64,000 bases of DNA from Halobellus inordinatus. Lineage in GTDB: Archaea > Halobacteriota > Halobacteria > Halobacteriales > Haloferacaceae. The stretch is taken from assembly GCF_024464655.1 (NCBI RefSeq), contig NZ_JANHAV010000006.1, positions 1 through 64,000 of the forward strand, given 5' to 3'. The translations under genes were made by a program, and so were the position numbers. The notes beneath the pieces were generated by a model. The model did not search any database. It saw only the letters and a program-made list of their open reading frames with translations, and had not been told where the DNA came from. This document shows, piece by piece, positions 1 to 64,000 of this stretch (its first letter is position 1; the number at the start of each line of letters is the position of its first letter).

Positions 1-497
1 GGGAGATCACCATATATCATTGCGTGGTCCGTTCGTGGTTCAGTGGACACCAGACAGGTGTCACCGAACCATCAAGGCTAACATCAGATCCCATCTGTAC
101 GGCGGACCGCAGGGGTGGAATCCTCATTCCGTGTCCGACTCAAGCGAAACGTCGGATGGGTATAAACCCATTGAATCCGTTTCGCCCCGCGGCGTCGATC
201 GCCACGGACGTCGGAATGCGAGCGCGGACGGAGTTCAACCGCCCGCAGTCGCGTAGTGTTCTTCGCATTACTGTCTGATGCGTGGGTTGTACTTAACCTC
301 GTTGATTCCGAACGATTTTCGAAAAATGGTGTTAGATATGTGTGTTCGTCTAACAACATCCTGGTAGTGTACGGTAGGCTGGACGTTCGACCACTTGGTA
401 TTTTGACGGGATCGACGACTGGTCACGCGCGAGCGCACGTGAAACAAGTAATTGGCAACGACCGACTCCCGGATAGCCGGAGACGAGCGAACCGACC
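1..497. other. Upstream region without a recognisable gene
   Basis: No reading frame here looks like a real protein: the short frames on both strands lack haloarchaeal acidic composition and have no recognisable motif. The stretch holds an imperfect inverted repeat (326-359), and its right end leads into the tbp promoter. The left edge of the window may cut off an upstream gene. Confidence 0.5.
326..359. repeat. Imperfect inverted repeat with 12-nt loop
   Basis: The arms ATGGTGTTAGA (326-336) and TCTAACAACAT (349-359) pair at 10 of 11 positions around a 12-nt loop. It lies about 190 bp before tbp. It could be a terminator of a gene left of the window, a regulatory hairpin or a small element remnant; the sequence does not decide. 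Confidence 0.4.
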
Positions 498-500
498 CTC

Positions 501-522
501 TTTATAACGGGGGCCTTTATAA
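501..522 (+). promoter_or_regulatory. Twin TATA boxes of the tbp promoter
   Basis: Two TTTATAA boxes lie at 501-507 and 516-522. With the usual TATA-to-start distance of about 26-27 bp, the nearer box places transcription start near 546, only a few bases before the ATG at 550, so an almost leaderless mRNA. The farther box would give a leader of about 20 nt. Confidence 0.6.
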
Positions 523-549
523 GGGAGGGCAGAGATAATCCGACAGAGT

Positions 550-1110
550 ATGAGTGCGCCGGCAGATTCCATCGAGATTCAGAACGTTGTCGCATCGACC
601 GGTATCGGCCAAGAGCTCGATCTCGAAGCTCTCGCCGAGGACCTCCCCGGAGCCGACTTCAACCCGGACAACTTCCCAGGGCTCGTCTACCGAACGCAGG
701 AGCCGAAGGCAGCGGCCCTGATCTTCCGTTCGGGGAAGATCGTCTGTACGGGCGCAAAGAGCATCGACGACGTCCACGAGGCGCTCGGAATTATCTTCGA
801 GAAGCTCCGTGGCCTCAGCATCCCGGTCGACGAGGACCCCGAGATCACCGTCCAGAACATCGTCTCCAGCGCCGACCTCGGTCACAACCTGAACCTAAAC
901 GCGCTCGCGATCGGTCTGGGCCTCGAAGACGTCGAGTACGAGCCCGAGCAGTTCCCCGGTCTCGTCTACCGGATGGACGAGCCCGAAGTCGTCATCCTGC
1001 TCTTCGGGTCCGGAAAGATCGTCATCACCGGCGGGAAGCGGACCGACGACGCGAAGACCGCCGTCGAAGAGATCGTCAAGCGCATCGACGATCTGGGCCT
1101 GCTCGGATAA
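550..1110 (+). CDS. tbp: TATA-box-binding protein
   Basis: General transcription factor that binds TATA boxes and recruits TFB and RNA polymerase. The 186 residues form the usual two direct-repeat TBP halves. Each begins with IxxIVxS-like text (IEIQNVVAS near residue 8, ITVQNIVSS near residue 99) and contains the FPGLVYR stirrup motif and the FxSGKIVxTGxK strand (RSGKIVCTGAK, GSGKIVITGGK). Length is normal for archaeal TBP. The protein is very acidic, as in halophiles. The promoter has two TATA boxes just upstream. Haloarchaea often carry several tbp copies, and this window alone cannot show whether this is the main one. Confidence 0.97.
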   Translation: MSAPADSIEIQNVVASTGIGQELDLEALAEDLPGADFNPDNFPGLVYRTQEPKAAALIFRSGKIVCTGAKSIDDVHEALGIIFEKLRGLSIPVDEDPEITVQNIVSSADLGHNLNLNALAIGLGLEDVEYEPEQFPGLVYRMDEPEVVILLFGSGKIVITGGKRTDDAKTAVEEIVKRIDDLGLLG

Positions 1111-1207
1111 CAGACTCGAACCGGAACGCAACGCGGCGGCCGCCGACGGGTGGGAGCCGACGAGGAGCGACAGCGTAATGACAGCTGCAGTATAACGTTT
1201 TGATCGA

Positions 1208-1984
1208 ATGACCGCGCGCGAGGATGTCGCGTTTTTGACCGGATCCGAGATCCGGATAGCCGTGCTACGAGCGCTTCGTTCGGGCGAGCACCGCCCGAGC
1301 GAACTGGCTGCGGAATGCTCGTGTGCCCGTGAGACCGCCCAGCGTGCGGTCACGGCGTTCGTCGAACGCGGGTGGGCCGAGAAGGTATCCACGAGCGACG
1401 GATATCGTCTCACGCGTGCGGGGGAACTCGTCGCGAGAAGTTACGACGAGTTCGAGGAGTGTATGGACGTCGCCAACCGCTTCGAACATCTCCTCTCGAA
1501 TCTGCGTGGGACCGCCGAGGAGATAGAGTGTGAGACGCTATCGGGGACGACGTACGCCCAGTCGACAGCGGAGAATCCGCACGCACCTATCGACCGGTTT
1601 CTCGCCATTGTGGGAGACGAACCCGTAGAGCAGTTCCGTGGGGTTACACCGATCGTGAGCCGCGTTTTCAACGAGGCTGCTGGCAGCGTCATCGGACCGG
1701 AGACCCAGGTGGAACTAATCGTCGATAAGGACGTGCTGCAGACCTCCGCTACGGAGTATCCGGAGTCGCTCGAGCGGGCGAAAGGCCTGGACGGATTCAC
1801 GCTGTACGTGTCACAGGAGCCGCTGGAGTTCGGACTCCTCCTCGTCGACGGACACGCCTATCTGGGTGCCTACGACGAGCACGGAAACCTCGTTGCGAGT
1901 GCGGACAGTGCAGAAGCCGGGTTCGTCGAGTGGGTGACTGAGGCGTTCGCACGCGTTCGAGCGAACGCGACAGAGTGGGACTAA
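1208..1984 (+). CDS. Helix-turn-helix transcriptional regulator (FilR1/DUF1724-like)
   Basis: Predicted 258-residue DNA-binding regulator. Residues 1-75 form a winged helix-turn-helix (VLRALRSGEHRPSELAAECSCAR, then RAVTAFVERGWAEKV and a DGYRLTRAGEL wing). The remaining ~180 residues resemble the FilR1 (DUF1724) effector domain common in haloarchaeal regulators, with an EPLEFGLLLVDGHAYLGAYDEHGNL segment typical of it. A TATA-like ATAAC element lies about 18 bp before the start. It is transcribed alone and ends 80 bp before the Orc-like gene, so it could regulate that locus, but nothing in the sequence proves it. Confidence 0.8.
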   Translation: MTAREDVAFLTGSEIRIAVLRALRSGEHRPSELAAECSCARETAQRAVTAFVERGWAEKVSTSDGYRLTRAGELVARSYDEFEECMDVANRFEHLLSNLRGTAEEIECETLSGTTYAQSTAENPHAPIDRFLAIVGDEPVEQFRGVTPIVSRVFNEAAGSVIGPETQVELIVDKDVLQTSATEYPESLERAKGLDGFTLYVSQEPLEFGLLLVDGHAYLGAYDEHGNLVASADSAEAGFVEWVTEAFARVRANATEWD

Positions 1985-2064
1985 ATCCGGAGAAATCGCC
2001 CTGCAACCGGGAAAAAGTGTTTTACCCACACTCCCGTGTATACTGCATAGCGTCAGAGAGTCCT

Positions 2065-3216
2065 ATGGATCTCACAGAACGCATCGAACGCCGCCGAAAC
2101 CGGAGCAGCAACAACGAGCTTATCGTCGATCGCGACTCGCTGAATCCCGCGATGCATCTCTCCGAGCCGGTCGGCCGAGAAACCCTCTTCGAGGCCTTAC
2201 TGGACGCGATCGACCCACTTTTCGATCACGCCGTGCCGCCGAACACCTACGTCTGGGGTCCACAGGGCTCCGGAAAGTCGGCCATCGTGACCGCGCTCGT
2301 ATCGGTGCTCGATACGGAGATGAGTGCCCACGACCCGTTCTACACTGCCACCCGGAGCGGAAGCGACCGCGACGACGTCCGTGTCGTCTATCTCGACGCA
2401 CGGCGGGCCGCGAGCCGCTTTCGACTCTATCGGGAGCTGCTCGACAGTCTCCTCGTAGAGTCGGTCCCGAGACGCGGGGTGAGCACCGATGCGCTGCGCG
2501 AGCGGATCGAGACTGTCACGGCCGCGAGCGAAACCGTACTGGTCGCCGTCGATCACCTCGGAGAACAGACGACAGTCGATCTGGCGGACCTCTATACGTT
2601 CTTCGAGCCGTTCGAAGACCTCGCGTGGATCGGTGTCGGCCGGACGTCGCCCGAGAAACTGTCGCTCCCACTGCCGGAACAGCAGATCCACGTGCCCGCG
2701 TACACGTACGAACTCGTCGACATCCTGACAGTCCGCGGGTCCAGAGGGCTCTCACAGACACTCGATCACGTTCACGCACAGCGACTTGCAGACTGGGCCG
2801 ACGGCGACGCTCACAACGCGCTCGCGGCCCTGTTCCTCGCCGCGAGCAACGCGGAAACCGACGGGGCAACGCGGCTCCGCGACGAGGACATCGACGCCGG
2901 GAGAGCGGCCGTACCGAGAGACGGCGTCCCGATCGGGCAAGTGCTGGCACTCTCGGACAACGAACGACTGGTTCTCGACCAGCTACTGGAACTCTCACTC
3001 GACGGCGAGGCGCGGATCGAGACCGCGGCCGAGCAGATCGCCGAGCGGACCGACCTGACTCACGGGACGGTCAAACGACTACTGTACGAACTCGCGCAGT
3101 TCGGCGTTCTGGAACGGCGGGAAGTCTCCGTCGGCGCCCAGGTGGCCGGGCGACGACCGAGCGGCGTCGCGCTGAACTTCGCCCCCCGACTGCTTACCGC
3201 ACTGCAAGGCGGATGA
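2065..3216 (+). CDS. Degenerate Orc1/Cdc6-like AAA ATPase with C-terminal winged helix
   Basis: A 383-residue protein of Orc1/Cdc6 architecture: AAA domain, then a winged helix (about 295-383). Walker A is intact (GPQGSGKS, 65-72). The Walker B position reads VLVAVDHL (158-165), with His164 where the family has the catalytic Glu. Sensor 1 reads GVGRTS instead of an Asn-type motif, and the sensor-2 region reads GDAH (247-250) instead of GDAR. It may therefore bind but not hydrolyse ATP. I chose the ATG at 2065; a longer in-frame start at 1975 would overlap the preceding gene. Its stop overlaps the kinase start (ATGA), so the two are co-translated. This suggests a regulator rather than a replication initiator, but that is inference. 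Confidence 0.75.
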   Translation: MDLTERIERRRNRSSNNELIVDRDSLNPAMHLSEPVGRETLFEALLDAIDPLFDHAVPPNTYVWGPQGSGKSAIVTALVSVLDTEMSAHDPFYTATRSGSDRDDVRVVYLDARRAASRFRLYRELLDSLLVESVPRRGVSTDALRERIETVTAASETVLVAVDHLGEQTTVDLADLYTFFEPFEDLAWIGVGRTSPEKLSLPLPEQQIHVPAYTYELVDILTVRGSRGLSQTLDHVHAQRLADWADGDAHNALAALFLAASNAETDGATRLRDEDIDAGRAAVPRDGVPIGQVLALSDNERLVLDQLLELSLDGEARIETAAEQIAERTDLTHGTVKRLLYELAQFGVLERREVSVGAQVAGRRPSGVALNFAPRLLTALQGG

Positions 3217-4787
3217 GCACGACCTACATCGGCGCGCTGGATCAGGGGACGAGCGGAACCAGATTCGTCGTCTTCGACGAACGCGGCGATCCGACCTCGG
3301 AGGCGTTCACCAGTCATCGTCCGACGACACGCGAGGGCGACCGCGTCGAGTACGACCCCCTCAAACTGTGGGGCTGTGCGACCGACGCGATCCGGCGCGG
3401 ACTGGTGCAGGCCGATGTCGACTCGGCGAGGGCGCTGCGTGCGCTCGGCGTGTCGAGTCAGCGCCAGACGGTGCTGCTGTGGGAGGCGGAGTCCGGAACG
3501 CCGGTCACGAACGCGATCAGTTGGCGCGACCGGCGGACGACCGAGCAGATCACGGAGCTGACTGACGAGGAGCGGCGGTTGATCCGCGAGCGAACCGGGC
3601 TCGAACCGGACCCGTACTTCGCCGCGCCCAACGCCAAATGGCTCCTCGATCACGGTCGCGGTCGGTGCGGCGACGAAGGCGACCGCCACGAAGGGGGCAG
3701 CAGCCGTCTGCACCGCGGCAGTGACGACCAGAGCGGCCTCCGTGAACGGGCGGAAGCCGGCGAGGTGCTTCTCGGCACCGTCGACTCGTGGCTCCTCTAC
3801 AATCTCACGGGCACACACGCGACGGACGTCACCAACGCTGCCCAGACGATGCTGTTCGACATCCACGAGTTGCAGTGGGACGACGACCTCTTGGACCTGT
3901 TCGACGTGCCGCGAGCGGCGTTGCCTGCGGTACACGCTTCCAGCGACCCGTCGGGGTTCGGCACGACCGATCCGAACGGGATCCTCAACGCTGCCGTTCC
4001 CGTGACGGGCGTGATGGGCGACCAGCAAGCGGCGCTCCTCGGACGAGTCGCGTGCGGCGAGGGCGACGCCAAAGTCACCTACGGAACGGGGAATTTCTTC
4101 CTCCAGAACACCGGGAGCGATCCGGTCGCGGCCGACGGCGACCTTCTGACGACGATCTGGTTTCAGCGGGCGGGTGCGGAACCACGCTACGGGCTCGAAG
4201 GGCCGGTATTCGCCACGGGCGCGGTGTTGGAGTGGCTCCGGACGATCGGGCTGCTCGAAGACGCGAGCGGACTCGCAGAACTCGATAGCACGGAGTCGCC
4301 GGGAGATCTGCAGCTCGTTCCGGGCTTCGGCGGTCTCGGTGCACCCCACTGGGTGCCGGACCTCCGGGCGGGAGTGTTCGGGCTACGCAGAGAAACCGAC
4401 CCCGACGACGTACTGCGAGCGGCCGTGGAGGCGATCGCGTTCGGGACGCGGACAGTCCTCGAAACGGCCGAAGCCACGACTGGAATCGAACAGCGTCCCC
4501 TCCTCGTCGACGGCGGCGCAATCCAGGACGACGAGTTCGCGCAGTGGCAGGCGGATCTCCTCGATCGGCGACTGGTTCGCTCGAGCGTGACGCAGACGAC
4601 GGCGTTGGGCGCGGGATTCGCGGCGGGTCTCGCGACAGGCGTGTGGGATTCGCTCGACGACCTCGCGCCCTGTCAACCGACCGGGCGGGCGTTCACGCCG
4701 TCCGGGGACGCGAGTGCAGTCGAGACGGCGTACCAGAACTGGGGCGACGTCGTCGACGCCGTCGTCAGGTGCCACGGCATGCGGTAA
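3213..4787 (+). CDS. FGGY-family kinase, glycerol-kinase-like
   Basis: ATP-dependent sugar/polyol kinase of 524 residues, closest in pattern to GlpK. It has the N-terminal phosphate motif GALDQGTSGTR, ISWRDRRT, the DPYFAAPNAKW segment, GVMGDQQAALLGR (catalytic Asp of GDQQ), YGTGNFF and the FGGLGAPHW signature. Two departures from GlpK stand out. The substrate-binding Arg-Glu pair (R83/E84 in E. coli) is Arg84-Gln85 here, and a Gly/Arg/His-rich insertion of about 28 residues follows KWLLDH (near residue 148). Both could mean a substrate other than glycerol. The ATG at 3213 overlaps the Orc-like gene's stop. Downstream lie an ABC importer, a demethylase and a phosphatase. Confidence 0.85.
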   Translation: MSTTYIGALDQGTSGTRFVVFDERGDPTSEAFTSHRPTTREGDRVEYDPLKLWGCATDAIRRGLVQADVDSARALRALGVSSQRQTVLLWEAESGTPVTNAISWRDRRTTEQITELTDEERRLIRERTGLEPDPYFAAPNAKWLLDHGRGRCGDEGDRHEGGSSRLHRGSDDQSGLRERAEAGEVLLGTVDSWLLYNLTGTHATDVTNAAQTMLFDIHELQWDDDLLDLFDVPRAALPAVHASSDPSGFGTTDPNGILNAAVPVTGVMGDQQAALLGRVACGEGDAKVTYGTGNFFLQNTGSDPVAADGDLLTTIWFQRAGAEPRYGLEGPVFATGAVLEWLRTIGLLEDASGLAELDSTESPGDLQLVPGFGGLGAPHWVPDLRAGVFGLRRETDPDDVLRAAVEAIAFGTRTVLETAEATTGIEQRPLLVDGGAIQDDEFAQWQADLLDRRLVRSSVTQTTALGAGFAAGLATGVWDSLDDLAPCQPTGRAFTPSGDASAVETAYQNWGDVVDAVVRCHGMR

Positions 4788-5040
4788 TATTTATCTTCGA
4801 TAGGCAAGCCACGAATAATCTATTTAGAAGGGGATGTTCCACTCGATAGAAGTTCCAAGACGGTTTTAGATGCATACACTGGATCAGTAGCAGGCGGAGC
4901 ACGGCAACGCGAGCAATCCTCAAGACAGCCGACTGCCGCAAAATATCGTCCGGTAACATTGTGTACTGAACGAATAAATGACCGTCTCAGCGATTAATAG
5001 CGCTATTTTCGGAGATGCCGAGTAACATACACCTATGTAT
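4788..5040. other. AT-rich intergenic region, no gene
   Basis: About 250 bp between the kinase and the importer operon. It is much richer in A/T than its surroundings and has no plausible reading frame. It contains ATTAATAGCGCTATTTT, an interrupted palindrome at about 4993-5009, and leads into the TATA-like element at 5041-5050. Confidence 0.5.
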
Positions 5041-5050
5041 TATATTTATT
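5041..5050 (+). promoter_or_regulatory. TATA box of the ABC importer operon
   Basis: TATATTTATT lies 60 bp before the proposed start. It predicts transcription start near 5072, inside the 39-bp motif at 5053-5091, so a protein bound there would block initiation. Confidence 0.5.
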
Positions 5051-5052
5051 CA

Positions 5053-5091
5053 CCAAAGATTTATTGCAATTTCTCGTCAATACCTTTATTG
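5053..5091. promoter_or_regulatory. Candidate operator, copy 1 of a shared 39-bp motif
   Basis: This stretch and 10637-10675 agree at about 31 positions, with one compensating gap. Shared blocks in order are CCAAAGAT, TATTG, AATTT, TCAAT and CTTTATTG. Within it are the 8-bp palindrome ATTGCAAT (5063-5070) and the inverted repeat CAAT-N6-ATTG (5078-5091), also present in copy 2. It lies between the TATA box and the start of the importer operon, the place expected for a repressor site. Confidence 0.55.
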
Positions 5092-5109
5092 CTGGTAGCT
5101 ATGTTCTCA

Positions 5110-6318
5110 ATGAAAGACTCCGCGACGCGACGCAAGATCCTCGCATCGGGCGGTGCAGTCCTCGGCGGGAGTCTCGCTGGGTGCCTCAGTGGCGGCGACA
5201 GTGGAAGCGGTACTGGGGACGGCGACACCGGCGGGACGACGGGTACGGGAGGCGACGGCACCTCTGGGGGGAGCGGGAGTTGCTCGGGTGAGACCTACGA
5301 GGTCGGCTACGGCGACTCCCAGACGACCGTCTGTTCGGACGCTTTCCCGACCGACGAGAAACTGTACGTGTACGCGGTTCAGTCGGGGTGGATGAACTGG
5401 CCGGAGGTAATGCAAGCGTTCAAAGAGCAGTACGGCGTCCAGCTCAACGACGACGACCGGTCGTCGGGTGAGGCGCTACAGGACGCCCGCTCGCACGCGC
5501 AGAACCCCACGCACTCGGCGTTCAACGGCGGGTACACCTACGCAATCCAGGCGATGCAGGACGGATTGACTCAGGCGTACAAGCCGGCGAACTGGGACAA
5601 AGTCCCCGACAGCGCGAAGACCGACAACGGCCACTGTACGGGGACGCGGAAGGTGACGACGGCGCTCACCTACCGGAAGGACCTCTTCGAGGAGCGCGGA
5701 CTCGACGAACCGCAGACCTGGGAGGACCTGAAGCACCCAGACATTATGCAGGACCTCGCGCTGCAGACGCCGCAGGCGGCCGTCGGGCTCGCAGCGGCCC
5801 TCTCGATCAACAACGCCTACGGCGGGTCCCTCGACGACGTCCAACCGGTGATCGACTACTACAACGAGATCCAGGAAGGGGGTGCGGAGTTCACCGACAA
5901 CTTCCTGGCGCAGTTCACGAGCGGCGAGTACGGCTCGTTCATCCGCTACGACTACTCGGGGCTGGATCTGAAGTACAACGTCGAGGACATCGCCGAGGAG
6001 AACGTCGGCGTCGCGCTCCTCGAAGGGCCGAACGGGGAGGCCGGCGCGTTCAACGCGCTGTACGGCTACGCGATGCTGGCGAACGCACCGAATCCAGAGG
6101 CGGTGAAGAAATTCATGGACTACGTGCTCTCGCTGGAAGGCCAGCGGAAGTTCCTCAAGGCGTACGCGCGGCCGATCCGGGCCTCGGAGATGGATATGCC
6201 CGACGAATTCCCGCCGCAGAGCCGATACGACAAGACACAGTTCACTGTCGATCAGTCGGCGCTGGTCGAAAACCAGGAGACGATCATCCAGGACATCACG
6301 CGCGGAGCCAGCCTGTAA
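5110..6318 (+). CDS. ABC importer substrate-binding lipoprotein (AfuA/PotD-like)
   Basis: Extracellular solute-binding protein. The N-terminus is a Tat lipoprotein signal: twin arginine in SATRRKILASGG, hydrophobic core, lipobox LAGC, then a Gly/Ser/Thr linker typical of haloarchaeal lipoproteins. The mature part has the family-1 binding-protein fold pattern (LTYRKDLFEERGLDEPQTWEDL, then LEGQRKFLKAYARPIR). I used the ATG at 5110; 5101 is an in-frame alternative three codons earlier. It is first of four genes: two permeases and an ATPase follow within 3 bp or with overlap. The family includes polyamine, iron and sugar/glycerol-phosphate binders, so the substrate cannot be read from the sequence. 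The neighbouring kinase and phosphatase favour a polyol or phosphorylated compound (inference). Confidence 0.88.
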   Translation: MKDSATRRKILASGGAVLGGSLAGCLSGGDSGSGTGDGDTGGTTGTGGDGTSGGSGSCSGETYEVGYGDSQTTVCSDAFPTDEKLYVYAVQSGWMNWPEVMQAFKEQYGVQLNDDDRSSGEALQDARSHAQNPTHSAFNGGYTYAIQAMQDGLTQAYKPANWDKVPDSAKTDNGHCTGTRKVTTALTYRKDLFEERGLDEPQTWEDLKHPDIMQDLALQTPQAAVGLAAALSINNAYGGSLDDVQPVIDYYNEIQEGGAEFTDNFLAQFTSGEYGSFIRYDYSGLDLKYNVEDIAEENVGVALLEGPNGEAGAFNALYGYAMLANAPNPEAVKKFMDYVLSLEGQRKFLKAYARPIRASEMDMPDEFPPQSRYDKTQFTVDQSALVENQETIIQDITRGASL

Positions 6319-6321
6319 GCG

Positions 6322-7245
6322 ATGGCGGCCGATCAAGTATCGATGGGCACGCGGGCGACGGGTGCAGTCCGGACCGCCGTCGGATCGGTAGTGTCCCCGA
6401 CGTCCGAGCGACAGCGGGAGATACGGCGCATCGTCGCCCTCTGTCTGCCGTTCTCTGTGCTCTTGGTGTTCTCCGGCGTCTTCCCGCTGACGGAGATGTT
6501 TCGAATCAGTTTCTCCGAAAGTCGGCTCGTGACCGAGGGCTTCACCCTCGAGTACTATCGGACGATGGTGAACGATCCGTACTATCGGAACATCGCCTTC
6601 AACACGCTGTGGTTCGCGGCCGCGACGACGGTCGCGTCGATCAGCATCGCCGTCCCCGTGGCGCACGCGCTCGAAAAGTACGCGCTCCCCGCGAAGTCGG
6701 TGATCCTGACGATCCTGTCGTTCCCGAACAGCCTCCCCGGGATCGTCGCGGCGTTTATGATCATCATCCTGTTCGGAAACACGGGCGTGTTCACCAACCT
6801 CCTCGCGTTCCTGTCGGGGCAATCGCGGATCGACGTTGCCATCTCGACAGGCGTGTTGGGGCTGTTCTTCGCGTACCTCTACTCGATGATCCCGCGCGCG
6901 CTCCTGTTGCTCCGTGGAACCTACTCGGAGATTAACACGGACGCCGAGGAGGCGGCCCGCGTGTTGGGAGCGACGCCCCTCCAGACGTTCCGCTACGTGA
7001 CGCTCCCGCAGATCAAACCGGGTTTGATCGGCGCGTTCATCCTCGTGTTCCGGACCGGACTCGCCATCTTCGGAACCGTCCTGATCCTGAAGGGGCTGCT
7101 CGTCTGGACGCTCCAGATCGACCGTGAACTCGCCCAGGGCTTCAACATCGCGCAGGCCTCGGCGATGGCGACGATCTGGTTCGTCTTTGTGTTCGGGTTC
7201 ACGGTGTTCGCACTTCGGTACACCAGTGCGGAGGTGAGCATATGA
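6322..7245 (+). CDS. ABC importer permease, first subunit
   Basis: Integral membrane subunit of 307 residues with about six hydrophobic segments. The cytoplasmic EAA loop (EAARVLGATPLQTFRYVTLPQIKPGLIGAF) is clear near residue 213 and contacts the ATPase. The N-terminal ~35 residues are polar. It starts 3 bp after the binding-protein stop and overlaps the second permease by the ATGA arrangement, so subunit levels are translationally coupled. The pattern fits the PotB/FbpB-type binding-protein-dependent transport family. Confidence 0.88.
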   Translation: MAADQVSMGTRATGAVRTAVGSVVSPTSERQREIRRIVALCLPFSVLLVFSGVFPLTEMFRISFSESRLVTEGFTLEYYRTMVNDPYYRNIAFNTLWFAAATTVASISIAVPVAHALEKYALPAKSVILTILSFPNSLPGIVAAFMIIILFGNTGVFTNLLAFLSGQSRIDVAISTGVLGLFFAYLYSMIPRALLLLRGTYSEINTDAEEAARVLGATPLQTFRYVTLPQIKPGLIGAFILVFRTGLAIFGTVLILKGLLVWTLQIDRELAQGFNIAQASAMATIWFVFVFGFTVFALRYTSAEVSI

Positions 7246-8075
7246 CCGAACGATTCCAACGGGGCAGCCTCTCTGCCCGCTTCGGCCGGCCAGTCGTCAA
7301 ACTCGTGTTGGTGCTGACGCTCGTCTTCCTCGCGTTCCCGGTCGTGATGACGTTCGTCAGTTCGTTCGCCTCCGATTGGTTCGGCGTCTTCCCCAGCGGC
7401 TTCGTCACGATACAGAACTGGGAAGACGTCATCGTCGGTACCGGCGTCGGTGCCGACGTCGCAGTCGGGTCCTCGCTGGCGTACAGTACCGGGCTCGCTC
7501 TCGGTGGAGTCGTCATCAACCTCATCGTCGGCGTGCCGATCGCGTACGCGGTCGCACGCTACGACTTCTGGGGGCGAGACTGGGTCAACGTCTTCGCGAT
7601 TCTCCCGCTGGCGCCCGGGATCATCCTGGGTGTGGCCTTCCTCCGGACGTACCCGGACCTCTCGACGTCCGGCATCGCCCTGATTATCGGCTACTCGCTA
7701 CTGAAAGCACCGTATATGGTGATGGCGGTGCAGTCGAGTTTTCAGTCGATGGATCTCCAACAGATCGAAGAGAGCGCCCGCTCGCTCGGTGCGTCGTGGC
7801 CGCGCACGTTCCTCACGGTGATCGTCCCGAACGCCCGGACGGGCATCATCGCCGGCTCGATCATCTCCTGGACGCTCGCGGCCGCGGAGTTCAACTTCTC
7901 GTACATCGTCTACTCTCGCGGGACGCCGCCGCTCGCGATCTTCCTGTTCAACAACATCACGAACGCCTCGTTCCTGAACGCGGCCGCGGCCGTCTCGGTG
8001 TTCTTCCTGCTCATCGCACTGGTCACGGTCTCGCTGCAGATCGTCGGTAACAGAGGGACGATTCGGAGGGTCTAA
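7242..8075 (+). CDS. ABC importer permease, second subunit
   Basis: Second membrane subunit, 277 residues, about six transmembrane segments. The EAA-type loop reads EESARSLGASWPRTFLTVIVPNARTGIIAG (near residue 179). It resembles PotC-type permeases. Its ATG lies within the stop of the first permease and its own stop is 3 bp before the ATPase gene, so it belongs to the same operon. Substrate unknown, as for the binding protein. Confidence 0.88.
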   Translation: MTERFQRGSLSARFGRPVVKLVLVLTLVFLAFPVVMTFVSSFASDWFGVFPSGFVTIQNWEDVIVGTGVGADVAVGSSLAYSTGLALGGVVINLIVGVPIAYAVARYDFWGRDWVNVFAILPLAPGIILGVAFLRTYPDLSTSGIALIIGYSLLKAPYMVMAVQSSFQSMDLQQIEESARSLGASWPRTFLTVIVPNARTGIIAGSIISWTLAAAEFNFSYIVYSRGTPPLAIFLFNNITNASFLNAAAAVSVFFLLIALVTVSLQIVGNRGTIRRV

Positions 8076-8078
8076 CGA

Positions 8079-9116
8079 ATGGCAAAAGTCTCACTCGAAA
8101 ACGTCACGAAACGCTTCGATTCGACAGTCGCCGTCGACGACGTCTCGATCGACATCGCCGACGGCGAAGTCATGGGAATCGTCGGCCCGTCCGGCTGTGG
8201 CAAGACGACGGCGCTCCGGCTCGTCGCCGGCTTCGAGACCGCCACCGACGGGACGATCCGCTACGACGACGAGGACGTCACGCCCGTCCCGCCGGAGAAT
8301 CGAAACGTCGGCTTGGTCTTTCAGTCCTACGCGCTGTTCAACAATATGAGCGTGCTCGGGAACGTCACGTTCGGGCCGAAGATGCACGGCGTCGGCAAAG
8401 CTGAACGCCGAGAGCGCGCGCGTGAACTACTCGAACTCCTCGACATCGAGGAGTTGGCCGACCGCGACCCCCAGACACTCTCGGGCGGCCAGCAGCAACG
8501 CGTCGGCCTCGCCCGCGCGCTCGCGATCGAGCCCCGGATTCTGCTGCTCGACGAGCCGATGACGGGGCTCGACGCGAAGCTGAAACAGACCTTACGGCAA
8601 GAGCTCGGCCAGTTGCTCGACGATCTCGGCGTGACGACGTTGTACGTCACGCACGATCAAGAGCAGGCGATGTCGATGTGCGATCGGATCGCCGTGATGA
8701 ACGACGGCCACCTCGAACAGATCGGCACGCCGGCCGAGATCTACGAGGAGCCGGCAAACGAGTTCGTCGCGGGCTTCATCGGCACCGCGAATCTGCTCGA
8801 TGCGACGGTCACTGACGGGCGGATCTCGTTCGGATTCGGCGACGTCGACGCGCCCGACGGACTCCGGTCGAGCGGCGACGTGACGGTTCTCGTTCGCCCG
8901 GACGACATCCGCGTCGGCGACGGTGAAGGCGACGCCGCCGTCGAAGTGACGAACCTGTTCTATCAGGGCGAGCACATCCAGGCGACGGGGACGCTTGCTG
9001 ACGGCCAAGAACTGACACTCCAACTGGATCGGTCGCTGACGAACGTCGAGACGGGCGACACCCTGTCGGTCGGCTTCGATCCGGAGACGCTCCACGTCAT
9101 CCGCTCGACCAAGTGA
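8079..9116 (+). CDS. ABC importer ATP-binding protein (PotA/MalK type)
   Basis: Cytoplasmic ATPase of 345 residues that powers the importer. Motifs in order: Walker A GPSGCGKTT, Q-loop FQSYALFNNM, signature LSGGQQQRVGLARALA, Walker B ILLLDEPMTGLD, and the H-loop in TLYVTHDQEQAM. Residues ~240-345 form the TOBE regulatory domain of PotA/MalK-like ATPases (GTANLLDATV, VLVRPDDIRV). It is last of the four contiguous importer genes. The demethylase gene starts about 170 bp later behind its own promoter. Confidence 0.93.
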   Translation: MAKVSLENVTKRFDSTVAVDDVSIDIADGEVMGIVGPSGCGKTTALRLVAGFETATDGTIRYDDEDVTPVPPENRNVGLVFQSYALFNNMSVLGNVTFGPKMHGVGKAERRERARELLELLDIEELADRDPQTLSGGQQQRVGLARALAIEPRILLLDEPMTGLDAKLKQTLRQELGQLLDDLGVTTLYVTHDQEQAMSMCDRIAVMNDGHLEQIGTPAEIYEEPANEFVAGFIGTANLLDATVTDGRISFGFGDVDAPDGLRSSGDVTVLVRPDDIRVGDGEGDAAVEVTNLFYQGEHIQATGTLADGQELTLQLDRSLTNVETGDTLSVGFDPETLHVIRSTK

Positions 9117-9130
9117 CTGGGGAGGAACGA

Positions 9131-9196
9131 CCAGATGGCTGTGGAAGAGCGGCCAGATGGATGTAGAAGAGCGGCCAGATGGCTGTGGGGGGACGC
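9131..9196 (+). repeat. Three 22-bp tandem repeats
   Basis: Three direct units begin at 9131, 9153 and 9175. Each starts CCAGATGG and continues TGTGGAAGAGCGG or a close variant. The second differs from the first at two bases and the third is degenerate at its end. They lie just after the importer operon, before the demethylase promoter. They could be regulatory or a slippage product. Confidence 0.7.
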
Positions 9197-9246
9197 CGAG
9201 TGCCATCTAGCGCCACTTATTTACTGTCACTACCCAGATTGGAGGT

Positions 9247-9256
9247 AATTTTTAAG
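9247..9256 (+). promoter_or_regulatory. TATA box of the demethylase gene
   Basis: AATTTTTAAG, centred near 9252, predicts transcription start near 9279. That leaves a leader of about 9 nt before the ATG at 9288 and would exclude the in-frame ATG at 9273. Confidence 0.5.
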
Positions 9257-9287
9257 ATGACGACCCGAGAAGATGTTTGTTGGGCAA

Positions 9288-10631
9288 ATGACTGATCCAA
9301 GCCTCGAAGACGCGCTGGACGCGGCAGGTAGTCCGATGGACTTGCTCCGTGAAAACCGGGGACGACACCCCTATCCGGTTCCCAGCGAGCACACGAACTG
9401 GATCGAGGAGGAACGGAGCTGGCGAGAGACGTGCAGCCTGTCGGACCTCTCTCACCACCAGAAAGACCTCTACGTCGAGGGGCCCGACGCGCTGGCCGTC
9501 TTCGTCGACCTCGGAGCCAACGACTTCGAGGGGTTCGAGCCCGGTCAGGCCAAACAGTTCGTCGCCTGCAACACCGACGGCTACCTGATCGGCGACGCGA
9601 TCCTGTTTTACCTCGACGACGAGCGGTTGAAACTCACCGGCACACCGATCGCGCCGAACTGGGTCGAGTACAACCTCGAAACGGGCGATTACGACGCGGT
9701 CGCGACAGCGGACGAGCGGTATCACGACAAGGACGAACCGCACAGAACCTTCCGGTATCAGCTACAGGGGCCGAACGCACTCGACGTGATGAGAGCCGCA
9801 GTCGAGGGGTCGCTCCCGGAGATTCCGTTCTTCAATTTCGACGAGGTGACGATCGCAGGCGTCGACGTGCGCGCGTTGAAACACTCGATGGCGTCGGACG
9901 TCGGCTTCGAGATCTGGGGGCCGTGGGAGGCGAGCGAGACCGTTCGAAAGACGATCCTCGACGCCGGCGAGGACCACGGCCTCCGCCAACTCGGCGAGAA
10001 GAGCTACAAGGCGCAGGGCTCTGAGAAAGGCTGGATCGCCCGTCCGCTCCCCGCGATCTTCGGCGACGAGATGGTGGAGTATCGGGAGTGGCTGGACGGG
10101 GACAGCTACGAGGCGAGCAGCACGCTCGGCGGGAGTTTCGCCGCCGACGACGTATCCGAGTACTACCTGAATCCGATCGAACTCGGATACGAGCGATTCG
10201 TCGATTTCGCCCGCGACTTCCCCGGCAGAGACGCGCTCGCGGAAATGGCAGAGGCGTCGCAGCGCCAGAAAGTAACGCTCGTCTGGGACGACGACGACGT
10301 CATCGACCTGTTTGCGTCGTTACTGCGAGACGGAGAGACGTACAAGTACTTCGACCTCTCGATGCCCTACTGGGCGGTCTTCCACTACGACGAGGTCCTG
10401 AGAGGCGGTGAGACCGTCGGTCTCTCGAAGTACTTCGGCTACACCTACAACGAGCGTGCCGTCCTGTCGCTGGCACTCGTCGACGAGGAGTACAGCGAAC
10501 CTGGAACCGAGGTGACGCTGGTGTGGGGTGAACCGGGCGGTGAATCGCCGAACCCCAAAGTCGAATCGCACACGCAGACGGAGATCAGCGCCACGGTGGC
10601 GCCGAACCCGTACGTCGAGGCCGAGCGCTAG
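9288..10631 (+). CDS. Folate-dependent demethylase, LigM/GcvT-like aminomethyltransferase family
   Basis: About 447 residues of the glycine-cleavage T-protein superfamily, which moves one-carbon units to tetrahydrofolate. It has the T-protein order: HTNWIEEERSWRETCSLSDLSHHQKDLYVEGPDAL near the start, then FEIWGPWE. The C-terminal GYTYNERAVLSLALVDEEYSEPGTEVTLVWGEPGG resembles the LigM/DesA O-demethylases and related DmdA-like enzymes more than GcvT, and no other glycine-cleavage gene is nearby. It probably removes a methyl group from an O-, N- or S-methylated compound brought in by the adjacent importer (inference). The start at 9288 fits the TATA box. The importer lies upstream and a phosphatase downstream, all on this strand. 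Confidence 0.82.
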   Translation: MTDPSLEDALDAAGSPMDLLRENRGRHPYPVPSEHTNWIEEERSWRETCSLSDLSHHQKDLYVEGPDALAVFVDLGANDFEGFEPGQAKQFVACNTDGYLIGDAILFYLDDERLKLTGTPIAPNWVEYNLETGDYDAVATADERYHDKDEPHRTFRYQLQGPNALDVMRAAVEGSLPEIPFFNFDEVTIAGVDVRALKHSMASDVGFEIWGPWEASETVRKTILDAGEDHGLRQLGEKSYKAQGSEKGWIARPLPAIFGDEMVEYREWLDGDSYEASSTLGGSFAADDVSEYYLNPIELGYERFVDFARDFPGRDALAEMAEASQRQKVTLVWDDDDVIDLFASLLRDGETYKYFDLSMPYWAVFHYDEVLRGGETVGLSKYFGYTYNERAVLSLALVDEEYSEPGTEVTLVWGEPGGESPNPKVESHTQTEISATVAPNPYVEAER

Positions 10632-10636
10632 CGCAG

Positions 10637-10675
10637 CCAAAGATTATTGTAATTTGGTCATCAATTTCTTTATTG
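10637..10675. promoter_or_regulatory. Candidate operator, copy 2 of the shared 39-bp motif
   Basis: It matches 5053-5091 in order and spacing (CCAAAGAT, TATTG, AATTT, TCAAT, CTTTATTG) and keeps the CAAT-N6-ATTG inverted repeat (10662-10675). It begins 6 bp after the demethylase stop and 125 bp before the phosphatase start, suggesting common control of importer and phosphatase transcription. Confidence 0.55.
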
Positions 10676-10800
10676 ATGCATATCATACTTCCAGTAACCA
10701 AACAGCTCCGTCGGTCAGCGTCGGATAGGTGGGCCGTACAGGCCTCGGAGGCGCCCGACGACCGGAGGGCGCTCGCCGGGCACACAGTCCCGGACGGCCA

Positions 10801-11589
10801 ATGAGCATCGCCGAGCACGAGGCCGCGATCTTGGACCTGGATGGGACAGTCTATCTGGGCGACAAACTCATCCCGGGTGCCGGCGAGACCGTGCAGTTGC
10901 TGCGCGAGGAGGTCGGAGAGGTGCTGTTCCTCACGAACAAGGCCATCGCGCGCCGCGGCGACTACAGCGAAAAGTTGCGACGACTCGGCATCGACGTCGA
11001 GCGCAGCGACGTCGTCAACTCCGGGTGGGTAACCGCCCAGTACGTCAGCGAGCGCTTCCCTTCCGCGGCGGCGTTCGTCGTCGGCGAAGGCCCGCTTCTC
11101 GAGGAGTTCCGGGAGGCGGGCGTCACGACAGTGACAGAGACACCGGGCGACATCGTCGTGGCATCGATGGACCGCCACTTCGACTACGACACGCTCGAGA
11201 CCGCGCTCCGAACGCTCGAAGACGGTGCGCCGTTCCTGGCGACGAATCCGGACCGGACCTGTCCGACTGAGAAGAGTGCGATCCCGGACGCCGCGGGGAT
11301 GATCGGCGCCATCGAAGGCGTGACGGGACAGACCGTCGACGAGGTGCTCGGGAAGCCGTCCGCGACGATGGTCGAGACGGCTCTCGGGGAGGTCGGCGTC
11401 GACCCCGGCGACTGCCTGATGGTCGGCGACCGGATCGAGACGGACATCCGGATGGGCGACCGTGCCGGGATGACCACCGTCCTCGTGCTCACGGGAGTGA
11501 CTGACCGCGAAATGATCGCCGACGTGAGCGTCGATCCCGATTACGTCCTCGACTCCATCGCCGATGTCGAAGGTCTCCTCGTGGAGTGA
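10801..11589 (+). CDS. HAD-IIA family phosphatase (NagD/AraL-like)
   Basis: Cytoplasmic phosphatase of 262 residues. Haloacid dehalogenase motifs: I DLDGTVYLGD (nucleophile Asp near residue 13, DxDGT), II FLTNKA, III with Lys in LGKPSA, and IV GDRIETDIRMGDRAGM. The cap between motifs II and III is of the NagD type (FLATNPDRTCP). Family members dephosphorylate sugar, glycerol or nucleotide phosphates. Next to a glycerol-kinase-like enzyme it could oppose or follow that kinase. I chose the ATG at 10801 because the in-frame extension to 10729 is Arg/Gly-rich and unlike a protein start. It is convergent with orc1, with a 54-bp gap. Confidence 0.88.
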   Translation: MSIAEHEAAILDLDGTVYLGDKLIPGAGETVQLLREEVGEVLFLTNKAIARRGDYSEKLRRLGIDVERSDVVNSGWVTAQYVSERFPSAAAFVVGEGPLLEEFREAGVTTVTETPGDIVVASMDRHFDYDTLETALRTLEDGAPFLATNPDRTCPTEKSAIPDAAGMIGAIEGVTGQTVDEVLGKPSATMVETALGEVGVDPGDCLMVGDRIETDIRMGDRAGMTTVLVLTGVTDREMIADVSVDPDYVLDSIADVEGLLVE

Positions 11590-11643
11590 CGGTCCGTCGC
11601 CGGAGTCGACGATGTCGACAGTGTACTCAGAATCAAAGTCCGG

Positions 11644-12849
11644 TCAGACGTCGTCGCTCTCGGTCAGGACGTCTTTGACCACTTGAGGATCCTCCAGAAG
11701 CTGGTGCTTCGTGTAGCTCCCCTCGGCGCTCCCGCCGCTGTGTTTGGACTGCTCGATGATGTCGAGGAAGGCGTGTTCTTTCAGCAGATCGCGGACGCGA
11801 CGTAGCGAGAGCGTATCCGAGCCCTGGCCGTCGCAGATGTTCTCGTAGACCTCGTAGACGCGACTCGTTCGGAATCCCTCCTGTCGCTCGCTCGACAGCG
11901 AGAGGATCGCGAGGGCCTGCAACACGTACCGGGAGTGCGGCGTCGACCCGCGGATGAGTTCGCGGAAGCGATCGGTCTCCGCACGCTCGCGAGCCTGCGT
12001 CACGAACTCCTCGCGGACGATCTGTGCGCCCTTCGATTGAGCGATCTCACCGGCGTACCGAAGAATGTCGATCGCCTTGCGGGCGTCACCGTGTTCTCTG
12101 GCTGCGAGCGCTGCCGCGCGCGGGATCGTCGAGGGGTCGAGGACGTCGTCGCGGAAGGCGTCCGACCGCGCCTGCATAATGTTTCGGAGTTGGTTGGCGT
12201 CGTACGGCGGGAAGACGAACTCGCGTTCACAGAGGCTGGATTTGACGCGTTCGTCCATCCGGTCTTTGTATTGGATCTTGTTGCTGATGCCGATCACGCC
12301 GAGTTTGCACTGGTCGATCTTGCCGGCCTCCCCCGCCCGCGAGAGTTGCATCAGAATGTCGTCGTCGGAGAGTTTGTCGATCTCGTCGAGCAGAATCAAG
12401 ACGACATCGTACTGTGCATCGAGGATTCGCCACAGCCGCTTGTAGTACGTCGACGTGCTGAGTCCCTTGTCCGGGACTTTGATTCCGGTAACTTCGGATT
12501 CGTTGACGCCGTCCGCGATGGTTTGGACCGCTTGCGTCTCGGTCGTGTCCTGTGCGCAGTCGACGTAGGCGAACGTCGCTTTCACGTCTTCCTCGCCGGC
12601 GGTTTCCACCAACCGCTGTGAGACGTACTTCGCACAGAGCGACTTACCCGTACCCGTCTTGCCGTAGATGAGAACGTTGCTCGGACTCTGACCGAAGATC
12701 GCCGGATTGACCGCCGCCGCCAGATCAGAGATTTCGTCGTCGCGACCGACGATCCGTCCCTCCCCCGGAAGGTGGTTGATCTCCAAGAGCTCTTTGTTGG
12801 AGAAGATGGGGTCCTCTCGGGTGAAGAGGTCGTCGCTGGTGTTCGGCAT
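11644..12849 (-). CDS. orc1: Orc1/Cdc6 family replication initiator
   Basis: Origin-binding AAA ATPase, 401 residues. Walker A YGKTGTGKS (about 62-70), Walker B VLILLDEIDKL with the catalytic Glu, sensor 1 GISNK, sensor 2 GDARKAID, then a C-terminal winged helix (about 310-401) that binds origin boxes. All catalytic elements missing from the Orc-like protein at 2065 are intact here. I chose the ATG at 12849 (MPNTSDDLF) over upstream in-frame ATGs because those run through an origin box and look non-protein. The gene reads away from the origin region, and one origin box lies only 9 bp before its start, so it probably regulates its own transcription. Confidence 0.95.
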   Translation of the reverse strand: MPNTSDDLFTREDPIFSNKELLEINHLPGEGRIVGRDDEISDLAAAVNPAIFGQSPSNVLIYGKTGTGKSLCAKYVSQRLVETAGEEDVKATFAYVDCAQDTTETQAVQTIADGVNESEVTGIKVPDKGLSTSTYYKRLWRILDAQYDVVLILLDEIDKLSDDDILMQLSRAGEAGKIDQCKLGVIGISNKIQYKDRMDERVKSSLCEREFVFPPYDANQLRNIMQARSDAFRDDVLDPSTIPRAAALAAREHGDARKAIDILRYAGEIAQSKGAQIVREEFVTQARERAETDRFRELIRGSTPHSRYVLQALAILSLSSERQEGFRTSRVYEVYENICDGQGSDTLSLRRVRDLLKEHAFLDIIEQSKHSGGSAEGSYTKHQLLEDPQVVKDVLTESDDV

Positions 12850-12857
12850 ACTACAGG

Positions 12858-12878
12858 ACACCGGGTTTCCGGTGAAAT
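12858..12878 (-). repeat. Origin recognition box 1
   Basis: Read on the minus strand it is TTTCACCGGAAACCCGGTGT plus one base, one change from the core. It lies directly before the orc1 start codon. Confidence 0.88.
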
Positions 12879-13047
12879 GCGTTGTTATTTCCCCCGGTTC
12901 GACGGTGATGCTGTCGGACACATTTTCGGGAAGCATCGCGACATCCTGTGGTACTGGGCATCTTCGTACGGTTATGTCCGACGGCTGACGGCCACGTTGT
13001 TCCGACAGGGCACGGCGACTGATTCGACAGACTACCGGACGACACAC

Positions 13048-13068
13048 ACACCACGTTTCCGATGAACG
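13048..13068 (-). repeat. Origin recognition box 2
   Basis: On the minus strand it reads GTTCATCGGAAACGTGGTGT. The dyad around GGAAAC is kept, with a few changes from the core. Confidence 0.8.
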
Positions 13069-13109
13069 AGGGAAATACCGGGGTAAGGTCCAGATGAAAC
13101 AGGGGATCA

Positions 13110-13130
13110 GTTTCACCGGAAACACGGTGT
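13110..13130 (+). repeat. Origin recognition box 3
   Basis: Exact core TTTCACCGGAAACACGGTGT preceded by G. A run of four G lies a few bases upstream (AGGGGATCA). Confidence 0.92.
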
Positions 13131-13335
13131 GTGGCGAGGCGTTAGAATCTGGCCGACAACGGTACTTCCCAAGCGAGGACGCAGATACGCACTGAAACAG
13201 GCCAATACGTGGGATCGTCGGCTATCGGTATTCCACGGCGAACAAGTTTGATCGTATCGCTGTGGGGTTCTCAGAGCGTCCGTCCGATACCTGCTCGAAA
13301 AAGCGGCGCGGTGTCTCGGGTCCGTTTCCGATCGA

Positions 13336-13436
13336 ATTACTTCGATGAAGCTAGTTTATAACTTTTCGATTGGGGTCAATGGACGGTGACGAGTATCTAG
13401 TATATATTTGTTGCTTTATAGAGGACAGATATTGGT
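13336..13436. other. AT-rich candidate unwinding element
   Basis: The most A/T-rich part of the intergenic region, with TTTATAACTTTT, TATCTAGTATATATTTG and CTTTATAG. It lies between left boxes 1-3 and right boxes 4-7, the position expected for the duplex unwinding element. Confidence 0.7.
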
Positions 13437-13492
13437 TCGGTACGCGCGGATGCGTGGTCGTCGTCGCTCGTGACGAGGGGGACTACCAGCGG

Positions 13493-13513
13493 GTTTCACC
13501 GGAAACGTGGTGT
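13493..13513 (+). repeat. Origin recognition box 4
   Basis: TTTCACCGGAAACGTGGTGT preceded by G; two differences from the core. A run of five G lies about 12 bp upstream. Confidence 0.9.
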
Positions 13514-13683
13514 GTCTCCGCGTGGAATTCGCCACACTTCGACTGTTCTCGACATCGCGAGTGAGGTCTGCGGTCTTTCGGGGCTACACGATGTAGCGGA
13601 GAAATTGGAGATAGCTATCAACTCAAGCCGATCTAATTACGCTCAATCTGAAATAGTCGGTCTCGGATCCGACTCTTCTTGGT

Positions 13684-13704
13684 GTTTCACCGGAAACACG
13701 GTGT
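13684..13704 (+). repeat. Origin recognition box 5
   Basis: Exact core TTTCACCGGAAACACGGTGT preceded by G, identical to box 3. Confidence 0.92.
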
Positions 13705-13775
13705 GTTCCCGTGAGAAACTGAGGATCTCGTCCACCAAGTCGAGACTGCTATCTCGAAGGGGGTCCCAATTCCCC

Positions 13776-13796
13776 GTTTCACCGGAAACTCGGTGT
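13776..13796 (+). repeat. Origin recognition box 6
   Basis: TTTCACCGGAAACTCGGTGT preceded by G; one change from the core. A run of five G lies upstream, near 13758. Confidence 0.9.
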
Positions 13797-13800
13797 TCGC

Positions 13801-13820
13801 GATTCACCTTCACACGGTGT
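13801..13820 (+). repeat. Degenerate origin recognition box
   Basis: GATTCACCTTCACACGGTGT keeps TCACC and the CACGGTGT end but has lost the central GGAAA and one base. It starts 5 bp after box 6, so it looks like a decayed box or a low-affinity site. Confidence 0.5.
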
Positions 13821-13842
13821 TCGCCGGATCCAGTTCGCTGGC

Positions 13843-13863
13843 ATTTCATCGGAAACACGGTGT
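13843..13863 (+). repeat. Origin recognition box 7
   Basis: ATTTCATCGGAAACACGGTG followed by T. One change from the core inside the dyad (CACC to CATC). Confidence 0.85.
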
Positions 13864-13997
13864 GGGTGGCTTTGACGGACGTGGGCGCCGTTTTCTGGTC
13901 ACACTCTTCGCCTGTCCCCTTCGAGTCGACGCCAACAGCTGAACTCGAACCCACGTAGTCGCAAACCGTTTCCCGGTCGGGACCGTCCCGAGAGACA

Positions 13998-16127
13998 ATG
14001 ACGGAAGAGGAGGGGACTGGCGGGCCAACTGCACCGGAGGGAGCGTCTCCCGAGGTGACGCCTGCCGACGAGTCTCACGACGCCGACGGCGCTTACGACA
14101 CCGACGGCGCTTACGACACCGACGGCGCTTACGACACCGACGAGTCTCACGACGCCGACGGCGCTTACGACACCGACGGCGCTTACGACACCGACGAGTC
14201 TCACGACGCCGACACGTCTACTGCTAACGTCGATCTCGATCGCTTCCACGACGTACTGGAGGCGGAGGGCCGTCCGGTCGTGACGGCCTCGGAAGTCGCA
14301 CGCCGGCTCGACACGACGCAGTCGGCCGCCGCCGCAGATCTCGATGCGCTGACTGACGACGGGGCGGTCGAACGGGTGAACGTCGAGACGGACCCGATCG
14401 TCTACTTCCCGAGCGAGTGGGCGAAACTCGCCGAGCGCGAGCGGATCGTGCTGTTCCCGGAACGGCGACAGATCGTGGTCGATCAACCGACGCAGTACAC
14501 CCGCGCGCAACTCTCACAGTTCGCCCACCTCGTCGACACCACGGGCGAGCGGGCGCGGTCGACCACTGACCGGCAGACCGGTACCCGCGGCTACATCTAC
14601 GAGATCCGCCAGGAGGACGTCTGGCAAGCCCCTTTCGACGATCTCGCCGACTTGCTGTCGCTGATGCGGTCGGTGCTCCCGCGGCGGTCACCCCCGCTTG
14701 AGGAGTGGGTCGAATCACAGTGGAAACGCGCGAACCGATTCCGCCTGTTCACCCACGAAGACGGATACGTCGTCCTCGAAGCCGCCTCCGAGAGCCTGAT
14801 GGGCAACGTCGCGCGGCAGAAACTCGACGACGAACAGCTCGTCGCGCCGATTTCGGATACGCAGAGCTGGGTTCGCGACGGCGCCGAAGCCGAGATCAAG
14901 CGGATCCTCTACGAAGCGGGCTATCCCGTCGAAGACGACCGAGACCTCGACACGGGGGAACCGCTCGACGTGGAATTGACTGTCGACTTGCGCGAGTACC
15001 AATCCGACTGGGTCGAGCGTTTCCTCGATCAGCGCTCCGGCGTCCTCGTCGGCCCCTCCGGCGCGGGCAAGACCGTGACCGCTATCGGCGTCCTCGCGGC
15101 GGTCGGCGGCGAGACGCTGATTCTCGTCCCGTCGCGGGAACTCGCCGCACAGTGGCGTGCCGAACTGCTCGAACACACGACGCTCACCGAAGAGCAGATC
15201 GGTGAGTACCACGGCGGGCAAAAGGAGATCAACCCGGTCACGATCGCGACCTACCAGACGGCGGGGATGGACCGTCACCGCTCCCTGTTCGACTCCCGCG
15301 GGTGGGGGCTCGTCGTCTACGACGAGGTCCATCACATCCCCTCGCGGATCTACCGACGTAGCGCCGACCTCCAGACGAAACATCGACTCGGACTGTCGGC
15401 GACGCCGGTGCGCGAAGACGACAAAGAGAAGGAGATTTTCACGCTCATCGGACGCCCGATCGGCACCGACTGGTCGAAGCTCTTCGAGGCAGGGTACGTT
15501 CAAGAGCCCGAAGTACAGATCCGATACGTGCCCTGGGGCGAGGAGTTCGCCCGGAACGAGTGGGCGAGTGCGGACGGCCGCGACAGACACCGGATCGCAG
15601 CCGAGAATCCCGAGAAGATCGACGAAACGCGGCGGCTCCTCGACGCACACCCGGACGCGAAGACGCTCGTCTTCGTGGATTGGCTAGATCAGGGCGAAGC
15701 CCTCGCGGACGCGCTCGACGTGCCGTTCGTGAGCGGAGAGATGCCACACCACCGTCGCGAGCGCGTCTTCGCGTCGTTCCGCGCGGGCGATCTCCGAACC
15801 CTCGTCGTCTCGCGCGTCGGTGACGAGGGGATCGATCTCCCGAACGCGGAACTCGCCATCGTCGCCTCCGGACTCGGCGGGTCTCGCCGGCAGGGAGCAC
15901 AGCGCGCCGGCCGGACGATGCGTCCTGCTGGCGGATCGCAGGTGTACGTGCTCGCGACCCGCGGAACCTCGGAAGAAGACTTCGCGCAGCGACAGATGCG
16001 CCACCTCGCCGAGAAGGGTATCCGCGTGACTGAGACGGACCGCAGCACCCGGAAATCGGACGGAGAGAGTTCGGCATCCGAGGCCTCGCCCGCGACGACC
16101 GATCCCGCCGCAAACGGCGAGGAGTAA
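13998..16127 (+). CDS. XPB/Rad25-like superfamily 2 DNA helicase
   Basis: ATP-dependent DNA helicase/translocase of 709 residues. Residues 24-71 are a low-complexity stretch of eight 6-residue units (GAYDTD or ESHDAD). A winged-helix-like segment follows (VTASEVARRLDTTQSAAAADLDAL). The SF2 core starts near residue 330: LREYQSDWVERFL (Q-like), motif I GPSGAGKT, motif II as DEVH in VVYDEVHHIP, motif III LGLSATP. The C-terminal lobe carries motif V and motif VI (QGAQRAGRTMRPAGG). Haloarchaeal annotations usually call this Rad25. It reads away from the origin and is followed 7 bp later by a methyltransferase, suggesting an operon. Confidence 0.9.
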   Translation: MTEEEGTGGPTAPEGASPEVTPADESHDADGAYDTDGAYDTDGAYDTDESHDADGAYDTDGAYDTDESHDADTSTANVDLDRFHDVLEAEGRPVVTASEVARRLDTTQSAAAADLDALTDDGAVERVNVETDPIVYFPSEWAKLAERERIVLFPERRQIVVDQPTQYTRAQLSQFAHLVDTTGERARSTTDRQTGTRGYIYEIRQEDVWQAPFDDLADLLSLMRSVLPRRSPPLEEWVESQWKRANRFRLFTHEDGYVVLEAASESLMGNVARQKLDDEQLVAPISDTQSWVRDGAEAEIKRILYEAGYPVEDDRDLDTGEPLDVELTVDLREYQSDWVERFLDQRSGVLVGPSGAGKTVTAIGVLAAVGGETLILVPSRELAAQWRAELLEHTTLTEEQIGEYHGGQKEINPVTIATYQTAGMDRHRSLFDSRGWGLVVYDEVHHIPSRIYRRSADLQTKHRLGLSATPVREDDKEKEIFTLIGRPIGTDWSKLFEAGYVQEPEVQIRYVPWGEEFARNEWASADGRDRHRIAAENPEKIDETRRLLDAHPDAKTLVFVDWLDQGEALADALDVPFVSGEMPHHRRERVFASFRAGDLRTLVVSRVGDEGIDLPNAELAIVASGLGGSRRQGAQRAGRTMRPAGGSQVYVLATRGTSEEDFAQRQMRHLAEKGIRVTETDRSTRKSDGESSASEASPATTDPAANGEE
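14070..14213 (+). repeat. Eight 18-bp in-frame tandem repeats in the helicase gene
   Basis: Two unit types, GAGTCTCACGACGCCGAC (A) and GGCGCTTACGACACCGAC (B), occur in the order A-BBB-A-BB-A without gaps. The DNA copies of each type are identical, so expansion was recent or is homogenised. The units encode ESHDAD and GAYDTD, giving an acidic, probably disordered N-terminal tail. Confidence 0.95.
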
Positions 16128-16134
16128 GCAGCCG

Positions 16135-18672
16135 ATGGCCGACCAGCGCCGGGACGTCGACACCGCCGCGTGCGCGCGCCACCTGGCCGACAGCGAGCGC
16201 CTCGCTCGATACCGCTCACGACTCCGGGATTCGCTCTCGGATCCCCCGGTTGCTGACGCGTTCGAGGCGTGGCACCGGTACGTTCGCGAGCGACACGGCG
16301 ACGTCTTCGCCACTCTCGCGGCCGCAGGCGGCGAACGATCCCCCGTCGACGGCGGCGGAACCACGGGCGGCGCCGACCGATCCACCGCCAATGTAGCCCG
16401 ATCGGACGCCGACGTCGCCCGCGACCTGTTCGTCGAAACGCTCGCGTTCGACTACCTCCTCACCGAGATCCTCGATGCGGTCGAACGAGAGTTCGAGTGC
16501 ACGGTCACACGCTCGCTCGCCGCGGACGCCGCGATTCCGTTCACGCCGAATTTCGAGGCCGTGCACGAGTCGATTTCACCCCATCTCGACACCGGAACCG
16601 CGGACGCAGGATGCGACTTCGACACCCAGGCGTCTACCTTCGCCCGCGAGGCTTCGAGTCGGGACGTCGCACTCCTCCATCGTGAGTGCGTCTCGCCGCT
16701 CGCCCGTCGAGCGTTCGGCCGCTACGACACACCGCAGGGACTCGCCGCACTCGCCGTCGACTCTGCCTTCGACGCCGGATCCCCTCACGACGGGACGCAG
16801 ACCCGAGATGAGACACCAGCCCACCACGAGACACCAGCCTACGACGAGACACCAGCCCACCACGAGACGTCGATCGCTGCCGATCGAGCACCTGCCGACC
16901 TCCCGCTCGTAGTGGACCCCGGCTGTGGCGCCGGTGCGTTTCTCGCTGCGACGGCGACCCGGTACGTCGACGCTCTCGCCGAGAACCCACTGAACGCCGA
17001 CGGTAGTCACGGGACGCCCATCCAGGCTATCTTCGATGCCGTCCGCGGCTTCGACGTTTCACCGACAGCCGTCCGTGCTTCGCGCTTGGCGCTGGTGCTC
17101 GCCGTGCGACCGTTGCTCGCCGCCGCCGACGGGTCGCCGACCGTCGCACCCCGGGTCGTTCTCGGCGACGCAGTCGACGCGACCGCAGATGACCCTCCGC
17201 TCGACGGTCGGCGCGCGGACGTCCTCCTCGCGAATCCACCGTGGCTGACCTGGGATTCGCTTCCGGAGGGCGCGAAAGACCGGTGGCGAGCGGGACCGTT
17301 CGAAGAAGCCGGGCTCGAACTGTTCGACCACACCGGCGCCGACGCCCGACTCGGATACGCGAACGACGATCTCTCCGTCCCATTCGGGTTGATGTGCCTT
17401 CACCGGCTCCTCCGGGATGGTGGTCGTGCTGCACTCGTCCTCAAACGGGATTTCCTCACCGGACCCGCTGGGGCACGTCTCCGTCGGCCGCAGGTGGGTC
17501 ATCGATCGATCACGTACGATCGCGTCCACGACTTCGGCTCGTTGTCACCGTTCACCGACGTCGATGCGGGCACCGCGCTGTTTTCACTTCGTCTCTCACC
17601 CGACGACGGCAGATCACCGTTCCCGACTGACGAGGGTATTCCGACCTGTCGCTGGACGGATGCTCCGGCGACGACGTCGGCTCGCTACGTCGACCGCTCC
17701 GATGGAACGTCAGCGTTTGAGTCGCTGGCGCGGATGCGGGCCTCGTTCGACAGCGCGGAGACGCGTCTCGTACCCGCAGACCCCGAGGACCCGACGTCAC
17801 CGTGGATCCGCGCCGACGCCGAACGAAGTGCACTCGGTTCGAGTCCGTATCGCATCCGTCACGGGGTGAAAGACGACGCCAAGGCGGTTTATGCCCTCGA
17901 CCGGGAGACCATCGAGAAGCAGGAACTCGAATCCGAGCACGTCTTTCCGTATCTGAAATCGAAACACATCGTGAAGTACGGGCTGTTCGGCCACGACCTG
18001 CAGCTCGTCCCCCAGCGACAGGCGGGCGAGGACAACGAACGCGAACTCAAGCAGGAAGCGCCGGCGACGTACGCGTACCTCGACGCGCACCGCGAACGGC
18101 TCACCGATCGCGGGTCGTCGTGGTTCGACGATGGGCCGTTCTACTCGCTCTTCGGGCTCGGCTCGTACACGTGGTCGACGTACAAAGTCGTCTGGTGCCG
18201 GCTCGGTTTCAAGCCGCACTTCACGGTCGTCTCCACAGTTTCCGACCCCCTCGTTGGTGAGAAGCCCGCGATACCCGGCGATCACTGTATGTTCGTCGGG
18301 ACCGACGACGAAGACGAAGCGCACTACCTCTGTGCGCTCCTCAATTCGGCACCGTACCAGCGCTGTCTCCGTACCATCTCTTCGGGCGGGAAATCGAGTC
18401 TCTCGAAGTCGACGGTCGAACGTCTCGCGCTACCGGAGTGGCGAGCGCGTCCGCGTCAGCGACAACTCGCGGAACTCTCACAACGTGCCCACGCCATCGT
18501 TCCCGACCACGTCGACTGTTCGAAGCGCGCGTACAACCAGAAGACGATCCCCGAGCTGCAGGCCGTCCAGACCGACATCGACCGCACGGCAGAACAGTTC
18601 CTGTCGGTTCTCGACGAACAGCCATCGCCCGAGAGAGAACGAACCGGACCGACTGACGGCGACGATGAGTAA
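16135..18672 (+). CDS. Orphan N6-adenine DNA methyltransferase (Eco57I/PglX-like)
   Basis: Large methyltransferase, 845 residues. The SAM motif is VVDPGCGAGAFLAA (about 259-272) and the catalytic motif IV is LLANPPWLTW (about 365-374), the NPPW form of NPPY used by N6-adenine and N4-cytosine enzymes. A target-recognition-like C-terminal half follows (EHVFPYLKSKHIVKYGLFGHDL, then SGGKSSLSKSTVERLALPEW). No PD-(D/E)XK motif is obvious, so restriction is unproven. No separate endonuclease or BREX gene lies nearby. It sits 7 bp after the helicase, so the two are probably co-transcribed. Tandem repeats (16810-16863) encode ETPAHH/ETPAYD units before the SAM motif. Confidence 0.85.
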   Translation: MADQRRDVDTAACARHLADSERLARYRSRLRDSLSDPPVADAFEAWHRYVRERHGDVFATLAAAGGERSPVDGGGTTGGADRSTANVARSDADVARDLFVETLAFDYLLTEILDAVEREFECTVTRSLAADAAIPFTPNFEAVHESISPHLDTGTADAGCDFDTQASTFAREASSRDVALLHRECVSPLARRAFGRYDTPQGLAALAVDSAFDAGSPHDGTQTRDETPAHHETPAYDETPAHHETSIAADRAPADLPLVVDPGCGAGAFLAATATRYVDALAENPLNADGSHGTPIQAIFDAVRGFDVSPTAVRASRLALVLAVRPLLAAADGSPTVAPRVVLGDAVDATADDPPLDGRRADVLLANPPWLTWDSLPEGAKDRWRAGPFEEAGLELFDHTGADARLGYANDDLSVPFGLMCLHRLLRDGGRAALVLKRDFLTGPAGARLRRPQVGHRSITYDRVHDFGSLSPFTDVDAGTALFSLRLSPDDGRSPFPTDEGIPTCRWTDAPATTSARYVDRSDGTSAFESLARMRASFDSAETRLVPADPEDPTSPWIRADAERSALGSSPYRIRHGVKDDAKAVYALDRETIEKQELESEHVFPYLKSKHIVKYGLFGHDLQLVPQRQAGEDNERELKQEAPATYAYLDAHRERLTDRGSSWFDDGPFYSLFGLGSYTWSTYKVVWCRLGFKPHFTVVSTVSDPLVGEKPAIPGDHCMFVGTDDEDEAHYLCALLNSAPYQRCLRTISSGGKSSLSKSTVERLALPEWRARPRQRQLAELSQRAHAIVPDHVDCSKRAYNQKTIPELQAVQTDIDRTAEQFLSVLDEQPSPERERTGPTDGDDE
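16810..16863 (+). repeat. Three 18-bp in-frame tandem repeats in the methyltransferase gene
   Basis: Three units starting GAGACACCAGCC at 16810, 16828 and 16846. Units 1 and 3 are identical (ending CACCAC) and the middle one ends TACGAC. They encode ETPAHH-ETPAYD-ETPAHH just before the SAM-binding domain. Confidence 0.9.
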
Positions 18673-18707
18673 CCCTTAAGTCCAACAGCGGTGCTACGTT
18701 GAGGTGC

Positions 18708-18781
18708 CCGCCCTTAGCTCAGCCTGGTAGAGCAGCCGACTGTAGATCGGCTTGTCCCCCGTTCAATTCGGGGAGGGCGGA
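18708..18781 (+). tRNA. tRNA-Tyr (anticodon GTA)
   Basis: Complete 74-nt cloverleaf: acceptor CCGCCCT pairs with AGGGCGG (18774-18780), discriminator A at 18781. The D arm is GCTC-AGCCTGGTA-GAGC, the anticodon stem GCCGA/TCGGC with loop CTGTAGA (GTA at 34-36), and the T arm CCCCG-TTCAATT-CGGGG. There is no intron. CCA is not encoded. It lies 35 bp after the methyltransferase. Confidence 0.96.
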
Positions 18782-18895
18782 CTTCCTTTCCTGCCGAATC
18801 GTAGCAGACACATCCGAATTCGGTTGTTTACCCGATCTGCACTGATCGTCGAAGTCGCTCGGTTGCTGGACGGTGAGGACAAATACCTGAGACGC

Positions 18896-19240
18896 CTACT
18901 CCTCACCGATGCGTTCGGTCGGCCCGTCCTCGGTCGGCGACTGAAGCTCGACTGTATGACCGGTGTGGCGGGCGTGGGTCTCCGCCCAGCGCCGCGCAGG
19001 CCGTTCTTCGAGGTAGCGGTCGCCGTCGGGGCATTGCCGACAATCGACGACCCAGGGCGTCACGTCGTCGGGGAAGTGTCCGGTGTGGCGTCCGTGATCG
19101 AGCGCGAACTGTTCGACGGCTCGATTCCCCGCGTATAGTTCGTCGAGTTCGTAGTGGAGGTCCCACTCGCGATTGCACCGTGAACACGAGACAGTCGGGA
19201 CCCCGTCCTCGGGCGCGTCTAGGGCCGGTTCGTCGACCAT
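18896..19240 (-). CDS. Small protein with two Cys2/His zinc-finger-like repeats
   Basis: A protein of 114 residues (122 if the ATG at 19264 is used). It contains two similar halves: CSRCNREWDLHYEL followed by HGRHTGH, and CRQCPDGDRYLEER followed by HARHTGH. Each could bind one zinc through CxxC and the His cluster. I do not recognise a named family. It resembles small haloarchaeal zinc-finger proteins of unknown function. It is convergent with tRNA-Tyr. Confidence 0.65.
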   Translation of the reverse strand: MVDEPALDAPEDGVPTVSCSRCNREWDLHYELDELYAGNRAVEQFALDHGRHTGHFPDDVTPWVVDCRQCPDGDRYLEERPARRWAETHARHTGHTVELQSPTEDGPTERIGEE

Positions 19241-19311
19241 ACCACTCTGTTTCTCCCAATTCACTTCTGTTCTGCCTTTGTCTGCCCGGAGTCAAGCGCG
19301 ATGGGATCCGT

Positions 19312-19530
19312 CTAAGGATCGATATGATGCACGGCCTCGGGAGACAGCAGTCGCCCGGTCGGTAAGGCGATCCAGCCGTTCGGAAGCAGCCGAATTCTGC
19401 CCTGGTGAAGAACCCGTTCCTGTTCGAAGTCTCCGTACACTGTCGCTTTCTCGTATTCGACGACCGATTCGGCGGTGAACTCCTCTGTCAGTTCGTCCCA
19501 TATCGACGTGGTTGAAATGACCATATCCAA
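19312..19530 (-). CDS. Small hypothetical protein
   Basis: A 72-residue acidic frame (WDELTEEFTAESVVEYEKATVYGD) with a C-terminal segment GRIRLLPNGWIALPTGRLL that looks like a small beta-rich fold. Composition and codon use fit the neighbours. There is no signal peptide or membrane segment. I cannot name it. A loose likeness to the N-terminal strand pattern of the chemotaxis adaptor CheF is too weak to use. Confidence 0.5.
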   Translation of the reverse strand: MDMVISTTSIWDELTEEFTAESVVEYEKATVYGDFEQERVLHQGRIRLLPNGWIALPTGRLLSPEAVHHIDP

Positions 19531-19726
19531 CAGACGGTCCGTTCCCGTAATGTCCCTTGCTACAGCCCCAGCCGAAATCAGCTCTCAATGTCGAGCTTCG
19601 ACTACGTCGAATCCGTGAACGGCCGTCTATGCCGTTCGGATCACGGCTCTCCGGTCTCGCTCGACTCGTACACTCGAATCCAGCCGTCACCGTATGTTCA
19701 CGGGATCGTCGCGGTACCGGAACTGC

Positions 19727-20446
19727 TCACAGGAACTCTGTGTTCTGCGGCCCGTTCGTGATGTGCACCTCGAACGGCATCGTATCTATGGCATCCTGTT
19801 CGACGAGGTGCCAGTAGGTCTCGGCCATCTCGTCGGGATCGAGAAACGTGTCCTCGGAGCGATCGGGGAACCGCTCGCGGGCGTTCGGCCCGTCGATCTG
19901 GCCGTCGATGACGACGTGTGCGACGTGTACGCCTTCGGGTCCGAACTCCTGGGCGATGTCCATTGCCATCCCGCGCGCGGCGAACTTCGCGGCGGTGAAG
20001 CCGATCGTCCCGCCGAGGCTCCGCACGGCCGAGGTCGCCCCGGTGAAGATGACCGTTCCGCCGCCTGAATCGAGCATATCACCCACTGCCTCTTTCGAGC
20101 AGACGAACGCCCCGCGGCCGCCTACCTCCCACGCCCCCTCGAACTCCTCAACGCTCGAATCCATCAGTCCCTTCCACGACGCGCCACTGGCGTGGTTGAC
20201 GAGGACGTCGACGGACCCGAACTCCGCTCTGACCGTTTCGAACCCCTCTCGAATCGCCTCGACGTCCCGGAGGTCGGTCGGGACCGCGAGCCCCTCTCCC
20301 GGTTCGGGAAGGTCGGCAGCCAACTCCTCGATGAAGTCGGCCGTCCGGGCGAATAGCGCGACGCGACAGCCCTCAGCAGCGAACCGACGGGCGAGCGATT
20401 CGCCGAGCCCGGAACCGACGCCGGCGATGACAGCAGTACGTGTCAT
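19727..20446 (-). CDS. Short-chain dehydrogenase/reductase
   Basis: NAD(P)-dependent oxidoreductase family protein, 239 residues. The N-terminal Rossmann motif reads GVGSGLG, and the NNAG position reads NHAS. The active-site region reads FTGATSAVRSLGG followed by FTAAK, so the usual catalytic Tyr of YxxxK is Phe. The subgroup with GPEGVHVAHVVIDGQID near the C-terminus, to which this belongs, often shows F here, so this is a family trait rather than damage. Activity therefore cannot be assumed. The gene stands alone and the substrate is unknown. Confidence 0.85.
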   Translation of the reverse strand: MTRTAVIAGVGSGLGESLARRFAAEGCRVALFARTADFIEELAADLPEPGEGLAVPTDLRDVEAIREGFETVRAEFGSVDVLVNHASGASWKGLMDSSVEEFEGAWEVGGRGAFVCSKEAVGDMLDSGGGTVIFTGATSAVRSLGGTIGFTAAKFAARGMAMDIAQEFGPEGVHVAHVVIDGQIDGPNARERFPDRSEDTFLDPDEMAETYWHLVEQDAIDTMPFEVHITNGPQNTEFL

Positions 20447-20546
20447 ACCAGTACATAGTCTGGTCGCGTCAAAACGGTGGTGGCTACGCGGGGTGTCCAG
20501 TTGTGGCGCTGTGGCCGTCTTCGATCGATCCGAGACGTGTTACGGC

Positions 20547-22538
20547 TTACTCCGGCCGTCGGACAAGGAGTCCCGTGACCAGGATGAGTGCGATGAGGCC
20601 GGCGGTGTATCCGAATCCAGGTGTGTCGGCCGCAGTCGTCAGGACTCTTTCGGTAGATGTGGTCAGGGTGGACGTACTCGTGGCTGTCGTCGTGGGATCC
20701 GGTGTCGGGGAGTTCTGTTCCGAAGCAGCATCCGTGGCCGCAATTGCGAACGTCGAGAATCCTGGCGTCTCAGCCCGGAACCGCCCGTCGCCTAGCGCGG
20801 TGGTGTTGAGACCCGTCCACGTTCCGTTGTGATACCGATAGACTGTGACCGATTCGGCGGAGGTGTTCTGCAGAGCAGTCTCGTTCACGCGGACGACGAT
20901 CTCACCGCTCGTGATCTCTTCGTTCCCGGCTGTGTGGCCCACATTGAGGTAGCCGATCACCGATCTCTCGGTCGTAGCTTCATTCGACGACTCCCACTGG
21001 AGCGGTGCCTCGACGTTCGTCGCGTTGGCTTCCGAGAGGCCGATCGTCGTGCTGGTATCTGTGCCAAAGGACATATTGACGCGTTCGACGCCCCAACCGG
21101 ACTTCCGCGTCTGGTTTTGCACACCGTTGGAACTCACTTCAACGGAGACCGTTTCGTTCGCGGAGATATTTCGTGCTGTGACGTTGACCATCTGGTTCGC
21201 CCTTGCCTCCGCCCGATCAACCGTAGCGTTCCCGGTTGTCTGCAATCGTGTTTGATTGCTCAGATCGACTGCTTGCGCGGAGGTATTTGCACCCGGAGCC
21301 CCCGGAGTCGCTGGACTCCGGGTTGTGGACCGGGTGTCACGTTCGTCAGAATCATCCGACCTATCTGCGTCGTCTGACTCGTCAGAGTCGTCCGAACCGG
21401 CGTTCGATTCTTCGGTCTTTGGATCTGAGTCACTGGGATCTACACCGGTTTTGTACTCTTGGTATGCGTCCGGGTGGACCTGTTTCAGAATCACTTCTAC
21501 GGCCTGTACGACCCGAGGCGCGGGTTGCTGTAGATAGTTCGTGTTTACGCTGATTATCTGGTCTTTTTTCACGGCCGTCGTCGAGTTGTACGCCGGGTTT
21601 TTGGGAACAGAAGCGCCCGACGGCGTGACGATCCAATCCGGGTTGATCTTGACGACAGTCTCGTCGTTGATCATCTGAAAGCCGGCGATCCCCTCACTTG
21701 CGGCACCGTTCTCCAGACCGCCGGTCTCCATCACGCTCCCGATGAAGGTATTGGCGCCGGAGGTGTACCCATAGAAGACGTTGAGTCCGACGGGTGTCGA
21801 TTCGTCTGCGAGTGCCGCCTCGATGTCCTCGATGGAACGTCGCATCTCGTCGGCTCGAGCGCGGCCAGCACTGCACTCACCCACCAGACGACCAGTGGTC
21901 TCGGTCTTGTTAGCGACGAATTCGAGAGAGGTCCCTGTCCCGAACACGTATACGGGGATGTTTGCGTCGCGTATCTGCTGAATACGGTCGGGCGTGTACG
22001 CGTGCGTCGTGTTCGGTACGAGCACCAGATCCGGCTCGGCGTCGATCACCTTCTCGACGCTCGGGCCACCTGCGCCGGAGACGTTCGCTTTCCCGTCGGC
22101 CCCGTCGAGATAGGTCGCATACTGTGAGACGCCGACCACCCGGTCTTTGGCTCCGATTTCCCACATCGTCTGGGCGGCACTCGGGTTGAGCGTGACGACC
22201 CGCGTCGGCGGTTCTTCGATCGTCACGGTGTGGCCTGTAACGTCTGTCTCCGTGATCGGAAGGTCGCAAGTACTCTCACTCGGTGTCGGTGTAGGCGTTG
22301 CTGTTGGAGTCGGTGTTGGGGTCGGTGTTGGAGTCGGCGTCGGTGTAGGTGTTGGAGTCGGCGTTGGAGTTGGTGTTGGAGTCGGTGTTGGAGTCGGTGT
22401 CGGTGTTGAGGTATCCGTCGAGCTTTGATCGAAAACGACCGAATCTCCAACCGAAGCTTGCGATTGTGCTGGATTCGCTGCAGTAGCGATCGGGCTGAGC
22501 AGAATCAACCCGACTAGTATCAGTAGACGGTATCGCAT
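20547..22538 (-). CDS. Surface-anchored BtuF/FepB-like substrate-binding protein with PGF-CTERM
   Basis: A 663-residue exported protein in several parts. A Sec signal (residues 1-21) is followed by a Thr-Pro repeat spacer (about 44-85). The periplasmic-binding domain of the BtuF/FepB/FhuD class (VTGHTVTIEEPPTRVVTLNPSAAQ, then PDLVLVPNT) ends near 375. An Asp/Ser-rich linker leads to a PGF-pre-PGF-like domain (ETPGFSTFAIA). A second Thr-rich spacer precedes a PGF-CTERM tail (TPGFGYTAGLIALILV, then RRPE), processed by archaeosortase for lipid anchoring. BtuF-type proteins bind cobalamin and relatives bind siderophores. No BtuC/BtuD partner is in the window. Confidence 0.88.
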   Translation of the reverse strand: MRYRLLILVGLILLSPIATAANPAQSQASVGDSVVFDQSSTDTSTPTPTPTPTPTPTPTPTPTPTPTPTPTPTPTPTPTATPTPTPSESTCDLPITETDVTGHTVTIEEPPTRVVTLNPSAAQTMWEIGAKDRVVGVSQYATYLDGADGKANVSGAGGPSVEKVIDAEPDLVLVPNTTHAYTPDRIQQIRDANIPVYVFGTGTSLEFVANKTETTGRLVGECSAGRARADEMRRSIEDIEAALADESTPVGLNVFYGYTSGANTFIGSVMETGGLENGAASEGIAGFQMINDETVVKINPDWIVTPSGASVPKNPAYNSTTAVKKDQIISVNTNYLQQPAPRVVQAVEVILKQVHPDAYQEYKTGVDPSDSDPKTEESNAGSDDSDESDDADRSDDSDERDTRSTTRSPATPGAPGANTSAQAVDLSNQTRLQTTGNATVDRAEARANQMVNVTARNISANETVSVEVSSNGVQNQTRKSGWGVERVNMSFGTDTSTTIGLSEANATNVEAPLQWESSNEATTERSVIGYLNVGHTAGNEEITSGEIVVRVNETALQNTSAESVTVYRYHNGTWTGLNTTALGDGRFRAETPGFSTFAIAATDAASEQNSPTPDPTTTATSTSTLTTSTERVLTTAADTPGFGYTAGLIALILVTGLLVRRPE
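22281..22410. repeat. Thr-Pro coding microsatellite
   Basis: Simple repeat of 6-bp units (GTCGGT, GTTGGA and variants on the plus strand) encoding about 40 alternating Thr-Pro residues in the minus-strand binding protein. It forms an extended, probably O-glycosylated spacer on the cell surface. Confidence 0.9.
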
Positions 22539-22575
22539 TGCACTGTGCTCAAAGACGACGCAAAATGAACTTTTC

Positions 22576-22593
22576 TTATTGCAATCAAGATTG
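22576..22593. promoter_or_regulatory. Palindrome upstream of the BtuF-like gene
   Basis: TTATTGCAAT (22576-22585) is the same 10-mer as at 5061-5070. It overlaps the inverted repeat CAATC-AA-GATTG (22582-22593). It lies about 40 bp before the start of the minus-strand gene, where TATA or operator elements are expected. The match to the 39-bp motif is partial and may be chance. Confidence 0.3.
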
Positions 22594-22762
22594 TATAACC
22601 GATCACTGACCAGCTGGTAGCGTGAGCGGACGGCTAAAACGGAACAGCGAACGCTGGGCTAACGTCTCCACAGGCCGGTGCGTCGTCGACTACACGCGCG
22701 CGAACGAAGTCCCGACAGGAAAACCGTTCACGAGCGATCCAACCTCCCGTTCCGCTCGTCCC

Positions 22763-23173
22763 TCACTCGACGGCCGCCAGAAACTCGATTACCTCCGCAG
22801 CACGTTCACCGGACGTGATGCGTTCGGCGTCCGCGTCGAACTCGACGACGTCTTCGTCGGCGAGTTTCGGGAGGTGCGTGTGATACAGCGAGATGTACCG
22901 CCGCTCGCGACAGTGCGCGCCAACGTCATCGTCCTCGACGCCTTCTTCCCAGGCGACGAGCCGCGTCGCCAACTCCTGCAACGTCCACTCGGGGTCCTCC
23001 GCGAGCGCGTAGAGTACGTATCGCCGGCGTCGATCATTCAAAACTGAAAACACGGAATCGCGCTCGAGGACCGCGAGATCGACCGGGTTCTCGGACGACT
23101 CCGACCCAGTTTCCTGACTCGATCGACTCGCGCGTCCTGACGTCCTCCCATCCCGATTTTCGTTGTCAGTCAC
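22763..23173 (-). CDS. DUF7344-type winged-helix protein
   Basis: Predicted transcriptional regulator of 136 residues. A polar N-terminal tail (1-38) precedes a winged helix: VFSVLNDRRRRYVLYALAEDPEWTLQELATRLVAWEEG, then YISLYHTHLPKLADEDVVEFDADAERITSG. This is the pattern of the haloarchaeal DUF7344 family. It is transcribed alone, upstream of the BtuF-like gene on the same strand with a 220-bp gap. Target unknown. Confidence 0.82.
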   Translation of the reverse strand: MTDNENRDGRTSGRASRSSQETGSESSENPVDLAVLERDSVFSVLNDRRRRYVLYALAEDPEWTLQELATRLVAWEEGVEDDDVGAHCRERRYISLYHTHLPKLADEDVVEFDADAERITSGERAAEVIEFLAAVE

Positions 23174-23361
23174 GACAACCGATGTACAACTCGGCGACCC
23201 ATAATTACTGTGGTCTTACTAACACTTTCAGAGCACAACTGCGTCGGTGAAACACATCTCGATCAGGGCGGACTCACCGCCGGCCTGCCGATGCCAGGGT
23301 CGCCTCTCGATCGCCGGGTCTCCCGTTCGATCTTTGTCTTTGGGCGCCTCGTGTTGTCGTC

Positions 23362-23847
23362 TCAACGGTGAATCGTATCCTCCGCAGAGGGCAACATCCA
23401 CTGGACGGTCTCGGCGGGTCGTTTGTAGACGACGGTCACGGGTTTGTCGACGATCCGAACGACTTTGTCCGCAGTACTCCCAAGCAACATCTCTTCGACC
23501 GCGCCCAGTCCACGCGAGCCGATCACGACGATGTCGATGTCGTTCTCGTCGACGTAGCGCTCGATCTGCTTGTGGGCCATCCCGGTTCGGACGGCAGTCA
23601 CACAGTCGAGCCCCGCTTCCTCGGCCAACTGTGCTACCTCGTCGGTGATCGCTTCGCCGTGTTCGAGGTACTCCTCGCGTTTTTCGTCCTCGGCTTCGGT
23701 GATCGGAACGATCTTGGCCTCGAACTCGTCGACGACGTGCAGCGCGTGTACCGTCGCGTCCAGTTCGTTTGCCAGTCTGATCCCCTCCTCGACCGCGTTG
23801 CCCGCCTGTTCGCTCCCGTCTGTCGGAATGAGGATGTTGTCGTACAT
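23362..23847 (-). CDS. Universal stress protein, UspA family
   Basis: Cytoplasmic nucleotide-binding protein of 161 residues. The N-terminal strand MYDNILIPTDGSEQAGNAVEEG and the C-terminal ATP-loop motif VIGSRGLGAVEEMLLGSTADKVVRIVDKPVTVV (G-2x-G-9x-G-S/T) are both present, so it is probably of the ATP-binding class. I chose the ATG at 23847; the longer frame to 23892 adds 15 residues absent from the family. Confidence 0.93.
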   Translation of the reverse strand: MYDNILIPTDGSEQAGNAVEEGIRLANELDATVHALHVVDEFEAKIVPITEAEDEKREEYLEHGEAITDEVAQLAEEAGLDCVTAVRTGMAHKQIERYVDENDIDIVVIGSRGLGAVEEMLLGSTADKVVRIVDKPVTVVYKRPAETVQWMLPSAEDTIHR

Positions 23848-23972
23848 CTCACAGTAGTAATCAGATACCAAATGATTAAAAGTAATGTTCACACGTCTCG
23901 TGGGGGCTGGCTCGACAGAACCGTGAAGTGATCGCAGTAAGATACAATACGTCCGCGGAGAAGCGTTTCACA

Positions 23973-24464
23973 ATGCGGTCCCATCTTTCGTTGGACCGAC
24001 GTGGCGTCTCCCCAGTTGTTGGCGCCGTCCTGATGCTCGCTATTCTTGCTGCGCTCGCCGTCATCCTCGGAACCCTCGCGATCGGGATCGACTCTCCCAA
24101 CGACCCGTCGCCGCAGTACGGCTACGAGACGGATCACGTGGCTGACGGTTCCGGAAATACGAACGACCGGCCCTACGTGACCATCACCCTGACGCAGGGA
24201 CGTATCGAACCCGGCGAAGATTTCTACGTCGTCGATAGCGATGGGAATCTGATTCGCTGGGACCAGGTCTGGACAACGTCGGGTCCGCTCACGGCCGGCG
24301 ACTACGCACACATCGACGGCTACGGCAGCGATTCGCCACTGAATCCCGCGTGCGAAGGCGAGGTGTATCGGCTGGTTCACCGCCCCGACGACAGCCAGGG
24401 TTCAGTGCTTATCGAAGCCGAAATCACCACGCCGGCCGTCGGGAACGCGGCGAGTCACTGCTGA
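23973..24464 (+). CDS. Type IV pilin-like protein (class III signal peptide)
   Basis: A 163-residue secreted protein. The N-terminus LDRRGVSPVVGAVLMLAILAALAVILG is the prepilin peptidase (PibD) signature of archaeal pilins: cleavage after RRG, then a hydrophobic assembly helix. The rest is a small soluble domain (VTITLTQGRIEPGEDFYVVD) like the DUF1628/pilin N-terminal-domain proteins. The ATG at 23973 places the RRG nine residues in. An earlier in-frame start at 23928 is unlikely. No pilus assembly genes are in the window, so it would use a system encoded elsewhere. Confidence 0.85.
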   Translation: MRSHLSLDRRGVSPVVGAVLMLAILAALAVILGTLAIGIDSPNDPSPQYGYETDHVADGSGNTNDRPYVTITLTQGRIEPGEDFYVVDSDGNLIRWDQVWTTSGPLTAGDYAHIDGYGSDSPLNPACEGEVYRLVHRPDDSQGSVLIEAEITTPAVGNAASHC

Positions 24465-24520
24465 TCGACGCCGCCCTCTCGTCGGCTACCGAAACTACGT
24501 AGCTTCTAGTAGTCAGTTGT

Positions 24521-24534
24521 ATTGAAAATATAAC
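24521..24534 (+). promoter_or_regulatory. TATA box before the 24569 gene
   Basis: ATTGAAAATATAAC, centred near 24530, predicts transcription start near 24557, about 12 nt before the ATG at 24569. This supports the short gene as real. Confidence 0.45.
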
Positions 24535-24568
24535 AGTTTATCCGAGCGAAGCCCGTTGGGACTATTCG

Positions 24569-24868
24569 ATGCCTGCGCCCCAATCCCCCACCCACGTGGT
24601 CGTACGCCGCCCGATGAACGACCACGGCGCGATGACCGTCGAGGTGTGCGAGACGAACGAGACGCGACACCTCACCGAATACGCGTCCCCCGAACTCCGC
24701 CGGCGACTCGAAGCGCTCCCGTCCGGTACGACCGTCCCACTGACGATGACCCGCGTCGGCGTTCGCTCGAACGTCTGGCGCGCGTTCGAACTCCCCGAGC
24801 GCCGCGCGACTGTCTCCCGGTCCGCAGATCCCGCCGAACTCGACGGACCGGTACGACCGATGCACTGA
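24569..24868 (+). CDS. Conserved-looking hypothetical protein
   Basis: A 99-residue soluble frame. Central segment MTVEVCETNETRHLTEYASPELRRRLEALPSGTTVPLTMTRVGVRSNVWRAFEL has the composition of a folded haloarchaeal protein. No domain is recognised and there are no membrane segments. A TATA box sits about 40 bp upstream. The following thioesterase starts 105 bp later and may have its own promoter. Confidence 0.6.
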   Translation: MPAPQSPTHVVVRRPMNDHGAMTVEVCETNETRHLTEYASPELRRRLEALPSGTTVPLTMTRVGVRSNVWRAFELPERRATVSRSADPAELDGPVRPMH

Positions 24869-24973
24869 CGCACCGGTGCGATTGGTGCACCGACGCGCCG
24901 AGGTCTCCCGAGACCGATCCGAGTGCGCCGACCGACCGGGAATTTATCGTTCCCCGCCTCCGAGCGGTGTGGT

Positions 24974-25378
24974 ATGTCCTCACCTCTCGAATACCCCTAC
25001 GTAACGACGCACGAAGTCCGCTTCCGCGACCTCGACGCCGTCGGTCACGTCAACAACGTCGTGTATGCGACGTACTGCGAACAGTGCCGCGTGAAGTTCT
25101 TCGAGGAGATTCTCGGCGAAGGTCTGAGCGACCTCAGCATCGTGGTCGCCCATCTGGAAATGGACTATCGCACCCCGATTGACGACATCGGCACCGTCGA
25201 AGTCGCGCTAGACGTCAACGACGTGGGCCGTACCTCCTTCGAGACCACTTACGAACTCACCTTCGAGGGTGAGGTCGCGGCCACCGGCTCGTCGGTGCAG
25301 GTCGTCGTCGACCCGGAGACTGGCTCGGCGGCCCCGTTACCCGAGAAGTGGCGCGAACTGCTCCCGACGCCGTCCTAA
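24974..25378 (+). CDS. Acyl-CoA thioesterase, 4HBT hot-dog family
   Basis: Hydrolyses acyl-CoA thioesters, 134 residues. The hallmark RFRDLDAVGHVNNVVYATYCEQCRVKFFEE contains the catalytic Asp (RDLD) and the HVNN active-site motif of the 4-hydroxybenzoyl-CoA thioesterase group. The strand DYRTPIDDIGTVEVALDVNDVGRTSFETTYEL follows. I chose the ATG at 24974, which gives the family's usual N-terminus. Substrate unknown. Confidence 0.9.
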   Translation: MSSPLEYPYVTTHEVRFRDLDAVGHVNNVVYATYCEQCRVKFFEEILGEGLSDLSIVVAHLEMDYRTPIDDIGTVEVALDVNDVGRTSFETTYELTFEGEVAATGSSVQVVVDPETGSAAPLPEKWRELLPTPS

Positions 25379-25486
25379 TCAGCGGGCCACGCCACACTTC
25401 GCCCCATCTTGCTGTCCCCGCCCGCGACGAGGTGCTCGCCACGCTAGCCCGAACACTCAACCGGGACGGGACTGTATTCAGTACTG

Positions 25487-26077
25487 ATGACACGAGTAGC
25501 CATCGTGGGCGGCGGTCCCGCCGGCCTCTCGGCAGCCCTCTTCGCGGCGAAGAACGGTCTCGACGCGCTCGTCTTCGACACCGACGAGACGTGGATGCAC
25601 AAGGCGCACCTGTTCAACTACCCCGGAATCGGCTCGCTCGACGGCGACGCGTATATGCAGACAGCGCGCCAGCAGGCCGACGATTTCGGGGCCGAACGCC
25701 ACCAGGACGTCGAGGTCGACGACGTGGACGTGACCGACGACGGCTTCGTCGTCACCGCGGGCGACGACGACCACGAGGCCGACTACCTCGTGCTCGCGAC
25801 CGGCGCGAACCGCGACCTCGCGGAGTCGCTCGGCTGTGACTTCGACGACGACGGCACTGTCGCCGTCGACGTGACGATGGAGACGAGCGTGGAAGACGCC
25901 TACGCGACCGGCGGGATGATCCGCGCCGAGGAGTGGCAGGCCGTCATCTCCGCCGGTGACGGCGCCGCCGCCGCGCTGAACGTCCTCACCAAAGAGAAGG
26001 GCGAACACTACCACGACTTCGATATGCCCTCTACCGCCGAGGAAGTCTTCGGCGGCTTACGCGACGACGACGCCTGA
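25487..26077 (+). CDS. Short FAD-dependent oxidoreductase, thioredoxin-reductase-like
   Basis: A 196-residue flavoprotein. The N-terminal dinucleotide motif VAIVGGGPAGLSAALFAAKNG binds FAD, and the C-terminal YATGGMIRAEEWQAVISAGDGAAAALN matches the FAD-closing motif of thioredoxin reductases. The middle NAD(P)H domain and the redox CxxC are absent, so it cannot be a normal TrxB. It may be a single-domain electron-transfer flavoprotein. Short homologues are familiar in haloarchaea, so this is probably not a truncation. The last base of its stop codon is the first base of the 84-bp hairpin element that follows. Confidence 0.85.
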   Translation: MTRVAIVGGGPAGLSAALFAAKNGLDALVFDTDETWMHKAHLFNYPGIGSLDGDAYMQTARQQADDFGAERHQDVEVDDVDVTDDGFVVTAGDDDHEADYLVLATGANRDLAESLGCDFDDDGTVAVDVTMETSVEDAYATGGMIRAEEWQAVISAGDGAAAALNVLTKEKGEHYHDFDMPSTAEEVFGGLRDDDA

Positions 26078-26160
26078 TAGTGATTACTCTCACTGTGTAC
26101 CGCCGAGCGCCACTCCCGGTGGCGATGGTCGGCGGTAAGAGACGAGAGTAATCATTATGA
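26077..26160. mobile_element. 84-bp hairpin element, copy 1 (MITE-like)
   Basis: It is identical over 84 bp to 29603-29686. Ends ATAGTGATTACTCTC and GAGAGTAATCATTAT are inverted repeats with one mismatch. The centre is a perfect double hairpin: TACCGCCGA pairs with TCGGCGGTA, and CGCCAC (26108-26113) with GTGGCG (26119-26124). There is no coding capacity and no clear target duplication. It lies between the convergent flavoprotein and PQQ-lipoprotein genes, where it could act as a terminator. Confidence 0.85.
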
Positions 26161-26195
26161 GACCGGGACGCTTCCCGCCGGACCCCTCATCGAAG

Positions 26196-28790
26196 TCACC
26201 CGACGACGGCATACACGCGGCCCGTCTGGTCGGCGACGAACACCGCGCCGTGGCCGATCGCCGGCGGGGCGTCGACCCACTGTCCGACCGACAGCCGCCA
26301 GCGAACGTCGCCGGAGGCCCCCGCAAACGCCGAAACCGTCCCCGCGTGATCCCCCACGTAGACGGTTTCCCGCTCGTCGTCGCCTTCTCCGCCCACGGCG
26401 GGTGTCCCGTGCACCGCTCCCTCGGCTGACGCACGCCACGCCACGGAGCCGTCGGTCCGTTCGAGCGCAACCACCTCCCCGACGCTAGTCCCGACGAACA
26501 CGCGCTCGCTCGTCGTCGCTGTCCCCCCGTATATCTCGCCGTCGAGCGTCTGCTCCCAGCGGTGGTCGCCGTCCACGTTGTACGACGCCACGCGTCCGGA
26601 CTCGCTGGCGACGACTACCGCGCCGTCAGCGACGGCGGGGCCAGACCGGATCGGCGCGTCTACCGAAACCTCCCACTGAACGCTCGCTTCAGCGAGGTTG
26701 CTGTCGCCGGTCCCGCCGATCCCGAGCGCGACGAGTCGGCCGGCCCGCGTCGCGACGAACACCCGGTCGCTCTGTACCGCGGGAGCACCGCTCACCACCG
26801 CCCCCAGATCTCGCCTGAGGCGTAGATCACCGTCACGTGCGTCGACGGCGGCGATCCCCTCTGCCGTTCCGACGTACGCGACGCCGTCGGCGTAGGTCAG
26901 CGGCGAGCGCGGATCGACGTCCAGTGAGGTGCCCCAGAGCTGCTCGGGTCGCGGAAAGTCGATGTGTGGCGTCCGCGTCGCCGTCGGTTCGTCTGGCCCC
27001 GGCGTCGCGGTCGGCGTCGGGGTGGGCTGAAGATCAGTTGTCGGCGAGTCGCCGTAGTCGATCGTCCGCACGCGGTTGAAAACGCCGTCTCCGCCGCCGC
27101 TGAGCAACGTCTCGCGCGACGAGCCTGGCTCGTCGCCGAGAAACACCGGTGTGAGGCTCGGCCCGCCGACGCTTCCGATGCGGGACAGTTCGAGTCCGCC
27201 TGTCGCGAGGAGATCGTACGTGCCGCCGTCTCTGTTTCCACCCGCCACCGTCCGCGGCCCGACCACCGGTCCTGACATCGTCTTCGGACGGAAGGGAAAC
27301 TCCCACCGTCGGTCGCCCGTGGCGACGTCGAACGCGAGGACTGTGCCGTACTGATCGCCCGCGTACGCGACGCCGTCGGCGACCTGGATGTCGAATCGGA
27401 CGGGCGCATCCGTCTCACCGCGCCAGCGGACCTCGCCGTCGTCTCGTCCGACTGCGACGACGCCCGCGTTCGTTCCGAACAGGGCGACGCCAGAATCGAG
27501 GACGGGATTCGTCCCGGCGTCGATCGTCGAGCGCCACGACACGCTCCCGTCGTGCGCTAGTTTGACTGGCCCCTCCCCGAGGACCACGACGTACACGCCG
27601 TCGGCCGCGGCCGTCGGACCGCGGGTCACCCAGTCGCCAACCGTCTCGCGCCAGCGCGTCTCACCTGTCGTCGCGTCCACCGCATACACGTGACCCCGGT
27701 GCGTCCCGCAGTAGACGACGCCGTCGTGGTATCCCGGGGGCGCGGTCGGGTTGCCGTCGAGGGGCACCGTCCAGCGCCGATCGCCCGTCTCGGTGTCGAG
27801 TGCAGTGAGCACGCCAGCATCGTCGGACGCGCCGCTTTCGCGCTCGCCAGTCTCATCGGTCCCCCACCGCCGCGCCGTGACGTAGGCGACGCCGTCGACG
27901 ACGACTGGCGGGTACGAACGACTCGGGTCGCCCGCCTGCCAGCGCGTCTCGCCCGTCGCGAGATCAACTGCGACGACGCCGCCGGAGAACGTGCCGACGA
28001 ACGCGTGCGACCCGACGACCGTCGGCGCGTAGAGGATTCCGCCGGGGAGGCCGATCGTCCGCTGTCGCTGTCCGGTTGCGGCGTCGAGCACGACGAGGCG
28101 CTCGCGTTCCGGGACGACGACGCGACCCGACTCGACGGCCGGCGGGAACTGCGCCGCGTCGACGGTGGCCGTCCAGCGTTCCTCGCCCGCGGCGTCGACG
28201 GCGGCGACGCGTCCGTCTTCGGCGACGACGTACGCGCCAGTGTCGTCTGCTGAACTGTCTGCTTCGCCACCCACGCCGACCGCCGCGCCGATCGTTCCGG
28301 CGCTCGCCGTGGTCCACCGGACGCTCGGCGAACTGAGTGGTCCGGTGCCGGCCGCGACGCCGGTGTTCGCCGCGTCAGCGCGGGCCTGCGGCCACGGCCC
28401 GATCACCGACGGTGCCGGACCGCGACCGGGAGATGTGTCCGTCGGCGACGACGCCGTCTCGGTGGCCGTGTCGCCCTCGGTTTCGGTTCCGGGCGTGCCG
28501 ATGCCGCCGCACCCCGCGAGGGGGAGTCCCGCGCCGACGGCTGCGACGCTCGCGAGGACCCGGCGTCGAGTGGGCCGGCCGTCGGCCGCGTTGCTGTCTG
28601 CGTCCGCGTTCCTGTTGCTGTCTGCGTCCGCGTTCCTGTTGCTGTCTGCGTCCGCGTTCCTGTTGCTGTCTGCGTCCGCGTTACTATCCGCGGTGCTGTC
28701 GCCGTTTACGTCGCTCTCGCTCCGCTTTGGGGGACCGGTCTCGGGTCGGGCGGGAATATCCGACGCGTCAACAGGTGGAGGGCCTGACAT
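26196..28790 (-). CDS. Tat-exported PQQ-type beta-propeller lipoprotein
   Basis: An 864-residue surface protein. Near residue 75 a Tat lipoprotein signal (RPTRRRVLASVAAVGAGLPLAGC) appears, preceded by about 70 polar residues including Asn-Ala-Asp-Ala-Asp-Ser-Asn-Arg repeats. After a Thr/Glu linker come many PQQ-propeller blades (GVVAVDLATGETRWQAG, LTALDTETGDRRWTVPLDG, VYAVDATTGETRWRETVGDW). A Thr-Pro linker (TPTPTATPGP) near residue 610 separates a second propeller (IAAVDARDGDLRLRRDLG). Such proteins often scaffold or bind ligands and need not bind PQQ. No other in-frame Met lies between the chosen start and the signal, so the long n-region seems real unless a GTG starts later. Confidence 0.87.
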   Translation of the reverse strand: MSGPPPVDASDIPARPETGPPKRSESDVNGDSTADSNADADSNRNADADSNRNADADSNRNADADSNAADGRPTRRRVLASVAAVGAGLPLAGCGGIGTPGTETEGDTATETASSPTDTSPGRGPAPSVIGPWPQARADAANTGVAAGTGPLSSPSVRWTTASAGTIGAAVGVGGEADSSADDTGAYVVAEDGRVAAVDAAGEERWTATVDAAQFPPAVESGRVVVPERERLVVLDAATGQRQRTIGLPGGILYAPTVVGSHAFVGTFSGGVVAVDLATGETRWQAGDPSRSYPPVVVDGVAYVTARRWGTDETGERESGASDDAGVLTALDTETGDRRWTVPLDGNPTAPPGYHDGVVYCGTHRGHVYAVDATTGETRWRETVGDWVTRGPTAAADGVYVVVLGEGPVKLAHDGSVSWRSTIDAGTNPVLDSGVALFGTNAGVVAVGRDDGEVRWRGETDAPVRFDIQVADGVAYAGDQYGTVLAFDVATGDRRWEFPFRPKTMSGPVVGPRTVAGGNRDGGTYDLLATGGLELSRIGSVGGPSLTPVFLGDEPGSSRETLLSGGGDGVFNRVRTIDYGDSPTTDLQPTPTPTATPGPDEPTATRTPHIDFPRPEQLWGTSLDVDPRSPLTYADGVAYVGTAEGIAAVDARDGDLRLRRDLGAVVSGAPAVQSDRVFVATRAGRLVALGIGGTGDSNLAEASVQWEVSVDAPIRSGPAVADGAVVVASESGRVASYNVDGDHRWEQTLDGEIYGGTATTSERVFVGTSVGEVVALERTDGSVAWRASAEGAVHGTPAVGGEGDDERETVYVGDHAGTVSAFAGASGDVRWRLSVGQWVDAPPAIGHGAVFVADQTGRVYAVVG
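28591..28686. repeat. Four 24-bp in-frame tandem repeats in the PQQ lipoprotein gene
   Basis: Four consecutive 24-bp units start at 28591, 28615, 28639 and 28663, each beginning TTGCTGTCTGCGTCCGCGTT on the plus strand. The first three are identical and the last differs at its end. On the minus strand they encode an 8-residue Asn/Ala/Asp/Ser/Arg unit ahead of the Tat signal. Confidence 0.95.
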
Positions 28791-28839
28791 ACTGTCAACT
28801 GCCCGAGCGACCGATAAGTGCTTTCGGTGCGCGTCGCCC

Positions 28840-29319
28840 CTACTCGAGTAGTTCCTTCGTCTTCCGGTGTCGCGCTCGAAACATCGGCTCGAAGCCGACC
28901 ACGGCCAGTGGCGAGGCGGTCCGACCGAGGCCACCACCCGGGAGTTCGTACTCGACCTGATCGTCGATTATCGCCTCCTCCCCGTCGGCGATAAACCGGT
29001 GGGTGTGGACCCACTTCGCGAACGGGCCGCCGCGCATCTCGTCGCGGAACATCGCCCGCTCTTCGCCGGACTCGCGTTCGGTTATCACCGACGTCCAGCG
29101 CTGTCGCGGCCCGACACCGAACGGTCGCATCGACATCTGGATCTCCGACCCTGTCTCCAGAATCTCGGGATCGCGGTCGCCGTCGGGACCGGTGACGGCC
29201 TCGACGTGGAGGTTCATCCACCCCGGCGTCAACGCTTTCAGTCCGGAGACGCGCGAGTGAAAGTCCCAGACCTCAGAGAGCGGTGCGGAAACGCGTGTCA
29301 GCCGCGAGTACGTCGCCAT
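28840..29319 (-). CDS. SRPBCC (polyketide cyclase/START-like) family protein
   Basis: A 159-residue protein with a lipid- or ligand-binding helix-grip fold. It shows the family start YSRLTRVSAPLSEVWDFHSRVSGLKALTP, the middle GVGPRQRWTSVITERESG and FRDEMRGGPFAKWVHTHRF, and the final long helix FEPMFRARHRKTKELLE. I chose the ATG at 29319. It lies 49 bp upstream of the PQQ lipoprotein on the same strand, so they may be co-transcribed. Ligand unknown. Confidence 0.85.
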   Translation of the reverse strand: MATYSRLTRVSAPLSEVWDFHSRVSGLKALTPGWMNLHVEAVTGPDGDRDPEILETGSEIQMSMRPFGVGPRQRWTSVITERESGEERAMFRDEMRGGPFAKWVHTHRFIADGEEAIIDDQVEYELPGGGLGRTASPLAVVGFEPMFRARHRKTKELLE

Positions 29320-29528
29320 AGGAGAGAGAGGACCCGACGAGACAAAAGCGACGTGGGCGATTCGGCCGACGCTCGGTCGATAGATCTCTGTCGCCGGACG
29401 TTGGGAGATCCACTCTGTCGTGTCTGCTCTCCGTGCTCGCTGCACAATCCATATCTCGGTTTACATTTCAAAAAAAGCTCACGAGGGATTATGACACAGT
29501 GTGACATACATTCGAACGTGAGTCGAGG

Positions 29529-30109
29529 ATGACTCCGAATCGCACAGCAAACGAAACATTAGTCGAGGCGTACGTGGACGTTTGGAACGAACGGGACTAC
29601 TCATAGTGATTACTCTCACTGTGTACCGCCGAGCGCCACTCCCGGTGGCGATGGTCGGCGGTAAGAGACGAGAGTAATCATTATGACAGATCCCAGACCT
29701 CGTGTCCGACTCGTTCGTCCTGTACGATCCGGCCGTCCCGGAGGACGTGGGCACGGGCCCGGTGGGCGAAGCGCGCGGCCCGACCGGGTTAGTGTCCTTT
29801 ATGAACCGACTGGAGCGTGGCTTCCCCGACTTTCAGTTTGCCGTCGCCGACCTCGTCGCGACGGACGATCTCGTGATGGACGAAGTGACGTTCACGGGGA
29901 CCCACGAAGGCGTGTTCAACGGGGTGCCGCCGACGTATCGGAGCGTCGAAATCCAGATGATGGCGAAGTTTCACATCGAGGAGGGCAAACTGCAGGAACA
30001 CCACGTCTACTTCGACCAACGGGAGTGTATGGACCAACTGGGGCTCACCTTCCCGGCAGTCATCGCACAACTGCCCACGCTCGTGCGTGGGAAAGTCAGC
30101 CTACTGTGA
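29529..30109 (+). pseudogene. SnoaL-like (ester cyclase) gene split by the 84-bp hairpin element
   Basis: The 5' part (29529-29603) encodes MTPNRTANETLVEAYVDVWN and ends in ERDYS, the first helix of SnoaL-like cyclase proteins. A TAG brought by the element then stops it. The 3' part resumes at 29687 with QIPDLVSDSFVLYDPAVP and runs as a typical SnoaL domain (TFTGTHEGVFNGVPPTYRSVEIQMMAKFHIEEGKLQEH) to the TGA at 30109. Removing exactly 29604-29686 joins DYS to QIPD in frame, with about 165 residues. The 3' part could still be translated from the GTG at 29702, but it would lack the first helix. Confidence 0.88.
29603..29686. mobile_element. 84-bp hairpin element, copy 2, inserted in the SnoaL-like gene
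   Basis: It is base-for-base identical to 26077-26160, in the same orientation. The inverted ends may extend to 17 bp here (TCATAGTGATTACTCTC against the reverse of GAGAGTAATCATTATGA), with one mismatch. The coding sequence on both sides is intact, which sets the insertion boundaries within a few bases and shows no long target duplication. Confidence 0.92.
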
Positions 30110-30138
30110 GCGGTCTATCTGCCGTGAGGGGGCGAAGT

Positions 30139-30164
30139 GAGGAGCGCGGTCTGGACCGCTCCTC
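30139..30164. terminator. Hairpin between convergent genes
   Basis: GAGGAGCG and CGCTCCTC form a perfect 8-bp stem, with GGTC/GACC able to extend pairing inside, followed by GATTTA. It lies between the SnoaL remnant and the glucoamylase stop and may work for both directions. Confidence 0.45.
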
Positions 30165-30185
30165 GATTTATCCCCATAGAACGGT

Positions 30186-33100
30186 TCAGAGCGTGAACCG
30201 CGTGACGCTCGTTCCCGCCTGCTTCAGATCGACGTCGGTCGCGCCCGCGACGGTGATCTGGTTCTCTCCGTGTTCGATGTCGAGTGACTCCTCGAAAGAC
30301 CCTTTCTCGGGCACGACGATTTCGGTCTCCGAGGGCGTCTTGATCGCCACGATGGCCGCATCGGTTCGCCCCGAGACGACCAGTTCGTCGCGCATAAAGC
30401 GCGTACTGACCTTAAGCCGCGGCCCCGACGGACGTTCAGTCTCCACGTACCGCTCGCGGAGCACCGACGGCATCTCGACCGGCTCGCCGACGTCGATGCT
30501 GTGTGCGAGGCGAACGTACTGTGCCATCGACCACGCCAGCGGCGTCGCCGCGCCGGTCCCTTCGCCGAACGCCCAGTTGTACTGCGTGCTGTGCTCGCGG
30601 TCCCAGACCTGCTCTGCGAGCATCCGGCCGGAGTTGGCGAAGCCGGCCATCGTCCCCAAGAGGTTTCGGGGATCGAGCGCGTCTTCGTCCGGCCCATGGA
30701 GCAGTTCGTACTCCCCACGCTCGCCGGTGAAGATCGGCCAGAGTCGCCCTTTGCCCTTCGATTCGATCGACCACGGCGCGCCCTCCTCGTCGATCGCGCG
30801 CTCGCCGTAACCGTCGCCGTTGTACCGGTAGAACGCCGGACCGTGCGGCGTATCCACGCGGATCGTCTCGTCGACTTCCGTCACCGAATTTCGAATCGTT
30901 TCGTCGTCTGCGGGCTTGATTCCCAATCGGGTGAGTTCGAGGAAGCCGGCGTCGATGATCTCGCGTTCGTCGAGCGTCGGTCCGTTGTTCGCGAGCGTGC
31001 GGAGGTGCCCCACGTCGGGGTCGCCGTCGCGGGTGATCCGGACGTAGTAGGGCGTGTTCGTGTGGCGTTTCGTTCCCGTCTCCGTGGCGGTCCACTCCTC
31101 GACGCGGTCGGCCCAGTCGTCGGCTAACGCCTGCCAGATGAGCGCGTCGGCGTCGTGTCCCTCCTGGATCGCGATGTCGGCAGCACACCCGAGGCCGGCG
31201 ATCTCGGCGGCGATCGACGACGGGGAGTAGCCCGCTTCTTCCTCCCAGCGCTCCTGGGCCGTCGGCGGCCCGTTCCGGGCCACGTAGTCAGCGGAGCGTT
31301 TGACGTTGACGTAATCGTACTCCGTATCGGCGAAGTCGACGCCGTGTTCGCGGAGCATCCACGCCATCACCTGCGGGAACGAGATATTGTCCATCTGCTC
31401 GCCGCCCCAGCGCGTCCGCCCGTTCAGGTAGGTGTTCTGCGGGATGAACCCCCGCTCGTCCTGCTGGAAACGGTAGATGTACTCGAGCGCCAACTGCGCG
31501 GTCTCGATGTCTCCCACCGCCTCGAAGACGGTGAAGACCTGATAGAGGTCGCGCGACCAGACGAAGTTGTAGCCGTAGCCCTTCGCTTCGGTGGCACTGA
31601 CGGCCTCGCCCCACGGCACCGACGGCGAGGCGATGCCGGCCCCGAGGAACGTCTTGTCCTCGACGGCGCGCAGGCTCATCAGACACGTCTTGTACTGATT
31701 CGCGAGCGTGTCGTCGTCTGCGACGGAGGCCGGGAGCTCTTTGTCCGCGAGGAAGTCGTCCCAGGAGTCGACGTAGTCCCGCCGGACAGTCTCGTAGCCG
31801 CGGCTGAGCGCCCCCGCGGCCTCACCGAGTGCGGCCGCGGTGTCGGCGTCTTCGGCGAATCCGAGTGCGATCCGGTCGGCGACTCCCTCGCCGACGCCGA
31901 GGCGGCCGACGAGGACGACGTTCTCGTCGTCGACGCTGTTTTGCGGCGTCGGCGCGGCCCCGTCCGAAAAGAGTTCGTTGAGGTACTTCGAGCCCGCGAC
32001 GCCGACGGTGGCCCACTCGAAGCGGCCGGCGGTCGCCATCGCGGCCGCGACGCTGTACTCCGTCCCGTCCTCGTCGATGAGGAGCGGTTCGACGTCGCCG
32101 CGCTGATCGTACGCGCTGGCGTCGCGGGCGACCAGGTGATAGCCGTCCGGGCCGCCGAGCCGGAGCCCGCGGTCAGTCGTGCCTGTGTTCGCGAGCGCGG
32201 TGTCCGCGATGGCGTACAGTTCGTACTCGTTGTCGTCGTCGGCCTCGAAGTCGACGTCGACGAGCAGCGCGTCGTGTTCGGGGTCGGTCACGTACTCTGC
32301 GTGCAGGCGCCACTCGTGACCGCGGCCGTCGCCGGTCTCGGAGACGACGTGCCGGAACAACAGCGCGTCGTCGTCGACGATCTCGACGCGCCGATCGATC
32401 GTGTCGGCCTCGTCGTCGCGGCGCGTCTCGTTGTACGTCCGGGCCGTGTAATCGGAGTCGGCGTCGGCGTCGACGACGAGGAGATCCAGCGTGCGGAGGT
32501 TCATCAGGTCGACGCGGGGGAACCGGACCTCCGTCAACGCCCCCTCGGTCAGCGTGAACCACACGCGCGAGGGGTCCTCTGAGGTGTGATCTGCGACGGT
32601 CCCGACGCCGTACTTCTCGCCGGTCGTCCAGCGCGGTCGCCCAGTCGGCCCCGACGGCGCGGACTTCGGGGCCGGCAGGGCGTCGTGGGCTTCGAGAACG
32701 CCCGTCGCGCGGAGGCGCATCGCGTGCGACCACGCGAGCGGCGTGGCGCTGTCGGGCGTGCCGTCGTCGAACACCTGCTCTGCCAGGTAGCCGGCGCCCG
32801 TACAGAACGGGCCGTTCGGACGGATCAGGTGGTATAGTTCCGTCGCGTACTCGAAGAAGTCCGCGGACGCCGCTTTCCGCCCGTAGTTGTCCAGCAGGAC
32901 GGCGAACCCCGCAGCGGCGTTCGCGCCCCACGCGGTCGCGACGGACCACACCTTCTCGTCGTCCTGTTCGGCGCTGCGCCAGTAGTCCCCCTCGAACCGG
33001 ATGATGCCCGCGACGTCGTCGCCCGCCGACTCCCGATAGAGGTCGTCGAACGCCGTTCGCATATGTCGCTCCAGCCGAGAGAGCGTTTGCGTCGGTATCT

Positions 33101-34742
33101 CGTCGAGTTCGTCGACGTCGTCGTAGGCGGCGAACGCCTCGACGAGGGCGAACGAGCCCGAATCTAATCGTGAGTCGCGGTCGCCGTTCCCGTCACGGAG
33201 ACGGAGCGCGTACACCTCGTAGTCGTCGTCCCAGAGCAGATCGAGGCCCTCGAAGACGGCGTCGGCCTGCGCTTCGGCGTGGACCGCCAGGTCGGTCTCC
33301 ACGGGGGCCGCTGCGACGCTCGCGTACGCGTGCAGGAACGTCGCCGCCGTGTGGACGAACCGGCCGATCATATTCTCCCAGGCGTTCTGACACTCCCGCG
33401 GGAGCCCGTCGTCTGCGAGATCCGAATCGAGTGCTGCGACGCCGGCTTCGATCGTCTCCTCGATCCGCTCGGTGAGCGACGCCGAGAGATCAGACTGCCG
33501 CTCTGTCAAGAGCGTCGCGAGGTAGGTGACGACGCTCGCCGTCTGGTCGGCCTGGTGTTCGGGTGCGTCTGATCCTTCGATCTGTGCGTTCGCCCAGCCC
33601 GGAGCGAGCGACCCGTCGATCGCCCACACCCGGTGGGGCCACGACCCGTCGTCGAGTTGGGTGTCACAGAAGAACGCAGCGACGGTCGAGAGCCGCTCTG
33701 TCAGATCGAGGTCGAGCAGTTCGTCGCTTCGAAGAAGGTGTCGAGCGGACTCGGCCTCGTCGCGGAACCACGTGTAGCCGTAACCGCCCGAGTGCGTGTA
33801 GAAGGGATCGAACTCGGGTCCGGCGATGTGCGCACCGGAGGGCGCCGTCAGCAGCGAGAGCGCCCGCAGATCGGCGCGGACGGTGCGCGGTCTCGGCACG
33901 TCTTCGGGGACCGCCACTTCGGCACGTTCGCGGGCGGCAGCGCGGATTTCGTCCGCCGTGGCGTGTTCGAGCGCGCAGTTCCGGAGGTCCGCCAGTGCGT
34001 CCTCGCGGTCGACCTCGGTGTGATCCGACAACTGCGTGACGAGCGTCGTCTGTACGCCCCGGTCTTCGCGTTCGAGCGGCGCGGAGACGACGATGTCGCC
34101 GCTGAGGTGCGTGTCCTCGTAGCGTTCGAGCACGGCGTCTCGGGGGAGTTCGAACGCCTCCGAGGAGAGCATCTCCTCGAATCGCTCGGGGACCTGTGCG
34201 CGGACGTCGTCGAGGCCGGTTGAAGCGGTGACGTAATCGTGCTCGTCGCGGTGGAACACCTCGACGGCCTGGGTGTCGTTCGGACCGCCGCGCTCGTGGA
34301 TGAGGCGACCGACCTGCGTCTCGCTGCTCTCGGGAGCGAGCGTCAGAAAGGCCGTCAGGTGTGCGTCGGTCGGGATCGCTCCGCGGAGTTCGACGTGGGT
34401 GACGTGTGCGCGACCCAGCGTCAGGTCGTACTGGTGGACGGTGTAGGAACCGGCGTTGTACTCCGTCTCGACGAGGGTCGTCTCCCGATAGTAGTGCTGG
34501 CGCACGCGTTCGAGTTCGTCGAACCAGCGTATCTCGCCGTCCGCCTCGATCGCGAACCGAGAACGGTCGATCCCGTACAGACCCGAGAGCGCCGCGGAAT
34601 AATCGCGGAGGGCGCCGTCAGCCCCGACGTAGACCAATCGATCGCCGTGCCCGGAGAACGCGCCGTTTGTCGTGGGCAACTCCCCCGGAAAGCGCCCGTC
34701 ACGGTCGCGCTTGTACTCGTTCAGCACGGTCCGAAGTCTCAT
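30186..34742 (-). CDS. Tandem double GH15 glucoamylase-like protein
   Basis: A 1,518-residue cytoplasmic protein (no signal peptide) made of two glucoamylase-type modules. Module 1: N-terminal beta domain (about 1-285), then an (alpha/alpha)6 barrel with TWFRDEAESARHLL (325-338), acid candidate Glu456 in CQNAWENM and base candidate Glu655 in GYLAEQVFDD followed by PLAWSHA. Module 2 begins near 700 with a new beta domain, and its barrel contains FVWSRDLYQVF, WEEEAGYSPSSIAAE and LAEQVWDREH followed by PLAWSMA. Both modules keep both carboxylate motifs. Family members release glucose from alpha-glucans. Start ATG at 34742; the upstream in-frame extension is not protein-like. It is divergent from the amylase at 34910. 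Confidence 0.88.
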   Translation of the reverse strand: MRLRTVLNEYKRDRDGRFPGELPTTNGAFSGHGDRLVYVGADGALRDYSAALSGLYGIDRSRFAIEADGEIRWFDELERVRQHYYRETTLVETEYNAGSYTVHQYDLTLGRAHVTHVELRGAIPTDAHLTAFLTLAPESSETQVGRLIHERGGPNDTQAVEVFHRDEHDYVTASTGLDDVRAQVPERFEEMLSSEAFELPRDAVLERYEDTHLSGDIVVSAPLEREDRGVQTTLVTQLSDHTEVDREDALADLRNCALEHATADEIRAAARERAEVAVPEDVPRPRTVRADLRALSLLTAPSGAHIAGPEFDPFYTHSGGYGYTWFRDEAESARHLLRSDELLDLDLTERLSTVAAFFCDTQLDDGSWPHRVWAIDGSLAPGWANAQIEGSDAPEHQADQTASVVTYLATLLTERQSDLSASLTERIEETIEAGVAALDSDLADDGLPRECQNAWENMIGRFVHTAATFLHAYASVAAAPVETDLAVHAEAQADAVFEGLDLLWDDDYEVYALRLRDGNGDRDSRLDSGSFALVEAFAAYDDVDELDEIPTQTLSRLERHMRTAFDDLYRESAGDDVAGIIRFEGDYWRSAEQDDEKVWSVATAWGANAAAGFAVLLDNYGRKAASADFFEYATELYHLIRPNGPFCTGAGYLAEQVFDDGTPDSATPLAWSHAMRLRATGVLEAHDALPAPKSAPSGPTGRPRWTTGEKYGVGTVADHTSEDPSRVWFTLTEGALTEVRFPRVDLMNLRTLDLLVVDADADSDYTARTYNETRRDDEADTIDRRVEIVDDDALLFRHVVSETGDGRGHEWRLHAEYVTDPEHDALLVDVDFEADDDNEYELYAIADTALANTGTTDRGLRLGGPDGYHLVARDASAYDQRGDVEPLLIDEDGTEYSVAAAMATAGRFEWATVGVAGSKYLNELFSDGAAPTPQNSVDDENVVLVGRLGVGEGVADRIALGFAEDADTAAALGEAAGALSRGYETVRRDYVDSWDDFLADKELPASVADDDTLANQYKTCLMSLRAVEDKTFLGAGIASPSVPWGEAVSATEAKGYGYNFVWSRDLYQVFTVFEAVGDIETAQLALEYIYRFQQDERGFIPQNTYLNGRTRWGGEQMDNISFPQVMAWMLREHGVDFADTEYDYVNVKRSADYVARNGPPTAQERWEEEAGYSPSSIAAEIAGLGCAADIAIQEGHDADALIWQALADDWADRVEEWTATETGTKRHTNTPYYVRITRDGDPDVGHLRTLANNGPTLDEREIIDAGFLELTRLGIKPADDETIRNSVTEVDETIRVDTPHGPAFYRYNGDGYGERAIDEEGAPWSIESKGKGRLWPIFTGERGEYELLHGPDEDALDPRNLLGTMAGFANSGRMLAEQVWDREHSTQYNWAFGEGTGAATPLAWSMAQYVRLAHSIDVGEPVEMPSVLRERYVETERPSGPRLKVSTRFMRDELVVSGRTDAAIVAIKTPSETEIVVPEKGSFEESLDIEHGENQITVAGATDVDLKQAGTSVTRFTL

Positions 34743-34909
34743 ACACACGCACCAGTGTGCCCGCGACATAAGTATTGGCGGGAAACTCACGGTGTTCGCC
34801 GGGAACATCTCCCCGTTGTAACCGCTCCCGCAGAATTTGAAACGATCGATGAAAACAGACGTCAGAGGGCGGGGCAAAGACAAAGTCCCGAGGAATCGTT
34901 GACATCAGT

Positions 34910-36955
34910 ATGCAACACCCAGGCCCCCCTCGCTTCGTCGCGGTCGGCGAATCCGTCCAGCTCGCGCCTCGGGACCCCGACCCGGAGGCGACGTACAGCT
35001 GGCGCGTTCGGAGTGCGCCGGCGGCGAGCACGGCCGAACTGCCCGACGACGAGCCGGTCGTCGAGTTCGTCCCCGACGCTGCGGGTACGTTCGGGCTCGA
35101 ACTCGATGCACCCGACGGCATCCACCGACTCACTATCCGCGCGTTCCCGGGCGAACTCGCCCCCGCGGACCGCGTCAGTGGTGGCAGCGGTGTGAGTGGC
35201 TGGAGCGGCTTCCAGAGCGGGTCGGGACGGCGACCCGGCGAGAGCGGCGGCGTCTCCGGATCAGGGTCGGGGGCCCGATCCGGAAGCGGCGGCGGCGGCC
35301 GACCGCGAATACAACTCAGAGGCAGCGTCGAAGGAAGTACGCTCGTCGTTCGCGCGGACCCGCAACCGCATCCCGACAGCGACGTCGATCGCGAGGAGAT
35401 GGCCGTCGAGTTCCTCGTCGACGACCGCGACGACGTCGACGAGAGCGAAATCGATACGGAGGGCTGGGAACTCCGGATCCCGACCGCGGCAGTCGGCGAC
35501 CGCGTTCGGATCCACGGTGTCGCGGTCGCGGAGGCCTACAGCGTCCCCGACACCATCGAATTCTGTCGAGAGGTCGTCCCCGACGGCAGCGGCGAGGGGC
35601 GCGCCATCACGATCTCGTCGGAGTCCCAGGCGGCCGAGGGAGCGGACGCCGATTCGGGGGCCGTCGTCGAGGAGGGACACGCCTTCGATGTCGTCCGACC
35701 GAACGACCCGCCGGAGTGGGCGAAAGACGTCACGCTGTATGAGATCTACGTCCGGGGCTTCGCGGGTGACCCAGCCGAGATCGAATCCGAGACGGTCTTC
35801 GAAGCCATCGAGGAACGCCTCGATTACCTCGCGGACCTCGGCGTCGACTGCCTGTGGCTCACGCCGGTGCTCGAAAACGACCACGCGCCGCACGGTTACA
35901 ACATCACCGACTTCTTCAGCATCGCCGAGGACCTCGGCGATCGCGAGGACTACGAGCAGTTCGTCGCGGCCGCCCACGACCGCGGGATGAAGGTCCTGTT
36001 CGACCTCGTTTTGAATCACTCCGCGCGGGATCACCCGTTCTTTCAGGACGCCTACGGCAACCCCGACTCCGAGTACTACGACTGGTACGACTGGCAGGAC
36101 AGCGGCGAACCCGAGACGTACTTCGACTGGGAGTACATCGCCAACTGGAACTTCGCGAACCTCTCGGTTCGCCGGCACCTCCTCGACGCTGTCGACACGT
36201 GGTTCGAGGTCGCAGACGGATTTCGGTGCGATATGGCCTGGGCCGTCCCCGACACTTTCTGGCGGGAACTCCGCGAGCGAGTGAAGTCCCGCGACCCCGA
36301 GTTCCTCCTGCTGGACGAGACCATCCCATACGTGGCGGACTTCCACGACGGGATGTTCGATATGCACTTCGACACCACGCTGTACTTCACGCTGCGGCAG
36401 GTCGGCCGCGGCGACGCTCCCGCCGAGGCGATTCTCGACGCGATCGACCAGCGCGCTGGCGTCGGCTTCCCGCCGCACGCGGCGTTTATGCTCTACATCG
36501 AGAACCACGACGAAACCCGGTACGTCGTCGAGTGCGGCGACGACGCCGCGATGGCCGCGGCGGGTGCACTGGTCACGCTCCCCGGCGTTCCGATGCTCTA
36601 CGGCGGCCAGGAACTCGGCCAGCGCGGCCGCCGCGACGCCCTCGCGTGGGACCACGCCCGCGAGGCGTTCTCCGACCACTACGAGCGCCTGCTCGACGTC
36701 CGTTCGGAGATCCCCGCACTCGGCTACGAGGGCACGCTCGAACGGATCGACTACGAGACCGACGCCGACGGCGCGGTCGCGTTCGCCCGCGAACTCGACG
36801 ACACCTACGTCTGCGTTCTCAACTTCGAGGCCGATCCGGCGACAGTGACGCTCGACGACCGCGACGTCGACGCGACGGATCTGATCACCGGGGAGTCGCG
36901 CGCGACGGCTGCAGGTCTGGAAGTAGACGACGTGGCCGTCTTCCGCGCGAAATGA
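34910..36955 (+). CDS. GH13 alpha-amylase family enzyme, cytoplasmic
   Basis: An alpha-glucan hydrolase of 681 residues with no signal peptide. N-terminal beta domains (1-260) are split by a Gly/Ser/Arg-rich linker (about 88-128). The catalytic barrel starts at DVTLYEIYVRGFAGD. GH13 conserved regions: DLVLNHSARDH, GFRCDMAW (nucleophile Asp441), LLLDET (acid Glu470) and ENHDETR (Asp534). A C-terminal beta domain follows. Only 167 bp separate it from the divergent double glucoamylase, so a shared promoter region and a joint role in intracellular starch or maltodextrin breakdown are likely (inference). Confidence 0.92.
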   Translation: MQHPGPPRFVAVGESVQLAPRDPDPEATYSWRVRSAPAASTAELPDDEPVVEFVPDAAGTFGLELDAPDGIHRLTIRAFPGELAPADRVSGGSGVSGWSGFQSGSGRRPGESGGVSGSGSGARSGSGGGGRPRIQLRGSVEGSTLVVRADPQPHPDSDVDREEMAVEFLVDDRDDVDESEIDTEGWELRIPTAAVGDRVRIHGVAVAEAYSVPDTIEFCREVVPDGSGEGRAITISSESQAAEGADADSGAVVEEGHAFDVVRPNDPPEWAKDVTLYEIYVRGFAGDPAEIESETVFEAIEERLDYLADLGVDCLWLTPVLENDHAPHGYNITDFFSIAEDLGDREDYEQFVAAAHDRGMKVLFDLVLNHSARDHPFFQDAYGNPDSEYYDWYDWQDSGEPETYFDWEYIANWNFANLSVRRHLLDAVDTWFEVADGFRCDMAWAVPDTFWRELRERVKSRDPEFLLLDETIPYVADFHDGMFDMHFDTTLYFTLRQVGRGDAPAEAILDAIDQRAGVGFPPHAAFMLYIENHDETRYVVECGDDAAMAAAGALVTLPGVPMLYGGQELGQRGRRDALAWDHAREAFSDHYERLLDVRSEIPALGYEGTLERIDYETDADGAVAFARELDDTYVCVLNFEADPATVTLDDRDVDATDLITGESRATAAGLEVDDVAVFRAK

Positions 36956-37027
36956 CGCCACTCCCTCGCGTTTGCGCTCGGGTCGAAACCCACAGATACG
37001 AGTTACCTCGGCTCGTACCGCGATCCA

Positions 37028-37279
37028 GTGACTGACTCGTACGTCTGCCCGCACTGTGGGCGTGTGGAAGACCGCCCCTACCGGGTCCGTCTTATCATCC
37101 TGACCTGTCCGGACTGCGGCGAGAACGGGCGGTTCCTCCACGAATCGCTCGTCGAGCGTCTCAACGAGGTGCCCGAGGCCGAACGCCCCGACAACTGGGG
37201 TGAGATGCCGCTCGACGAGCGCCTGCAGTACGCGGTCCGCGAGGGTCTTCTCCAGCTCAGTTTCACCGGTCCGCTCTGA
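37028..37279 (+). CDS. Small zinc-ribbon-like protein
   Basis: An 83-residue protein starting at GTG (no ATG is available in frame). It has YVCPHCGRVED and TCPDCGENG, two CxxC knuckles that together could bind one zinc, then an acidic helical tail (LNEVPEAERPDNWGEMPLDERL). It follows the amylase by about 70 bp on the same strand. Function unknown. Confidence 0.75.
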   Translation: MTDSYVCPHCGRVEDRPYRVRLIILTCPDCGENGRFLHESLVERLNEVPEAERPDNWGEMPLDERLQYAVREGLLQLSFTGPL

Positions 37280-37285
37280 ACGCTA

Positions 37286-37298
37286 TACTGTCGGACAG
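37286..37298. repeat. Short near-palindrome TACTGTCGGACAG
   Basis: This 13-mer recurs exactly at 49414-49426, where it forms one arm of a longer inverted repeat. Here it lies between two convergent genes. It may be a remnant of an insertion-sequence end or a termination signal. Confidence 0.35.
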
Positions 37299-37311
37299 AA
37301 CGATGTGAAGA

Positions 37312-39528
37312 TCAGACGACGCTCGCGTTCGTCGCGACAGACACTCCGGCGACGTAGTCGCCGTCGGAACCGACCCACGTACCTTCTGGGCCACACTCTG
37401 TCGTCAGCCGACAGATACGCGTCTCGGGCGGCCAGACGACGCGGACGCCCTCCGGGGTCGACTCGACGGTCGCCTCCTGTCGGTAGGTGATGCTCGATCC
37501 ACCGACGCCGACGAAGGTCACGACCAGGTCGACCTCGCCGCGCCCGTCCGCCGCCAGCGGCACGTTGCGGAACCGCGAACCACCCTCGAAGCGCAGATTC
37601 TCCGCCCGAGCCGCGTCGGGGCCGATTCGCCACGCGACGGTGACTGTCTCGTTCGTCCGCGCCGCGTCGGGGACCGCATAGCGCGCGTACCCCTCGGGCG
37701 TCTCGACGCGGACGCTCACGCTCGTCGCCTCCGCCGGAATCCCGAGCGTCGTTCGCGCCTGTACTGACTCTCCTTCGAGAACGCGAAGGCGCTGGATCTC
37801 TGGGTTCACGGGCGTCGCCGCGCCGGTCCAGACGCCCCGATACGTGAAGCGATACGGCGTCCGATTCGTCGCCGCCAACACCGCGAGGTCGCGGTCGGGA
37901 CCGCCGTCTGTCGCGTACACCGCGTCGCCGTCGTAGCCGGGATCGTAGCGGAGGTACTGGAAGGGATGGGCCTGCCAGTCGCCGTAGGGGTCGGGCGTGA
38001 ACACGAGCGCGTGGTCGAACGAGCGTTCCTCGAACGGTTCGTAGGTCGCTTCGAGACTATCGGTGCGCTGGGCGTTCGCCGCGAACGGCTCCTCGACGAC
38101 TGCCAACTCCGCGGAGGCGACGACCGGTGCGGCGAGGACGAGGCCGACGAGGAGTGCGAGTCGGGCGCGGCGGCGCGTGGTGTAGGCGCGGAGCGTCGAG
38201 ACGGCGCCACGCGCGAGGAACGCAACTCCTGCGGCGGTGAATATCGCGACTGGGACGAGCGCGTCGAAGTGGTAGAACGGCCCCAGGAGATCGATGAGGC
38301 CGTTTCGGAGGCCGTTGTGTGTCCCCCAGAAGTACGCCTCGCCGAGGAACACCGAAGGGACGATCGCGAGGAGGACGGCGACGACTTCCCAGCTTTGCAT
38401 CCCGTCTGCGGGATCGAATCGCTGCTCCAGAGTGCCGCTACCGAGCGAACTCGGCGTTCCGATCCATCCGCGAATCCGCACGCGTTCGCGCCACGCCGCG
38501 GCACCGACGCCGACGGCGGCGAGTGCGGTGCCGATTCGGCCGGCCGTCACCCACTCGGTGAAGAAGTACTCGGTGATCGTGACGGCCGTCTCGGCCGCCA
38601 GCGCGGGCGTGTAGTCCCGTTCGTAGTTGAGGATCTCGTGAGGCCCGAAGCCGATGCCGTCGTTCGGCGCGAACGCCGCATAGGGGAAGACCAGCGGATC
38701 GCCCGTCACGACTGCGTTGTACGCGAGCGCGACGCCGACGAACGCCGCACCGGGCATCGCGATGGCGAGCGCGCGGGCGAGCACGCCTCGGAACTGGGGC
38801 GTCCACCCCGCGCGCCGCCACGAGACGCCGAGCGAGACGAGCGTGTGGCCGATGAACGGGAGCGCGAACAGGACGGCCGTGTAGGGTCGAGCGAAGAACG
38901 CCACTCCGATCGCCGTGCCCGCGGCTGCACCCCACCGCAGGCTCCCGGTTCGCGCGGCGCGGATGTAGGCGACGGCGAAGGCGACGTTCAGGAGCGTCGT
39001 CGGGGCATACGAGAAAAACGTCGACGACGTGAGGAGAAACAGCGGCGACCCCGCGAGCGCGAGCACCGCGAGCAGTCCCACCCGGCGGTCGAAGGCCGCC
39101 GCGCCGAGGGTGTAGACCCCGAGAGCTGTGCCGGCGGCGACGAGGCCGAGCGAAATGTTCCAGTCTCCGAGGAGCCGTCCGACGGCGAAGATCGCCGGCG
39201 CGACAGGCGAGTACTTGCCGTACATTCGGACGTTCTCGCCGCTGCCCTCGACGACGAAGAACCACGGCCGGACCGCCTCCCACGGGATGTCGCCGGGGCG
39301 GAGAAAGAGCTTCCCCTCCAGCAACATCGCGGCCTGATAGAGGTAGACGCCCTCGTCGTCGTTGACCGAGTGGTACGGAAAGAGGTCGATCGCCAGATAG
39401 TAGACGAGTGCACCGACGGCGGCCGCGAGGAGGACGGCAAGGACTCGTTCGGGCGCATCACGCGCGGCGGCACGGAGCCGCTGTGGGAGGGCGCCTCCGG
39501 CGGACGAGAGGCGTCGTCGCCGGGACAC
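37312..39528 (-). CDS. Polytopic GT-C-type glycosyltransferase-like membrane protein
   Basis: A 738-residue integral membrane protein with about ten hydrophobic segments in residues 25-490 and a C-terminal extracellular beta-rich domain (about 500-738). The first external loop after helix 1 contains VNDDEGVYLYQAAMLLEG, resembling the acidic DD/DE loop of GT-C enzymes (family 39/ArnT-like) that use lipid-linked sugars. The RVYxxLGRxxGD-like loop (PAIFAVGRLLGDWN) also fits. It may glycosylate surface proteins or lipids; no specific substrate can be given. It ends next to the iron importer ATPase on the same strand (3-bp gap), but is downstream of it. Confidence 0.75.
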   Translation of the reverse strand: MSRRRRLSSAGGALPQRLRAAARDAPERVLAVLLAAAVGALVYYLAIDLFPYHSVNDDEGVYLYQAAMLLEGKLFLRPGDIPWEAVRPWFFVVEGSGENVRMYGKYSPVAPAIFAVGRLLGDWNISLGLVAAGTALGVYTLGAAAFDRRVGLLAVLALAGSPLFLLTSSTFFSYAPTTLLNVAFAVAYIRAARTGSLRWGAAAGTAIGVAFFARPYTAVLFALPFIGHTLVSLGVSWRRAGWTPQFRGVLARALAIAMPGAAFVGVALAYNAVVTGDPLVFPYAAFAPNDGIGFGPHEILNYERDYTPALAAETAVTITEYFFTEWVTAGRIGTALAAVGVGAAAWRERVRIRGWIGTPSSLGSGTLEQRFDPADGMQSWEVVAVLLAIVPSVFLGEAYFWGTHNGLRNGLIDLLGPFYHFDALVPVAIFTAAGVAFLARGAVSTLRAYTTRRRARLALLVGLVLAAPVVASAELAVVEEPFAANAQRTDSLEATYEPFEERSFDHALVFTPDPYGDWQAHPFQYLRYDPGYDGDAVYATDGGPDRDLAVLAATNRTPYRFTYRGVWTGAATPVNPEIQRLRVLEGESVQARTTLGIPAEATSVSVRVETPEGYARYAVPDAARTNETVTVAWRIGPDAARAENLRFEGGSRFRNVPLAADGRGEVDLVVTFVGVGGSSITYRQEATVESTPEGVRVVWPPETRICRLTTECGPEGTWVGSDGDYVAGVSVATNASVV

Positions 39529-39531
39529 GGA

Positions 39532-40728
39532 TCAATCGCTGTACCGGGAGTCGTCTTCGGGGCGCTGTTCGCGCGGGAACCACGCGAGTTCGTGGTCGGC
39601 GTCGAGTTCGAGGCCGACGGGGCCCGAGTCGGGGATGTTCTCGTCGTGGTTGTGCATACACTGGACGGACTCGCCGGTGTCAAGTTCGACCTCATAAAGG
39701 AACGTCGGGCCGAGGTATCGGCGAGCGACGACGTTGCCGCAGGCTTCGACGCCCTCACAGTCCAGTCGGCGGACGCTCACGTCGTCGGGGCGGACGAGCA
39801 GGTCGACGCGCGTGCGGTCGTACTCCGGGGCGAGTCCGTGGATCTGGTCCCGCGGGACGGTGCCCAAGTCGGTCTCGACGACGTCGCCGGAGACGTAGCC
39901 GGGAATGAAGCTCGCATAGCCGAGGAAAGCGGCGACGAACCGCGATTCGGGGTGCTGGAAGACGCCTTCTGGGTCGCCCACCTGTTCGATTTCCCCGTCG
40001 TTCATTACGGCGACGCGATCGGAAATCGAGAGCGCCTCCTCCTGATCGTGCGTGACCGAGATGGCGGTCACGCCCGTCTCTTTGATGATCTGGCGGACCT
40101 CCTCACGCATCTCGACGCGGAGGTCGACGTCGAGATTCGAGAACGGCTCGTCTAAGAGAAGAATCTCCGGTTCGGGGGCGAGCGAGCGCGCGAGGGCGAC
40201 GCGCTGCTGTTGGCCACCCGAGAGCTGATCGGGATAGCTATCGCCCTGCCCGGCCAGATCGACCAGTTCGAGCAGTTCGTCGACGCGCTGGTCGACTTCG
40301 TCTTTCGGCCGGTCTTTCAGGCCGAACGCGATGTTCTCGCGGGCGGTGAGGTGCGGGAAGAGGGCGAACTCCTGGAAGACGACGCCGACGCCGCGCTCTT
40401 CGGGCGGCACGAACGTCGATCCCGAAACCGAGCGGCCGTTCAGTCGCACCGCGCCGCCGTTGGGTCGTTCGAGCCCCGCGATGAGCCTGAGCGTCGTCGT
40501 CTTCCCACAGCCGGACGGACCGAGGAGAGTCAGAATCTCACCCTCGCGGACCGATAGCGAGAGCCCCTCGACGACCGGCTCGGAGCTGTAGGACTTCTGT
40601 AGGTCGTCTAATTCGAGGACGACGTCTTCACCGACACCGGCCGTCAACGGCTCCGTCTGTCCGTCGCTGGCTGTGTCAGTTCGGTACTTCGCGTTCGACT
40701 CCACCGGTGTTTGCGTGCTATTTGACAT
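39532..40728 (-). CDS. Iron(III)-type ABC importer ATP-binding protein (FbpC-like)
   Basis: A 398-residue ATPase. Walker A GPSGCGKTTT, Q-loop FQEFALFPHLTARENI, signature LSGGQQQRVALARSLA, Walker B ILLLDEPFSNLD, H-loop SVTHDQEEALSI, then a TOBE-like C-terminal domain (SFIPGYVSGDVV, LLVRPDDVSV). The first ~40 residues are a polar extension. It overlaps the permease gene by 11 bp on the minus strand, so it is the third gene of the operon. The iron assignment comes from its permease, binding protein and operator. Confidence 0.9.
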   Translation of the reverse strand: MSNSTQTPVESNAKYRTDTASDGQTEPLTAGVGEDVVLELDDLQKSYSSEPVVEGLSLSVREGEILTLLGPSGCGKTTTLRLIAGLERPNGGAVRLNGRSVSGSTFVPPEERGVGVVFQEFALFPHLTARENIAFGLKDRPKDEVDQRVDELLELVDLAGQGDSYPDQLSGGQQQRVALARSLAPEPEILLLDEPFSNLDVDLRVEMREEVRQIIKETGVTAISVTHDQEEALSISDRVAVMNDGEIEQVGDPEGVFQHPESRFVAAFLGYASFIPGYVSGDVVETDLGTVPRDQIHGLAPEYDRTRVDLLVRPDDVSVRRLDCEGVEACGNVVARRYLGPTFLYEVELDTGESVQCMHNHDENIPDSGPVGLELDADHELAWFPREQRPEDDSRYSD

Positions 40729-42322
40729 CGTATCCCTCTTGTCTGAGAATCACGAGCATCGAGAGCCCCGACACGAAGAGCAGGACCAGTGCTGGCACTG
40801 CCGCCTGTCCGAAGTACCCCGATTCATATGCTGTCCAGATATGTGTGACGAGCGTGGTAAAACCCGACGGTCGCAGCAGAAGCGTCGCCGGCAGTTCCTT
40901 CATCGTCGTCAGGAACACGAGCGCCGCCCCGCCGAACAGCCCCGGTGCGACCAGTGGGAGCGTGACGTACCGGAACGCCCCCACAGAGGTCCGACCGAGC
41001 GTGCGGGCGGCCTCCGGAAGTGCCGGGTCGACCGAGAGGAACGACGCCCGGAGCGAGCCGACCGACTGCGGCAGGAACCGGATCACGTACGCGAACACGA
41101 GTAAGTACAGCGTCTGGTAGATCGGCGTCGCGTACTGGCTCCCGAAGAACACGAGCGCGAGGCCGAGGACGACACCCGGAACCGCGTAGCCGATATAGCT
41201 GACGCGCTCGAACGCCGTCGGAAGCAGGCCGTCGTATCTCGCCGAGAGGTACGCGACCGGCAGCCCGGCGACGACGGCGACGGCGGCGGCCGCGGCCGCG
41301 ACGACGACCGAGTTGGTCACGTAGGACCACTGGAACGCCAGCGACTGATTCACCGCCGTCGACGCGGTTCCGAGCCACGACAGCAGGATCACGACCGGGA
41401 CGACGAGCGCCAAGCCGGCGACGAGCGCGGCGAACCCCATCGCCAGGTACCGCCACTTGCCCAGGGAGACGACCCCGCGCGAACGGCCGCCCGCCGTGGT
41501 CCGCTCCTCGCCGCGGACGCGCGCCTCGAGCCAGAGGATGAAGAGCGTCACCGCCACCAACTGCAGCGAGAGCAGCGTCGCGGTGTCGCGGCCGAACGTG
41601 CCGAACTCGACGAAGATGACGCGCGTGAACACGTCGTAGCGCATAATCGAGGGTGTTCCGAAGTCGGCGAGCGCGTACAGCCCCGAGAGCAAGGCACCCG
41701 CGGCGACCGCCGGGCGGATCTGCGGGAGCGTCACCCGCTTGAACGTCTCCCAGCGGTCGTGTTCGAGCGTCCGCGCGGCGTCGATGAGCGTCGTGTCCAT
41801 CGACTTCAGCGACGCCCGCGCGGTGATGTAGACGTAGGGGTAGGTGTACAGCGTGAGGATCAGTATCGACCCTTCGAGGCCGTAGATCTCCGGGATCTTC
41901 TCGACGCCGAGCGGTGCGAGGAGTCGCTGGAAACTCCCCTGCGGCCCGAACGCCGAGACAAACGCGAACGCCCCGACGTAGCTCGGGATGACGAGCGGCA
42001 ACGAGACGACGATCGTCCAGAAGCGGCGAAACGGGAGGTCCGTCCGGACTGTCAGATACGCCAGCGGGACGCCGATCAGGACGCACGCGGCCGTCGTCAG
42101 CGTGACCAAAACGGTCGTGTTGACGAACACTTCGAGCGTCGTCGGTCGCGTGAGAAGCGCGATCGCCTCCGAAAAACCGACGTCGAGGCCGGTCTTCACC
42201 AGCCACAGAATCGGGAGGAGCACCGCGGCCGACACCGCGGCTGCGGCGATCGAGACTCCGAGCGGGAGTTGGGTCTCTTCGTCCGCGTCGTCGTCCGCGC
42301 TCGTCCGGTGTTCTGTGGCCAT
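40718..42322 (-). CDS. Iron(III)-type ABC importer permease (FbpB-like, fused)
   Basis: A 534-residue membrane protein with about twelve transmembrane segments in two homologous halves, as in FbpB/SfuB. EAA loops occur in both: DAARTLEHDRWETFKRVTLPQIRPAVAAG in the first half and EAARTLGRTSVGAFRYVTLPLVAPGLFGG in the second. One fused permease therefore replaces a heterodimer. It lies 18 bp after the binding-protein gene and overlaps the ATPase start. The fold class carries ferric iron or related cargo. Confidence 0.9.
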   Translation of the reverse strand: MATEHRTSADDDADEETQLPLGVSIAAAAVSAAVLLPILWLVKTGLDVGFSEAIALLTRPTTLEVFVNTTVLVTLTTAACVLIGVPLAYLTVRTDLPFRRFWTIVVSLPLVIPSYVGAFAFVSAFGPQGSFQRLLAPLGVEKIPEIYGLEGSILILTLYTYPYVYITARASLKSMDTTLIDAARTLEHDRWETFKRVTLPQIRPAVAAGALLSGLYALADFGTPSIMRYDVFTRVIFVEFGTFGRDTATLLSLQLVAVTLFILWLEARVRGEERTTAGGRSRGVVSLGKWRYLAMGFAALVAGLALVVPVVILLSWLGTASTAVNQSLAFQWSYVTNSVVVAAAAAAVAVVAGLPVAYLSARYDGLLPTAFERVSYIGYAVPGVVLGLALVFFGSQYATPIYQTLYLLVFAYVIRFLPQSVGSLRASFLSVDPALPEAARTLGRTSVGAFRYVTLPLVAPGLFGGAALVFLTTMKELPATLLLRPSGFTTLVTHIWTAYESGYFGQAAVPALVLLFVSGLSMLVILRQEGYDVK

Positions 42323-42340
42323 CGTAGGCGTTTCAGCCCC

Positions 42341-43507
42341 TTAGAGGACGCCGGTATCTCGAAGCAGATCGATCGTTCCTTCGAGATCCGACAGTTGTGA
42401 GAGGTCTATATCCTCGGGCGGGTTCAACTCGTCGATCGACGGGAGCCGGCCGATCGGCTCGATCTCGGGGACGAGCGGATACTCGAAGGTCGTCCGCGCG
42501 AAGTAGTCCTGCGCTTCCGCCGAGAGGAGGTGTCGGACGAAGTTCGAGGCGAGCGTGGCGTCGTCGGCGGTGTCGAGGACGGCCGCGCCCGCGACGTTGA
42601 AGACCGCACCGGCGTCGTTCTGCGTGAACGCAGTTCGGAGCGGCGTCCCGGTACCGCGGCGTGCGAGCACGCGCTGGATGTAGTAGTGGTTCGTCAGGCC
42701 GGCGGCGATCTCGCCGTCGGCGACCGCGCGTGCGACCTGGAACTCGTCGCCGTACTGGCTCACGCCGAGCTCTTGCATCCCGGTGAGCCACTGCCGCGTC
42801 GCCTCGTCGCCTTCGAGGATGCGCATCGCGGTGATGAACGCCTGGAACGAGGAGTACGTGGGAGCCCACCCGAGTTGGTCCTGGAAGGCCGAGGTCTCGG
42901 GGAAGGCCATAATACTCGTCGGGATGTCCGACGCCGAGAACGTGTTCGTGTTGTAGGGGACCGAGCGCGCCCGGCCGGACGTTCCGATCCACGAGCCGTC
43001 CGGGTCGCGGAAGTTCGAGGGGACGAAATCGAGAACGTCCTGGGGGAGAGCCTGGGCTCGGTCGCGGTCTGCGAGCGCACCGAGCGAACCGGCGTTGACC
43101 GAGTAGAAGACGTCAGCGGGGCTGTTTTGTCCTTCCGTGATGATCTGGTTGACCAGTTCGGTCGCCGAGTTGTACAGCGGCCGAACGGTGAAGTCGGGAT
43201 AGCGGTCCTCGATGAAACTGACCAGTTCGCCGACGAGCGCCTCGCCGCGTCCGGAGTACAGCGTCAGTTCGCCTTCGAGGTCGGGCATCTCCGCCATCGA
43301 CACGCCGGCGGAGAGGTCCCGCTCGCCGAACGGCGAACGACCGGAACCGATCTGTTGAGCCGGCTCCTCGCCGCCAGCAGTGTCCGTTTCCGTCTCCGTC
43401 GTCTCGCCTCCCGGCGTGTTGCAGCCGGCGACGCCGACCACGCCCGCCGCCGCGGCCGCCTGGAGGAAGCGGCGGCGCGTCCGGGACGTGTTGTCTGATC
43501 CGTCCAT
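42341..43507 (-). CDS. Iron(III)-type ABC importer substrate-binding lipoprotein (FbpA-like)
   Basis: A 388-residue Tat lipoprotein (SRTRRRFLQAAAAAGVVGVAGC, lipobox VAGC). The mature domain has the FbpA pattern: GELTLYSGRGEALVGELVSFIEDRYPDFTVRPLYNSATELVNQI, ADVFYSVNAGSLGALADR and a C-terminal EAQDYFARTTFEYPLVPEI. The Tyr cluster typical of FbpA-type iron binding appears plausible in FEYPLV. First gene of the importer operon. A TTTAGG-N4-CCTAAA operator and a TATA box (near 43537) sit directly before the start, indicating iron-dependent repression. Confidence 0.92.
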   Translation of the reverse strand: MDGSDNTSRTRRRFLQAAAAAGVVGVAGCNTPGGETTETETDTAGGEEPAQQIGSGRSPFGERDLSAGVSMAEMPDLEGELTLYSGRGEALVGELVSFIEDRYPDFTVRPLYNSATELVNQIITEGQNSPADVFYSVNAGSLGALADRDRAQALPQDVLDFVPSNFRDPDGSWIGTSGRARSVPYNTNTFSASDIPTSIMAFPETSAFQDQLGWAPTYSSFQAFITAMRILEGDEATRQWLTGMQELGVSQYGDEFQVARAVADGEIAAGLTNHYYIQRVLARRGTGTPLRTAFTQNDAGAVFNVAGAAVLDTADDATLASNFVRHLLSAEAQDYFARTTFEYPLVPEIEPIGRLPSIDELNPPEDIDLSQLSDLEGTIDLLRDTGVL

Positions 43508-43513
43508 ACTGAA

Positions 43514-43529
43514 TTTAGGCCTGCCTAAA
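43514..43529. promoter_or_regulatory. Metalloregulator operator of the iron importer
   Basis: TTTAGGCCTGCCTAAA: the arms TTTAGGC and GCCTAAA are a perfect inverted repeat around CT. It lies between the TATA box (GGTATATAGG on the minus strand, about 43532-43541) and the start at 43507, overlapping the likely transcription start. The arms TTAGG/CCTAA resemble sites of DtxR/IdeR/SirR-type iron regulators. Confidence 0.8.
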
Positions 43530-43642
43530 ACCTATATACCTTCCGGTTCACGTACGTAATCTGTCCGATCTGGCGACGATAGATTCGGCTGAAAAGGAAG
43601 CTACGAGGTCGATCTCGGGAGTCTGACCCGAGCTGCTGTGTG

Positions 43643-44815
43643 TCAGTCGTCGGCGACGGCGGCGTCGCGAGGCGGTTCGGCGTTCGAGTCCTCGATCTCC
43701 GAGAGACAGTCGAGCCAGTCGAGCCAGTACTCGCCGCAGTGATTCAGGAACGCGCCGTTGTTCCACTCGGAGAAGTCTCCCTCGGCGAACGCCCGTGCCA
43801 TCGCGTCGGCGGCGGCCGTCCAAGAGTCGGCGTCGTCGCCGACGGCGTCGACGACTTCCCAGACGTGTTCGTTGAGTTCGAGGCCCGGCACCTCGTTGTT
43901 CAGGTCGTCGAACGTCGGCCGTGGCGCCTTGTTGTGTTCACAGAGCGGGTAGCCGTTGACGACGTCCTTCTTCAAGAGGTCGGCGGCGCGCTTGAGGAAC
44001 ACGCCCGACCAGATGTCGTCGAAGCGGCCGACGTCCCACTCGTTGTCGTCCATCGGCAACTGATAGAACGCGGGGATGACCTCGCGCTCGAACGCGAGAT
44101 TCATCGAACAGACCGTCAGATACTGGCCCGATTCGGCGACGAAGTCGCCCTCGAAGTCCTCGTGTTCCGTGCGCGTCTGTGCCTGGCCCTGCAGGTCGCC
44201 GTCCATCAGGATTCGGACGGCGTCGAGGTCGGGGACGTTCGTCCACAGACCCTGGGAGGCGACCACGTCGCTGAGTTCGCTGCGGCCGGTCTCGACCGCC
44301 TCGTCCATCGCGGAGTAGGGGTACCCGCGCGGGTAGAGGCCGTGCTCGTCGGCGTTCTGATAGAGCACGTTCACCCAACGCTCGTCCGAGCGGACGGACT
44401 CGACCTCGTCGGTGCGGTCGAGGTTCGCCAGGTGACGGCCGAAGAAGTCCCACTCCTCGTGTGGCAACGTGTCGTCGTCGATGAACACGCCGCGCTCGAA
44501 CCGCGGGTGCGCCCACATATAGAGCAGTCCGAAACTGGTCTGGGCGTGCGACGCAGCGGGGATCAGGTGGGAATACGCCGAGAGCCCCTGCTCTTTGAAC
44601 CACGCCTCGCGCCGCGACCCGTCGTAGACCGCGCCGTCGACGCCTTCCTCGTCGAGCATCTGCTCCATCGCCTCGACGTCACAGAAGTCCTCGGTCACGA
44701 GGAGGACGAACAGTCGATCGAGGTCGAAGCCGTGTTCGCGTGCATTCTCGAAATACGCCCGCATACAGTCGTACTCGCGGATGGTCGGCACCACGACACA
44801 GACATCCTGCTTCAT
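43643..44815 (-). CDS. Reversibly glycosylated polypeptide-like protein (alpha-1,4-glucan-protein synthase family)
   Basis: A 390-residue cytoplasmic protein of the RGP/UPTG family, known in plants as UDP-arabinopyranose mutase or self-glycosylating protein and seen in some archaea. It has the N-terminal CVVVPTIREYDCMRAYFENA nucleotide-sugar fold, the metal-binding DDD in ERGVFIDDDTLPHEEWDFF, RGYPYS, and DIWSGVFLKR near the C-terminus. I chose the ATG at 44815; the long in-frame extension beyond it is not protein-like and contains the operator. The operator upstream matches that of the iron importer, and the gene lies 136 bp upstream of that operon on the same strand. The link to iron is not explained by the family's known roles. 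Confidence 0.82.
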   Translation of the reverse strand: MKQDVCVVVPTIREYDCMRAYFENAREHGFDLDRLFVLLVTEDFCDVEAMEQMLDEEGVDGAVYDGSRREAWFKEQGLSAYSHLIPAASHAQTSFGLLYMWAHPRFERGVFIDDDTLPHEEWDFFGRHLANLDRTDEVESVRSDERWVNVLYQNADEHGLYPRGYPYSAMDEAVETGRSELSDVVASQGLWTNVPDLDAVRILMDGDLQGQAQTRTEHEDFEGDFVAESGQYLTVCSMNLAFEREVIPAFYQLPMDDNEWDVGRFDDIWSGVFLKRAADLLKKDVVNGYPLCEHNKAPRPTFDDLNNEVPGLELNEHVWEVVDAVGDDADSWTAAADAMARAFAEGDFSEWNNGAFLNHCGEYWLDWLDCLSEIEDSNAEPPRDAAVADD

Positions 44816-44827
44816 CACCGCTAGCTC

Positions 44828-44843
44828 TTTAGGCCACCCTAAA
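44828..44843. promoter_or_regulatory. Metalloregulator operator of the RGP-like gene
   Basis: TTTAGGCCACCCTAAA: the arms TTTAGG/CCTAAA and the 4-bp spacing equal those of the site at 43514-43529. It ends 12 bp before the start codon at 44815, with a TATA-like GATTTTTAG just upstream on the minus strand. Confidence 0.75.
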
Positions 44844-44923
44844 AATCTTGTCGCTCTGTAGTCGCCGCCCCTGAGGAAGTCACAATCGCGGCGTTCTTCC
44901 GCTCCGAACGACGTGGTAGAGCC

Positions 44924-45409
44924 GTGTCGGGAACGAATCCGCGAGCTGACGTCGCGGTGGGTCTCCGTGCTGGCATCTTGCTCACTCTCGCGGCCGCCGT
45001 TGCGTGGGTCTCGGGCGCCCCTGCGGTGTTTCCGAGTCTCGGCCCCTCCGCGTTCGTCCTCTCGACAGATCCCCCCGGCCCATCCGATCGGACGGTCGTC
45101 GGCGGGCACGCTGTCGGCGTTGCTGCCGGGCTCGTGGCGTATCTCGGCGTCACCGCCGTCGTGGCTGTTCCCTCGTCGCCGCTCGTGTTCGACCCGCCGT
45201 GGCTGCTCGTGAGTGGCGTCGTCGCGGTCGCGCTCACCACCACTGGAATGCGACTTGGAAACGTGGTGCATCCGCCAGCCTGTGCGACGACGCTCATCGT
45301 CGCGCTCGGGTTACTCGAGCCGAGAGCCGCACTCCTGGTCGTCCTCCCGGCGGTCGTCTCTCTCCTCGCCGTCGACCGAGTGCTTACGTACTCTTTCGGT
45401 TCCTTCTAG
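44924..45409 (+). CDS. HPP family membrane protein
   Basis: A 161-residue integral membrane protein with four to five hydrophobic segments. It shows the HPP-family features SLGPSAFVLSTDP and GNVVHPPACATTLIVALG (the HPP motif), as in plastid and cyanobacterial proteins linked to nitrite transport. It starts at GTG (44924); no ATG gives a better start. It is divergent from the RGP-like gene and convergent with the helicase. Its substrate cannot be judged here. Confidence 0.88.
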   Translation: MSGTNPRADVAVGLRAGILLTLAAAVAWVSGAPAVFPSLGPSAFVLSTDPPGPSDRTVVGGHAVGVAAGLVAYLGVTAVVAVPSSPLVFDPPWLLVSGVVAVALTTTGMRLGNVVHPPACATTLIVALGLLEPRAALLVVLPAVVSLLAVDRVLTYSFGSF

Positions 45410-45456
45410 CCCGTTCGAGGTTCCGCGCCGAGTGAGAGTCGTTCGCCACGACGCGC

Positions 45457-47802
45457 TCACGTACTGAGTGCGTCCAGTAGATGGATCGCTTCGGCCTTCG
45501 AGAGCGGATCGTTCGCGTTCCCGCAGTGCGGCGACTGCACGCAGGCCGGACAGCCGTCCTCGCAGTCGCAGTCGTCGATCATCTTCCGGGTGCGGGAGAG
45601 CAAGGTCTCGACCTCACCGTACCCGCTCTCTGTCAATCCGACGCCGCCGGGATAGCCGTCGTAGACGAAGATCGTCGACTGACCCGTGTGTGGGTGATGG
45701 GGAGTCGACAGCCCGCCGATGTCACCGCGGTCACAGAGGAACGACAGCGGGAACAGCGAGATCATCCCGTGCTCGGCGGCGTGGATGCCGCCGTTGAAGC
45801 CGTACTCGCCGCCCATCTCCCGCATCTCCCGCTCGACGTCTTCGGGGACGGTGACGTACAGTGCCGCCGTCCGCAGTGTCGTCTCCGGGAGGTCGAGCGC
45901 CTTGCGGCCGATCGCCTCGCCGCGCCGCGGATCGCGCCGCTCGAAGCCGGTGATCTGCTTGCGCATCGTCACTTCGGCGAACCGAACTTCCGTGTCGGGG
46001 CGGGCCGACAGCGACTTCGCTCGTCGGTCGGCCTCGACCGTGATCGTCTTCTCGTGCAGCACGCGGGTGTAGTAGTCCGCCCAGGTCGGCTGCAACAGCG
46101 CGGTGTCGCGGTCGAGGTCGAGTTCCGCCACCTCGTACGTCGTCCCCTGATGGTGGTAGATCGCGCCCTCGTGCGCGTCGCGCAGCGCGTCCGCGAACGA
46201 GAGCGACGACAGCACCTCGTTCGAGCGCGCGTCGAGGAGGTCGACCTCGCGGGTCTCGATCGTCCGGAGGCTCATCTCGTGCTGGGGGCTCCCGCCGCCG
46301 TCGTGGAGCCACCGGATGCCGCGCTCGGTCTCGCGGCGTTCGAGCTGTCCGTCTTCGAGCAGCGACGCGACGACGTCCGGGAACGCCTCTCCGAAGTGCG
46401 CCTCGTCGCCCGTTTTCAGCCAGTTTTCGGCAGCCGCGGAGGCGACGTGATCGGGCAGGAGTTCCGGGTTCTCGGGGTCGCAGACGGCCCGTTCGGGATT
46501 GCCGTCCCAGAACTCCTCGGGATGTTTGAGGAGGTACTGATCGAGTTGGTCCTCGCCGCCGACCAGCACCACCAGCGCGTCGTCGTCGCCGCGCCCGGCC
46601 CGTCCGGCCTGCTGGAACGCCGACATCCGCGTGCCTGGGTAGCCGTCGATGAGCACGGCGTCGAGTTCCCCCACGTCGACGCCGAGTTCCAGCGCGTTCG
46701 TCGACCAGACGCCGCGGACCGACCCGTCGTGCAGTCCCGCTTCGATCTCGCGTCGGCGGTCGTGTTTCAGCGCGGCCTGATAGGCCGTCACCGACGACGC
46801 TTCGTCGTGTTTGCCGCGCTCTCTGAGGTCTGCGGCGCTCTCTGTCGCGTACCGCTCGGCCGTCTGCCGCGCCCGCGTGAACGCGAGGGTCTGGTAGCCG
46901 CGGGCGACGAGGTCGACGAAGAGGTTCTTCGTCTCGACGTGACTCGACCGGCGCCGGCCGCTGCCGCCCCCTCCACTCCCGCTGTCTCCGCTAGTGTCGT
47001 CTCGATACTCCGGGGGGTTCCACAGCAGCCAGTGTTTCGCCCCGGTCGCACTCGCGTCGTCGTCGACGAGACGGAACGTCCCCGCGTCGCGACCGGTCAC
47101 GCGCGCGGCGTGCTCGATCGGATTACCGATGGTCGCCGAACAGCAGACGTACTGCGGATCGCTCCCGAACCGTTCGCAGATCCGGTTCAATCGACGGAGT
47201 GTGAGCGCCACGTGGCTGCCGAAGACGCCACGATAGCCGTGAATCTCGTCGATCACGACCGTCTCTAGCGAACCGAAGAACCACTCCCAGAGCCGGTGGG
47301 CGTGAGGGAGCAGCGCGTAATGGAGCATATCCGGGTTCGACAGCAGCACTGTCGGGCGTCGGTCGCGCACGTCGCGTTTCTCCGACTTCGACAGCCGCCC
47401 GGTGTACTGCTCGACGGAGACGCGGCTCCCGAAGCCGAGTCCGTGCGCCAGATCCGAGAGCGTCTCCTGTTGGTCAGCGACGAGGGCGTTCTGCGGGCCG
47501 AGATACAGCGTCCGGCCGCCGTGATCCATCGCGCGCTCGAACGCCGGGACGGTGTAGGCGAGACTCTTCCCGCTCGCCGTCGGCGTCGCGAGCACGACGT
47601 TCTCGCCGCCGCGAACGGCGTCGATGGCCGCCGCCTGGTGGAGATAGAGCCGGTCGATGCCGCGATCCGACAGCGCGCCCGCCAACCGCGATTCGAGGTC
47701 AACGTCGGCGTGGGCAGCCTCGCGCCCGTCGACGCGGCGGTGATCGCGTATCTGCCCCGCATAGTACGGACGCGACTTCAATTGCGCGAGGAGTTCGTCC
47801 AC
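45457..47802 (-). CDS. Hrq1/MrfA-like DEAD/DEAH helicase with DUF1998 zinc domain
   Basis: A DNA-repair-type SF2 helicase of 781 residues. Motifs: LYLHQAAAIDAV, motif I ATPTASGKS, DEIH box (VVIDEIHGYRG), CCSATIGNP, TLAFTRARQTAER, NALELGVDVG and QQAGRAGRGDD. The C-terminal half ends in the four-Cys DUF1998 signature CDCEDGCPACVQSPHCG, a zinc-binding site in MrfA and Hrq1-related proteins that act on crosslinked or mitomycin-damaged DNA. A Ser/Gly-rich insertion (about residues 271-285) separates the two helicase lobes. It stands alone on this strand. Confidence 0.92.
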   Translation of the reverse strand: MDELLAQLKSRPYYAGQIRDHRRVDGREAAHADVDLESRLAGALSDRGIDRLYLHQAAAIDAVRGGENVVLATPTASGKSLAYTVPAFERAMDHGGRTLYLGPQNALVADQQETLSDLAHGLGFGSRVSVEQYTGRLSKSEKRDVRDRRPTVLLSNPDMLHYALLPHAHRLWEWFFGSLETVVIDEIHGYRGVFGSHVALTLRRLNRICERFGSDPQYVCCSATIGNPIEHAARVTGRDAGTFRLVDDDASATGAKHWLLWNPPEYRDDTSGDSGSGGGGSGRRRSSHVETKNLFVDLVARGYQTLAFTRARQTAERYATESAADLRERGKHDEASSVTAYQAALKHDRRREIEAGLHDGSVRGVWSTNALELGVDVGELDAVLIDGYPGTRMSAFQQAGRAGRGDDDALVVLVGGEDQLDQYLLKHPEEFWDGNPERAVCDPENPELLPDHVASAAAENWLKTGDEAHFGEAFPDVVASLLEDGQLERRETERGIRWLHDGGGSPQHEMSLRTIETREVDLLDARSNEVLSSLSFADALRDAHEGAIYHHQGTTYEVAELDLDRDTALLQPTWADYYTRVLHEKTITVEADRRAKSLSARPDTEVRFAEVTMRKQITGFERRDPRRGEAIGRKALDLPETTLRTAALYVTVPEDVEREMREMGGEYGFNGGIHAAEHGMISLFPLSFLCDRGDIGGLSTPHHPHTGQSTIFVYDGYPGGVGLTESGYGEVETLLSRTRKMIDDCDCEDGCPACVQSPHCGNANDPLSKAEAIHLLDALST

Positions 47803-47950
47803 GATATCCTCTGTCAGGACGACAGCGACCTGACCGTTACGGTCGTCGCAGGTGGCTCCGGCGGCGGTCGAAAACCACGGCGTCCCGGACCACGCGACCG
47901 ACGACCCGATCGCCCAGCACGGTTTTGCCCGCCCGGTTCCAACCCCAAGT

Positions 47951-48379
47951 ATGCGCGAGTACGACGCGGTACTAATCTACGACGGGGAGTGTCCCTACTG
48001 CTCGATCGCCGCGCGAGCGCTCCAGCGCCTCGACGACGTCGGCGCGATCTCGTGGTACGACGAGGCGGCTCAGAGATTCCTCGACGCCCAGTTCGGGGAG
48101 GAGCCGTTCGCGATGTTCCTCGTCGATCGTCGCCGAAAACGCGTCTACGCCGGCCGCTCCGCGGCCGAGGAGCTGGCGGAGCGAGCCGGGACGCCCGGCA
48201 TCGTCGGCTCGCTCGTCCGCGATAACTACGACCGGATCGCCAAGGTCGTCGGGGCTGCGAGCGGGCGCGGACGCGACCCCGACGACTACCACGAGATCTA
48301 CCCGCTCGACGACGACGCCGAAGCGCTGTTCGATGGGCTCGTCGAAGCGGCTGAGCCGGAACCGGAGGCACTCGCCTGA
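47951..48379 (+). CDS. DCC family thiol-disulfide oxidoreductase-like protein (DUF393)
   Basis: A 142-residue protein. YDGECPYCSIAARALQRLD holds the DxxCxxC motif that names the DCC family, at residues 10-16 in a thioredoxin-like fold. AISWYDEAAQRFLDAQFGEEP follows. ATG at 47951 gives a normal N-terminus. It is followed after 3 bp by the DUF123 gene, so both are probably one transcript. Redox partner unknown. Confidence 0.88.
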   Translation: MREYDAVLIYDGECPYCSIAARALQRLDDVGAISWYDEAAQRFLDAQFGEEPFAMFLVDRRRKRVYAGRSAAEELAERAGTPGIVGSLVRDNYDRIAKVVGAASGRGRDPDDYHEIYPLDDDAEALFDGLVEAAEPEPEALA

Positions 48380-48382
48380 GCG

Positions 48383-48988
48383 ATGCCCGGCGAGGATTCC
48401 AGTGCCGTGTCGACAGCAGCGTCGGCAGACTGCGTCGTCGTCGATCCTGACGCCATCGCCGGGGGCGAAGACGCGCTCGGCATCGGGACTTGCGATGCAC
48501 CGCCGGGGACGTACGCACTCGTATTCGAACTCAGTACTGCGGCGACGATCTCGGTGGGGGCTCTCGGGACAACGACGTTCCCGGCGGGAGCGTACGCCTA
48601 CGTCGGCAGCGCGTTCGGTTCGAACGGCCTGGGACGCGTCGACCGCCACCGCCGCGTCGCTGCCGGCGAGCACGACGTCACACACTGGCACGTCGATTAC
48701 CTGGGTGGCCATCCCGGAGTCTCGCTGGACAGCGTCGTCGCCGCGCCCGACGCAGACGCCGAATGCCGCCTCGCACGGGAGTTGCTGCCGATGGCGGACG
48801 CCGATCAGAAATCACCCGACAGCAGTCCGACGAAATCGCGAGGGTCGGATGCGCGCCGGGAACTCGCGTCGTCACCGATCGAGGGATTTGGCGCGTCCGA
48901 CTGCGACTGTCGAGCACACCTCGTTTCCGGACCGGACGCAGAGACGCTTCGCTCGGCGGTGCTCGAAGCGCTTCGAACGGTGCTGTGA
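48383..48988 (+). CDS. DUF123 protein (GIY-YIG-like)
   Basis: A 201-residue protein of the DUF123 group, distantly related to GIY-YIG nucleases. It has PGTYALVFELSTAATISVGALGTTTFPAGAYAYVGSAFG (GTYAL and YAYVGSA correspond to the GIY and YIG strands) and GRVDRHRRV followed by THWHVDYL. A low-complexity insertion (about residues 135-160) separates the end, which has the conserved FGASDCDCRAHL. Nuclease activity is not shown for the family here. Co-directional with the DCC gene, 3-bp gap. Confidence 0.85.
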   Translation: MPGEDSSAVSTAASADCVVVDPDAIAGGEDALGIGTCDAPPGTYALVFELSTAATISVGALGTTTFPAGAYAYVGSAFGSNGLGRVDRHRRVAAGEHDVTHWHVDYLGGHPGVSLDSVVAAPDADAECRLARELLPMADADQKSPDSSPTKSRGSDARRELASSPIEGFGASDCDCRAHLVSGPDAETLRSAVLEALRTVL

Positions 48989-49413
48989 GAAGACGGTAGT
49001 ACGGACACGCCGCGCCGGTCCGGGCAAGGCCGGCGCGGACGGTCGGCCGTTGACTCGGCCGTCGGTTCCGATCGAACGTCGTCGACCGGGCTAGTACCGT
49101 AGCCGAACCGTCGGCTAATTGCCGGTTGTCAGAGGCACCCCGGCACTAAGACAATTCTCCGTCCTGATACTTATATCCTCTTACCGATATTGAGGAAGTT
49201 CAGGGGAAGACGCAACAGTTCTGTCGTCCTGGTTTATAAATACGGTAGAGAGTACTCACTCGGAGTCCAGTATTAGCGAGACATCGTCGGCGGAAGAGCC
49301 GTAATATCACGTCGCCGTCCTTCGATTTCTCGGATTTGATATCTCGAAATGGAGCAGCGACGCTCGCCGAAAGGATTCGGCTGCCGACGCCTTCGCTGTG
49401 TAGCGGCCGACCG
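48989..49413. other. Intergenic region between convergent genes, no gene
   Basis: About 425 bp without a plausible frame. It has a GC-rich start and an AT-rich part (about 49140-49260) with promoter-like TATATCC and TTTATAAATA, though no gene follows on either strand. A small RNA or remnant of a deleted gene is possible but cannot be shown. Confidence 0.4.
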
Positions 49414-49474
49414 TACTGTCGGACAGCAGTTCGTGAGTTACGTTGGCACCTTCTGGGTTGCTGGTCCGACAGTA
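49414..49474. repeat. 61-bp inverted-repeat structure downstream of cysteine synthase
   Basis: TACTGTCGGACAGCA (49414-49428) is the reverse complement of TGCTGGTCCGACAGTA (49459-49474) with one bulged base. The stem of 15 bp encloses about 30 nt. It ends 6 bp before the stop of the minus-strand cysteine synthase, so it may be a terminator. The arms also look like short terminal repeats of a tiny element, and the 13-mer recurs at 37286. Confidence 0.6.
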
Positions 49475-49480
49475 TCCGAA

Positions 49481-50485
49481 CTACTCCGCGCCGAACATTC
49501 CCGTCGACATATACCGCTCGCCGCTGTCCCAGAACACCGTGATCACGAGCGGGCAGTCGTCGGCGTCCGTCTCGTCTGCGGTGTCGTGTTCGGCGGTAGC
49601 GGGCGCGTCCGGATCCTCGATGACGTATCCCGGTTCCGGGTCCGTGCAGTTCGCGTCGGGGTCAGCGATGCGCTCGGCGACGCGCTTGGCGGCGAGGTTC
49701 GAGGCCCCGGACGACTGCCCGACGAGGATGCCCTCCTCGCGGGCGAGGAGGCGACACTCGGCCTCCGCGTCGTCGATGGTGACGGTCTCGACGTCGTCGA
49801 GGAGATCCGTGTCGAGGTTCGGGCTGACGAAGCCCGGACCCATCCCCTGGAAGTCGTCGATGCCCGGTTCGCCGCCGGAGAGGACGGCGTTGTCGGCAGG
49901 CTCGACCGCGACGATCTCCATCCCGGGGAACTCCTCGCGGAGTCGCCGCCCGATGCCGGTGATCGTGCCGCCGGTACCGACGCCCGCGACGAGGGCGTCG
50001 ACGGTGCGGTCGCCGATCTGTTCGAGGATCTCCTCGCCCGTGGTCAGGTAGTGCGCCCGCGGGTTCGCGGGGTTCTCGAACTGTCGAAGCTGGACCATTC
50101 CTTCCTCGGCTTCCAGTTCGTCCGCACGGTCCTTCGCCGTGGAGATGTCACCGTCGACGAGTTCGATGTCGGCCCCGTAGGCCTTCATAATCTGGCGGCG
50201 CTCGGGCGACTTCGATCCGGGCATCACGACCGTGAGGTCGTAGCCTTTCGCCGCGGCGACGACCGCGAGGCCGATCCCCGTATTCCCGCTCGTCGGTTCG
50301 ACCAGCGCGTCGCCGGGCGTGATCTCACCCTCGCGCTCGGCGCGCTCGACCATCGCGAGCGCGGGGCGGTCCTTCGCCGATCCGCCGGGGTTCTTCGATT
50401 CGATCTTCGCTGCGACCGTCGCCCCCTCGGGCGAGTCGACGCGGACCAGCGGCGAGCCGATGGTCTCCAGCACGTTCCCGTTCAT
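49481..50485 (-). CDS. cysK: Cysteine synthase family PLP enzyme
   Basis: A 334-residue O-acetylserine sulfhydrylase-type enzyme. The PLP lysine lies in ESKNPGGSAKDRPAL, the substrate loop is EPTSGNTGIGLA, the phosphate-binding Gly-rich loop is GVGTGGTITGIGR, and the C-terminal GQSSGAS is present. The ATG at 50485 gives MNGNVLETIGSPLVRV; a second Met lies one codon earlier. An acidic insertion of about 45 residues (DANCTDPEPGYVIEDPDAP and following) near the C-terminus is unusual in CysK. Members can also be CysM- or cystathionine-synthase-like, so specificity is not settled. Confidence 0.9.
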   Translation of the reverse strand: MNGNVLETIGSPLVRVDSPEGATVAAKIESKNPGGSAKDRPALAMVERAEREGEITPGDALVEPTSGNTGIGLAVVAAAKGYDLTVVMPGSKSPERRQIMKAYGADIELVDGDISTAKDRADELEAEEGMVQLRQFENPANPRAHYLTTGEEILEQIGDRTVDALVAGVGTGGTITGIGRRLREEFPGMEIVAVEPADNAVLSGGEPGIDDFQGMGPGFVSPNLDTDLLDDVETVTIDDAEAECRLLAREEGILVGQSSGASNLAAKRVAERIADPDANCTDPEPGYVIEDPDAPATAEHDTADETDADDCPLVITVFWDSGERYMSTGMFGAE

Positions 50486-50626
50486 CACGCCGTCCTTCGT
50501 CGGTCGGGCACAAGACGGTGACGACGTTGGCCACGCAGTGCCGGTATCACAGACTGACGGGGGTCCAGGTCGTTGTGACCGACAGCCATCGCGAACTTTA
50601 CCCGCTCGGCTGTCGTAACGCCGCGT

Positions 50627-51031
50627 ATGTCAGAAGCCGATTCGGAACCCGAGACGGCCTCGGGAACGCTCGAAACGATGCAGCCGAACCCCGCGTGGAA
50701 CGCCGACGCTCACGAGGACGCTGTCGAGGCACTCGCCGCTGACGCCCTCGTCTTCCGCGTGTGGGGTGGCGACTGGTGCGGGGACTGCCGGGGCCAACTC
50801 CCGGACTTCGCCGCCGCGCTCGACGCCGCCGGCGTCCCCGAGGAGCGCGTCCATCACTACCCGGTCGAGAAGGAGGACGACGGGAGCAAGACCGGCCCGC
50901 TCGTCGAGGAGTACGGCATCGAACTGATCCCGACGGTCGTCGTCGAACGCGACGGCGAGGAAGTCGCACGGTACGTCGAAAACGAGGCGGTCCCGATCGC
51001 GATGTATCTCGCAGAGCGACTGCAAGCGTAG
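50627..51031 (+). CDS. Thioredoxin-family protein
   Basis: A 134-residue thioredoxin-fold protein. The active site is WGGDWCGDCRGQLPDFAAAL (CGDC), with the cis-Pro loop LIPTVVVERDGEEVARYV. The Asp-rich N-terminus is an acidic extension. CGDC is a variant of CGPC seen in several haloarchaeal thiol proteins. It is divergent from cysteine synthase (about 140 bp apart), which suggests sulfur or thiol metabolism in common (inference only). Confidence 0.87.
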   Translation: MSEADSEPETASGTLETMQPNPAWNADAHEDAVEALAADALVFRVWGGDWCGDCRGQLPDFAAALDAAGVPEERVHHYPVEKEDDGSKTGPLVEEYGIELIPTVVVERDGEEVARYVENEAVPIAMYLAERLQA

Positions 51032-51090
51032 CGCTACTCTCTCCGGTCTCTCCTCCGCACACACGTCTCACTTGACGGACAGTCGACCGC

Positions 51091-53292
51091 TCAATTAGCA
51101 GGCAGTCGAATCGTCACGACGCTGCCGCGTGGCTCGTTCTCCTCGAAGGTCAACACGCCGTCGGACTGCTGGACGACCAGGTTGACCAGCCAGAGGCCGA
51201 TGCCGCTGCCGTGATACAGCGGGCCGATCTCTTTGTCTTTGCGCAGCACGTCCCGTTCCATCTCGGGGATGCCAGGACCGTCGTCTGCGACCCGGATCTC
51301 GATCGTCTCCTCGCCGCACTGGACGGTGACGTCGACCCTCGGATCGGAGTGGTCCGTGTGGACGAGCGCGTTCTCGATCAGTTCCTCGACCGCCCGTGAG
51401 ATCGACGGGAGCGTCCGGACCGTGCATTCGTCGGGGGCGGTCAGCGACACGTCGCCGTCGGAGTACTGCTCTCGGATGTTCGAGACGACCGCCTCGACCA
51501 CCGTCGACAGATCGACGCTCTTGCGGGGCTGCGGCTCGGAGAGCAGATTCGTCACCTCGCGCTGCTTGCTCACGTTCTCGATGATGCGGTCGCTGGCGTC
51601 GATGATCTCTTGTGCGTTCTCGGTGGCATCGCCCGACCCGGTGTGCTGGATGACGTCCGCGTACCCCTGGATGATGTTCATATCGTTCCGGAGGTTGTGC
51701 CGGAGCGTCCGATCGAGTATCTGCAACTGCTGGATGCGGTTCTCCCGCTCGGAGACGTCTCGAATGAGGCTTATGACCCCGACCACGTCGTCGTCTGCGT
51801 TTCGGAGGTAGAAGACGGTCGTCTCGCCGGGGAAGACCTGTCCAGACTTCTTCTCGTAGTCGACCGTCTGGGAGAACCGCCGCTCGTCGGCGTGGTCGCC
51901 GATCGCTCGGCCCATCTGCTCGAACTCCGCGTCGTCCTCGTAGAGGACCTTCACCGACTTGCCGGCGACGTCCGAGAGGTCGTATCCGAACAGGCTGGTG
52001 AACTCCGAGTTCGCGTTGGTGATCCGGCGGTCGGTGTCGGCGACGACGATCGCATCGCGGATGCTGTCGAACAGCAACTCGTAGCGCTGCAGGAGTTCCT
52101 GTTCCTGTTTCTTGCGCTCGGAGATGTCCTTGTGGACGCCCACGAAGTGCTCGATCTCGCCGGCGTCGTCGGTGATCGGGGCGATCGTCTGATTGACGAC
52201 GAACTGCTCGCCGTTCTTTCGCTCGTCGACGATTTCGCTCTCCCAGACGTTGCCGGAGAGCACCGTCGCCCACATCTCCTCGTAGAACGTTTCCTCGTGT
52301 TCGTCAGATTTCAGTATCCGCGGATTCTCGTCGAGCAGTTCGTCTTCCGTATAGCCCGTCATCGCCTCGTACGCCGGGTTGACGTACTGGATCGTTCCCG
52401 TTCGATCCGTGATGACGACGGCGTGCCCCGAGTGCTCGACTGCCTGCTCGAACTTTCGGGCCTCGTCCTCGCGCCGCGCCAACTCCCGGTAGAGGGTCTT
52501 CTGTGGCTCCGTGATCCCGGTTTTGACGACCGAGAGGTAGACCAGATAGAACGACCCGAACTTGAGGAAGTGCCCGACGGCGTTCGAGATACCGTAGACG
52601 TCGATGTAGGCGGTGAACGCCAGTTCCGAGACGGCACCGATCACGATTGCGGCGGCCAGCAGTTTGTAGACGGGCGATTCGAACCGGTCTCGCTGCTGGC
52701 GCAACAGAAACAGCGAAGACGTCAGGAGGCCGATGATGATGTACTCGCTGAGGATTTTGAAATCGGTGAGACCGCGCCCGGCCACGTAGGCTCGCGGGAA
52801 CAGATCGAAGACGAACATCGAACCGAGGCCCAGCGCGACGACTGTCGCGTAGCCGCCGACGAGCGCCGAGAGGAGTCCGTCGCTCCACTCCCGCAACGGC
52901 GGATGCTTGTACTTGGAGACGACGCCGAGCGCTCCGGCGCCGACGAGCGTCGCGCTTTCGAGATAGCGCGCGAAGATCCACAGTTGCGTCGGGAGGTCGG
53001 CCCCGGCCTCGGGAAAGACGCCCATCCCCTTGTACGCGAGCGTATGTAGCAGATCGACACCGCCGACGAACAGGTAGCCCACGCCGAGGATGGCGAAGAA
53101 CTGATTGCCGAGTTCGTCGCGTGCGCTCCAGACGACGGTGAAAACGGCGAACGCGACGGTGATACTGAAGAGTTCGACGATGCTGTGAAAGAGCAGGTAG
53201 TTCTGCGTCTGGACGAGATACAGGACGACGACGCCGACGAATCCCAGGAGAAGATGGCGGGCGAGACTGTACAGTCGAGTGCCACCTTCCAT
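51091..53292 (-). CDS. Membrane histidine kinase with MASE3 and two PAS domains
   Basis: A 733-residue sensor kinase. An N-terminal MASE3-type membrane region (about 1-240, roughly seven hydrophobic segments) is followed by two PAS domains (AVEHSGHAVVITDRTGTIQYVNPAYEAMTGYT and DSIRDAIVVADTDRRITNANSEFTSLFGYD). The haloarchaeal phosphoacceptor motif LRHNLRNDMNIIQGYADVI then leads into HATPase (VEELIENALVHTD, DDGPGIPEME, GSGIGLWLVNLVV). I chose the ATG at 53292; upstream in-frame residues lack a family match, though a GTG a few codons earlier is possible. No response regulator is adjacent, so it is an orphan kinase. Confidence 0.9.
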   Translation of the reverse strand: MEGGTRLYSLARHLLLGFVGVVVLYLVQTQNYLLFHSIVELFSITVAFAVFTVVWSARDELGNQFFAILGVGYLFVGGVDLLHTLAYKGMGVFPEAGADLPTQLWIFARYLESATLVGAGALGVVSKYKHPPLREWSDGLLSALVGGYATVVALGLGSMFVFDLFPRAYVAGRGLTDFKILSEYIIIGLLTSSLFLLRQQRDRFESPVYKLLAAAIVIGAVSELAFTAYIDVYGISNAVGHFLKFGSFYLVYLSVVKTGITEPQKTLYRELARREDEARKFEQAVEHSGHAVVITDRTGTIQYVNPAYEAMTGYTEDELLDENPRILKSDEHEETFYEEMWATVLSGNVWESEIVDERKNGEQFVVNQTIAPITDDAGEIEHFVGVHKDISERKKQEQELLQRYELLFDSIRDAIVVADTDRRITNANSEFTSLFGYDLSDVAGKSVKVLYEDDAEFEQMGRAIGDHADERRFSQTVDYEKKSGQVFPGETTVFYLRNADDDVVGVISLIRDVSERENRIQQLQILDRTLRHNLRNDMNIIQGYADVIQHTGSGDATENAQEIIDASDRIIENVSKQREVTNLLSEPQPRKSVDLSTVVEAVVSNIREQYSDGDVSLTAPDECTVRTLPSISRAVEELIENALVHTDHSDPRVDVTVQCGEETIEIRVADDGPGIPEMERDVLRKDKEIGPLYHGSGIGLWLVNLVVQQSDGVLTFEENEPRGSVVTIRLPAN

Positions 53293-53425
53293 TGGTTGCC
53301 CACTTTCGTCATAGAACGAAACTCTTACTACTTCGCTGTCGGCGGAAATCGCGCTACGTTTCGTCGTCTTGTTCGCCGTTCTCGACGTTCTCGCCGTTCC
53401 CGCCGTTCTCGCCGTTTCCTCTGCT

Positions 53426-55729
53426 CTACTCCTCGCTCCCGACGTCGAGTCCGTCGACGTCGTCGAGCGAGAGGTCGTCGGTCTCCAGAGTATCCATCTC
53501 GGGATCGCCGCCGACCTCGCTCTCGAACCAATCGAGTGCCTCCGATAGCGAGTGTGTCGGCGGCGAGCAGGTCCGACCCTCACAGACGTACACCGTCGGC
53601 TCGTCGTCGCGCTGCTCGCGGCCCTTCCAGACCGGTGGCGCGTCGTCGACGCCGAGCACGTCGAGCCACGCGGCGAGGCCGTCGTCCGTCGGCGGACGGG
53701 GAGAGACGACTGCGTCCGGGAGATACGTCGAGGCGAGCGACGTTCGGAAGGCGTCGGGCAGGCCGACCGCTCCACGAGCTGCGGTCCCGGCCGCCGCGTC
53801 GCTCCCATCCGTCGACGCGTCAGCGGCGATCACCACTTCGGTCCCGCCGCGGGCGCGCTTCTCCGCCGCGAGCGCCAGCGAGACGTGTTCGAGCGGCCGT
53901 CCGCGGACCCGGTTCGCGTGGGTGTCGAGCACTGCGTCGGCGACGTCTGCGAAGCCCTCCTCGGGCGCGAAGGCGTCCAGATCGAGCAGTAGCGACGCTG
54001 CCACGCCGGCACTCGACGGCGTCGACTGATCCTGTAGCTCCTGGGGGCGCGTGACGAGCGACTCCCCGTCCGCGGGTGTCAGATACAGCGTCTCGGCGTC
54101 GGCGTCGTAGAACTCCGCGACGACGACTCGGGCCAGATCGAGCGCGAACGCGAGGTGGTCGACGTCGCCGGTCGTCTGATACACCTCGAACGCGCCGCGC
54201 GCGAGGAAGGCGTAGTCGTCGAGATAGCCCGTTCCCTTGACGTCGCCGTCCTTGTAGCGCCGGGCGAGTCGCTGCTCGTCGGCGTCCCACAGGTGCTCGC
54301 GCACGAACGAGAGCGCGTCGGCCGCGAGGTCCGTGTAGGTGTCGTCGCCGAGGACGAGGCCCCCGCGGGCGAGACTGGAGATCGCGAGGCCGTTCCACGA
54401 CGCGAGGACCTTCTCGTCGCGGGCGGGCCGCACGCGCTCTTCGCGCGCCTCGAACAGCGCCTCGCGGGCCTCGTCGAGTCGGTCGACGATCGCCGATTCC
54501 GAGCAGTCGTACCGCTCGGCGAGGTCGGGGATCGACGCTGCGATGGTGAGCACCGTCGACCCCTCGAAGTTCCCTGCGTCGGTCACGCCGAAGCGATCGC
54601 ACGCGATCTCGGCCGTGCGCTCGTCGTCGATGGCGGCCGCGACTTCCTCGGGCGTCCAGACGTAGAACTTCCCTTCGTCGCCTTCGCTGCGGGCGTCGAG
54701 CGTGCTGTAGAACCCGCCGTCGTCGTGTCGGAACTCCCGATCGAGGAACGCGAACGTCTCGCGAGCGATCGTCGCGTACGTCTCGCGGCCGGTGAGTTGG
54801 TACGCCGCGAGGTAGACCCGCGGCAGTTCGGCGTTGTCGTACAGCATCTTCTCGAAGTGCGGGACGGTCCACTCCCGATCGGTCGCGTAGCGGTGGAAGC
54901 CGCCGCCGACGTGGTCGTAGAGGCCACCGGCGGCCATCGCGTCCAGCGTTCCGGTCGCGGCCGACAGTGCCTCCTCAGTTCCCGACCGGACGTAGGAGCG
55001 CAAGAGCGCCTCGACCCGACCCGGTTGCGGAAACTTCGGTCCGCCGGAGCCGAAGCCACCGTACTCCTCGTCCGTCGCTCGGAGTGCCGCTTTCGCGACG
55101 TTGCCGAGCACGTCCGCGCCGAGCGTGTCGTCGGCGACCTCGCTCGCGGCCCCGGGGCCGCCGGCCGGCGCCTCGCCTGTCGATCCGCTCGCCGATGTCG
55201 TCTCAAGGCGGTCACGCAAGGCGTCGGTCCACTGGTCGGCGCGGTTCTCGATCTCCTCGCGGCCGGTCTCCCAGGACGCGGCGAAGGACTCACAGATGTC
55301 GAGGAAGCCGGGGGCGTTGCCGCGGCGCTGGTCCTCCCGTTTCGGGAAGTAGGTCCCGACGTAGAACGGCTTGCCCTCGGGCGTGAGCCAGACCGACAGC
55401 GGCCAGCCGCCCCCGCCGGCGACGAGCTGGCAGATGGTCTGATAGATCCGGTCGAGGTCGGGGCGCTCCTCGCGGTCGACCTTGATCGGAACGAACGACT
55501 CGTTGAGCACGGACGCGACCTCCTCGTCCTCGAAGCTCTCTTCGGCCATCACGTGACACCAGTGGCACGACGAGTAGCCGATCGAGAGGAAGATCGGCCG
55601 ATCGGTCGCCTTCGCGGCCGCGAGCGCGGCGTCGTCCCACGGCTGCCAGTTGACCGGGTTGTCGGCGTGCTGGCGGAGATACGGGCTCTCCTCCTCGTCG
55701 AGTCGGTTCCGGACTAGGGGATCGTCCAT
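53426..55729 (-). CDS. DUF255 thioredoxin-domain protein (YyaL/SSP411-like)
   Basis: A 767-residue protein. The N-terminal DUF255 domain ([21 protein letters not shown], then [18 protein letters not shown] with the CHWC redox motif) is fused to an (alpha/alpha)6 barrel of the N-acylglucosamine epimerase/GH type ([31 protein letters not shown]). This architecture is SSP411/YyaL; its reaction is not established. The ATG at 55729 matches the usual start. It is divergent from purD. Confidence 0.92.
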
Positions 55730-55899
55730 ACGGACCGTACGACGCTGCGGTGCAAAAACAGTGTGACGTGTCGTGGTCGCTGTCGCGTCGGTTGCGCAAG
55801 TTTGGAGGGTGCCTCCCCGGCCGCAGAACCGCACGAACGTGCATATACGAATACCGAAAAAGAGCAACCTTTACACTCCCGTGTGTATGCCCTCCGAGT

Positions 55900-57198
55900 A
55901 TGTCTGACTCGGAGACGGTGCTTCTCGTCGGTGGCGGCGGACGCGAACACGCGATCGCCCGCGCGCTGACTGACGACCCGGCGTGCGACCTCTACGCGTG
56001 TGCGAGCAACCGCAACCCCGGTATCACGGCGCTCGCCGAGGGCTTCGAGACGATCGCTGAGACGGCCGCCGAGGAGATCGTCGCCTACGCGACCGACGTC
56101 GGTGCCGACCTCGCCATCATCGGCCCCGAATCGGCGCTGGAAGCCGGCGTCGCCGACGCGCTCGACGAGGCCGGCGTCTACACCTTCGGCCCCGACGCCG
56201 ACGCCGCCCGCATCGAGACCGACAAGGCGTTCCAGCGGGAGTTTATGCAGTCCGAGTCGATCCCGGGCTGTCCCGACTTCGCCGTCTTCGACGATATGGA
56301 CGCCGCCTGCGACTACATCGACGACTACGACGGCGACCTCGCGGTCAAGCCCGCGGGCCTCACCGGCGGCAAGGGCGTGAAGGTCATCGGCGACCAGGTG
56401 ACCGCCGAAGAAGCGAAAACGTACCTCCGCGAGAACGACTACGAGCAGGTCGTCCTCGAAGAGCGCCTCGTCGGCGAGGAGTTCACCGTGCAGGCGTTCG
56501 TCGCGAACGGCGACGTCCGGCCGACGCCCGCCGTGCAGGACCACAAGCGCGCCTACGAGGGCGACGAGGGACCGAACACCGGCGGGATGGGAAGCTACAG
56601 CGACGCCGGCCCCGAACTGCCGTTTATGACCGCCGCGGACTACGCCGACGCGGTCGAGATTCTGGAGGCGACCGTCGACGCGCTGCCGGACTACAAAGGC
56701 GTCCTCTACGGACAGTTTATGCTCGGCGCCGACGGTCCGAAAGTCGTCGAGTTCAACGCGCGCTTCGGCGACCCGGAGGCGACGAACACGCTCCCCGTCC
56801 TCGACACCTCGTTCCTCGACGTACTGACCGCGGCCCGCGACGGTGAGCCGCTCCCGCAGCTCGAATTTGCCGGCAAGGCGACGGTCTGTAAGTACGCCGT
56901 TCCCGAGGGCTACCCGACTGACCCCAAGAGCGGCGCGAAGATCACCGTCGACGAGGACAGCGTCGGCGACGCGCTCCTGTTCTACGCCAGCGTCGACGGG
57001 CGCGAGGACGGCCTCTACACCACGACCTCCCGCTCGTTCGCCGTCGTCGGCGTCGCCGACTCCATCGAAGAAGCCGAAAAACAGGCCGAAGACGCCCTCG
57101 CTGCTGCGGGCGACGGACTCCGCGTGCGCCACGACGTCGGGAAACCTGACCTCGTCCAGCGCCGGATCGACCATATGGCCGAACTGCGCGGCGAGTAA
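55900..57198 (+). CDS. purD: Phosphoribosylamine-glycine ligase
   Basis: Second step of purine synthesis: joins glycine to phosphoribosylamine with ATP to give GAR. 432 residues, normal length. N-terminal VLLVGGGGREHAIARAL, ATP-grasp domain with KPAGLTGGKGVKVIGDQVTAEEA, LVGEEFTVQAFV and GGMGSYSD, and FNARFGDPEA at the metal site. ATG at 55900. The stretch just upstream, TTTACACTCCCGTGTGTAT, resembles the element before the Orc-like gene (2022-2044). Confidence 0.95.
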   Translation: MSDSETVLLVGGGGREHAIARALTDDPACDLYACASNRNPGITALAEGFETIAETAAEEIVAYATDVGADLAIIGPESALEAGVADALDEAGVYTFGPDADAARIETDKAFQREFMQSESIPGCPDFAVFDDMDAACDYIDDYDGDLAVKPAGLTGGKGVKVIGDQVTAEEAKTYLRENDYEQVVLEERLVGEEFTVQAFVANGDVRPTPAVQDHKRAYEGDEGPNTGGMGSYSDAGPELPFMTAADYADAVEILEATVDALPDYKGVLYGQFMLGADGPKVVEFNARFGDPEATNTLPVLDTSFLDVLTAARDGEPLPQLEFAGKATVCKYAVPEGYPTDPKSGAKITVDEDSVGDALLFYASVDGREDGLYTTTSRSFAVVGVADSIEEAEKQAEDALAAAGDGLRVRHDVGKPDLVQRRIDHMAELRGE

Positions 57199-57313
57199 CG
57201 ACGGGGGAGCGTCGCGAGAAACGCCCGCTGGCGATTGCGAGACGCGCCCGCCGACTATTTCGAGACGCGCCCGACGAGCGAACCTTTTGGTCACTGCCCG
57301 AGAAGGGGCGGTC

Positions 57314-57934
57314 GTGAGCGACGACGCCGACTCTCCAGACGACGCGGACGACCCCGCTGCCGACGACGGTCGCAGACACGGCCGCGTCCAGCGGCATCCG
57401 ACGCCGGGACCGCTCAATTCGCTACAGTACTGGACGGACGCGAAGCCGGTCTGGCGCGTCGCCCTCAACTACGTCCTCGTGTGGATCGCCCGGATCGCTC
57501 CTTCCCTTCGGGTCCGCAACTGGGCGCTCCGCCGCCTCGGCGTAACCGTCGGGAGGGGCGTCTCCTGGGGGCTGGAGGCGACGCCGGACGTGTTCTGGCC
57601 CGAACTGATCACGCTCGGCGATCACGTCGTCGTCGGCTACGACTCGGTGATCCTCTGTCACGAGTTCTTACAGGACGAGTACCGGACCGGCGAGGTCGTC
57701 GTCGGCGACCGCGCGATGATCGGTGCGAAAGCGGTGATCCTCCCGGGTGTGCGGATCGGCGAGAGTGCACAGGTCGCGGCAAACTCCCTCGTGACTCGGG
57801 ACGTCCCGCCGAACGCGACTGTTGCGGGCGTCCCGGCGCGACCGATGGGAGAGAGTGAGAGTGCAGACGACGAAGCAGATAGCGACGAGCACGAAAACGG
57901 CGACGAGCGCGGCACCGACGGAAGCGACGAGTGA
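57314..57934 (+). CDS. Hexapeptide-repeat acyltransferase (left-handed beta-helix)
   Basis: A 206-residue acyltransferase-like protein. A predicted N-terminal amphipathic/hydrophobic helix (WRVALNYVLVWIARIAPSL) precedes the hexapeptide repeats (TLGDHVVVGYDSVILCHEF, VVVGDRAMIGAKAVILPGVRIGESAQVAANSLVTRDVPPNATVAGVPARPMG), the hallmark of maltose/serine O-acetyltransferase-type trimers. Acidic N- and C-terminal tails are halophilic. The start is GTG at 57314, since no ATG fits. Acceptor unknown. It follows purD by 115 bp. Confidence 0.87.
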   Translation: MSDDADSPDDADDPAADDGRRHGRVQRHPTPGPLNSLQYWTDAKPVWRVALNYVLVWIARIAPSLRVRNWALRRLGVTVGRGVSWGLEATPDVFWPELITLGDHVVVGYDSVILCHEFLQDEYRTGEVVVGDRAMIGAKAVILPGVRIGESAQVAANSLVTRDVPPNATVAGVPARPMGESESADDEADSDEHENGDERGTDGSDE

Positions 57935-57978
57935 CGAGCGCAGCACAGACGACGGAAGCGCCCTAACAGACGGCGGAG

Positions 57979-58803
57979 CTACTCCCGAATGCGAACGACG
58001 CCCTTCTCGAACACCGTGCTGTTGGGCACGATGAACTCCTCGCCGTCGTTCTCGACGTGTGTGACGAACAGATTCACTTCCTGGACGATGCCGCGCGCGT
58101 CGCCGATCTGGACCTCGTCGCCGATCGCGTACGGTTGATTCAACAGGAGATACGACCCCGCGGCCCCGGATTTGAGCAGATCCGAGAGCGCGATGCCGCC
58201 GAGTAGTACGAGCGCGAAGAGGTACGCGGCCAAGAGTACGACGAGCGCGAGCGTGGCGACGCCGAGTTGCGACAGCGCGATCAGGACGGCCACGTAGAAC
58301 ACGGAGAACTTCGCGAGGCGGGGGAAGACGCCGATCTGTGGGAGTTTGATTCCGGTGAGTCGCTCGCCGACGACGAGTTGGACCTTGTCGCCGACGACGA
58401 CGCCGACGATGAGGATGATGACCGCGAAGAAGAGTTGCGGGAGGAACTGTACTGTGTGACTCCAGAAACTGGCTGCGACAGTGATGTTGCCAACCGAAAG
58501 CACCGCCAGGAATGTGATGCCGAGGACGAAAAATCGGACGAGCGTGCCGAGTACTTCGACAGTAGAGGTGTCGAACTCACGCGCCGTCCGCTCGAAGGCT
58601 GTGCCCTCGATCGCCTCGGGAACACCGAACCGCACGAGCGCACGCGTCGTCAGCGTGCCGAGCACGGCGGCGGCGATCAGCCCGACCACGACGACGAGCA
58701 ACACTGCCCAGACCACACGCGGGACCGCGTCGAAGATGTCGAGGAACTGCCCAGGGTCGAACTGTAACACAGTGTGTGTCGACAGTAGGCCCTCCCCCGT
58801 CAT
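57979..58803 (-). CDS. Small-conductance mechanosensitive channel family protein
   Basis: A 274-residue MscS-type channel. About five hydrophobic segments are followed by the pore-lining GGIALSDLLKSGAAGSYLLLNQPYAIGDEVQIGDARGIVQEVNLFVTHVENDGEEFIVPNSTVFEKG, the conserved MscS beta domain. It opens on membrane tension and releases solutes during hypo-osmotic shock. It overlaps the dacZ stop by the ATGA arrangement, so the two are co-translated. The pair links c-di-AMP signalling with osmotic relief, a theme known in haloarchaea. Confidence 0.9.
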   Translation of the reverse strand: MTGEGLLSTHTVLQFDPGQFLDIFDAVPRVVWAVLLVVVVGLIAAAVLGTLTTRALVRFGVPEAIEGTAFERTAREFDTSTVEVLGTLVRFFVLGITFLAVLSVGNITVAASFWSHTVQFLPQLFFAVIILIVGVVVGDKVQLVVGERLTGIKLPQIGVFPRLAKFSVFYVAVLIALSQLGVATLALVVLLAAYLFALVLLGGIALSDLLKSGAAGSYLLLNQPYAIGDEVQIGDARGIVQEVNLFVTHVENDGEEFIVPNSTVFEKGVVRIRE

Positions 58804-59618
58804 CAGTACTCCTCCGGATCGATCTCCAGGATGATCTGCCCGCCCTTGAACGCCCGGACGAGGCCGTCGGACTCAGACAGCACGATGGCCGTCGCGTTCG
58901 TGTCGCGGGTGATCGCCGCGCCGGCCATATGGCGCGCACCGAGCCCTTTCGGGATGTCGACCCCTTCGGCCGCCGGTTCGAGGTAGCGATACGCGCTGAC
59001 GATCTTCCCCGAATCCGAGATGACGAACGCGCCGTCCAGGCGGGAGAACTCCTTGAGCATCACGTTCACGATGGGGTCGCCGACGTGGACGTGTGACTTC
59101 TCGAAGGGGTTGTAGCTGAGCGGGCGGGACTTGTTCATCACCTTGCCGGCGTCGCCGACGACGAACAGCGCGCCGACCGGCTTGCCCTTCTGTCCCTTCT
59201 TGCCGAGCTCGATCGCGACCTCGAAGACGTCGCGGATGACGCTCGGATCCGCCCGCGAGTTCGCGAACAGGTCGTAAATGCCAGAACGCATCGACTCGTC
59301 GATGCGGACCCGAACGAGACCGTCGGCGTCGCCGTCGAAGATCCGGACGCTGCACGCGACGACGTCGCCCTCCTCGACGAGTTCCTGTTCGAGCGCGCCC
59401 TCGACGCCGAATCTGATCCGATCGCTGACGTTGTCGAACTCCAGCGGCAGTTCGACGTACGTCTCGGCCTCGACGGCGTTCTCGGGCGCGATGACGACCA
59501 GTTCCTCGTCGATATCGGCGTCTGCGAACCGCTCGTAGTGGGAACTGCTCGGCGAGAAGAGAAACACGCTCTCGACGTCCGACACGAGATCGCCCAGGAT
59601 GTCCGATAACGCCGACAT
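58803..59618 (-). CDS. dacZ: Diadenylate cyclase
   Basis: Makes c-di-AMP from two ATP, 271 residues. The DisA_N (DAC) domain covers about residues 120-265: VGALFVVGDAGKVM, then DGAFVISDSGKIVSAYRYL with the catalytic DGA motif, and GLGARHMAGAAITRDTNATAIVLSES with the RHxxA motif. The N-terminal ~115 residues are the archaeal DacZ extension. Archaeal DacZ controls osmotic adaptation. It lies 131 bp after proS on the same strand and overlaps mscS. Confidence 0.95.
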   Translation of the reverse strand: MSALSDILGDLVSDVESVFLFSPSSSHYERFADADIDEELVVIAPENAVEAETYVELPLEFDNVSDRIRFGVEGALEQELVEEGDVVACSVRIFDGDADGLVRVRIDESMRSGIYDLFANSRADPSVIRDVFEVAIELGKKGQKGKPVGALFVVGDAGKVMNKSRPLSYNPFEKSHVHVGDPIVNVMLKEFSRLDGAFVISDSGKIVSAYRYLEPAAEGVDIPKGLGARHMAGAAITRDTNATAIVLSESDGLVRAFKGGQIILEIDPEEY

Positions 59619-59749
59619 TGCTACCGCTATTCTCCGGGCGCTGTAAAGCGTTGTGGGACGTTCTCGAAGGTGATAGCCGTCAGACGGACGACAGACGGAG
59701 GACGAGTAATAAAAAATGACTGACAGATCCGGGCGAAGTCGCGTACGCG

Positions 59750-61216
59750 TCAGTACGACTTCGCGAAGTACGCGGTCTCGACGGCGTCGTCGCCGCAGAT
59801 GGCGCAGTCTTCGTCGTGGTGGATCTCCGCGTCAGGATCGTCGAGCGGAACCATCACGATCTCGGCGGCGATCGGCTCTTTGATCTCGGCTTCACACTCC
59901 TCATCGCCGCACCACGGCGCCTTGACGTAGCCGCCGTGCTGGCCGAGCGTGCCCAGGATCTCCGCGCGGTCTGTGGCCTCGCGGACGTTCTCTTCGAGGT
60001 TCTCCTCGGCGGCGGCGTACAGTTTCGCGTACACCTCGTCGAAGTGGGATTCGACAGTTTCGACGATGTCGTCTCTGTCTTCTTCGGTCGACTCGCCGTC
60101 GGGCCGGTGGACCAGCGTGACCGTCCCGTCGTCGGCCTCGTTGGGGCCGATCTCCATCCGGACGGGGACGCCTTTCAGCTCCCACTCGTTGAACTTGAAG
60201 CCGGGGTTGCGCTCGTCGCGGTCGTCGAGTTCGACGCGGATGCCGGCGGCTTCGAGATCCGCGGCGATATCTTCGGCGTATTCGAGGACGTCCTCCTTCG
60301 TGTCGGCCTGCCAGATCGGAACGATGACGATCTGCTCGGGCGCGATCGCGGGCGGTAGAACGAGCCCCTGATCGTCCGAGTGCGTCATAATGAGCGCGCC
60401 GAGCGCCCGCCAGGAGAGCCCCCACGAGGTCGTGTGCGCGATCTGGGTCTCCTCGTCCTCGTCGGTGTAGGTGATGTCGAACGCCTCCGCAAACGAGGTG
60501 CCGAGGTAGTGGGAGGTCGCTCCCTGGACGGACTTGCCGTCCGGCATCAGCGCTTCGACCGTCGTCGTCGTGTCCGCGCCGGGGAACTTGTCGTGTTCGG
60601 GCTTCGCGCCGCGGAGGACGGGCATCGCGAGCAGATCCTCGTAGGTCTCCTCGTACTGATCGAGGCGGCGCGTCGTCTCCGCCCAGGCGTCCTCGCGGGT
60701 GGCGTGCGCGGTGTGACCCTCCTGCCAGAGGAACTCTTTCGTCCGGAAGAACGGCTTCGTCTCCGTCGCTTCCCAGCGAACGACCGACGCCCACTGATTC
60801 ACACGCAGCGGCAGGTCGCGGTGGCTGCGGACCCACTGGGAGATGTAGGGCGTGATGATCGACTCGGAGGTCGGGCGGACCGCGAGCGGCTCTTCGAGTT
60901 CCTGGTTACCAGCGCGCTCGACCCACGCGACCTCGGGGTCGAAGCCTTCGACGATGTCTTTCTCCCGTTCGAGGTAGCTCTCGGGGATGAAAAGCGGGAA
61001 GTAGGCGTTCTGGACGCCGGTGTCTTTGAACAGGCCGTCGAGGTGGCCCTGGATGCGCTCCCAGAGTTCGTACGCGCGGGGGCGCGTGACGATGAATCCG
61101 CTCATCCCCTCGGGCGCGTAGTTCGCGAGGCCGGCCTTCTGGACGACTTCGGCGTACCACTCGCCGGTGTTGTATTCTTTCGACTCGGTGATGCCGAGTT
61201 CCTGGTCGTCGCTCAT
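59750..61216 (-). CDS. proS: Prolyl-tRNA synthetase, archaeal/eukaryal type
   Basis: Charges tRNA-Pro with proline, 488 residues. Class II motifs: motif 1 near FIPESYLEREKDIVEGF, proline-binding LAVRPTSESIITPYISQWVRSHRDLPLRVNQWASVVRWE, motif 2 FFRTKEFLWQEGHTAHA, and motif 3 GLSWRALGALIMTHSDDQGLVLPP. The anticodon-binding domain is followed by a C-terminal zinc-type domain (CGDEECEAEI, CAICGDDAVETAYFAKSY). Standard length for this form. It is upstream of dacZ and mscS. Confidence 0.97.
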   Translation of the reverse strand: MSDDQELGITESKEYNTGEWYAEVVQKAGLANYAPEGMSGFIVTRPRAYELWERIQGHLDGLFKDTGVQNAYFPLFIPESYLEREKDIVEGFDPEVAWVERAGNQELEEPLAVRPTSESIITPYISQWVRSHRDLPLRVNQWASVVRWEATETKPFFRTKEFLWQEGHTAHATREDAWAETTRRLDQYEETYEDLLAMPVLRGAKPEHDKFPGADTTTTVEALMPDGKSVQGATSHYLGTSFAEAFDITYTDEDEETQIAHTTSWGLSWRALGALIMTHSDDQGLVLPPAIAPEQIVIVPIWQADTKEDVLEYAEDIAADLEAAGIRVELDDRDERNPGFKFNEWELKGVPVRMEIGPNEADDGTVTLVHRPDGESTEEDRDDIVETVESHFDEVYAKLYAAAEENLEENVREATDRAEILGTLGQHGGYVKAPWCGDEECEAEIKEPIAAEIVMVPLDDPDAEIHHDEDCAICGDDAVETAYFAKSY

Positions 61217-61388
61217 TACGTATCTCGAGCCTCAGGGCGGTCTTAAATCCCCTGATAGGACGGCTGGGACTACGTTATCGGGGTTCGGCGGGCGCCGAAG
61301 ACGCGGGAAACGTCGCACGGCTCACTCCGGGACGCCCAGCGCCGACACCCGACGCGCAGACACGCCACGTGCCGACGGGCGGGCACCC

Positions 61389-61880
61389 TCATTCGAACCG
61401 GTCGGGGTCGACCGCGAAGGGGCTCTCGGTCTCCTGCCAGCCCCACCCCGGGAGTCGCGTCTGGAACCCCGCGGCGAGCGCCGCGTCGAGGTCGTCGATA
61501 CCGGCTCCACCGTCCGAGTGCGTCAGCACGTCCGCGTAGTGGAACGTCGCCTGCGCGAGCAGTGACAGTGGCGCGCCGCCGGCAATCGTCGCGGCGAGTT
61601 CACGGCCGAGCACCTCGTCGACGACGAAGCCTGGGTAGTCGCCCGCGACGTCCAACTCGCGGAGGAGGCCGACGTAGGCGGCGACGTTGACGGCGACGTC
61701 GCCGTCGGCGAAGACGCGTTTGACCTCCTCGCGGTACCGTTCCGTCTCAACTGTGTCGACGGTCACGTCGAACTCGTTGGCGAGTCGCTGCCGCGTCTCG
61801 TTGATGATCGGCACCACCTCGTCGCTTCTGTCTAGGACCCACGCGGCTTCGGTCGCGACGCGGTCGGGAGTAACGTCCAT
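61389..61880 (-). CDS. Conserved haloarchaeal protein of unknown function
   Basis: A 163-residue soluble, very acidic and Ala-rich protein, mostly predicted helix (DRVATEAAWVLDRSDEVVPIINETRQRLANEFD, VFADGDVAVNVAAYVGLLRELD), ending LPGWGWQETESPF. No catalytic motif is visible. The ATG at 61880 fits the TATA box at 61921-61930; a Met three codons earlier is possible. It is divergent from the KH/beta-CASP nuclease gene and upstream of proS. Confidence 0.75.
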   Translation of the reverse strand: MDVTPDRVATEAAWVLDRSDEVVPIINETRQRLANEFDVTVDTVETERYREEVKRVFADGDVAVNVAAYVGLLRELDVAGDYPGFVVDEVLGRELAATIAGGAPLSLLAQATFHYADVLTHSDGGAGIDDLDAALAAGFQTRLPGWGWQETESPFAVDPDRFE

Positions 61881-61920
61881 ACCCGCCACGAAGACCCCTC
61901 AGGGTTTCGACTTTGCGAAG

Positions 61921-61930
61921 GCTTTTATAC
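61921..61930 (-). promoter_or_regulatory. TATA box of the 61880 gene
   Basis: On the minus strand it reads GTATAAAAGC. The centre near 61926 predicts transcription start near 61899 and a leader of about 19 nt before the ATG at 61880. Confidence 0.5.
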
Positions 61931-62144
61931 GCCGGCCGAAGTATTCTGGATTAAGCGGGTTCTCCCTGCCTCTTCGCAGCTAGAACCGCAGAGATTGCCG
62001 TTCACAACGTCGTCCTATGCTCTCTCACGCGACATCGTCGCATCCCCGCATCGACGGAGTGTTCGCACTGCCGGTTCCGCTTCAGGAGAAGGGTACCCCG
62101 ATCAATCGTCCGTCCGTGACGATCCCGACGGAACGCTCTCAGTT

Positions 62145-64000
62145 ATGAGTTCAGTAGATACGCAACTCGAGGAGTTGAAAGCAGAGATCACAGCGGAACT
62201 GCCGGCCGACATCTCGGTGTCGGACGTCACCTACGAGGGTCCGGAGCTTGTCATCTACACGCGCGATCCGAAGCGGTTCGCCCAGAACGGTGACCTCGTC
62301 CGTGACCTCGCCGGCAAACTCCGCAAGCGCATCACCGTTCGCCCCGATCCGGCGGCGCTCTCGCCGCCCGATCAGGCTCGCGACCGGATCCTCGAGGTGA
62401 TCCCCGAGGAAGCCGGCGTCACCGACCTCGACTTCCACGAGGACACCGGGGAGGTCGTCATCGAAGCCGAAAAGCCCGGGATGGTCATCGGCCGCCACGG
62501 CGCGACGCTGCGCGAAATCACCCAGGAGGTCGGCTGGACCCCCGAGGTCGTTCGGACGCCGCCGATCGAGTCCTCGACGGTGTCGAACGTCCGCAACTTC
62601 CTCAAACAGGAGCGCGACGACCGCCGGCAGATCCTCGAACGCGTCGGCCGACAGATCCACCGCGAGGAGCTCGCAGACGAACAGTGGGTCCGCATCACGA
62701 CGCTCGGTTGCTGCCGCGAGGTCGGCCGCGCCTCGTTCATTCTCTCGACGGCCGAGACGCGCATCCTCATCGACTGCGGTGACAAGCCCGGCTCCGACGA
62801 CGTCCCGTATCTGCAGGTGCCCGAGGCGCTCGGTGCGGGCGCGAACTCGCTCGACGCGGTCGTGCTGACGCACGCCCACCTCGACCACTCGGCGCTCGTC
62901 CCGCTCCTGTATAAGTACGGCTACGACGGGCCGATCTACACGACCGAGCCGACTCGGGATCTGATGGGTCTGCTCCAACTGGACTACCTCGACGTCGCCG
63001 CCAAGGAGGGCCGAACGCCGCCCTACGAGTCCGAGATGGTCCGCGAGGCGATCAAGCACACCATCCCGATCGAGTACGGCGACGTCACCGACATCGCACC
63101 GGACGTGAAACTCACGTTCCACAACGCCGGACACATCCTCGGCTCTGCGGTCTCTCACTTCCACATCGGCGACGGCCTCTACAACGTCGCGTTCTCCGGC
63201 GACATCCACTACGAGGACACCCGCCTGTTCAACGGCGCCGTCAACGACTTCCCGCGCGTGGAGACGCTCGTGCTGGAGTCGACCTACGGCGGCCGCGACG
63301 ACTACCAGACCGACCAGGAAGATTCCGAACGCGAACTGCTCGACGTCATCAACGAGACGTACGACCGCGGCGGCAAGGTCGTCATCCCGGCGTTCGCCGT
63401 CGGGCGCTCTCAGGAGTTGATGCTCGTCCTCGAAGAGGCGATGCGGACCGGCAAGATCCCGAGTATGCCCGTCCACCTCGACGGGATGATCTGGGAGGCG
63501 ACCGCGATCCACACGACTTACCCCGAGTACCTCCGCGACGACCTCCGGGACCGGATCTTCCACGAGGACGAGAACCCCTTCCTCGCCGACGAGTTCAACC
63601 ACATCGACGGCGGCGACGACGAGCGCCAGGACGTCGCCGACGGCGATCAGGCGATCATCCTCTCTACGTCGGGGATGGTCACCGGCGGCCCGATTATGTC
63701 CTGGCTCGAGCACATCGGCCCCGACCCGGACTCCCGCCTCGTCTTCGTCGGCTACCAGGCGCAAGGGACGCTCGGCCGCCGTATCCAGAACGGCTGGGAC
63801 GAGATTCCGATCGGCGGGGACCGCGTCGGGCGCTCGGAGACGCTGAAACTGGAAATGGACGTCGAGACGGTCGACGGCTTCTCTGGGCACGCCGACCGAC
63901 AGGGCCTCGAAAACTTCGTGAAGACGATGAACCCCCGTCCCGAGAAGATCCTCTGTGTCCACGGCGACGAGCGCTCCGTCCAGGACCTCTCGTCGGGACT
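62145..64000 (+). CDS. KH/beta-CASP ribonuclease, archaeal CPSF1 (FttA-type termination factor), cut by window end
   Basis: 618 codons from ATG at 62145 to the edge of the window, with no stop, so only the last ~20 residues should be missing (family about 640). It cleaves nascent RNA and drives archaeal transcription termination. The N-terminal KH domains (about 1-180, EKPGMVIGRHGATLREI) are followed by a metallo-beta-lactamase core: VVLTHAHLDHSAL (HxHxDH), GHILGSAVSHF, FSGDIHYED and the beta-CASP motif A in LESTYGG. Motif C is in FSGHADRQGLENF. All metal ligands are kept. The opposite-strand frame over it (62151-63962) is an artefact of GC-rich coding. Confidence 0.94.
   Translation, partial: MSSVDTQLEELKAEITAELPADISVSDVTYEGPELVIYTRDPKRFAQNGDLVRDLAGKLRKRITVRPDPAALSPPDQARDRILEVIPEEAGVTDLDFHEDTGEVVIEAEKPGMVIGRHGATLREITQEVGWTPEVVRTPPIESSTVSNVRNFLKQERDDRRQILERVGRQIHREELADEQWVRITTLGCCREVGRASFILSTAETRILIDCGDKPGSDDVPYLQVPEALGAGANSLDAVVLTHAHLDHSALVPLLYKYGYDGPIYTTEPTRDLMGLLQLDYLDVAAKEGRTPPYESEMVREAIKHTIPIEYGDVTDIAPDVKLTFHNAGHILGSAVSHFHIGDGLYNVAFSGDIHYEDTRLFNGAVNDFPRVETLVLESTYGGRDDYQTDQEDSERELLDVINETYDRGGKVVIPAFAVGRSQELMLVLEEAMRTGKIPSMPVHLDGMIWEATAIHTTYPEYLRDDLRDRIFHEDENPFLADEFNHIDGGDDERQDVADGDQAIILSTSGMVTGGPIMSWLEHIGPDPDSRLVFVGYQAQGTLGRRIQNGWDEIPIGGDRVGRSETLKLEMDVETVDGFSGHADRQGLENFVKTMNPRPEKILCVHGDERSVQDLSSG

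Follow-up and report, generated by a model that had tools for sequence, protein, structure and literature searches.

An Orc1/Cdc6-Derived Protein Without Hydrolysis Residues as a Candidate Local Regulator of Glycerol Catabolism in Haloarchaea

Results

Gene Cluster in the Window

The analyzed stretch of DNA (64 kb, herein referred to as the window) contains a gene for an Orc1/Cdc6-like protein of 383 aa, starting with ATG at position 2065 and ending with TGA at 3214-3216 (Table 1). Its stop codon overlaps the start of the following kinase gene by ATGA (3213-3216), as described in the first-pass annotation. The genes for TBP and for a FilR1/HVO_A0261-type regulator are located upstream of this cluster (550-1984) and are conserved in three congeners. 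In the loci L054, L055, and L057, the genes follow the order TBP, FilR1-type HTH protein, Orc1/Cdc6-like protein, kinase, binding protein, two permeases, ABC ATPase, GcvT-like protein, and HAD phosphatase.

The congener G352 has a window-type cluster and, beside another glycerol-kinase gene, a second member of the clade to which the window protein belongs (the glp-locus clade, see below). Thus, the window gene is a paralogue. The window kinase scored 467.5 bits against the NCBIfam model for GlpK (TIGR01311), below the cut-off of 590.35. The position equivalent to Glu84, which we take to be a glycerol-binding residue as in Escherichia coli GlpK, is occupied by Gln in all four window-type kinases, each from a different species, and by Glu in 37 others. 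Both observations suggest that the substrate of the window kinase may differ from plain glycerol. The window genome encodes its canonical GlpK on contig C22, with no glpA, clade member, or dyad (see below) nearby.

Table 1. Positions of the genes, protein motifs, and predicted operator in the window
Feature	Position	Strand	Comment
HVO_A0261/FilR1-type winged-helix regulator	1208..1984	+	Part of conserved genus cluster
Orc1/Cdc6-fold protein, glp-locus clade; proposed transcriptional regulator	2065..3216	+	383 aa
Walker A, GPQGSGKS	2257..2280	+	Residues 65-72, intact
Walker B, Asp163-His164	2551..2556	+	Glu in initiators
Sensor-2 position, His250	2812..2814	+	Arg in initiators
C-terminal winged-helix domain	2953..3183	+	Residues about 297-373; IclR/Lrs14-type HTH matches
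Diverged glycerol-kinase-like FGGY kinase	3213..4787	+	Gln at the Glu84-equivalent position
ABC transporter, solute-binding protein	5104..6318	+	
ABC transporter, permease 1	6322..7245	+	
ABC transporter, permease 2	7242..8075	+	Assigned by position and conservation in genus clusters
ABC transporter, ATPase with TOBE_2 domain	8079..9116	+	
Predicted operator dyad TTTAC-N20-GTAAT, intergenic	9220..9249	.	Some 25-40 bp ahead of the GcvT-like gene
GcvT-like (aminomethyltransferase folate-binding) protein	9273..10631	+	
HAD-family phosphatase	10804..11589	+	
Canonical Orc gene	11644..13125	-	

Fold and Descent of the Protein

Pfam matches of the 383-aa protein include AAA_16 together with weak matches to Cdc6_lid and HTH. 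Against the NCBIfam orc1/cdc6 model (TIGR02928) the protein scored 76.3 bits, below the cut-off of 181.3, and the profile of its family matched Sulfolobus Cdc6-1 (2qby_A) with an E-value of 4e-29. The AlphaFold2 model (pLDDT 88) has Orc1 of Aeropyrum pernix (2v1u, Z 23.9) as its best match in the PDB and also matches 2qby_A (Z 23.5); these structural matches span 328-341 residues. All three parts typical for the Orc1/Cdc6 superfamily, i.e., the AAA+ core, the Cdc6 lid, and the C-terminal winged helix, were found. The similarity of the modeled fold and the profile match argue that the protein is a relative of Orc1/Cdc6 by both fold and descent. In the winged helix, the residues T335, R338, Y341, R351, G362, R363, and P365 are invariant among the aligned relatives.

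Loss of Catalytic Residues

The Walker A motif is intact, the Walker B Glu is replaced by His164 (VAVDH, with D163 and H164), VGR is found in place of the ISND-type sensor 1 with loss of the Asn, and the sensor-2 Arg is replaced by His250 (GDAHNAL). That Walker A is intact, that the Walker B Glu and the sensor-2 Arg are replaced by His and sensor 1 is changed, and that the canonical Orc of the window keeps all of these had been noted in the first-pass annotation and was confirmed here; the motifs of the canonical Orc read LDEID, GISNK, RVKSSL, and GDARKAI. Additionally, the Box VII (Arg-finger) segment, which was not on that list, is deleted.

For a comparison of these motifs, 25 further Orc paralogues from haloarchaea were aligned, one of which was the window's canonical Orc. 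In all 25 of these, the residue after the Walker B Asp is acidic (Glu in 21 and Asp in 4 of one subfamily), and both the Box VII segment and the sensor-2 Arg are present. The Asp-His Walker B, VGR, the Box VII deletion, and the sensor-2 His were found only in the glp-locus clade. A tight haloarchaeal Orc family with an Asp-Asp Walker B (LDDVNYL; L161, L254, L256, and L258) reads SSD at the sensor-1 and GDLRVGIDLL at the sensor-2 position.

Within the glp-locus clade, D163 and H164 were found in all 41 aligned sequences and H250 in 40 of them. These sequences come from diverse genera, so the fixation of both His residues refutes a single decayed copy. Thus, neither the Asp-Glu Walker B nor the sensor-1 Asn, Box VII Arg, and sensor-2 Arg of initiators are found in the clade, and His164 likewise sets it apart from Orc1-2-type proteins, which have intact Walker A and B motifs with hydrolysis as an off switch. 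In six relatives forming one subclade (L041, L042, L043, L047, L049, and L050), the Walker A Lys is replaced by Thr (GPxGxGTS); judging from this motif, nucleotide binding may be gone in the subclade.

Distribution and Selection

In the phylogenetic tree, the 41 clade sequences lie on one side of a branch with a support of 100/100 and a long stem. Matches to the candidate regulator were found in 276 of the 392 genomes from the order of the window organism. When 295 genomes sampled across the phylum were searched, matches came from 32 genomes, all of them in this order, and no match with E<=1e-40 was found outside it. Pairwise dN/dS values among the four window-type copies are 0.10-0.18, indicating that the window gene is not decaying. 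A pseudogene reading was rejected on these values and on the clade-wide conservation of residues.

Linkage to Genes for Glycerol Catabolism

The linkage to a kinase gene, noted initially for the window only, is conserved and is specifically a linkage to glycerol kinase: glpK was found in 112 of 120 loci with the candidate regulator gene. At the genome level, GlpK is present in 275 of the 276 genomes with the candidate regulator (Fisher's test, 2e-35). The usual loci also contain glpABC and a gene for a membrane protein. Most of the eight loci without glpK are cut by contig ends; an apparently truly unlinked copy was found in a Haloferax genome (L044). The gene orders vary, including glpK-membrane protein-regulator, glpABC-regulator, and the regulator gene divergent from glpA. 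Thus, the association is not a simple drag of synteny.

In Haloquadratum walsbyi, HQ1732A adjoins glpK (PMC5496347), and the position and description of the membrane protein suggest that it is related to HQ1732A. This protein (e.g., L037:8641-9762) is encoded beside glpK in most loci, has no Pfam match, and is a possible glycerol transporter.

In Haloferax volcanii, the gene orc15 (HVO_1537; Table 4 in PMC2841640), annotated as a replication initiator, adjoins glpA1B1C1 (HVO_1538-1540; PMC10294847). The congener H. gibbonsii has a clade member at this place, with the same gene order and divergent from glpA, so that HVO_1537 presumably belongs to the glp-locus clade. No glp role for orc15 was reported in the papers found, and nothing on a link between Orc1/Cdc6 and glycerol was found among open-licence papers.

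Inverted Repeat in the glpA and glpK Promoters

In loci with the candidate regulator gene, word counts revealed enrichment of AGTAAA/TTTACT in the divergent region of glpA and glpK. These words pair as an inverted repeat in 52 of 77 such loci (at most one mismatch; shuffled sequences give an expectation of 0.5) and in 0 of 22 genomes without the gene. With extra control genomes added and redundant loci removed, 42 of the 66 loci that carry the gene had the dyad TTTAC-N19/20/24/25-GTAAA, compared with none of the 31 that lack it (p 1.8e-10). The spacing is sharply peaked at 19 (35), 24 (8), and 20 (6), with at most one locus at any other spacing. The density of half-sites is 7.0 per kb in the presence of the gene vs. 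0.9 per kb in its absence.

The 31 control loci still contain glpA, glpK, and often the gene for the membrane protein. The latter was also considered as a cause of the dyad and was rejected, because this neighbor persists without dyads. Among 15 larger loci lacking the candidate regulator gene, comparison of neighbors by clustering, rather than by a scan for HTH domains, revealed no conserved neighbor that clearly substitutes for it.

The presence of the candidate regulator changed state at least 14 times on the GlpK tree. In seven well-supported independent pairs, the exact dyad tracks the gene in 4.5 pairs on average and never behaves in the opposite way, a borderline result (p 0.03-0.5, median 0.06); a looser half-site measure tracks the gene in 6.3 of the 7 pairs (median p 0.03). 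When the tree is taken into account, the support for a dyad that depends on the gene is therefore modest, though consistent. The exact dyad is absent from 24 of the 66 loci with the gene, and in Haloferax no clear dyad was found at either copy of the gene.

Each genome contains only 0-3 copies of the strict dyad pattern, most of them at glp, so the regulon appears to be local. In nearly all of 30 glpK promoters, the TATA element starts 20-23 bp before the dyad, which would therefore cover the expected transcription start of glpK. Archaeal repressors act over the transcription start, and this position points to repression.

In the window genome, the strict pattern was not found, and only a relaxed form with N20 is present. 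The dyad at 9220-9249 is the sole match in the window (at most one mismatch, gap 19 or 20) and is kept at the same place, upstream of the GcvT-like gene, in L054 (9512). In the four window-type clusters, a gap of 20 gives 5 matches vs. 0-2 for other gaps. All the gap-20 matches are intergenic and lie ahead of cluster genes; those in congeners include L055 2777 (HAD, perfect), L055 8539 (solute-binding protein), and L057 17923 (HAD). Thus, the DNA specificity seems to be retained with slightly altered spacing. Additionally, L054 has one gap-19 dyad upstream of its regulator gene. Upstream of the window's own candidate regulator and kinase genes, the dyad is weak or absent.

Canonical Orc and Putative Origin

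At least five ORB-like repeats (GTTTCACCGGAAACACGGTGT), both direct and inverted, are located upstream of the canonical Orc gene of the window (13043-13877). This region is likely a replication origin. Near the start of the candidate regulator gene (1900-2300), no ORB-like repeats were found.

Discussion

Members of the glp-locus clade are already present in databases as Orc/Cdc6 proteins or AAA ATPases. Haloarchaeal orc genes without an associated origin have also been counted before (PMC3528665), while a link of such genes to glycerol was reported in none of the papers found. Taken together, the observations make it likely that the proteins of this Orc1/Cdc6-derived clade no longer serve as initiators but bind DNA and control the transcription of the glycerol (glp) genes locally, probably as repressors that act through the dyad. 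The clade would thus represent a non-initiator regulator of the Orc1 type. The first-pass annotation had interpreted the window gene as an initiator paralogue turned into an ATP-binding regulator of a catabolic locus. The regulatory part of this reading is supported by the finding of the dyad only where the gene is present, while ATP binding is not secure given the six relatives without the Walker A Lys. The catabolic locus can now be specified as that for glycerol, the window copy being a genus-level paralogue of the glp system.

Most likely, a dimer of the regulator would bind TTTAC-N19-GTAAA through its winged helices, and the occupied inverted repeat would cover the start region of the glpK and glpA transcripts and thereby repress them. 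The dyad could also be bound by a different factor lost together with the clade member. An ATP-hydrolysis switch of the kind known for Sulfolobus Orc1-2 would be absent, because Walker B, sensor 1, Box VII, and sensor 2 are lost; where nucleotide is still bound, it would serve as a structural element or co-ligand and not as a timer. In S. islandicus, cells are not viable with the Walker B mutant E154A of Orc1-2, since the regulation can no longer be switched off (PMC9738581). In view of the natural change in Walker B and the other losses of hydrolysis residues in the clade, we propose that release is driven by a pathway metabolite, which may be glycerol, glycerol 3-phosphate, or dihydroxyacetone phosphate. 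More tentatively, and with a somewhat less than even chance in our estimate, His164 and His250 may have reshaped the old ATP site into a sensor of a metabolite or phosphate; the hydrolysis-dead, ligand-gated repressor would then be the missing glycerol regulator. The window paralogue would govern a side cluster with the diverged kinase, the ABC transporter, the GcvT-like protein, and the HAD phosphatase. Regulation of glycerol or polyol catabolism is the best reading.

A different mode of regulation, which we regard as rather unlikely, is that of an activator or co-regulator that needs ATP binding and helps to recruit the transcription machinery to glp promoters when glycerol is present. Sulfolobus Orc1-2 does activate DNA-repair genes and needs ATP binding for this (PMC9738581), most clade members have an intact Walker A motif, and the dyad at 9220-9249 in the window abuts a TATA-like promoter region instead of lying downstream of TATA. 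At glpK, however, the dyad begins 20-23 bp past the TATA start, over the expected transcription start, and the Walker A Lys is gone in six relatives, both of which speak against this mode. The tight linkage and the four-base overlap with the kinase gene would equally suit a post-translational partner, e.g., of GlpK or GlpABC, and archaeal glycerol kinases lack the allosteric sites of the bacterial enzymes (PMC12853182). In such a case an unrelated regulator would read the dyad. We consider the partner role improbable, since none of the 31 non-redundant loci without the gene has a dyad even though glpA and glpK persist there, and since many of the invariant residues fall into the winged helix.

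The fold, the superfamily, and database names such as orc15 in H. volcanii (PMC2841640) would agree with a protein that is still a replication initiator, serving a minor origin at the glp locus. This explanation is hardly credible: apart from Walker A, none of the catalytic motifs of initiators remains, the repeats found at the canonical Orc gene of the window are absent beside the candidate regulator gene, and predicted origins are missing for roughly one third of the orc genes in haloarchaea, as found by Wu et al. (PMC3528665).

If regulation of glp genes by the clade holds true, it would provide the missing regulator for catabolism of glycerol, on which many haloarchaea chiefly depend as a carbon source. 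An AAA+ protein of the initiator type without its catalytic residues is yet retained over most of an order, and the annotation 'orc/cdc6' in haloarchaea does not always denote a replication gene. The analysis thus yields a candidate regulator, a candidate operator, and a testable model.

Among known systems, archaeal Orc1/Cdc6 initiators (2v1u, 2qby, and the haloarchaeal paralogues) share the three-domain fold with the glp-locus clade over almost the whole length. The clade differs from them by the loss of catalytic residues, the absence of ORB repeats nearby, and the linkage to metabolic genes. Bacterial GlpR (DeoR family), haloarchaeal GlpR, and TrmB would be comparable as local regulators of glycerol or sugar loci but have an unrelated fold; haloarchaeal GlpR represses the genes for fructose and glucose, not glp (PMC12853182). 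A similar case is Orc1-2 of Saccharolobus islandicus, the regulator of the DNA-damage response, which is also a non-initiator Orc1 with an AAA+ domain, an ISM region, and a winged helix, and acts as a transcriptional regulator at promoters (PMC9738581). Orc1-2 keeps Walker A and B and a switch by ATP binding and hydrolysis, acts globally, and recognizes ANTTTC (PMC9738581), whereas the glp-locus clade has lost the hydrolysis residues, and both its local range, the glp loci, and its associated long inverted repeat set it apart.

Follow-up and report, generated by a model that had tools for sequence, protein, structure and literature searches.

Arrangement and conservation of the locus

Eight genes, all on the forward strand, occupy positions 2065 to 11589 of the window, the 64,000-nucleotide stretch of Halobellus inordinatus DNA that was analyzed. 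They encode, in order, an Orc-like AAA protein, a glycerol-kinase-like FGGY kinase, the four components of an ABC importer, a folate demethylase of the LigM/DesA type, and a HAD-IIA phosphatase. The coordinates and the family matches (AAA_16/AAA_22, FGGY_N/C, SBP_bac_1/8, BPD_transp_1 twice, ABC_tran plus TOBE_2, GCV_T, and HAD-IIA) bear out the gene content, order, and strand given in the initial annotation. The features are as follows.

2065..3216, + strand: Orc-like AAA+ protein with a winged helix, of the glycerol-locus type, a probable regulator (AAA_16; TIGR02928, 75.8 bits)
3213..4787, + strand: FGGY kinase of the glycerol-kinase type (FGGY_N/C; GlpK, 472.8 bits; E. coli GlpK 3ezw, E 7e-112)
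5053..5094, + strand: promoter element 1, 5' of the importer operon (43-column alignment to element 2 with 36 identities)
5101..6318 (probable start ATG 5110), + strand: substrate-binding lipoprotein, SBP (SBP_bac_1/8; Tat/lipobox N terminus)
6322..7245, + strand: ABC importer permease 1 (BPD_transp_1; 85-90% in most Halobellus loci)
7242..8075, + strand: ABC importer permease 2 (BPD_transp_1; 90-94% in most Halobellus loci)
8079..9116, + strand: ABC importer ATPase (ABC_tran plus TOBE_2; best NCBIfam model PhnT2, 357.7 bits, below its cut-off)
9288..10631 (ATG 9273 also possible), + strand: LigM/DesA-family folate-dependent demethylase-like protein (GCV_T; 5tl4, E 4e-116)
10637..10678, + strand: promoter element 2, 5' of the phosphatase gene, the second and only other genomic copy
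10801..11589 (GTG 10729 possible), + strand: HAD-IIA phosphatase (TIGR01460, 145.1 bits; DLDGT and GDRIETD motifs)

The kinase ORF overlaps the stop of the Orc-like gene by 4 bp. The description of these 9 kb as one set holds insofar as the set is conserved within Halobellus; however, intergenic gaps of 313 bp (kinase/importer), 171 bp (importer/LigM), and 169 bp (LigM/HAD) split it, so that the eight genes do not form one unit. Because dN/dS is about 0.07 to 0.4, well below 1, for each gene pair measured against three relatives, and because the gene order is retained in other Halobellus, the locus is not a chance assembly. Glycine-cleavage partners, which had been reported as missing, are indeed absent from the part of the window ORFs that was scanned.

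Nine of the 17 Halobellus genomes have the gene set, and orthologs of LigM and HAD are found in exactly these nine. H. salinus retains importer, LigM, and HAD in a different context and has lost the kinase and the Orc-like gene, while H. captivus has lost the importer and retains LigM, HAD, and kinase. Genome G116 has a rearranged locus in which all four importer genes have diverged and are most similar to an importer clade linked to phosphoesterases; a GDPD gene lies there between importer and LigM. The co-occurrence check named in advance thus gave a positive answer within the genus, whereas outside Halobellus only sub-sets, and not the full set, were found. Much of the gene order shared within Halobellus could have been inherited together with a segment close to the replication origin.

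Two promoter regions of the locus share an element. The alignment between the regions 5' of the importer and 5' of HAD is significant against 374 control upstream regions (p = 0.0013), and the core pattern occurs exactly twice in the 3.41-Mb host genome, at these two positions. No significant sharing was found with the region upstream of LigM (SBP/LigM, p = 0.13; LigM/HAD, p = 0.64), and tests on six further Halobellus loci gave no significant shared element either. A direct repeat, the first guess at a DNA pattern, gave no match.

Importer, phosphatase, kinase, and Orc-like protein

By sequence, the importer belongs to the same family as the PhnSTUV/AepXVW importers of 2-aminoethylphosphonate (AEP) and the AfuABC and P5PA importers of phosphate esters. 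The best solved relatives of the SBP, whose N terminus from ATG 5110 reads as a Tat/lipobox signal (MKDSATRRKIL..LAGC), are 5t1p, P5PA 6wce, and AfuA 4r72. Identity as an AEP importer was rejected, since SBP and ATPase fall far short of the equivalog cut-offs (71.1 versus 310 bits for PhnS and 357.7 versus 457.7 bits for PhnT2). In the alignment, the phosphate-contact residues of AfuA and P5PA are not clearly retained in the SBP.

Importer orthologs are present in 69 of 384 haloarchaeal genomes. Many importer loci of one genus adjoin ATP synthase and CoA-ligase genes, a location that we judged to be unrelated. Linkage of the importer to phosphoesterases in relatives, as expected of an organophosphate locus, was found: a GDPD, calcineurin-like, or HAD phosphoesterase gene lies within two genes after the ATPase gene in 11 of 61 importer loci lacking LigM, versus 4 of the 348 gene pairs that served as background (p = 3e-7, kinship ignored), and the remaining 50 loci have no such neighbor. 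Two LigM-less loci (L104 and L106) have the order importer-HAD-GDPD, with HAD at 56-57%.

The phosphatase scores above the HAD-IIA membership cut-off (TIGR01460, 145.1 versus 100.15 bits), carries the DxDGT and GD motifs, and matches Pho2/NagD and two glycerol-3-phosphate phosphatases (PDB 7po7 and 4i9f), with which it shares subfamily and motifs. Its orthologs elsewhere adjoin PhnCDE or UgpBAEC plus GDPD genes, and the closest one outside Halobellus (67%) adjoins a Ugp-type operon with GDPD. The combination of importer and phosphoesterase resembles that of UgpBAEC with UgpQ (GDPD) for uptake of G3P and glycerophosphodiesters, and loci of that type also contain HAD orthologs and Orc-like relatives. 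Unlike UgpB, however, the Halobellus importer is of the AEP/AfuA/FbpA-like family, and the locus has a folate demethylase and a GlpK-like kinase in addition, with GDPD present only in G116. Haloarchaea are known to take up organophosphates in such a way: a G3P importer and a GDPD go up in phosphate starvation (PMC6560208).

The kinase scores below both curated GlpK models (472.8 bits, cut-off 498; 465.8 bits, cut-off 590.35). Six of seven glycerol-binding residues are retained (R83, W103, Y135, D245, Q246, and F270), and the seventh, E84, is Q in the kinase copies at this locus. The haloarchaeal glpK/glpABC locus for glycerol catabolism has a paralog of this kinase together with an AAA protein of the same Orc-like type; the kinase described here, by contrast, is an additional and diverged copy that carries E84Q and is linked to an importer and a demethylase.

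The Orc-like protein was rejected as an Orc1/Cdc6 replication initiator: it reaches 75.8 bits against an Orc1 cut-off of 181.3 and lacks the Cdc6_C domain, and a true Orc1 (429.9 bits) lies with origin repeats just downstream on the opposite strand. Relatives are present in 200 of 295 haloarchaeal genomes, and 26 of the 28 inspected outside Halobellus have glpK or glpC within 1.5 kb. The protein is probably a regulator, as first annotated. The earlier proposal that a phosphorylated molecule is involved agrees with the glycerol-phosphate and organophosphate neighborhoods of importer, HAD, and Orc-like relatives, and this phosphate part is the core of the locus.

A diverged member of the LigM/DesA family

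LigM-type folate O-demethylases are known for lignin aromatics. The protein encoded at 9288..10631 is homologous over its full length to LigM and DesA (vanillate/3-O-methylgallate and syringate O-demethylases), and homology to 5tl4 (E 4e-116) fixes its fold. It misses both curated cut-offs (DesA, 498.6 versus 800 bits; LigM, 448.8 versus 580 bits), and assignment by family name as a vanillate or syringate demethylase was rejected. A GcvT role was likewise rejected (43.8 bits, cut-off 235.85; neither GcvH nor GcvP in the locus).

The catalytic residue Tyr247 and D56, H60, Q93, Q165, H206, and E215, conserved residues of the folate-binding fold, are identical in the eight orthologs. Arg122, which in LigM holds the aromatic carboxylate, is replaced by T in every ortholog; most haloarchaeal paralogs also lack R there. 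Only the LigM orthologs have K248, K254, and R259 together next to the catalytic Tyr. Unlike LigM and DesA, the Halobellus protein has a basic loop after Y247, which together with the absence of R122 fits an anionic rather than a benzoate-like substrate. The idea of uptake coupled to methyl transfer to folate is partly supported, by the conserved set and the retained LigM residues. A methoxy-aromatic substrate is not: the LigM paralogs of the aromatic type lie in clusters of a very different kind, where their neighbors are Liv-type importers, CoA ligases, VOC-family proteins of the ring-cleavage type, and folate C1 genes.

It is nevertheless possible, though not the reading we favor, that an organophosphate importer and its phosphatase have nothing to do with the LigM-like protein, which would be a common O-demethylase of methoxy-aromatics that came to lie between them, so that two functions share one origin-near segment. 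As many as about 15 LigM paralogs are found in Halobellus genomes, a good number of them within clusters of the aromatic type; the gene has its own promoter region, which lacks a copy of the importer/HAD element; the nearest relative outside Halobellus (59%, locus L051) adjoins a urea/Liv-type (Liv/Urt) importer, with no phosphate genes found beside it; and importer and HAD occur together without LigM in L104 and L106. On the other hand, LigM shares its exact distribution with HAD and keeps HAD as a companion in G116, in H. salinus, and after loss of the importer. Its neighbors are importer, phosphatase, and kinase genes, no aromatic-ring genes were seen near the locus, and the loss of R122 with the gain of the basic loop also argues against an ordinary aromatic substrate.

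Possible function of the locus

The importer/phosphoesterase linkage, the company of HAD with Phn and Ugp genes, that of the Orc-like protein with glpK/glpC, and the two-copy element suggest that the locus serves uptake and dephosphorylation of a glycerol-type organophosphate, with a recruited LigM-family demethylase; we put the probability of this at about one half. From the observed gene identities, conservation, neighbors in other genomes, and shared promoter element, we infer the steps from import to regulation. The importer would take up a phosphate ester or phosphodiester, probably containing a glycerol moiety. The LigM-like enzyme would pass to tetrahydrofolate a methyl group taken either from the imported compound or from a product of its breakdown, and the 5-methyl-tetrahydrofolate may be reoxidized by the MTHFR encoded in the host genome. 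The HAD-IIA enzyme would remove phosphate, the GlpK-like kinase would phosphorylate the freed glycerol-like polyol for the glp route, and regulation or support of the pathway may fall to the Orc-like protein, whose type is usually found next to glpK/glpC. Archaeal lipids carry sn-glycerol-1-phosphate, whereas the product of glycerol kinase is sn-glycerol-3-phosphate; a phosphatase followed by a kinase thus need not be futile.

A more specific version, which we consider rather unlikely, is that the head group of phosphatidylglycerophosphate methyl ester (PGP-Me) is scavenged. The terminal phosphate of PGP-Me is a glycerol-phosphate-methyl diester, and the LigM-like enzyme would act as a folate-dependent phosphate-ester demethylase, passing the methyl group to tetrahydrofolate. 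HAD-IIA would then free the phosphate, and the GlpK-like kinase would turn the glycerol into sn-glycerol-3-phosphate. In relatives lacking LigM, a GDPD or calcineurin-like phosphodiesterase would perform the opening step. PGP-Me occurs in all known Halobacteria (PMC10999741). A limited search of titles and abstracts found no paper on demethylation of its head group.

Two further proposals appear improbable. An importer for a phosphonate or a non-glycerol phosphate ester (AEP, sugar phosphate, or pyridoxal phosphate), with kinase and Orc-like gene as chance neighbors, would agree with the AEP-type best models of SBP and ATPase, the solved SBP relatives, and the separate loss of kinase and Orc-like gene in H. 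salinus, but every AEP model lies far below its cut-off, importer and HAD keep company with GDPD and Ugp, and no phosphonate-cleaving gene was seen in the locus. A pathway dedicated to taking up an aromatic or a polyol that is O-, N-, or S-methylated, in which the kinase phosphorylates this compound and HAD handles the product, fits the gene content and conservation (a methylated polyol is compatible), but is equally hard to maintain, given that importer and HAD relatives indicate a substrate already phosphorylated at uptake, that many haloarchaea have the importer but not this demethylase, and that the context is not of the aromatic type.

The association of a LigM-type demethylase with glycerol-phosphate scavenging suggests that this family takes non-aromatic, possibly phosphorylated substrates. 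The organophosphate importer family is spread over many haloarchaeal genera, where it is vaguely annotated, and the glpK/glpC-linked Orc-like AAA protein is a candidate glycerol regulator across haloarchaea. Should the methylated PGP-Me head group be the substrate, the locus would provide a route for recycling the polar heads of haloarchaeal lipids.

Gene content and surroundings of the locus

The gene calls and coordinates of the initial annotation proved correct, with all eight genes recovered at those positions on the plus strand:

2065-3216, +, Orc-like AAA protein
3213-4787, +, FGGY kinase, GlpK-like
5101-6318, +, substrate-binding lipoprotein (SBP) of the importer
6322-7245, +, importer permease 1
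7242-8075, +, importer permease 2
8079-9116, +, importer ATPase
9288-10631, +, LigM/DesA-family protein (LigM)
10801-11589, +, HAD-IIA phosphatase (HAD)
11644-12936, -, true Orc1/Cdc6 gene, downstream of the locus

Because gaps of 313, 171, and 169 bp interrupt the gene set, it probably comprises several transcription units. Upstream lie a gene for an HVO_A0261-type regulator and a predicted TATA-binding protein gene. Three imperfect 22-bp-spaced tandem repeats occupy positions 9106-9188, between the ATPase and LigM genes, and similar simple repeats are found upstream of HAD in two further loci (L032 and L049).

The upstream stretches of the SBP and HAD genes share an element with 36 identities across 43 columns (P = 0.0013; 374 upstream regions served as controls), which ties the importer to the phosphatase. 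In the 3.41-Mb host genome, the core pattern of this element is found at two places only, before these two genes, and not at all in a reversed control; since the pattern was derived from these sites, the count shows an element private to them rather than a successful prediction. The element was not found upstream of the locus LigM, and no significant shared element turned up in six other Halobellus loci. A separate stretch upstream of LigM (ATTTACT...GTAATTTTTAAG, at about 9217-9256) is conserved across Halobellus loci and is probably LigM's own promoter, perhaps an operator.

Conservation within Halobellus

Among 17 Halobellus genomes, orthologs of LigM (79 to 100% identity) and of HAD (72 to 100%) occur in the same nine, a match with a probability of 1/24,310 if the genomes were independent, although they are in fact related and mostly share the segment. 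The kinase and the importer are each found in eight of the nine. H. salinus (L046/L050) lacks a kinase ortholog and has just a remnant of the Orc-like gene, but importer, LigM, and HAD are all in place. In H. captivus (L032), kinase, LigM, and HAD are intact, yet the importer is gone apart from a 50-residue remnant of its ATPase. LigM has a dN/dS of about 0.13, and neighboring genes have similar values, indicating constraint on the genes. The locus is real, conserved, and lineage specific. In the H. rufus draft (L036), the genes for the kinase, LigM, and a neighboring 845-aa protein look frameshifted, possibly through sequencing errors.

Five copies of GTTTCACCGGAAAC at 12865-13864, one of them with a single mismatch, lie around the true Orc1/Cdc6 gene, against 0.02 expected by chance. 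A replication origin probably adjoins the locus directly, and its proximity may by itself maintain synteny. In genome G116 (locus L048), the gene set is present without Orc1 alongside. Unlike LigM and HAD there, all four importer genes of G116 have diverged (53 to 67% identity versus 79 to 94% in other loci); they are closest to the importers of L117, L114, L163, L109, and L161, the first three of which have a calcineurin-like phosphoesterase directly 3' of the importer. A glycerophosphodiesterase (GDPD) gene lies between importer and LigM in G116. Here a related importer from a phosphoesterase-linked clade has taken the place of the usual one, which suggests that this transport function is needed at the locus. 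Also adjoining the origin in Halobellus is a conserved pair (13998-18672) consisting of an XPB/ERCC3-type helicase and the 845-aa protein, which has no Pfam match.

Relatives of the importer, phosphatase, and kinase

SBP orthologs were found in 69 of 384 haloarchaeal genomes, mostly with no LigM close by. GDPD, calcineurin-like phosphoesterase, or HAD genes often lie directly downstream of the importer; a phosphoesterase follows the ATPase within two genes in 11 of 61 importer loci, whereas the background frequency is 4 of 348 gene pairs (P = 3e-7, kinship ignored). HAD orthologs (44 to 67% identity) adjoin PhnCDE or UgpBAEC and GDPD, or come behind the importer. Of 295 haloarchaeal genomes, 200 contain relatives of the Orc-like AAA protein, which scores far below the Orc1 cutoff; outside Halobellus, 26 of the 28 inspected (L190-L217 among the loci) adjoin glpK (15) or glpC (11), and the protein is a candidate glycerol regulator in haloarchaea. 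The kinase is of the GlpK type, except that its locus copies carry Q in place of E84. By similarity and gene context, these four components point to glycerol/phosphate-ester metabolism. Phosphate starvation in haloarchaea raises a glycerol-3-phosphate importer and glycerophosphodiesterase (PMC6560208).

The demethylase and a possible substrate

The locus LigM matches the LigM structure 5tl4 (E = 4e-116), and eight locus-type orthologs retain D56, H60, Q93, Q165, H206, E215, and Y247 (the catalytic tyrosine). R122, which in LigM binds the carboxylate of the aromatic substrate, is replaced by T in the orthologs. In the loop after Y247, K248, K254, and R259 are combined only in locus-type orthologs; among the other aligned homologs, K254 is shared by the frameshifted locus LigM of H. 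rufus alone. The basic residues and the missing R122 are compatible with an anionic substrate but are not proof of one.

LigM paralogs of Halobellus and Natrialbaceae belong to clusters of the aromatic type that also encode CoA ligases, Liv-type importers, VOC proteins, MTHFR, and FolD, and the nearest relative outside Halobellus (59%) adjoins a urea/Liv-type importer. Set against the phosphate-ester company of the other genes, these contexts make the demethylase look like a newcomer. The main rival explanation, possible though rather unlikely, takes LigM for a conventional aromatic demethylase that came to lie inside an organophosphate locus. Several Halobellus genomes (G394-G398, G351, G354, and G253) carry a greatly expanded set of LigM-like paralogs, as many as about 15 in one genome at ≥40% identity; many of these lie with folate genes in clusters of the aromatic type, and several are on plasmids in H. 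limi.

In the proposed phosphate-ester pathway, the importer would bring in a phosphate ester or diester of the glycerol type; in either order, the LigM-like enzyme would transfer a methyl group to tetrahydrofolate (THF) and HAD would release phosphate; and the kinase would feed the polyol back into the glp route. The host genome encodes MTHFR, which provides an outlet for methyl-THF. The head group of phosphatidylglycerophosphate methyl ester (PGP-Me), a lipid of every known halobacterial taxon (PMC10999741), is a candidate substrate that would account for methyl, phosphate, and glycerol together, a distinctly doubtful proposal to which we assign a probability of slightly under one in five. 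Judged from sequence and neighborhood, the locus would be a variant of the organophosphate/glycerophosphate uptake loci, from which the demethylase sets it apart.
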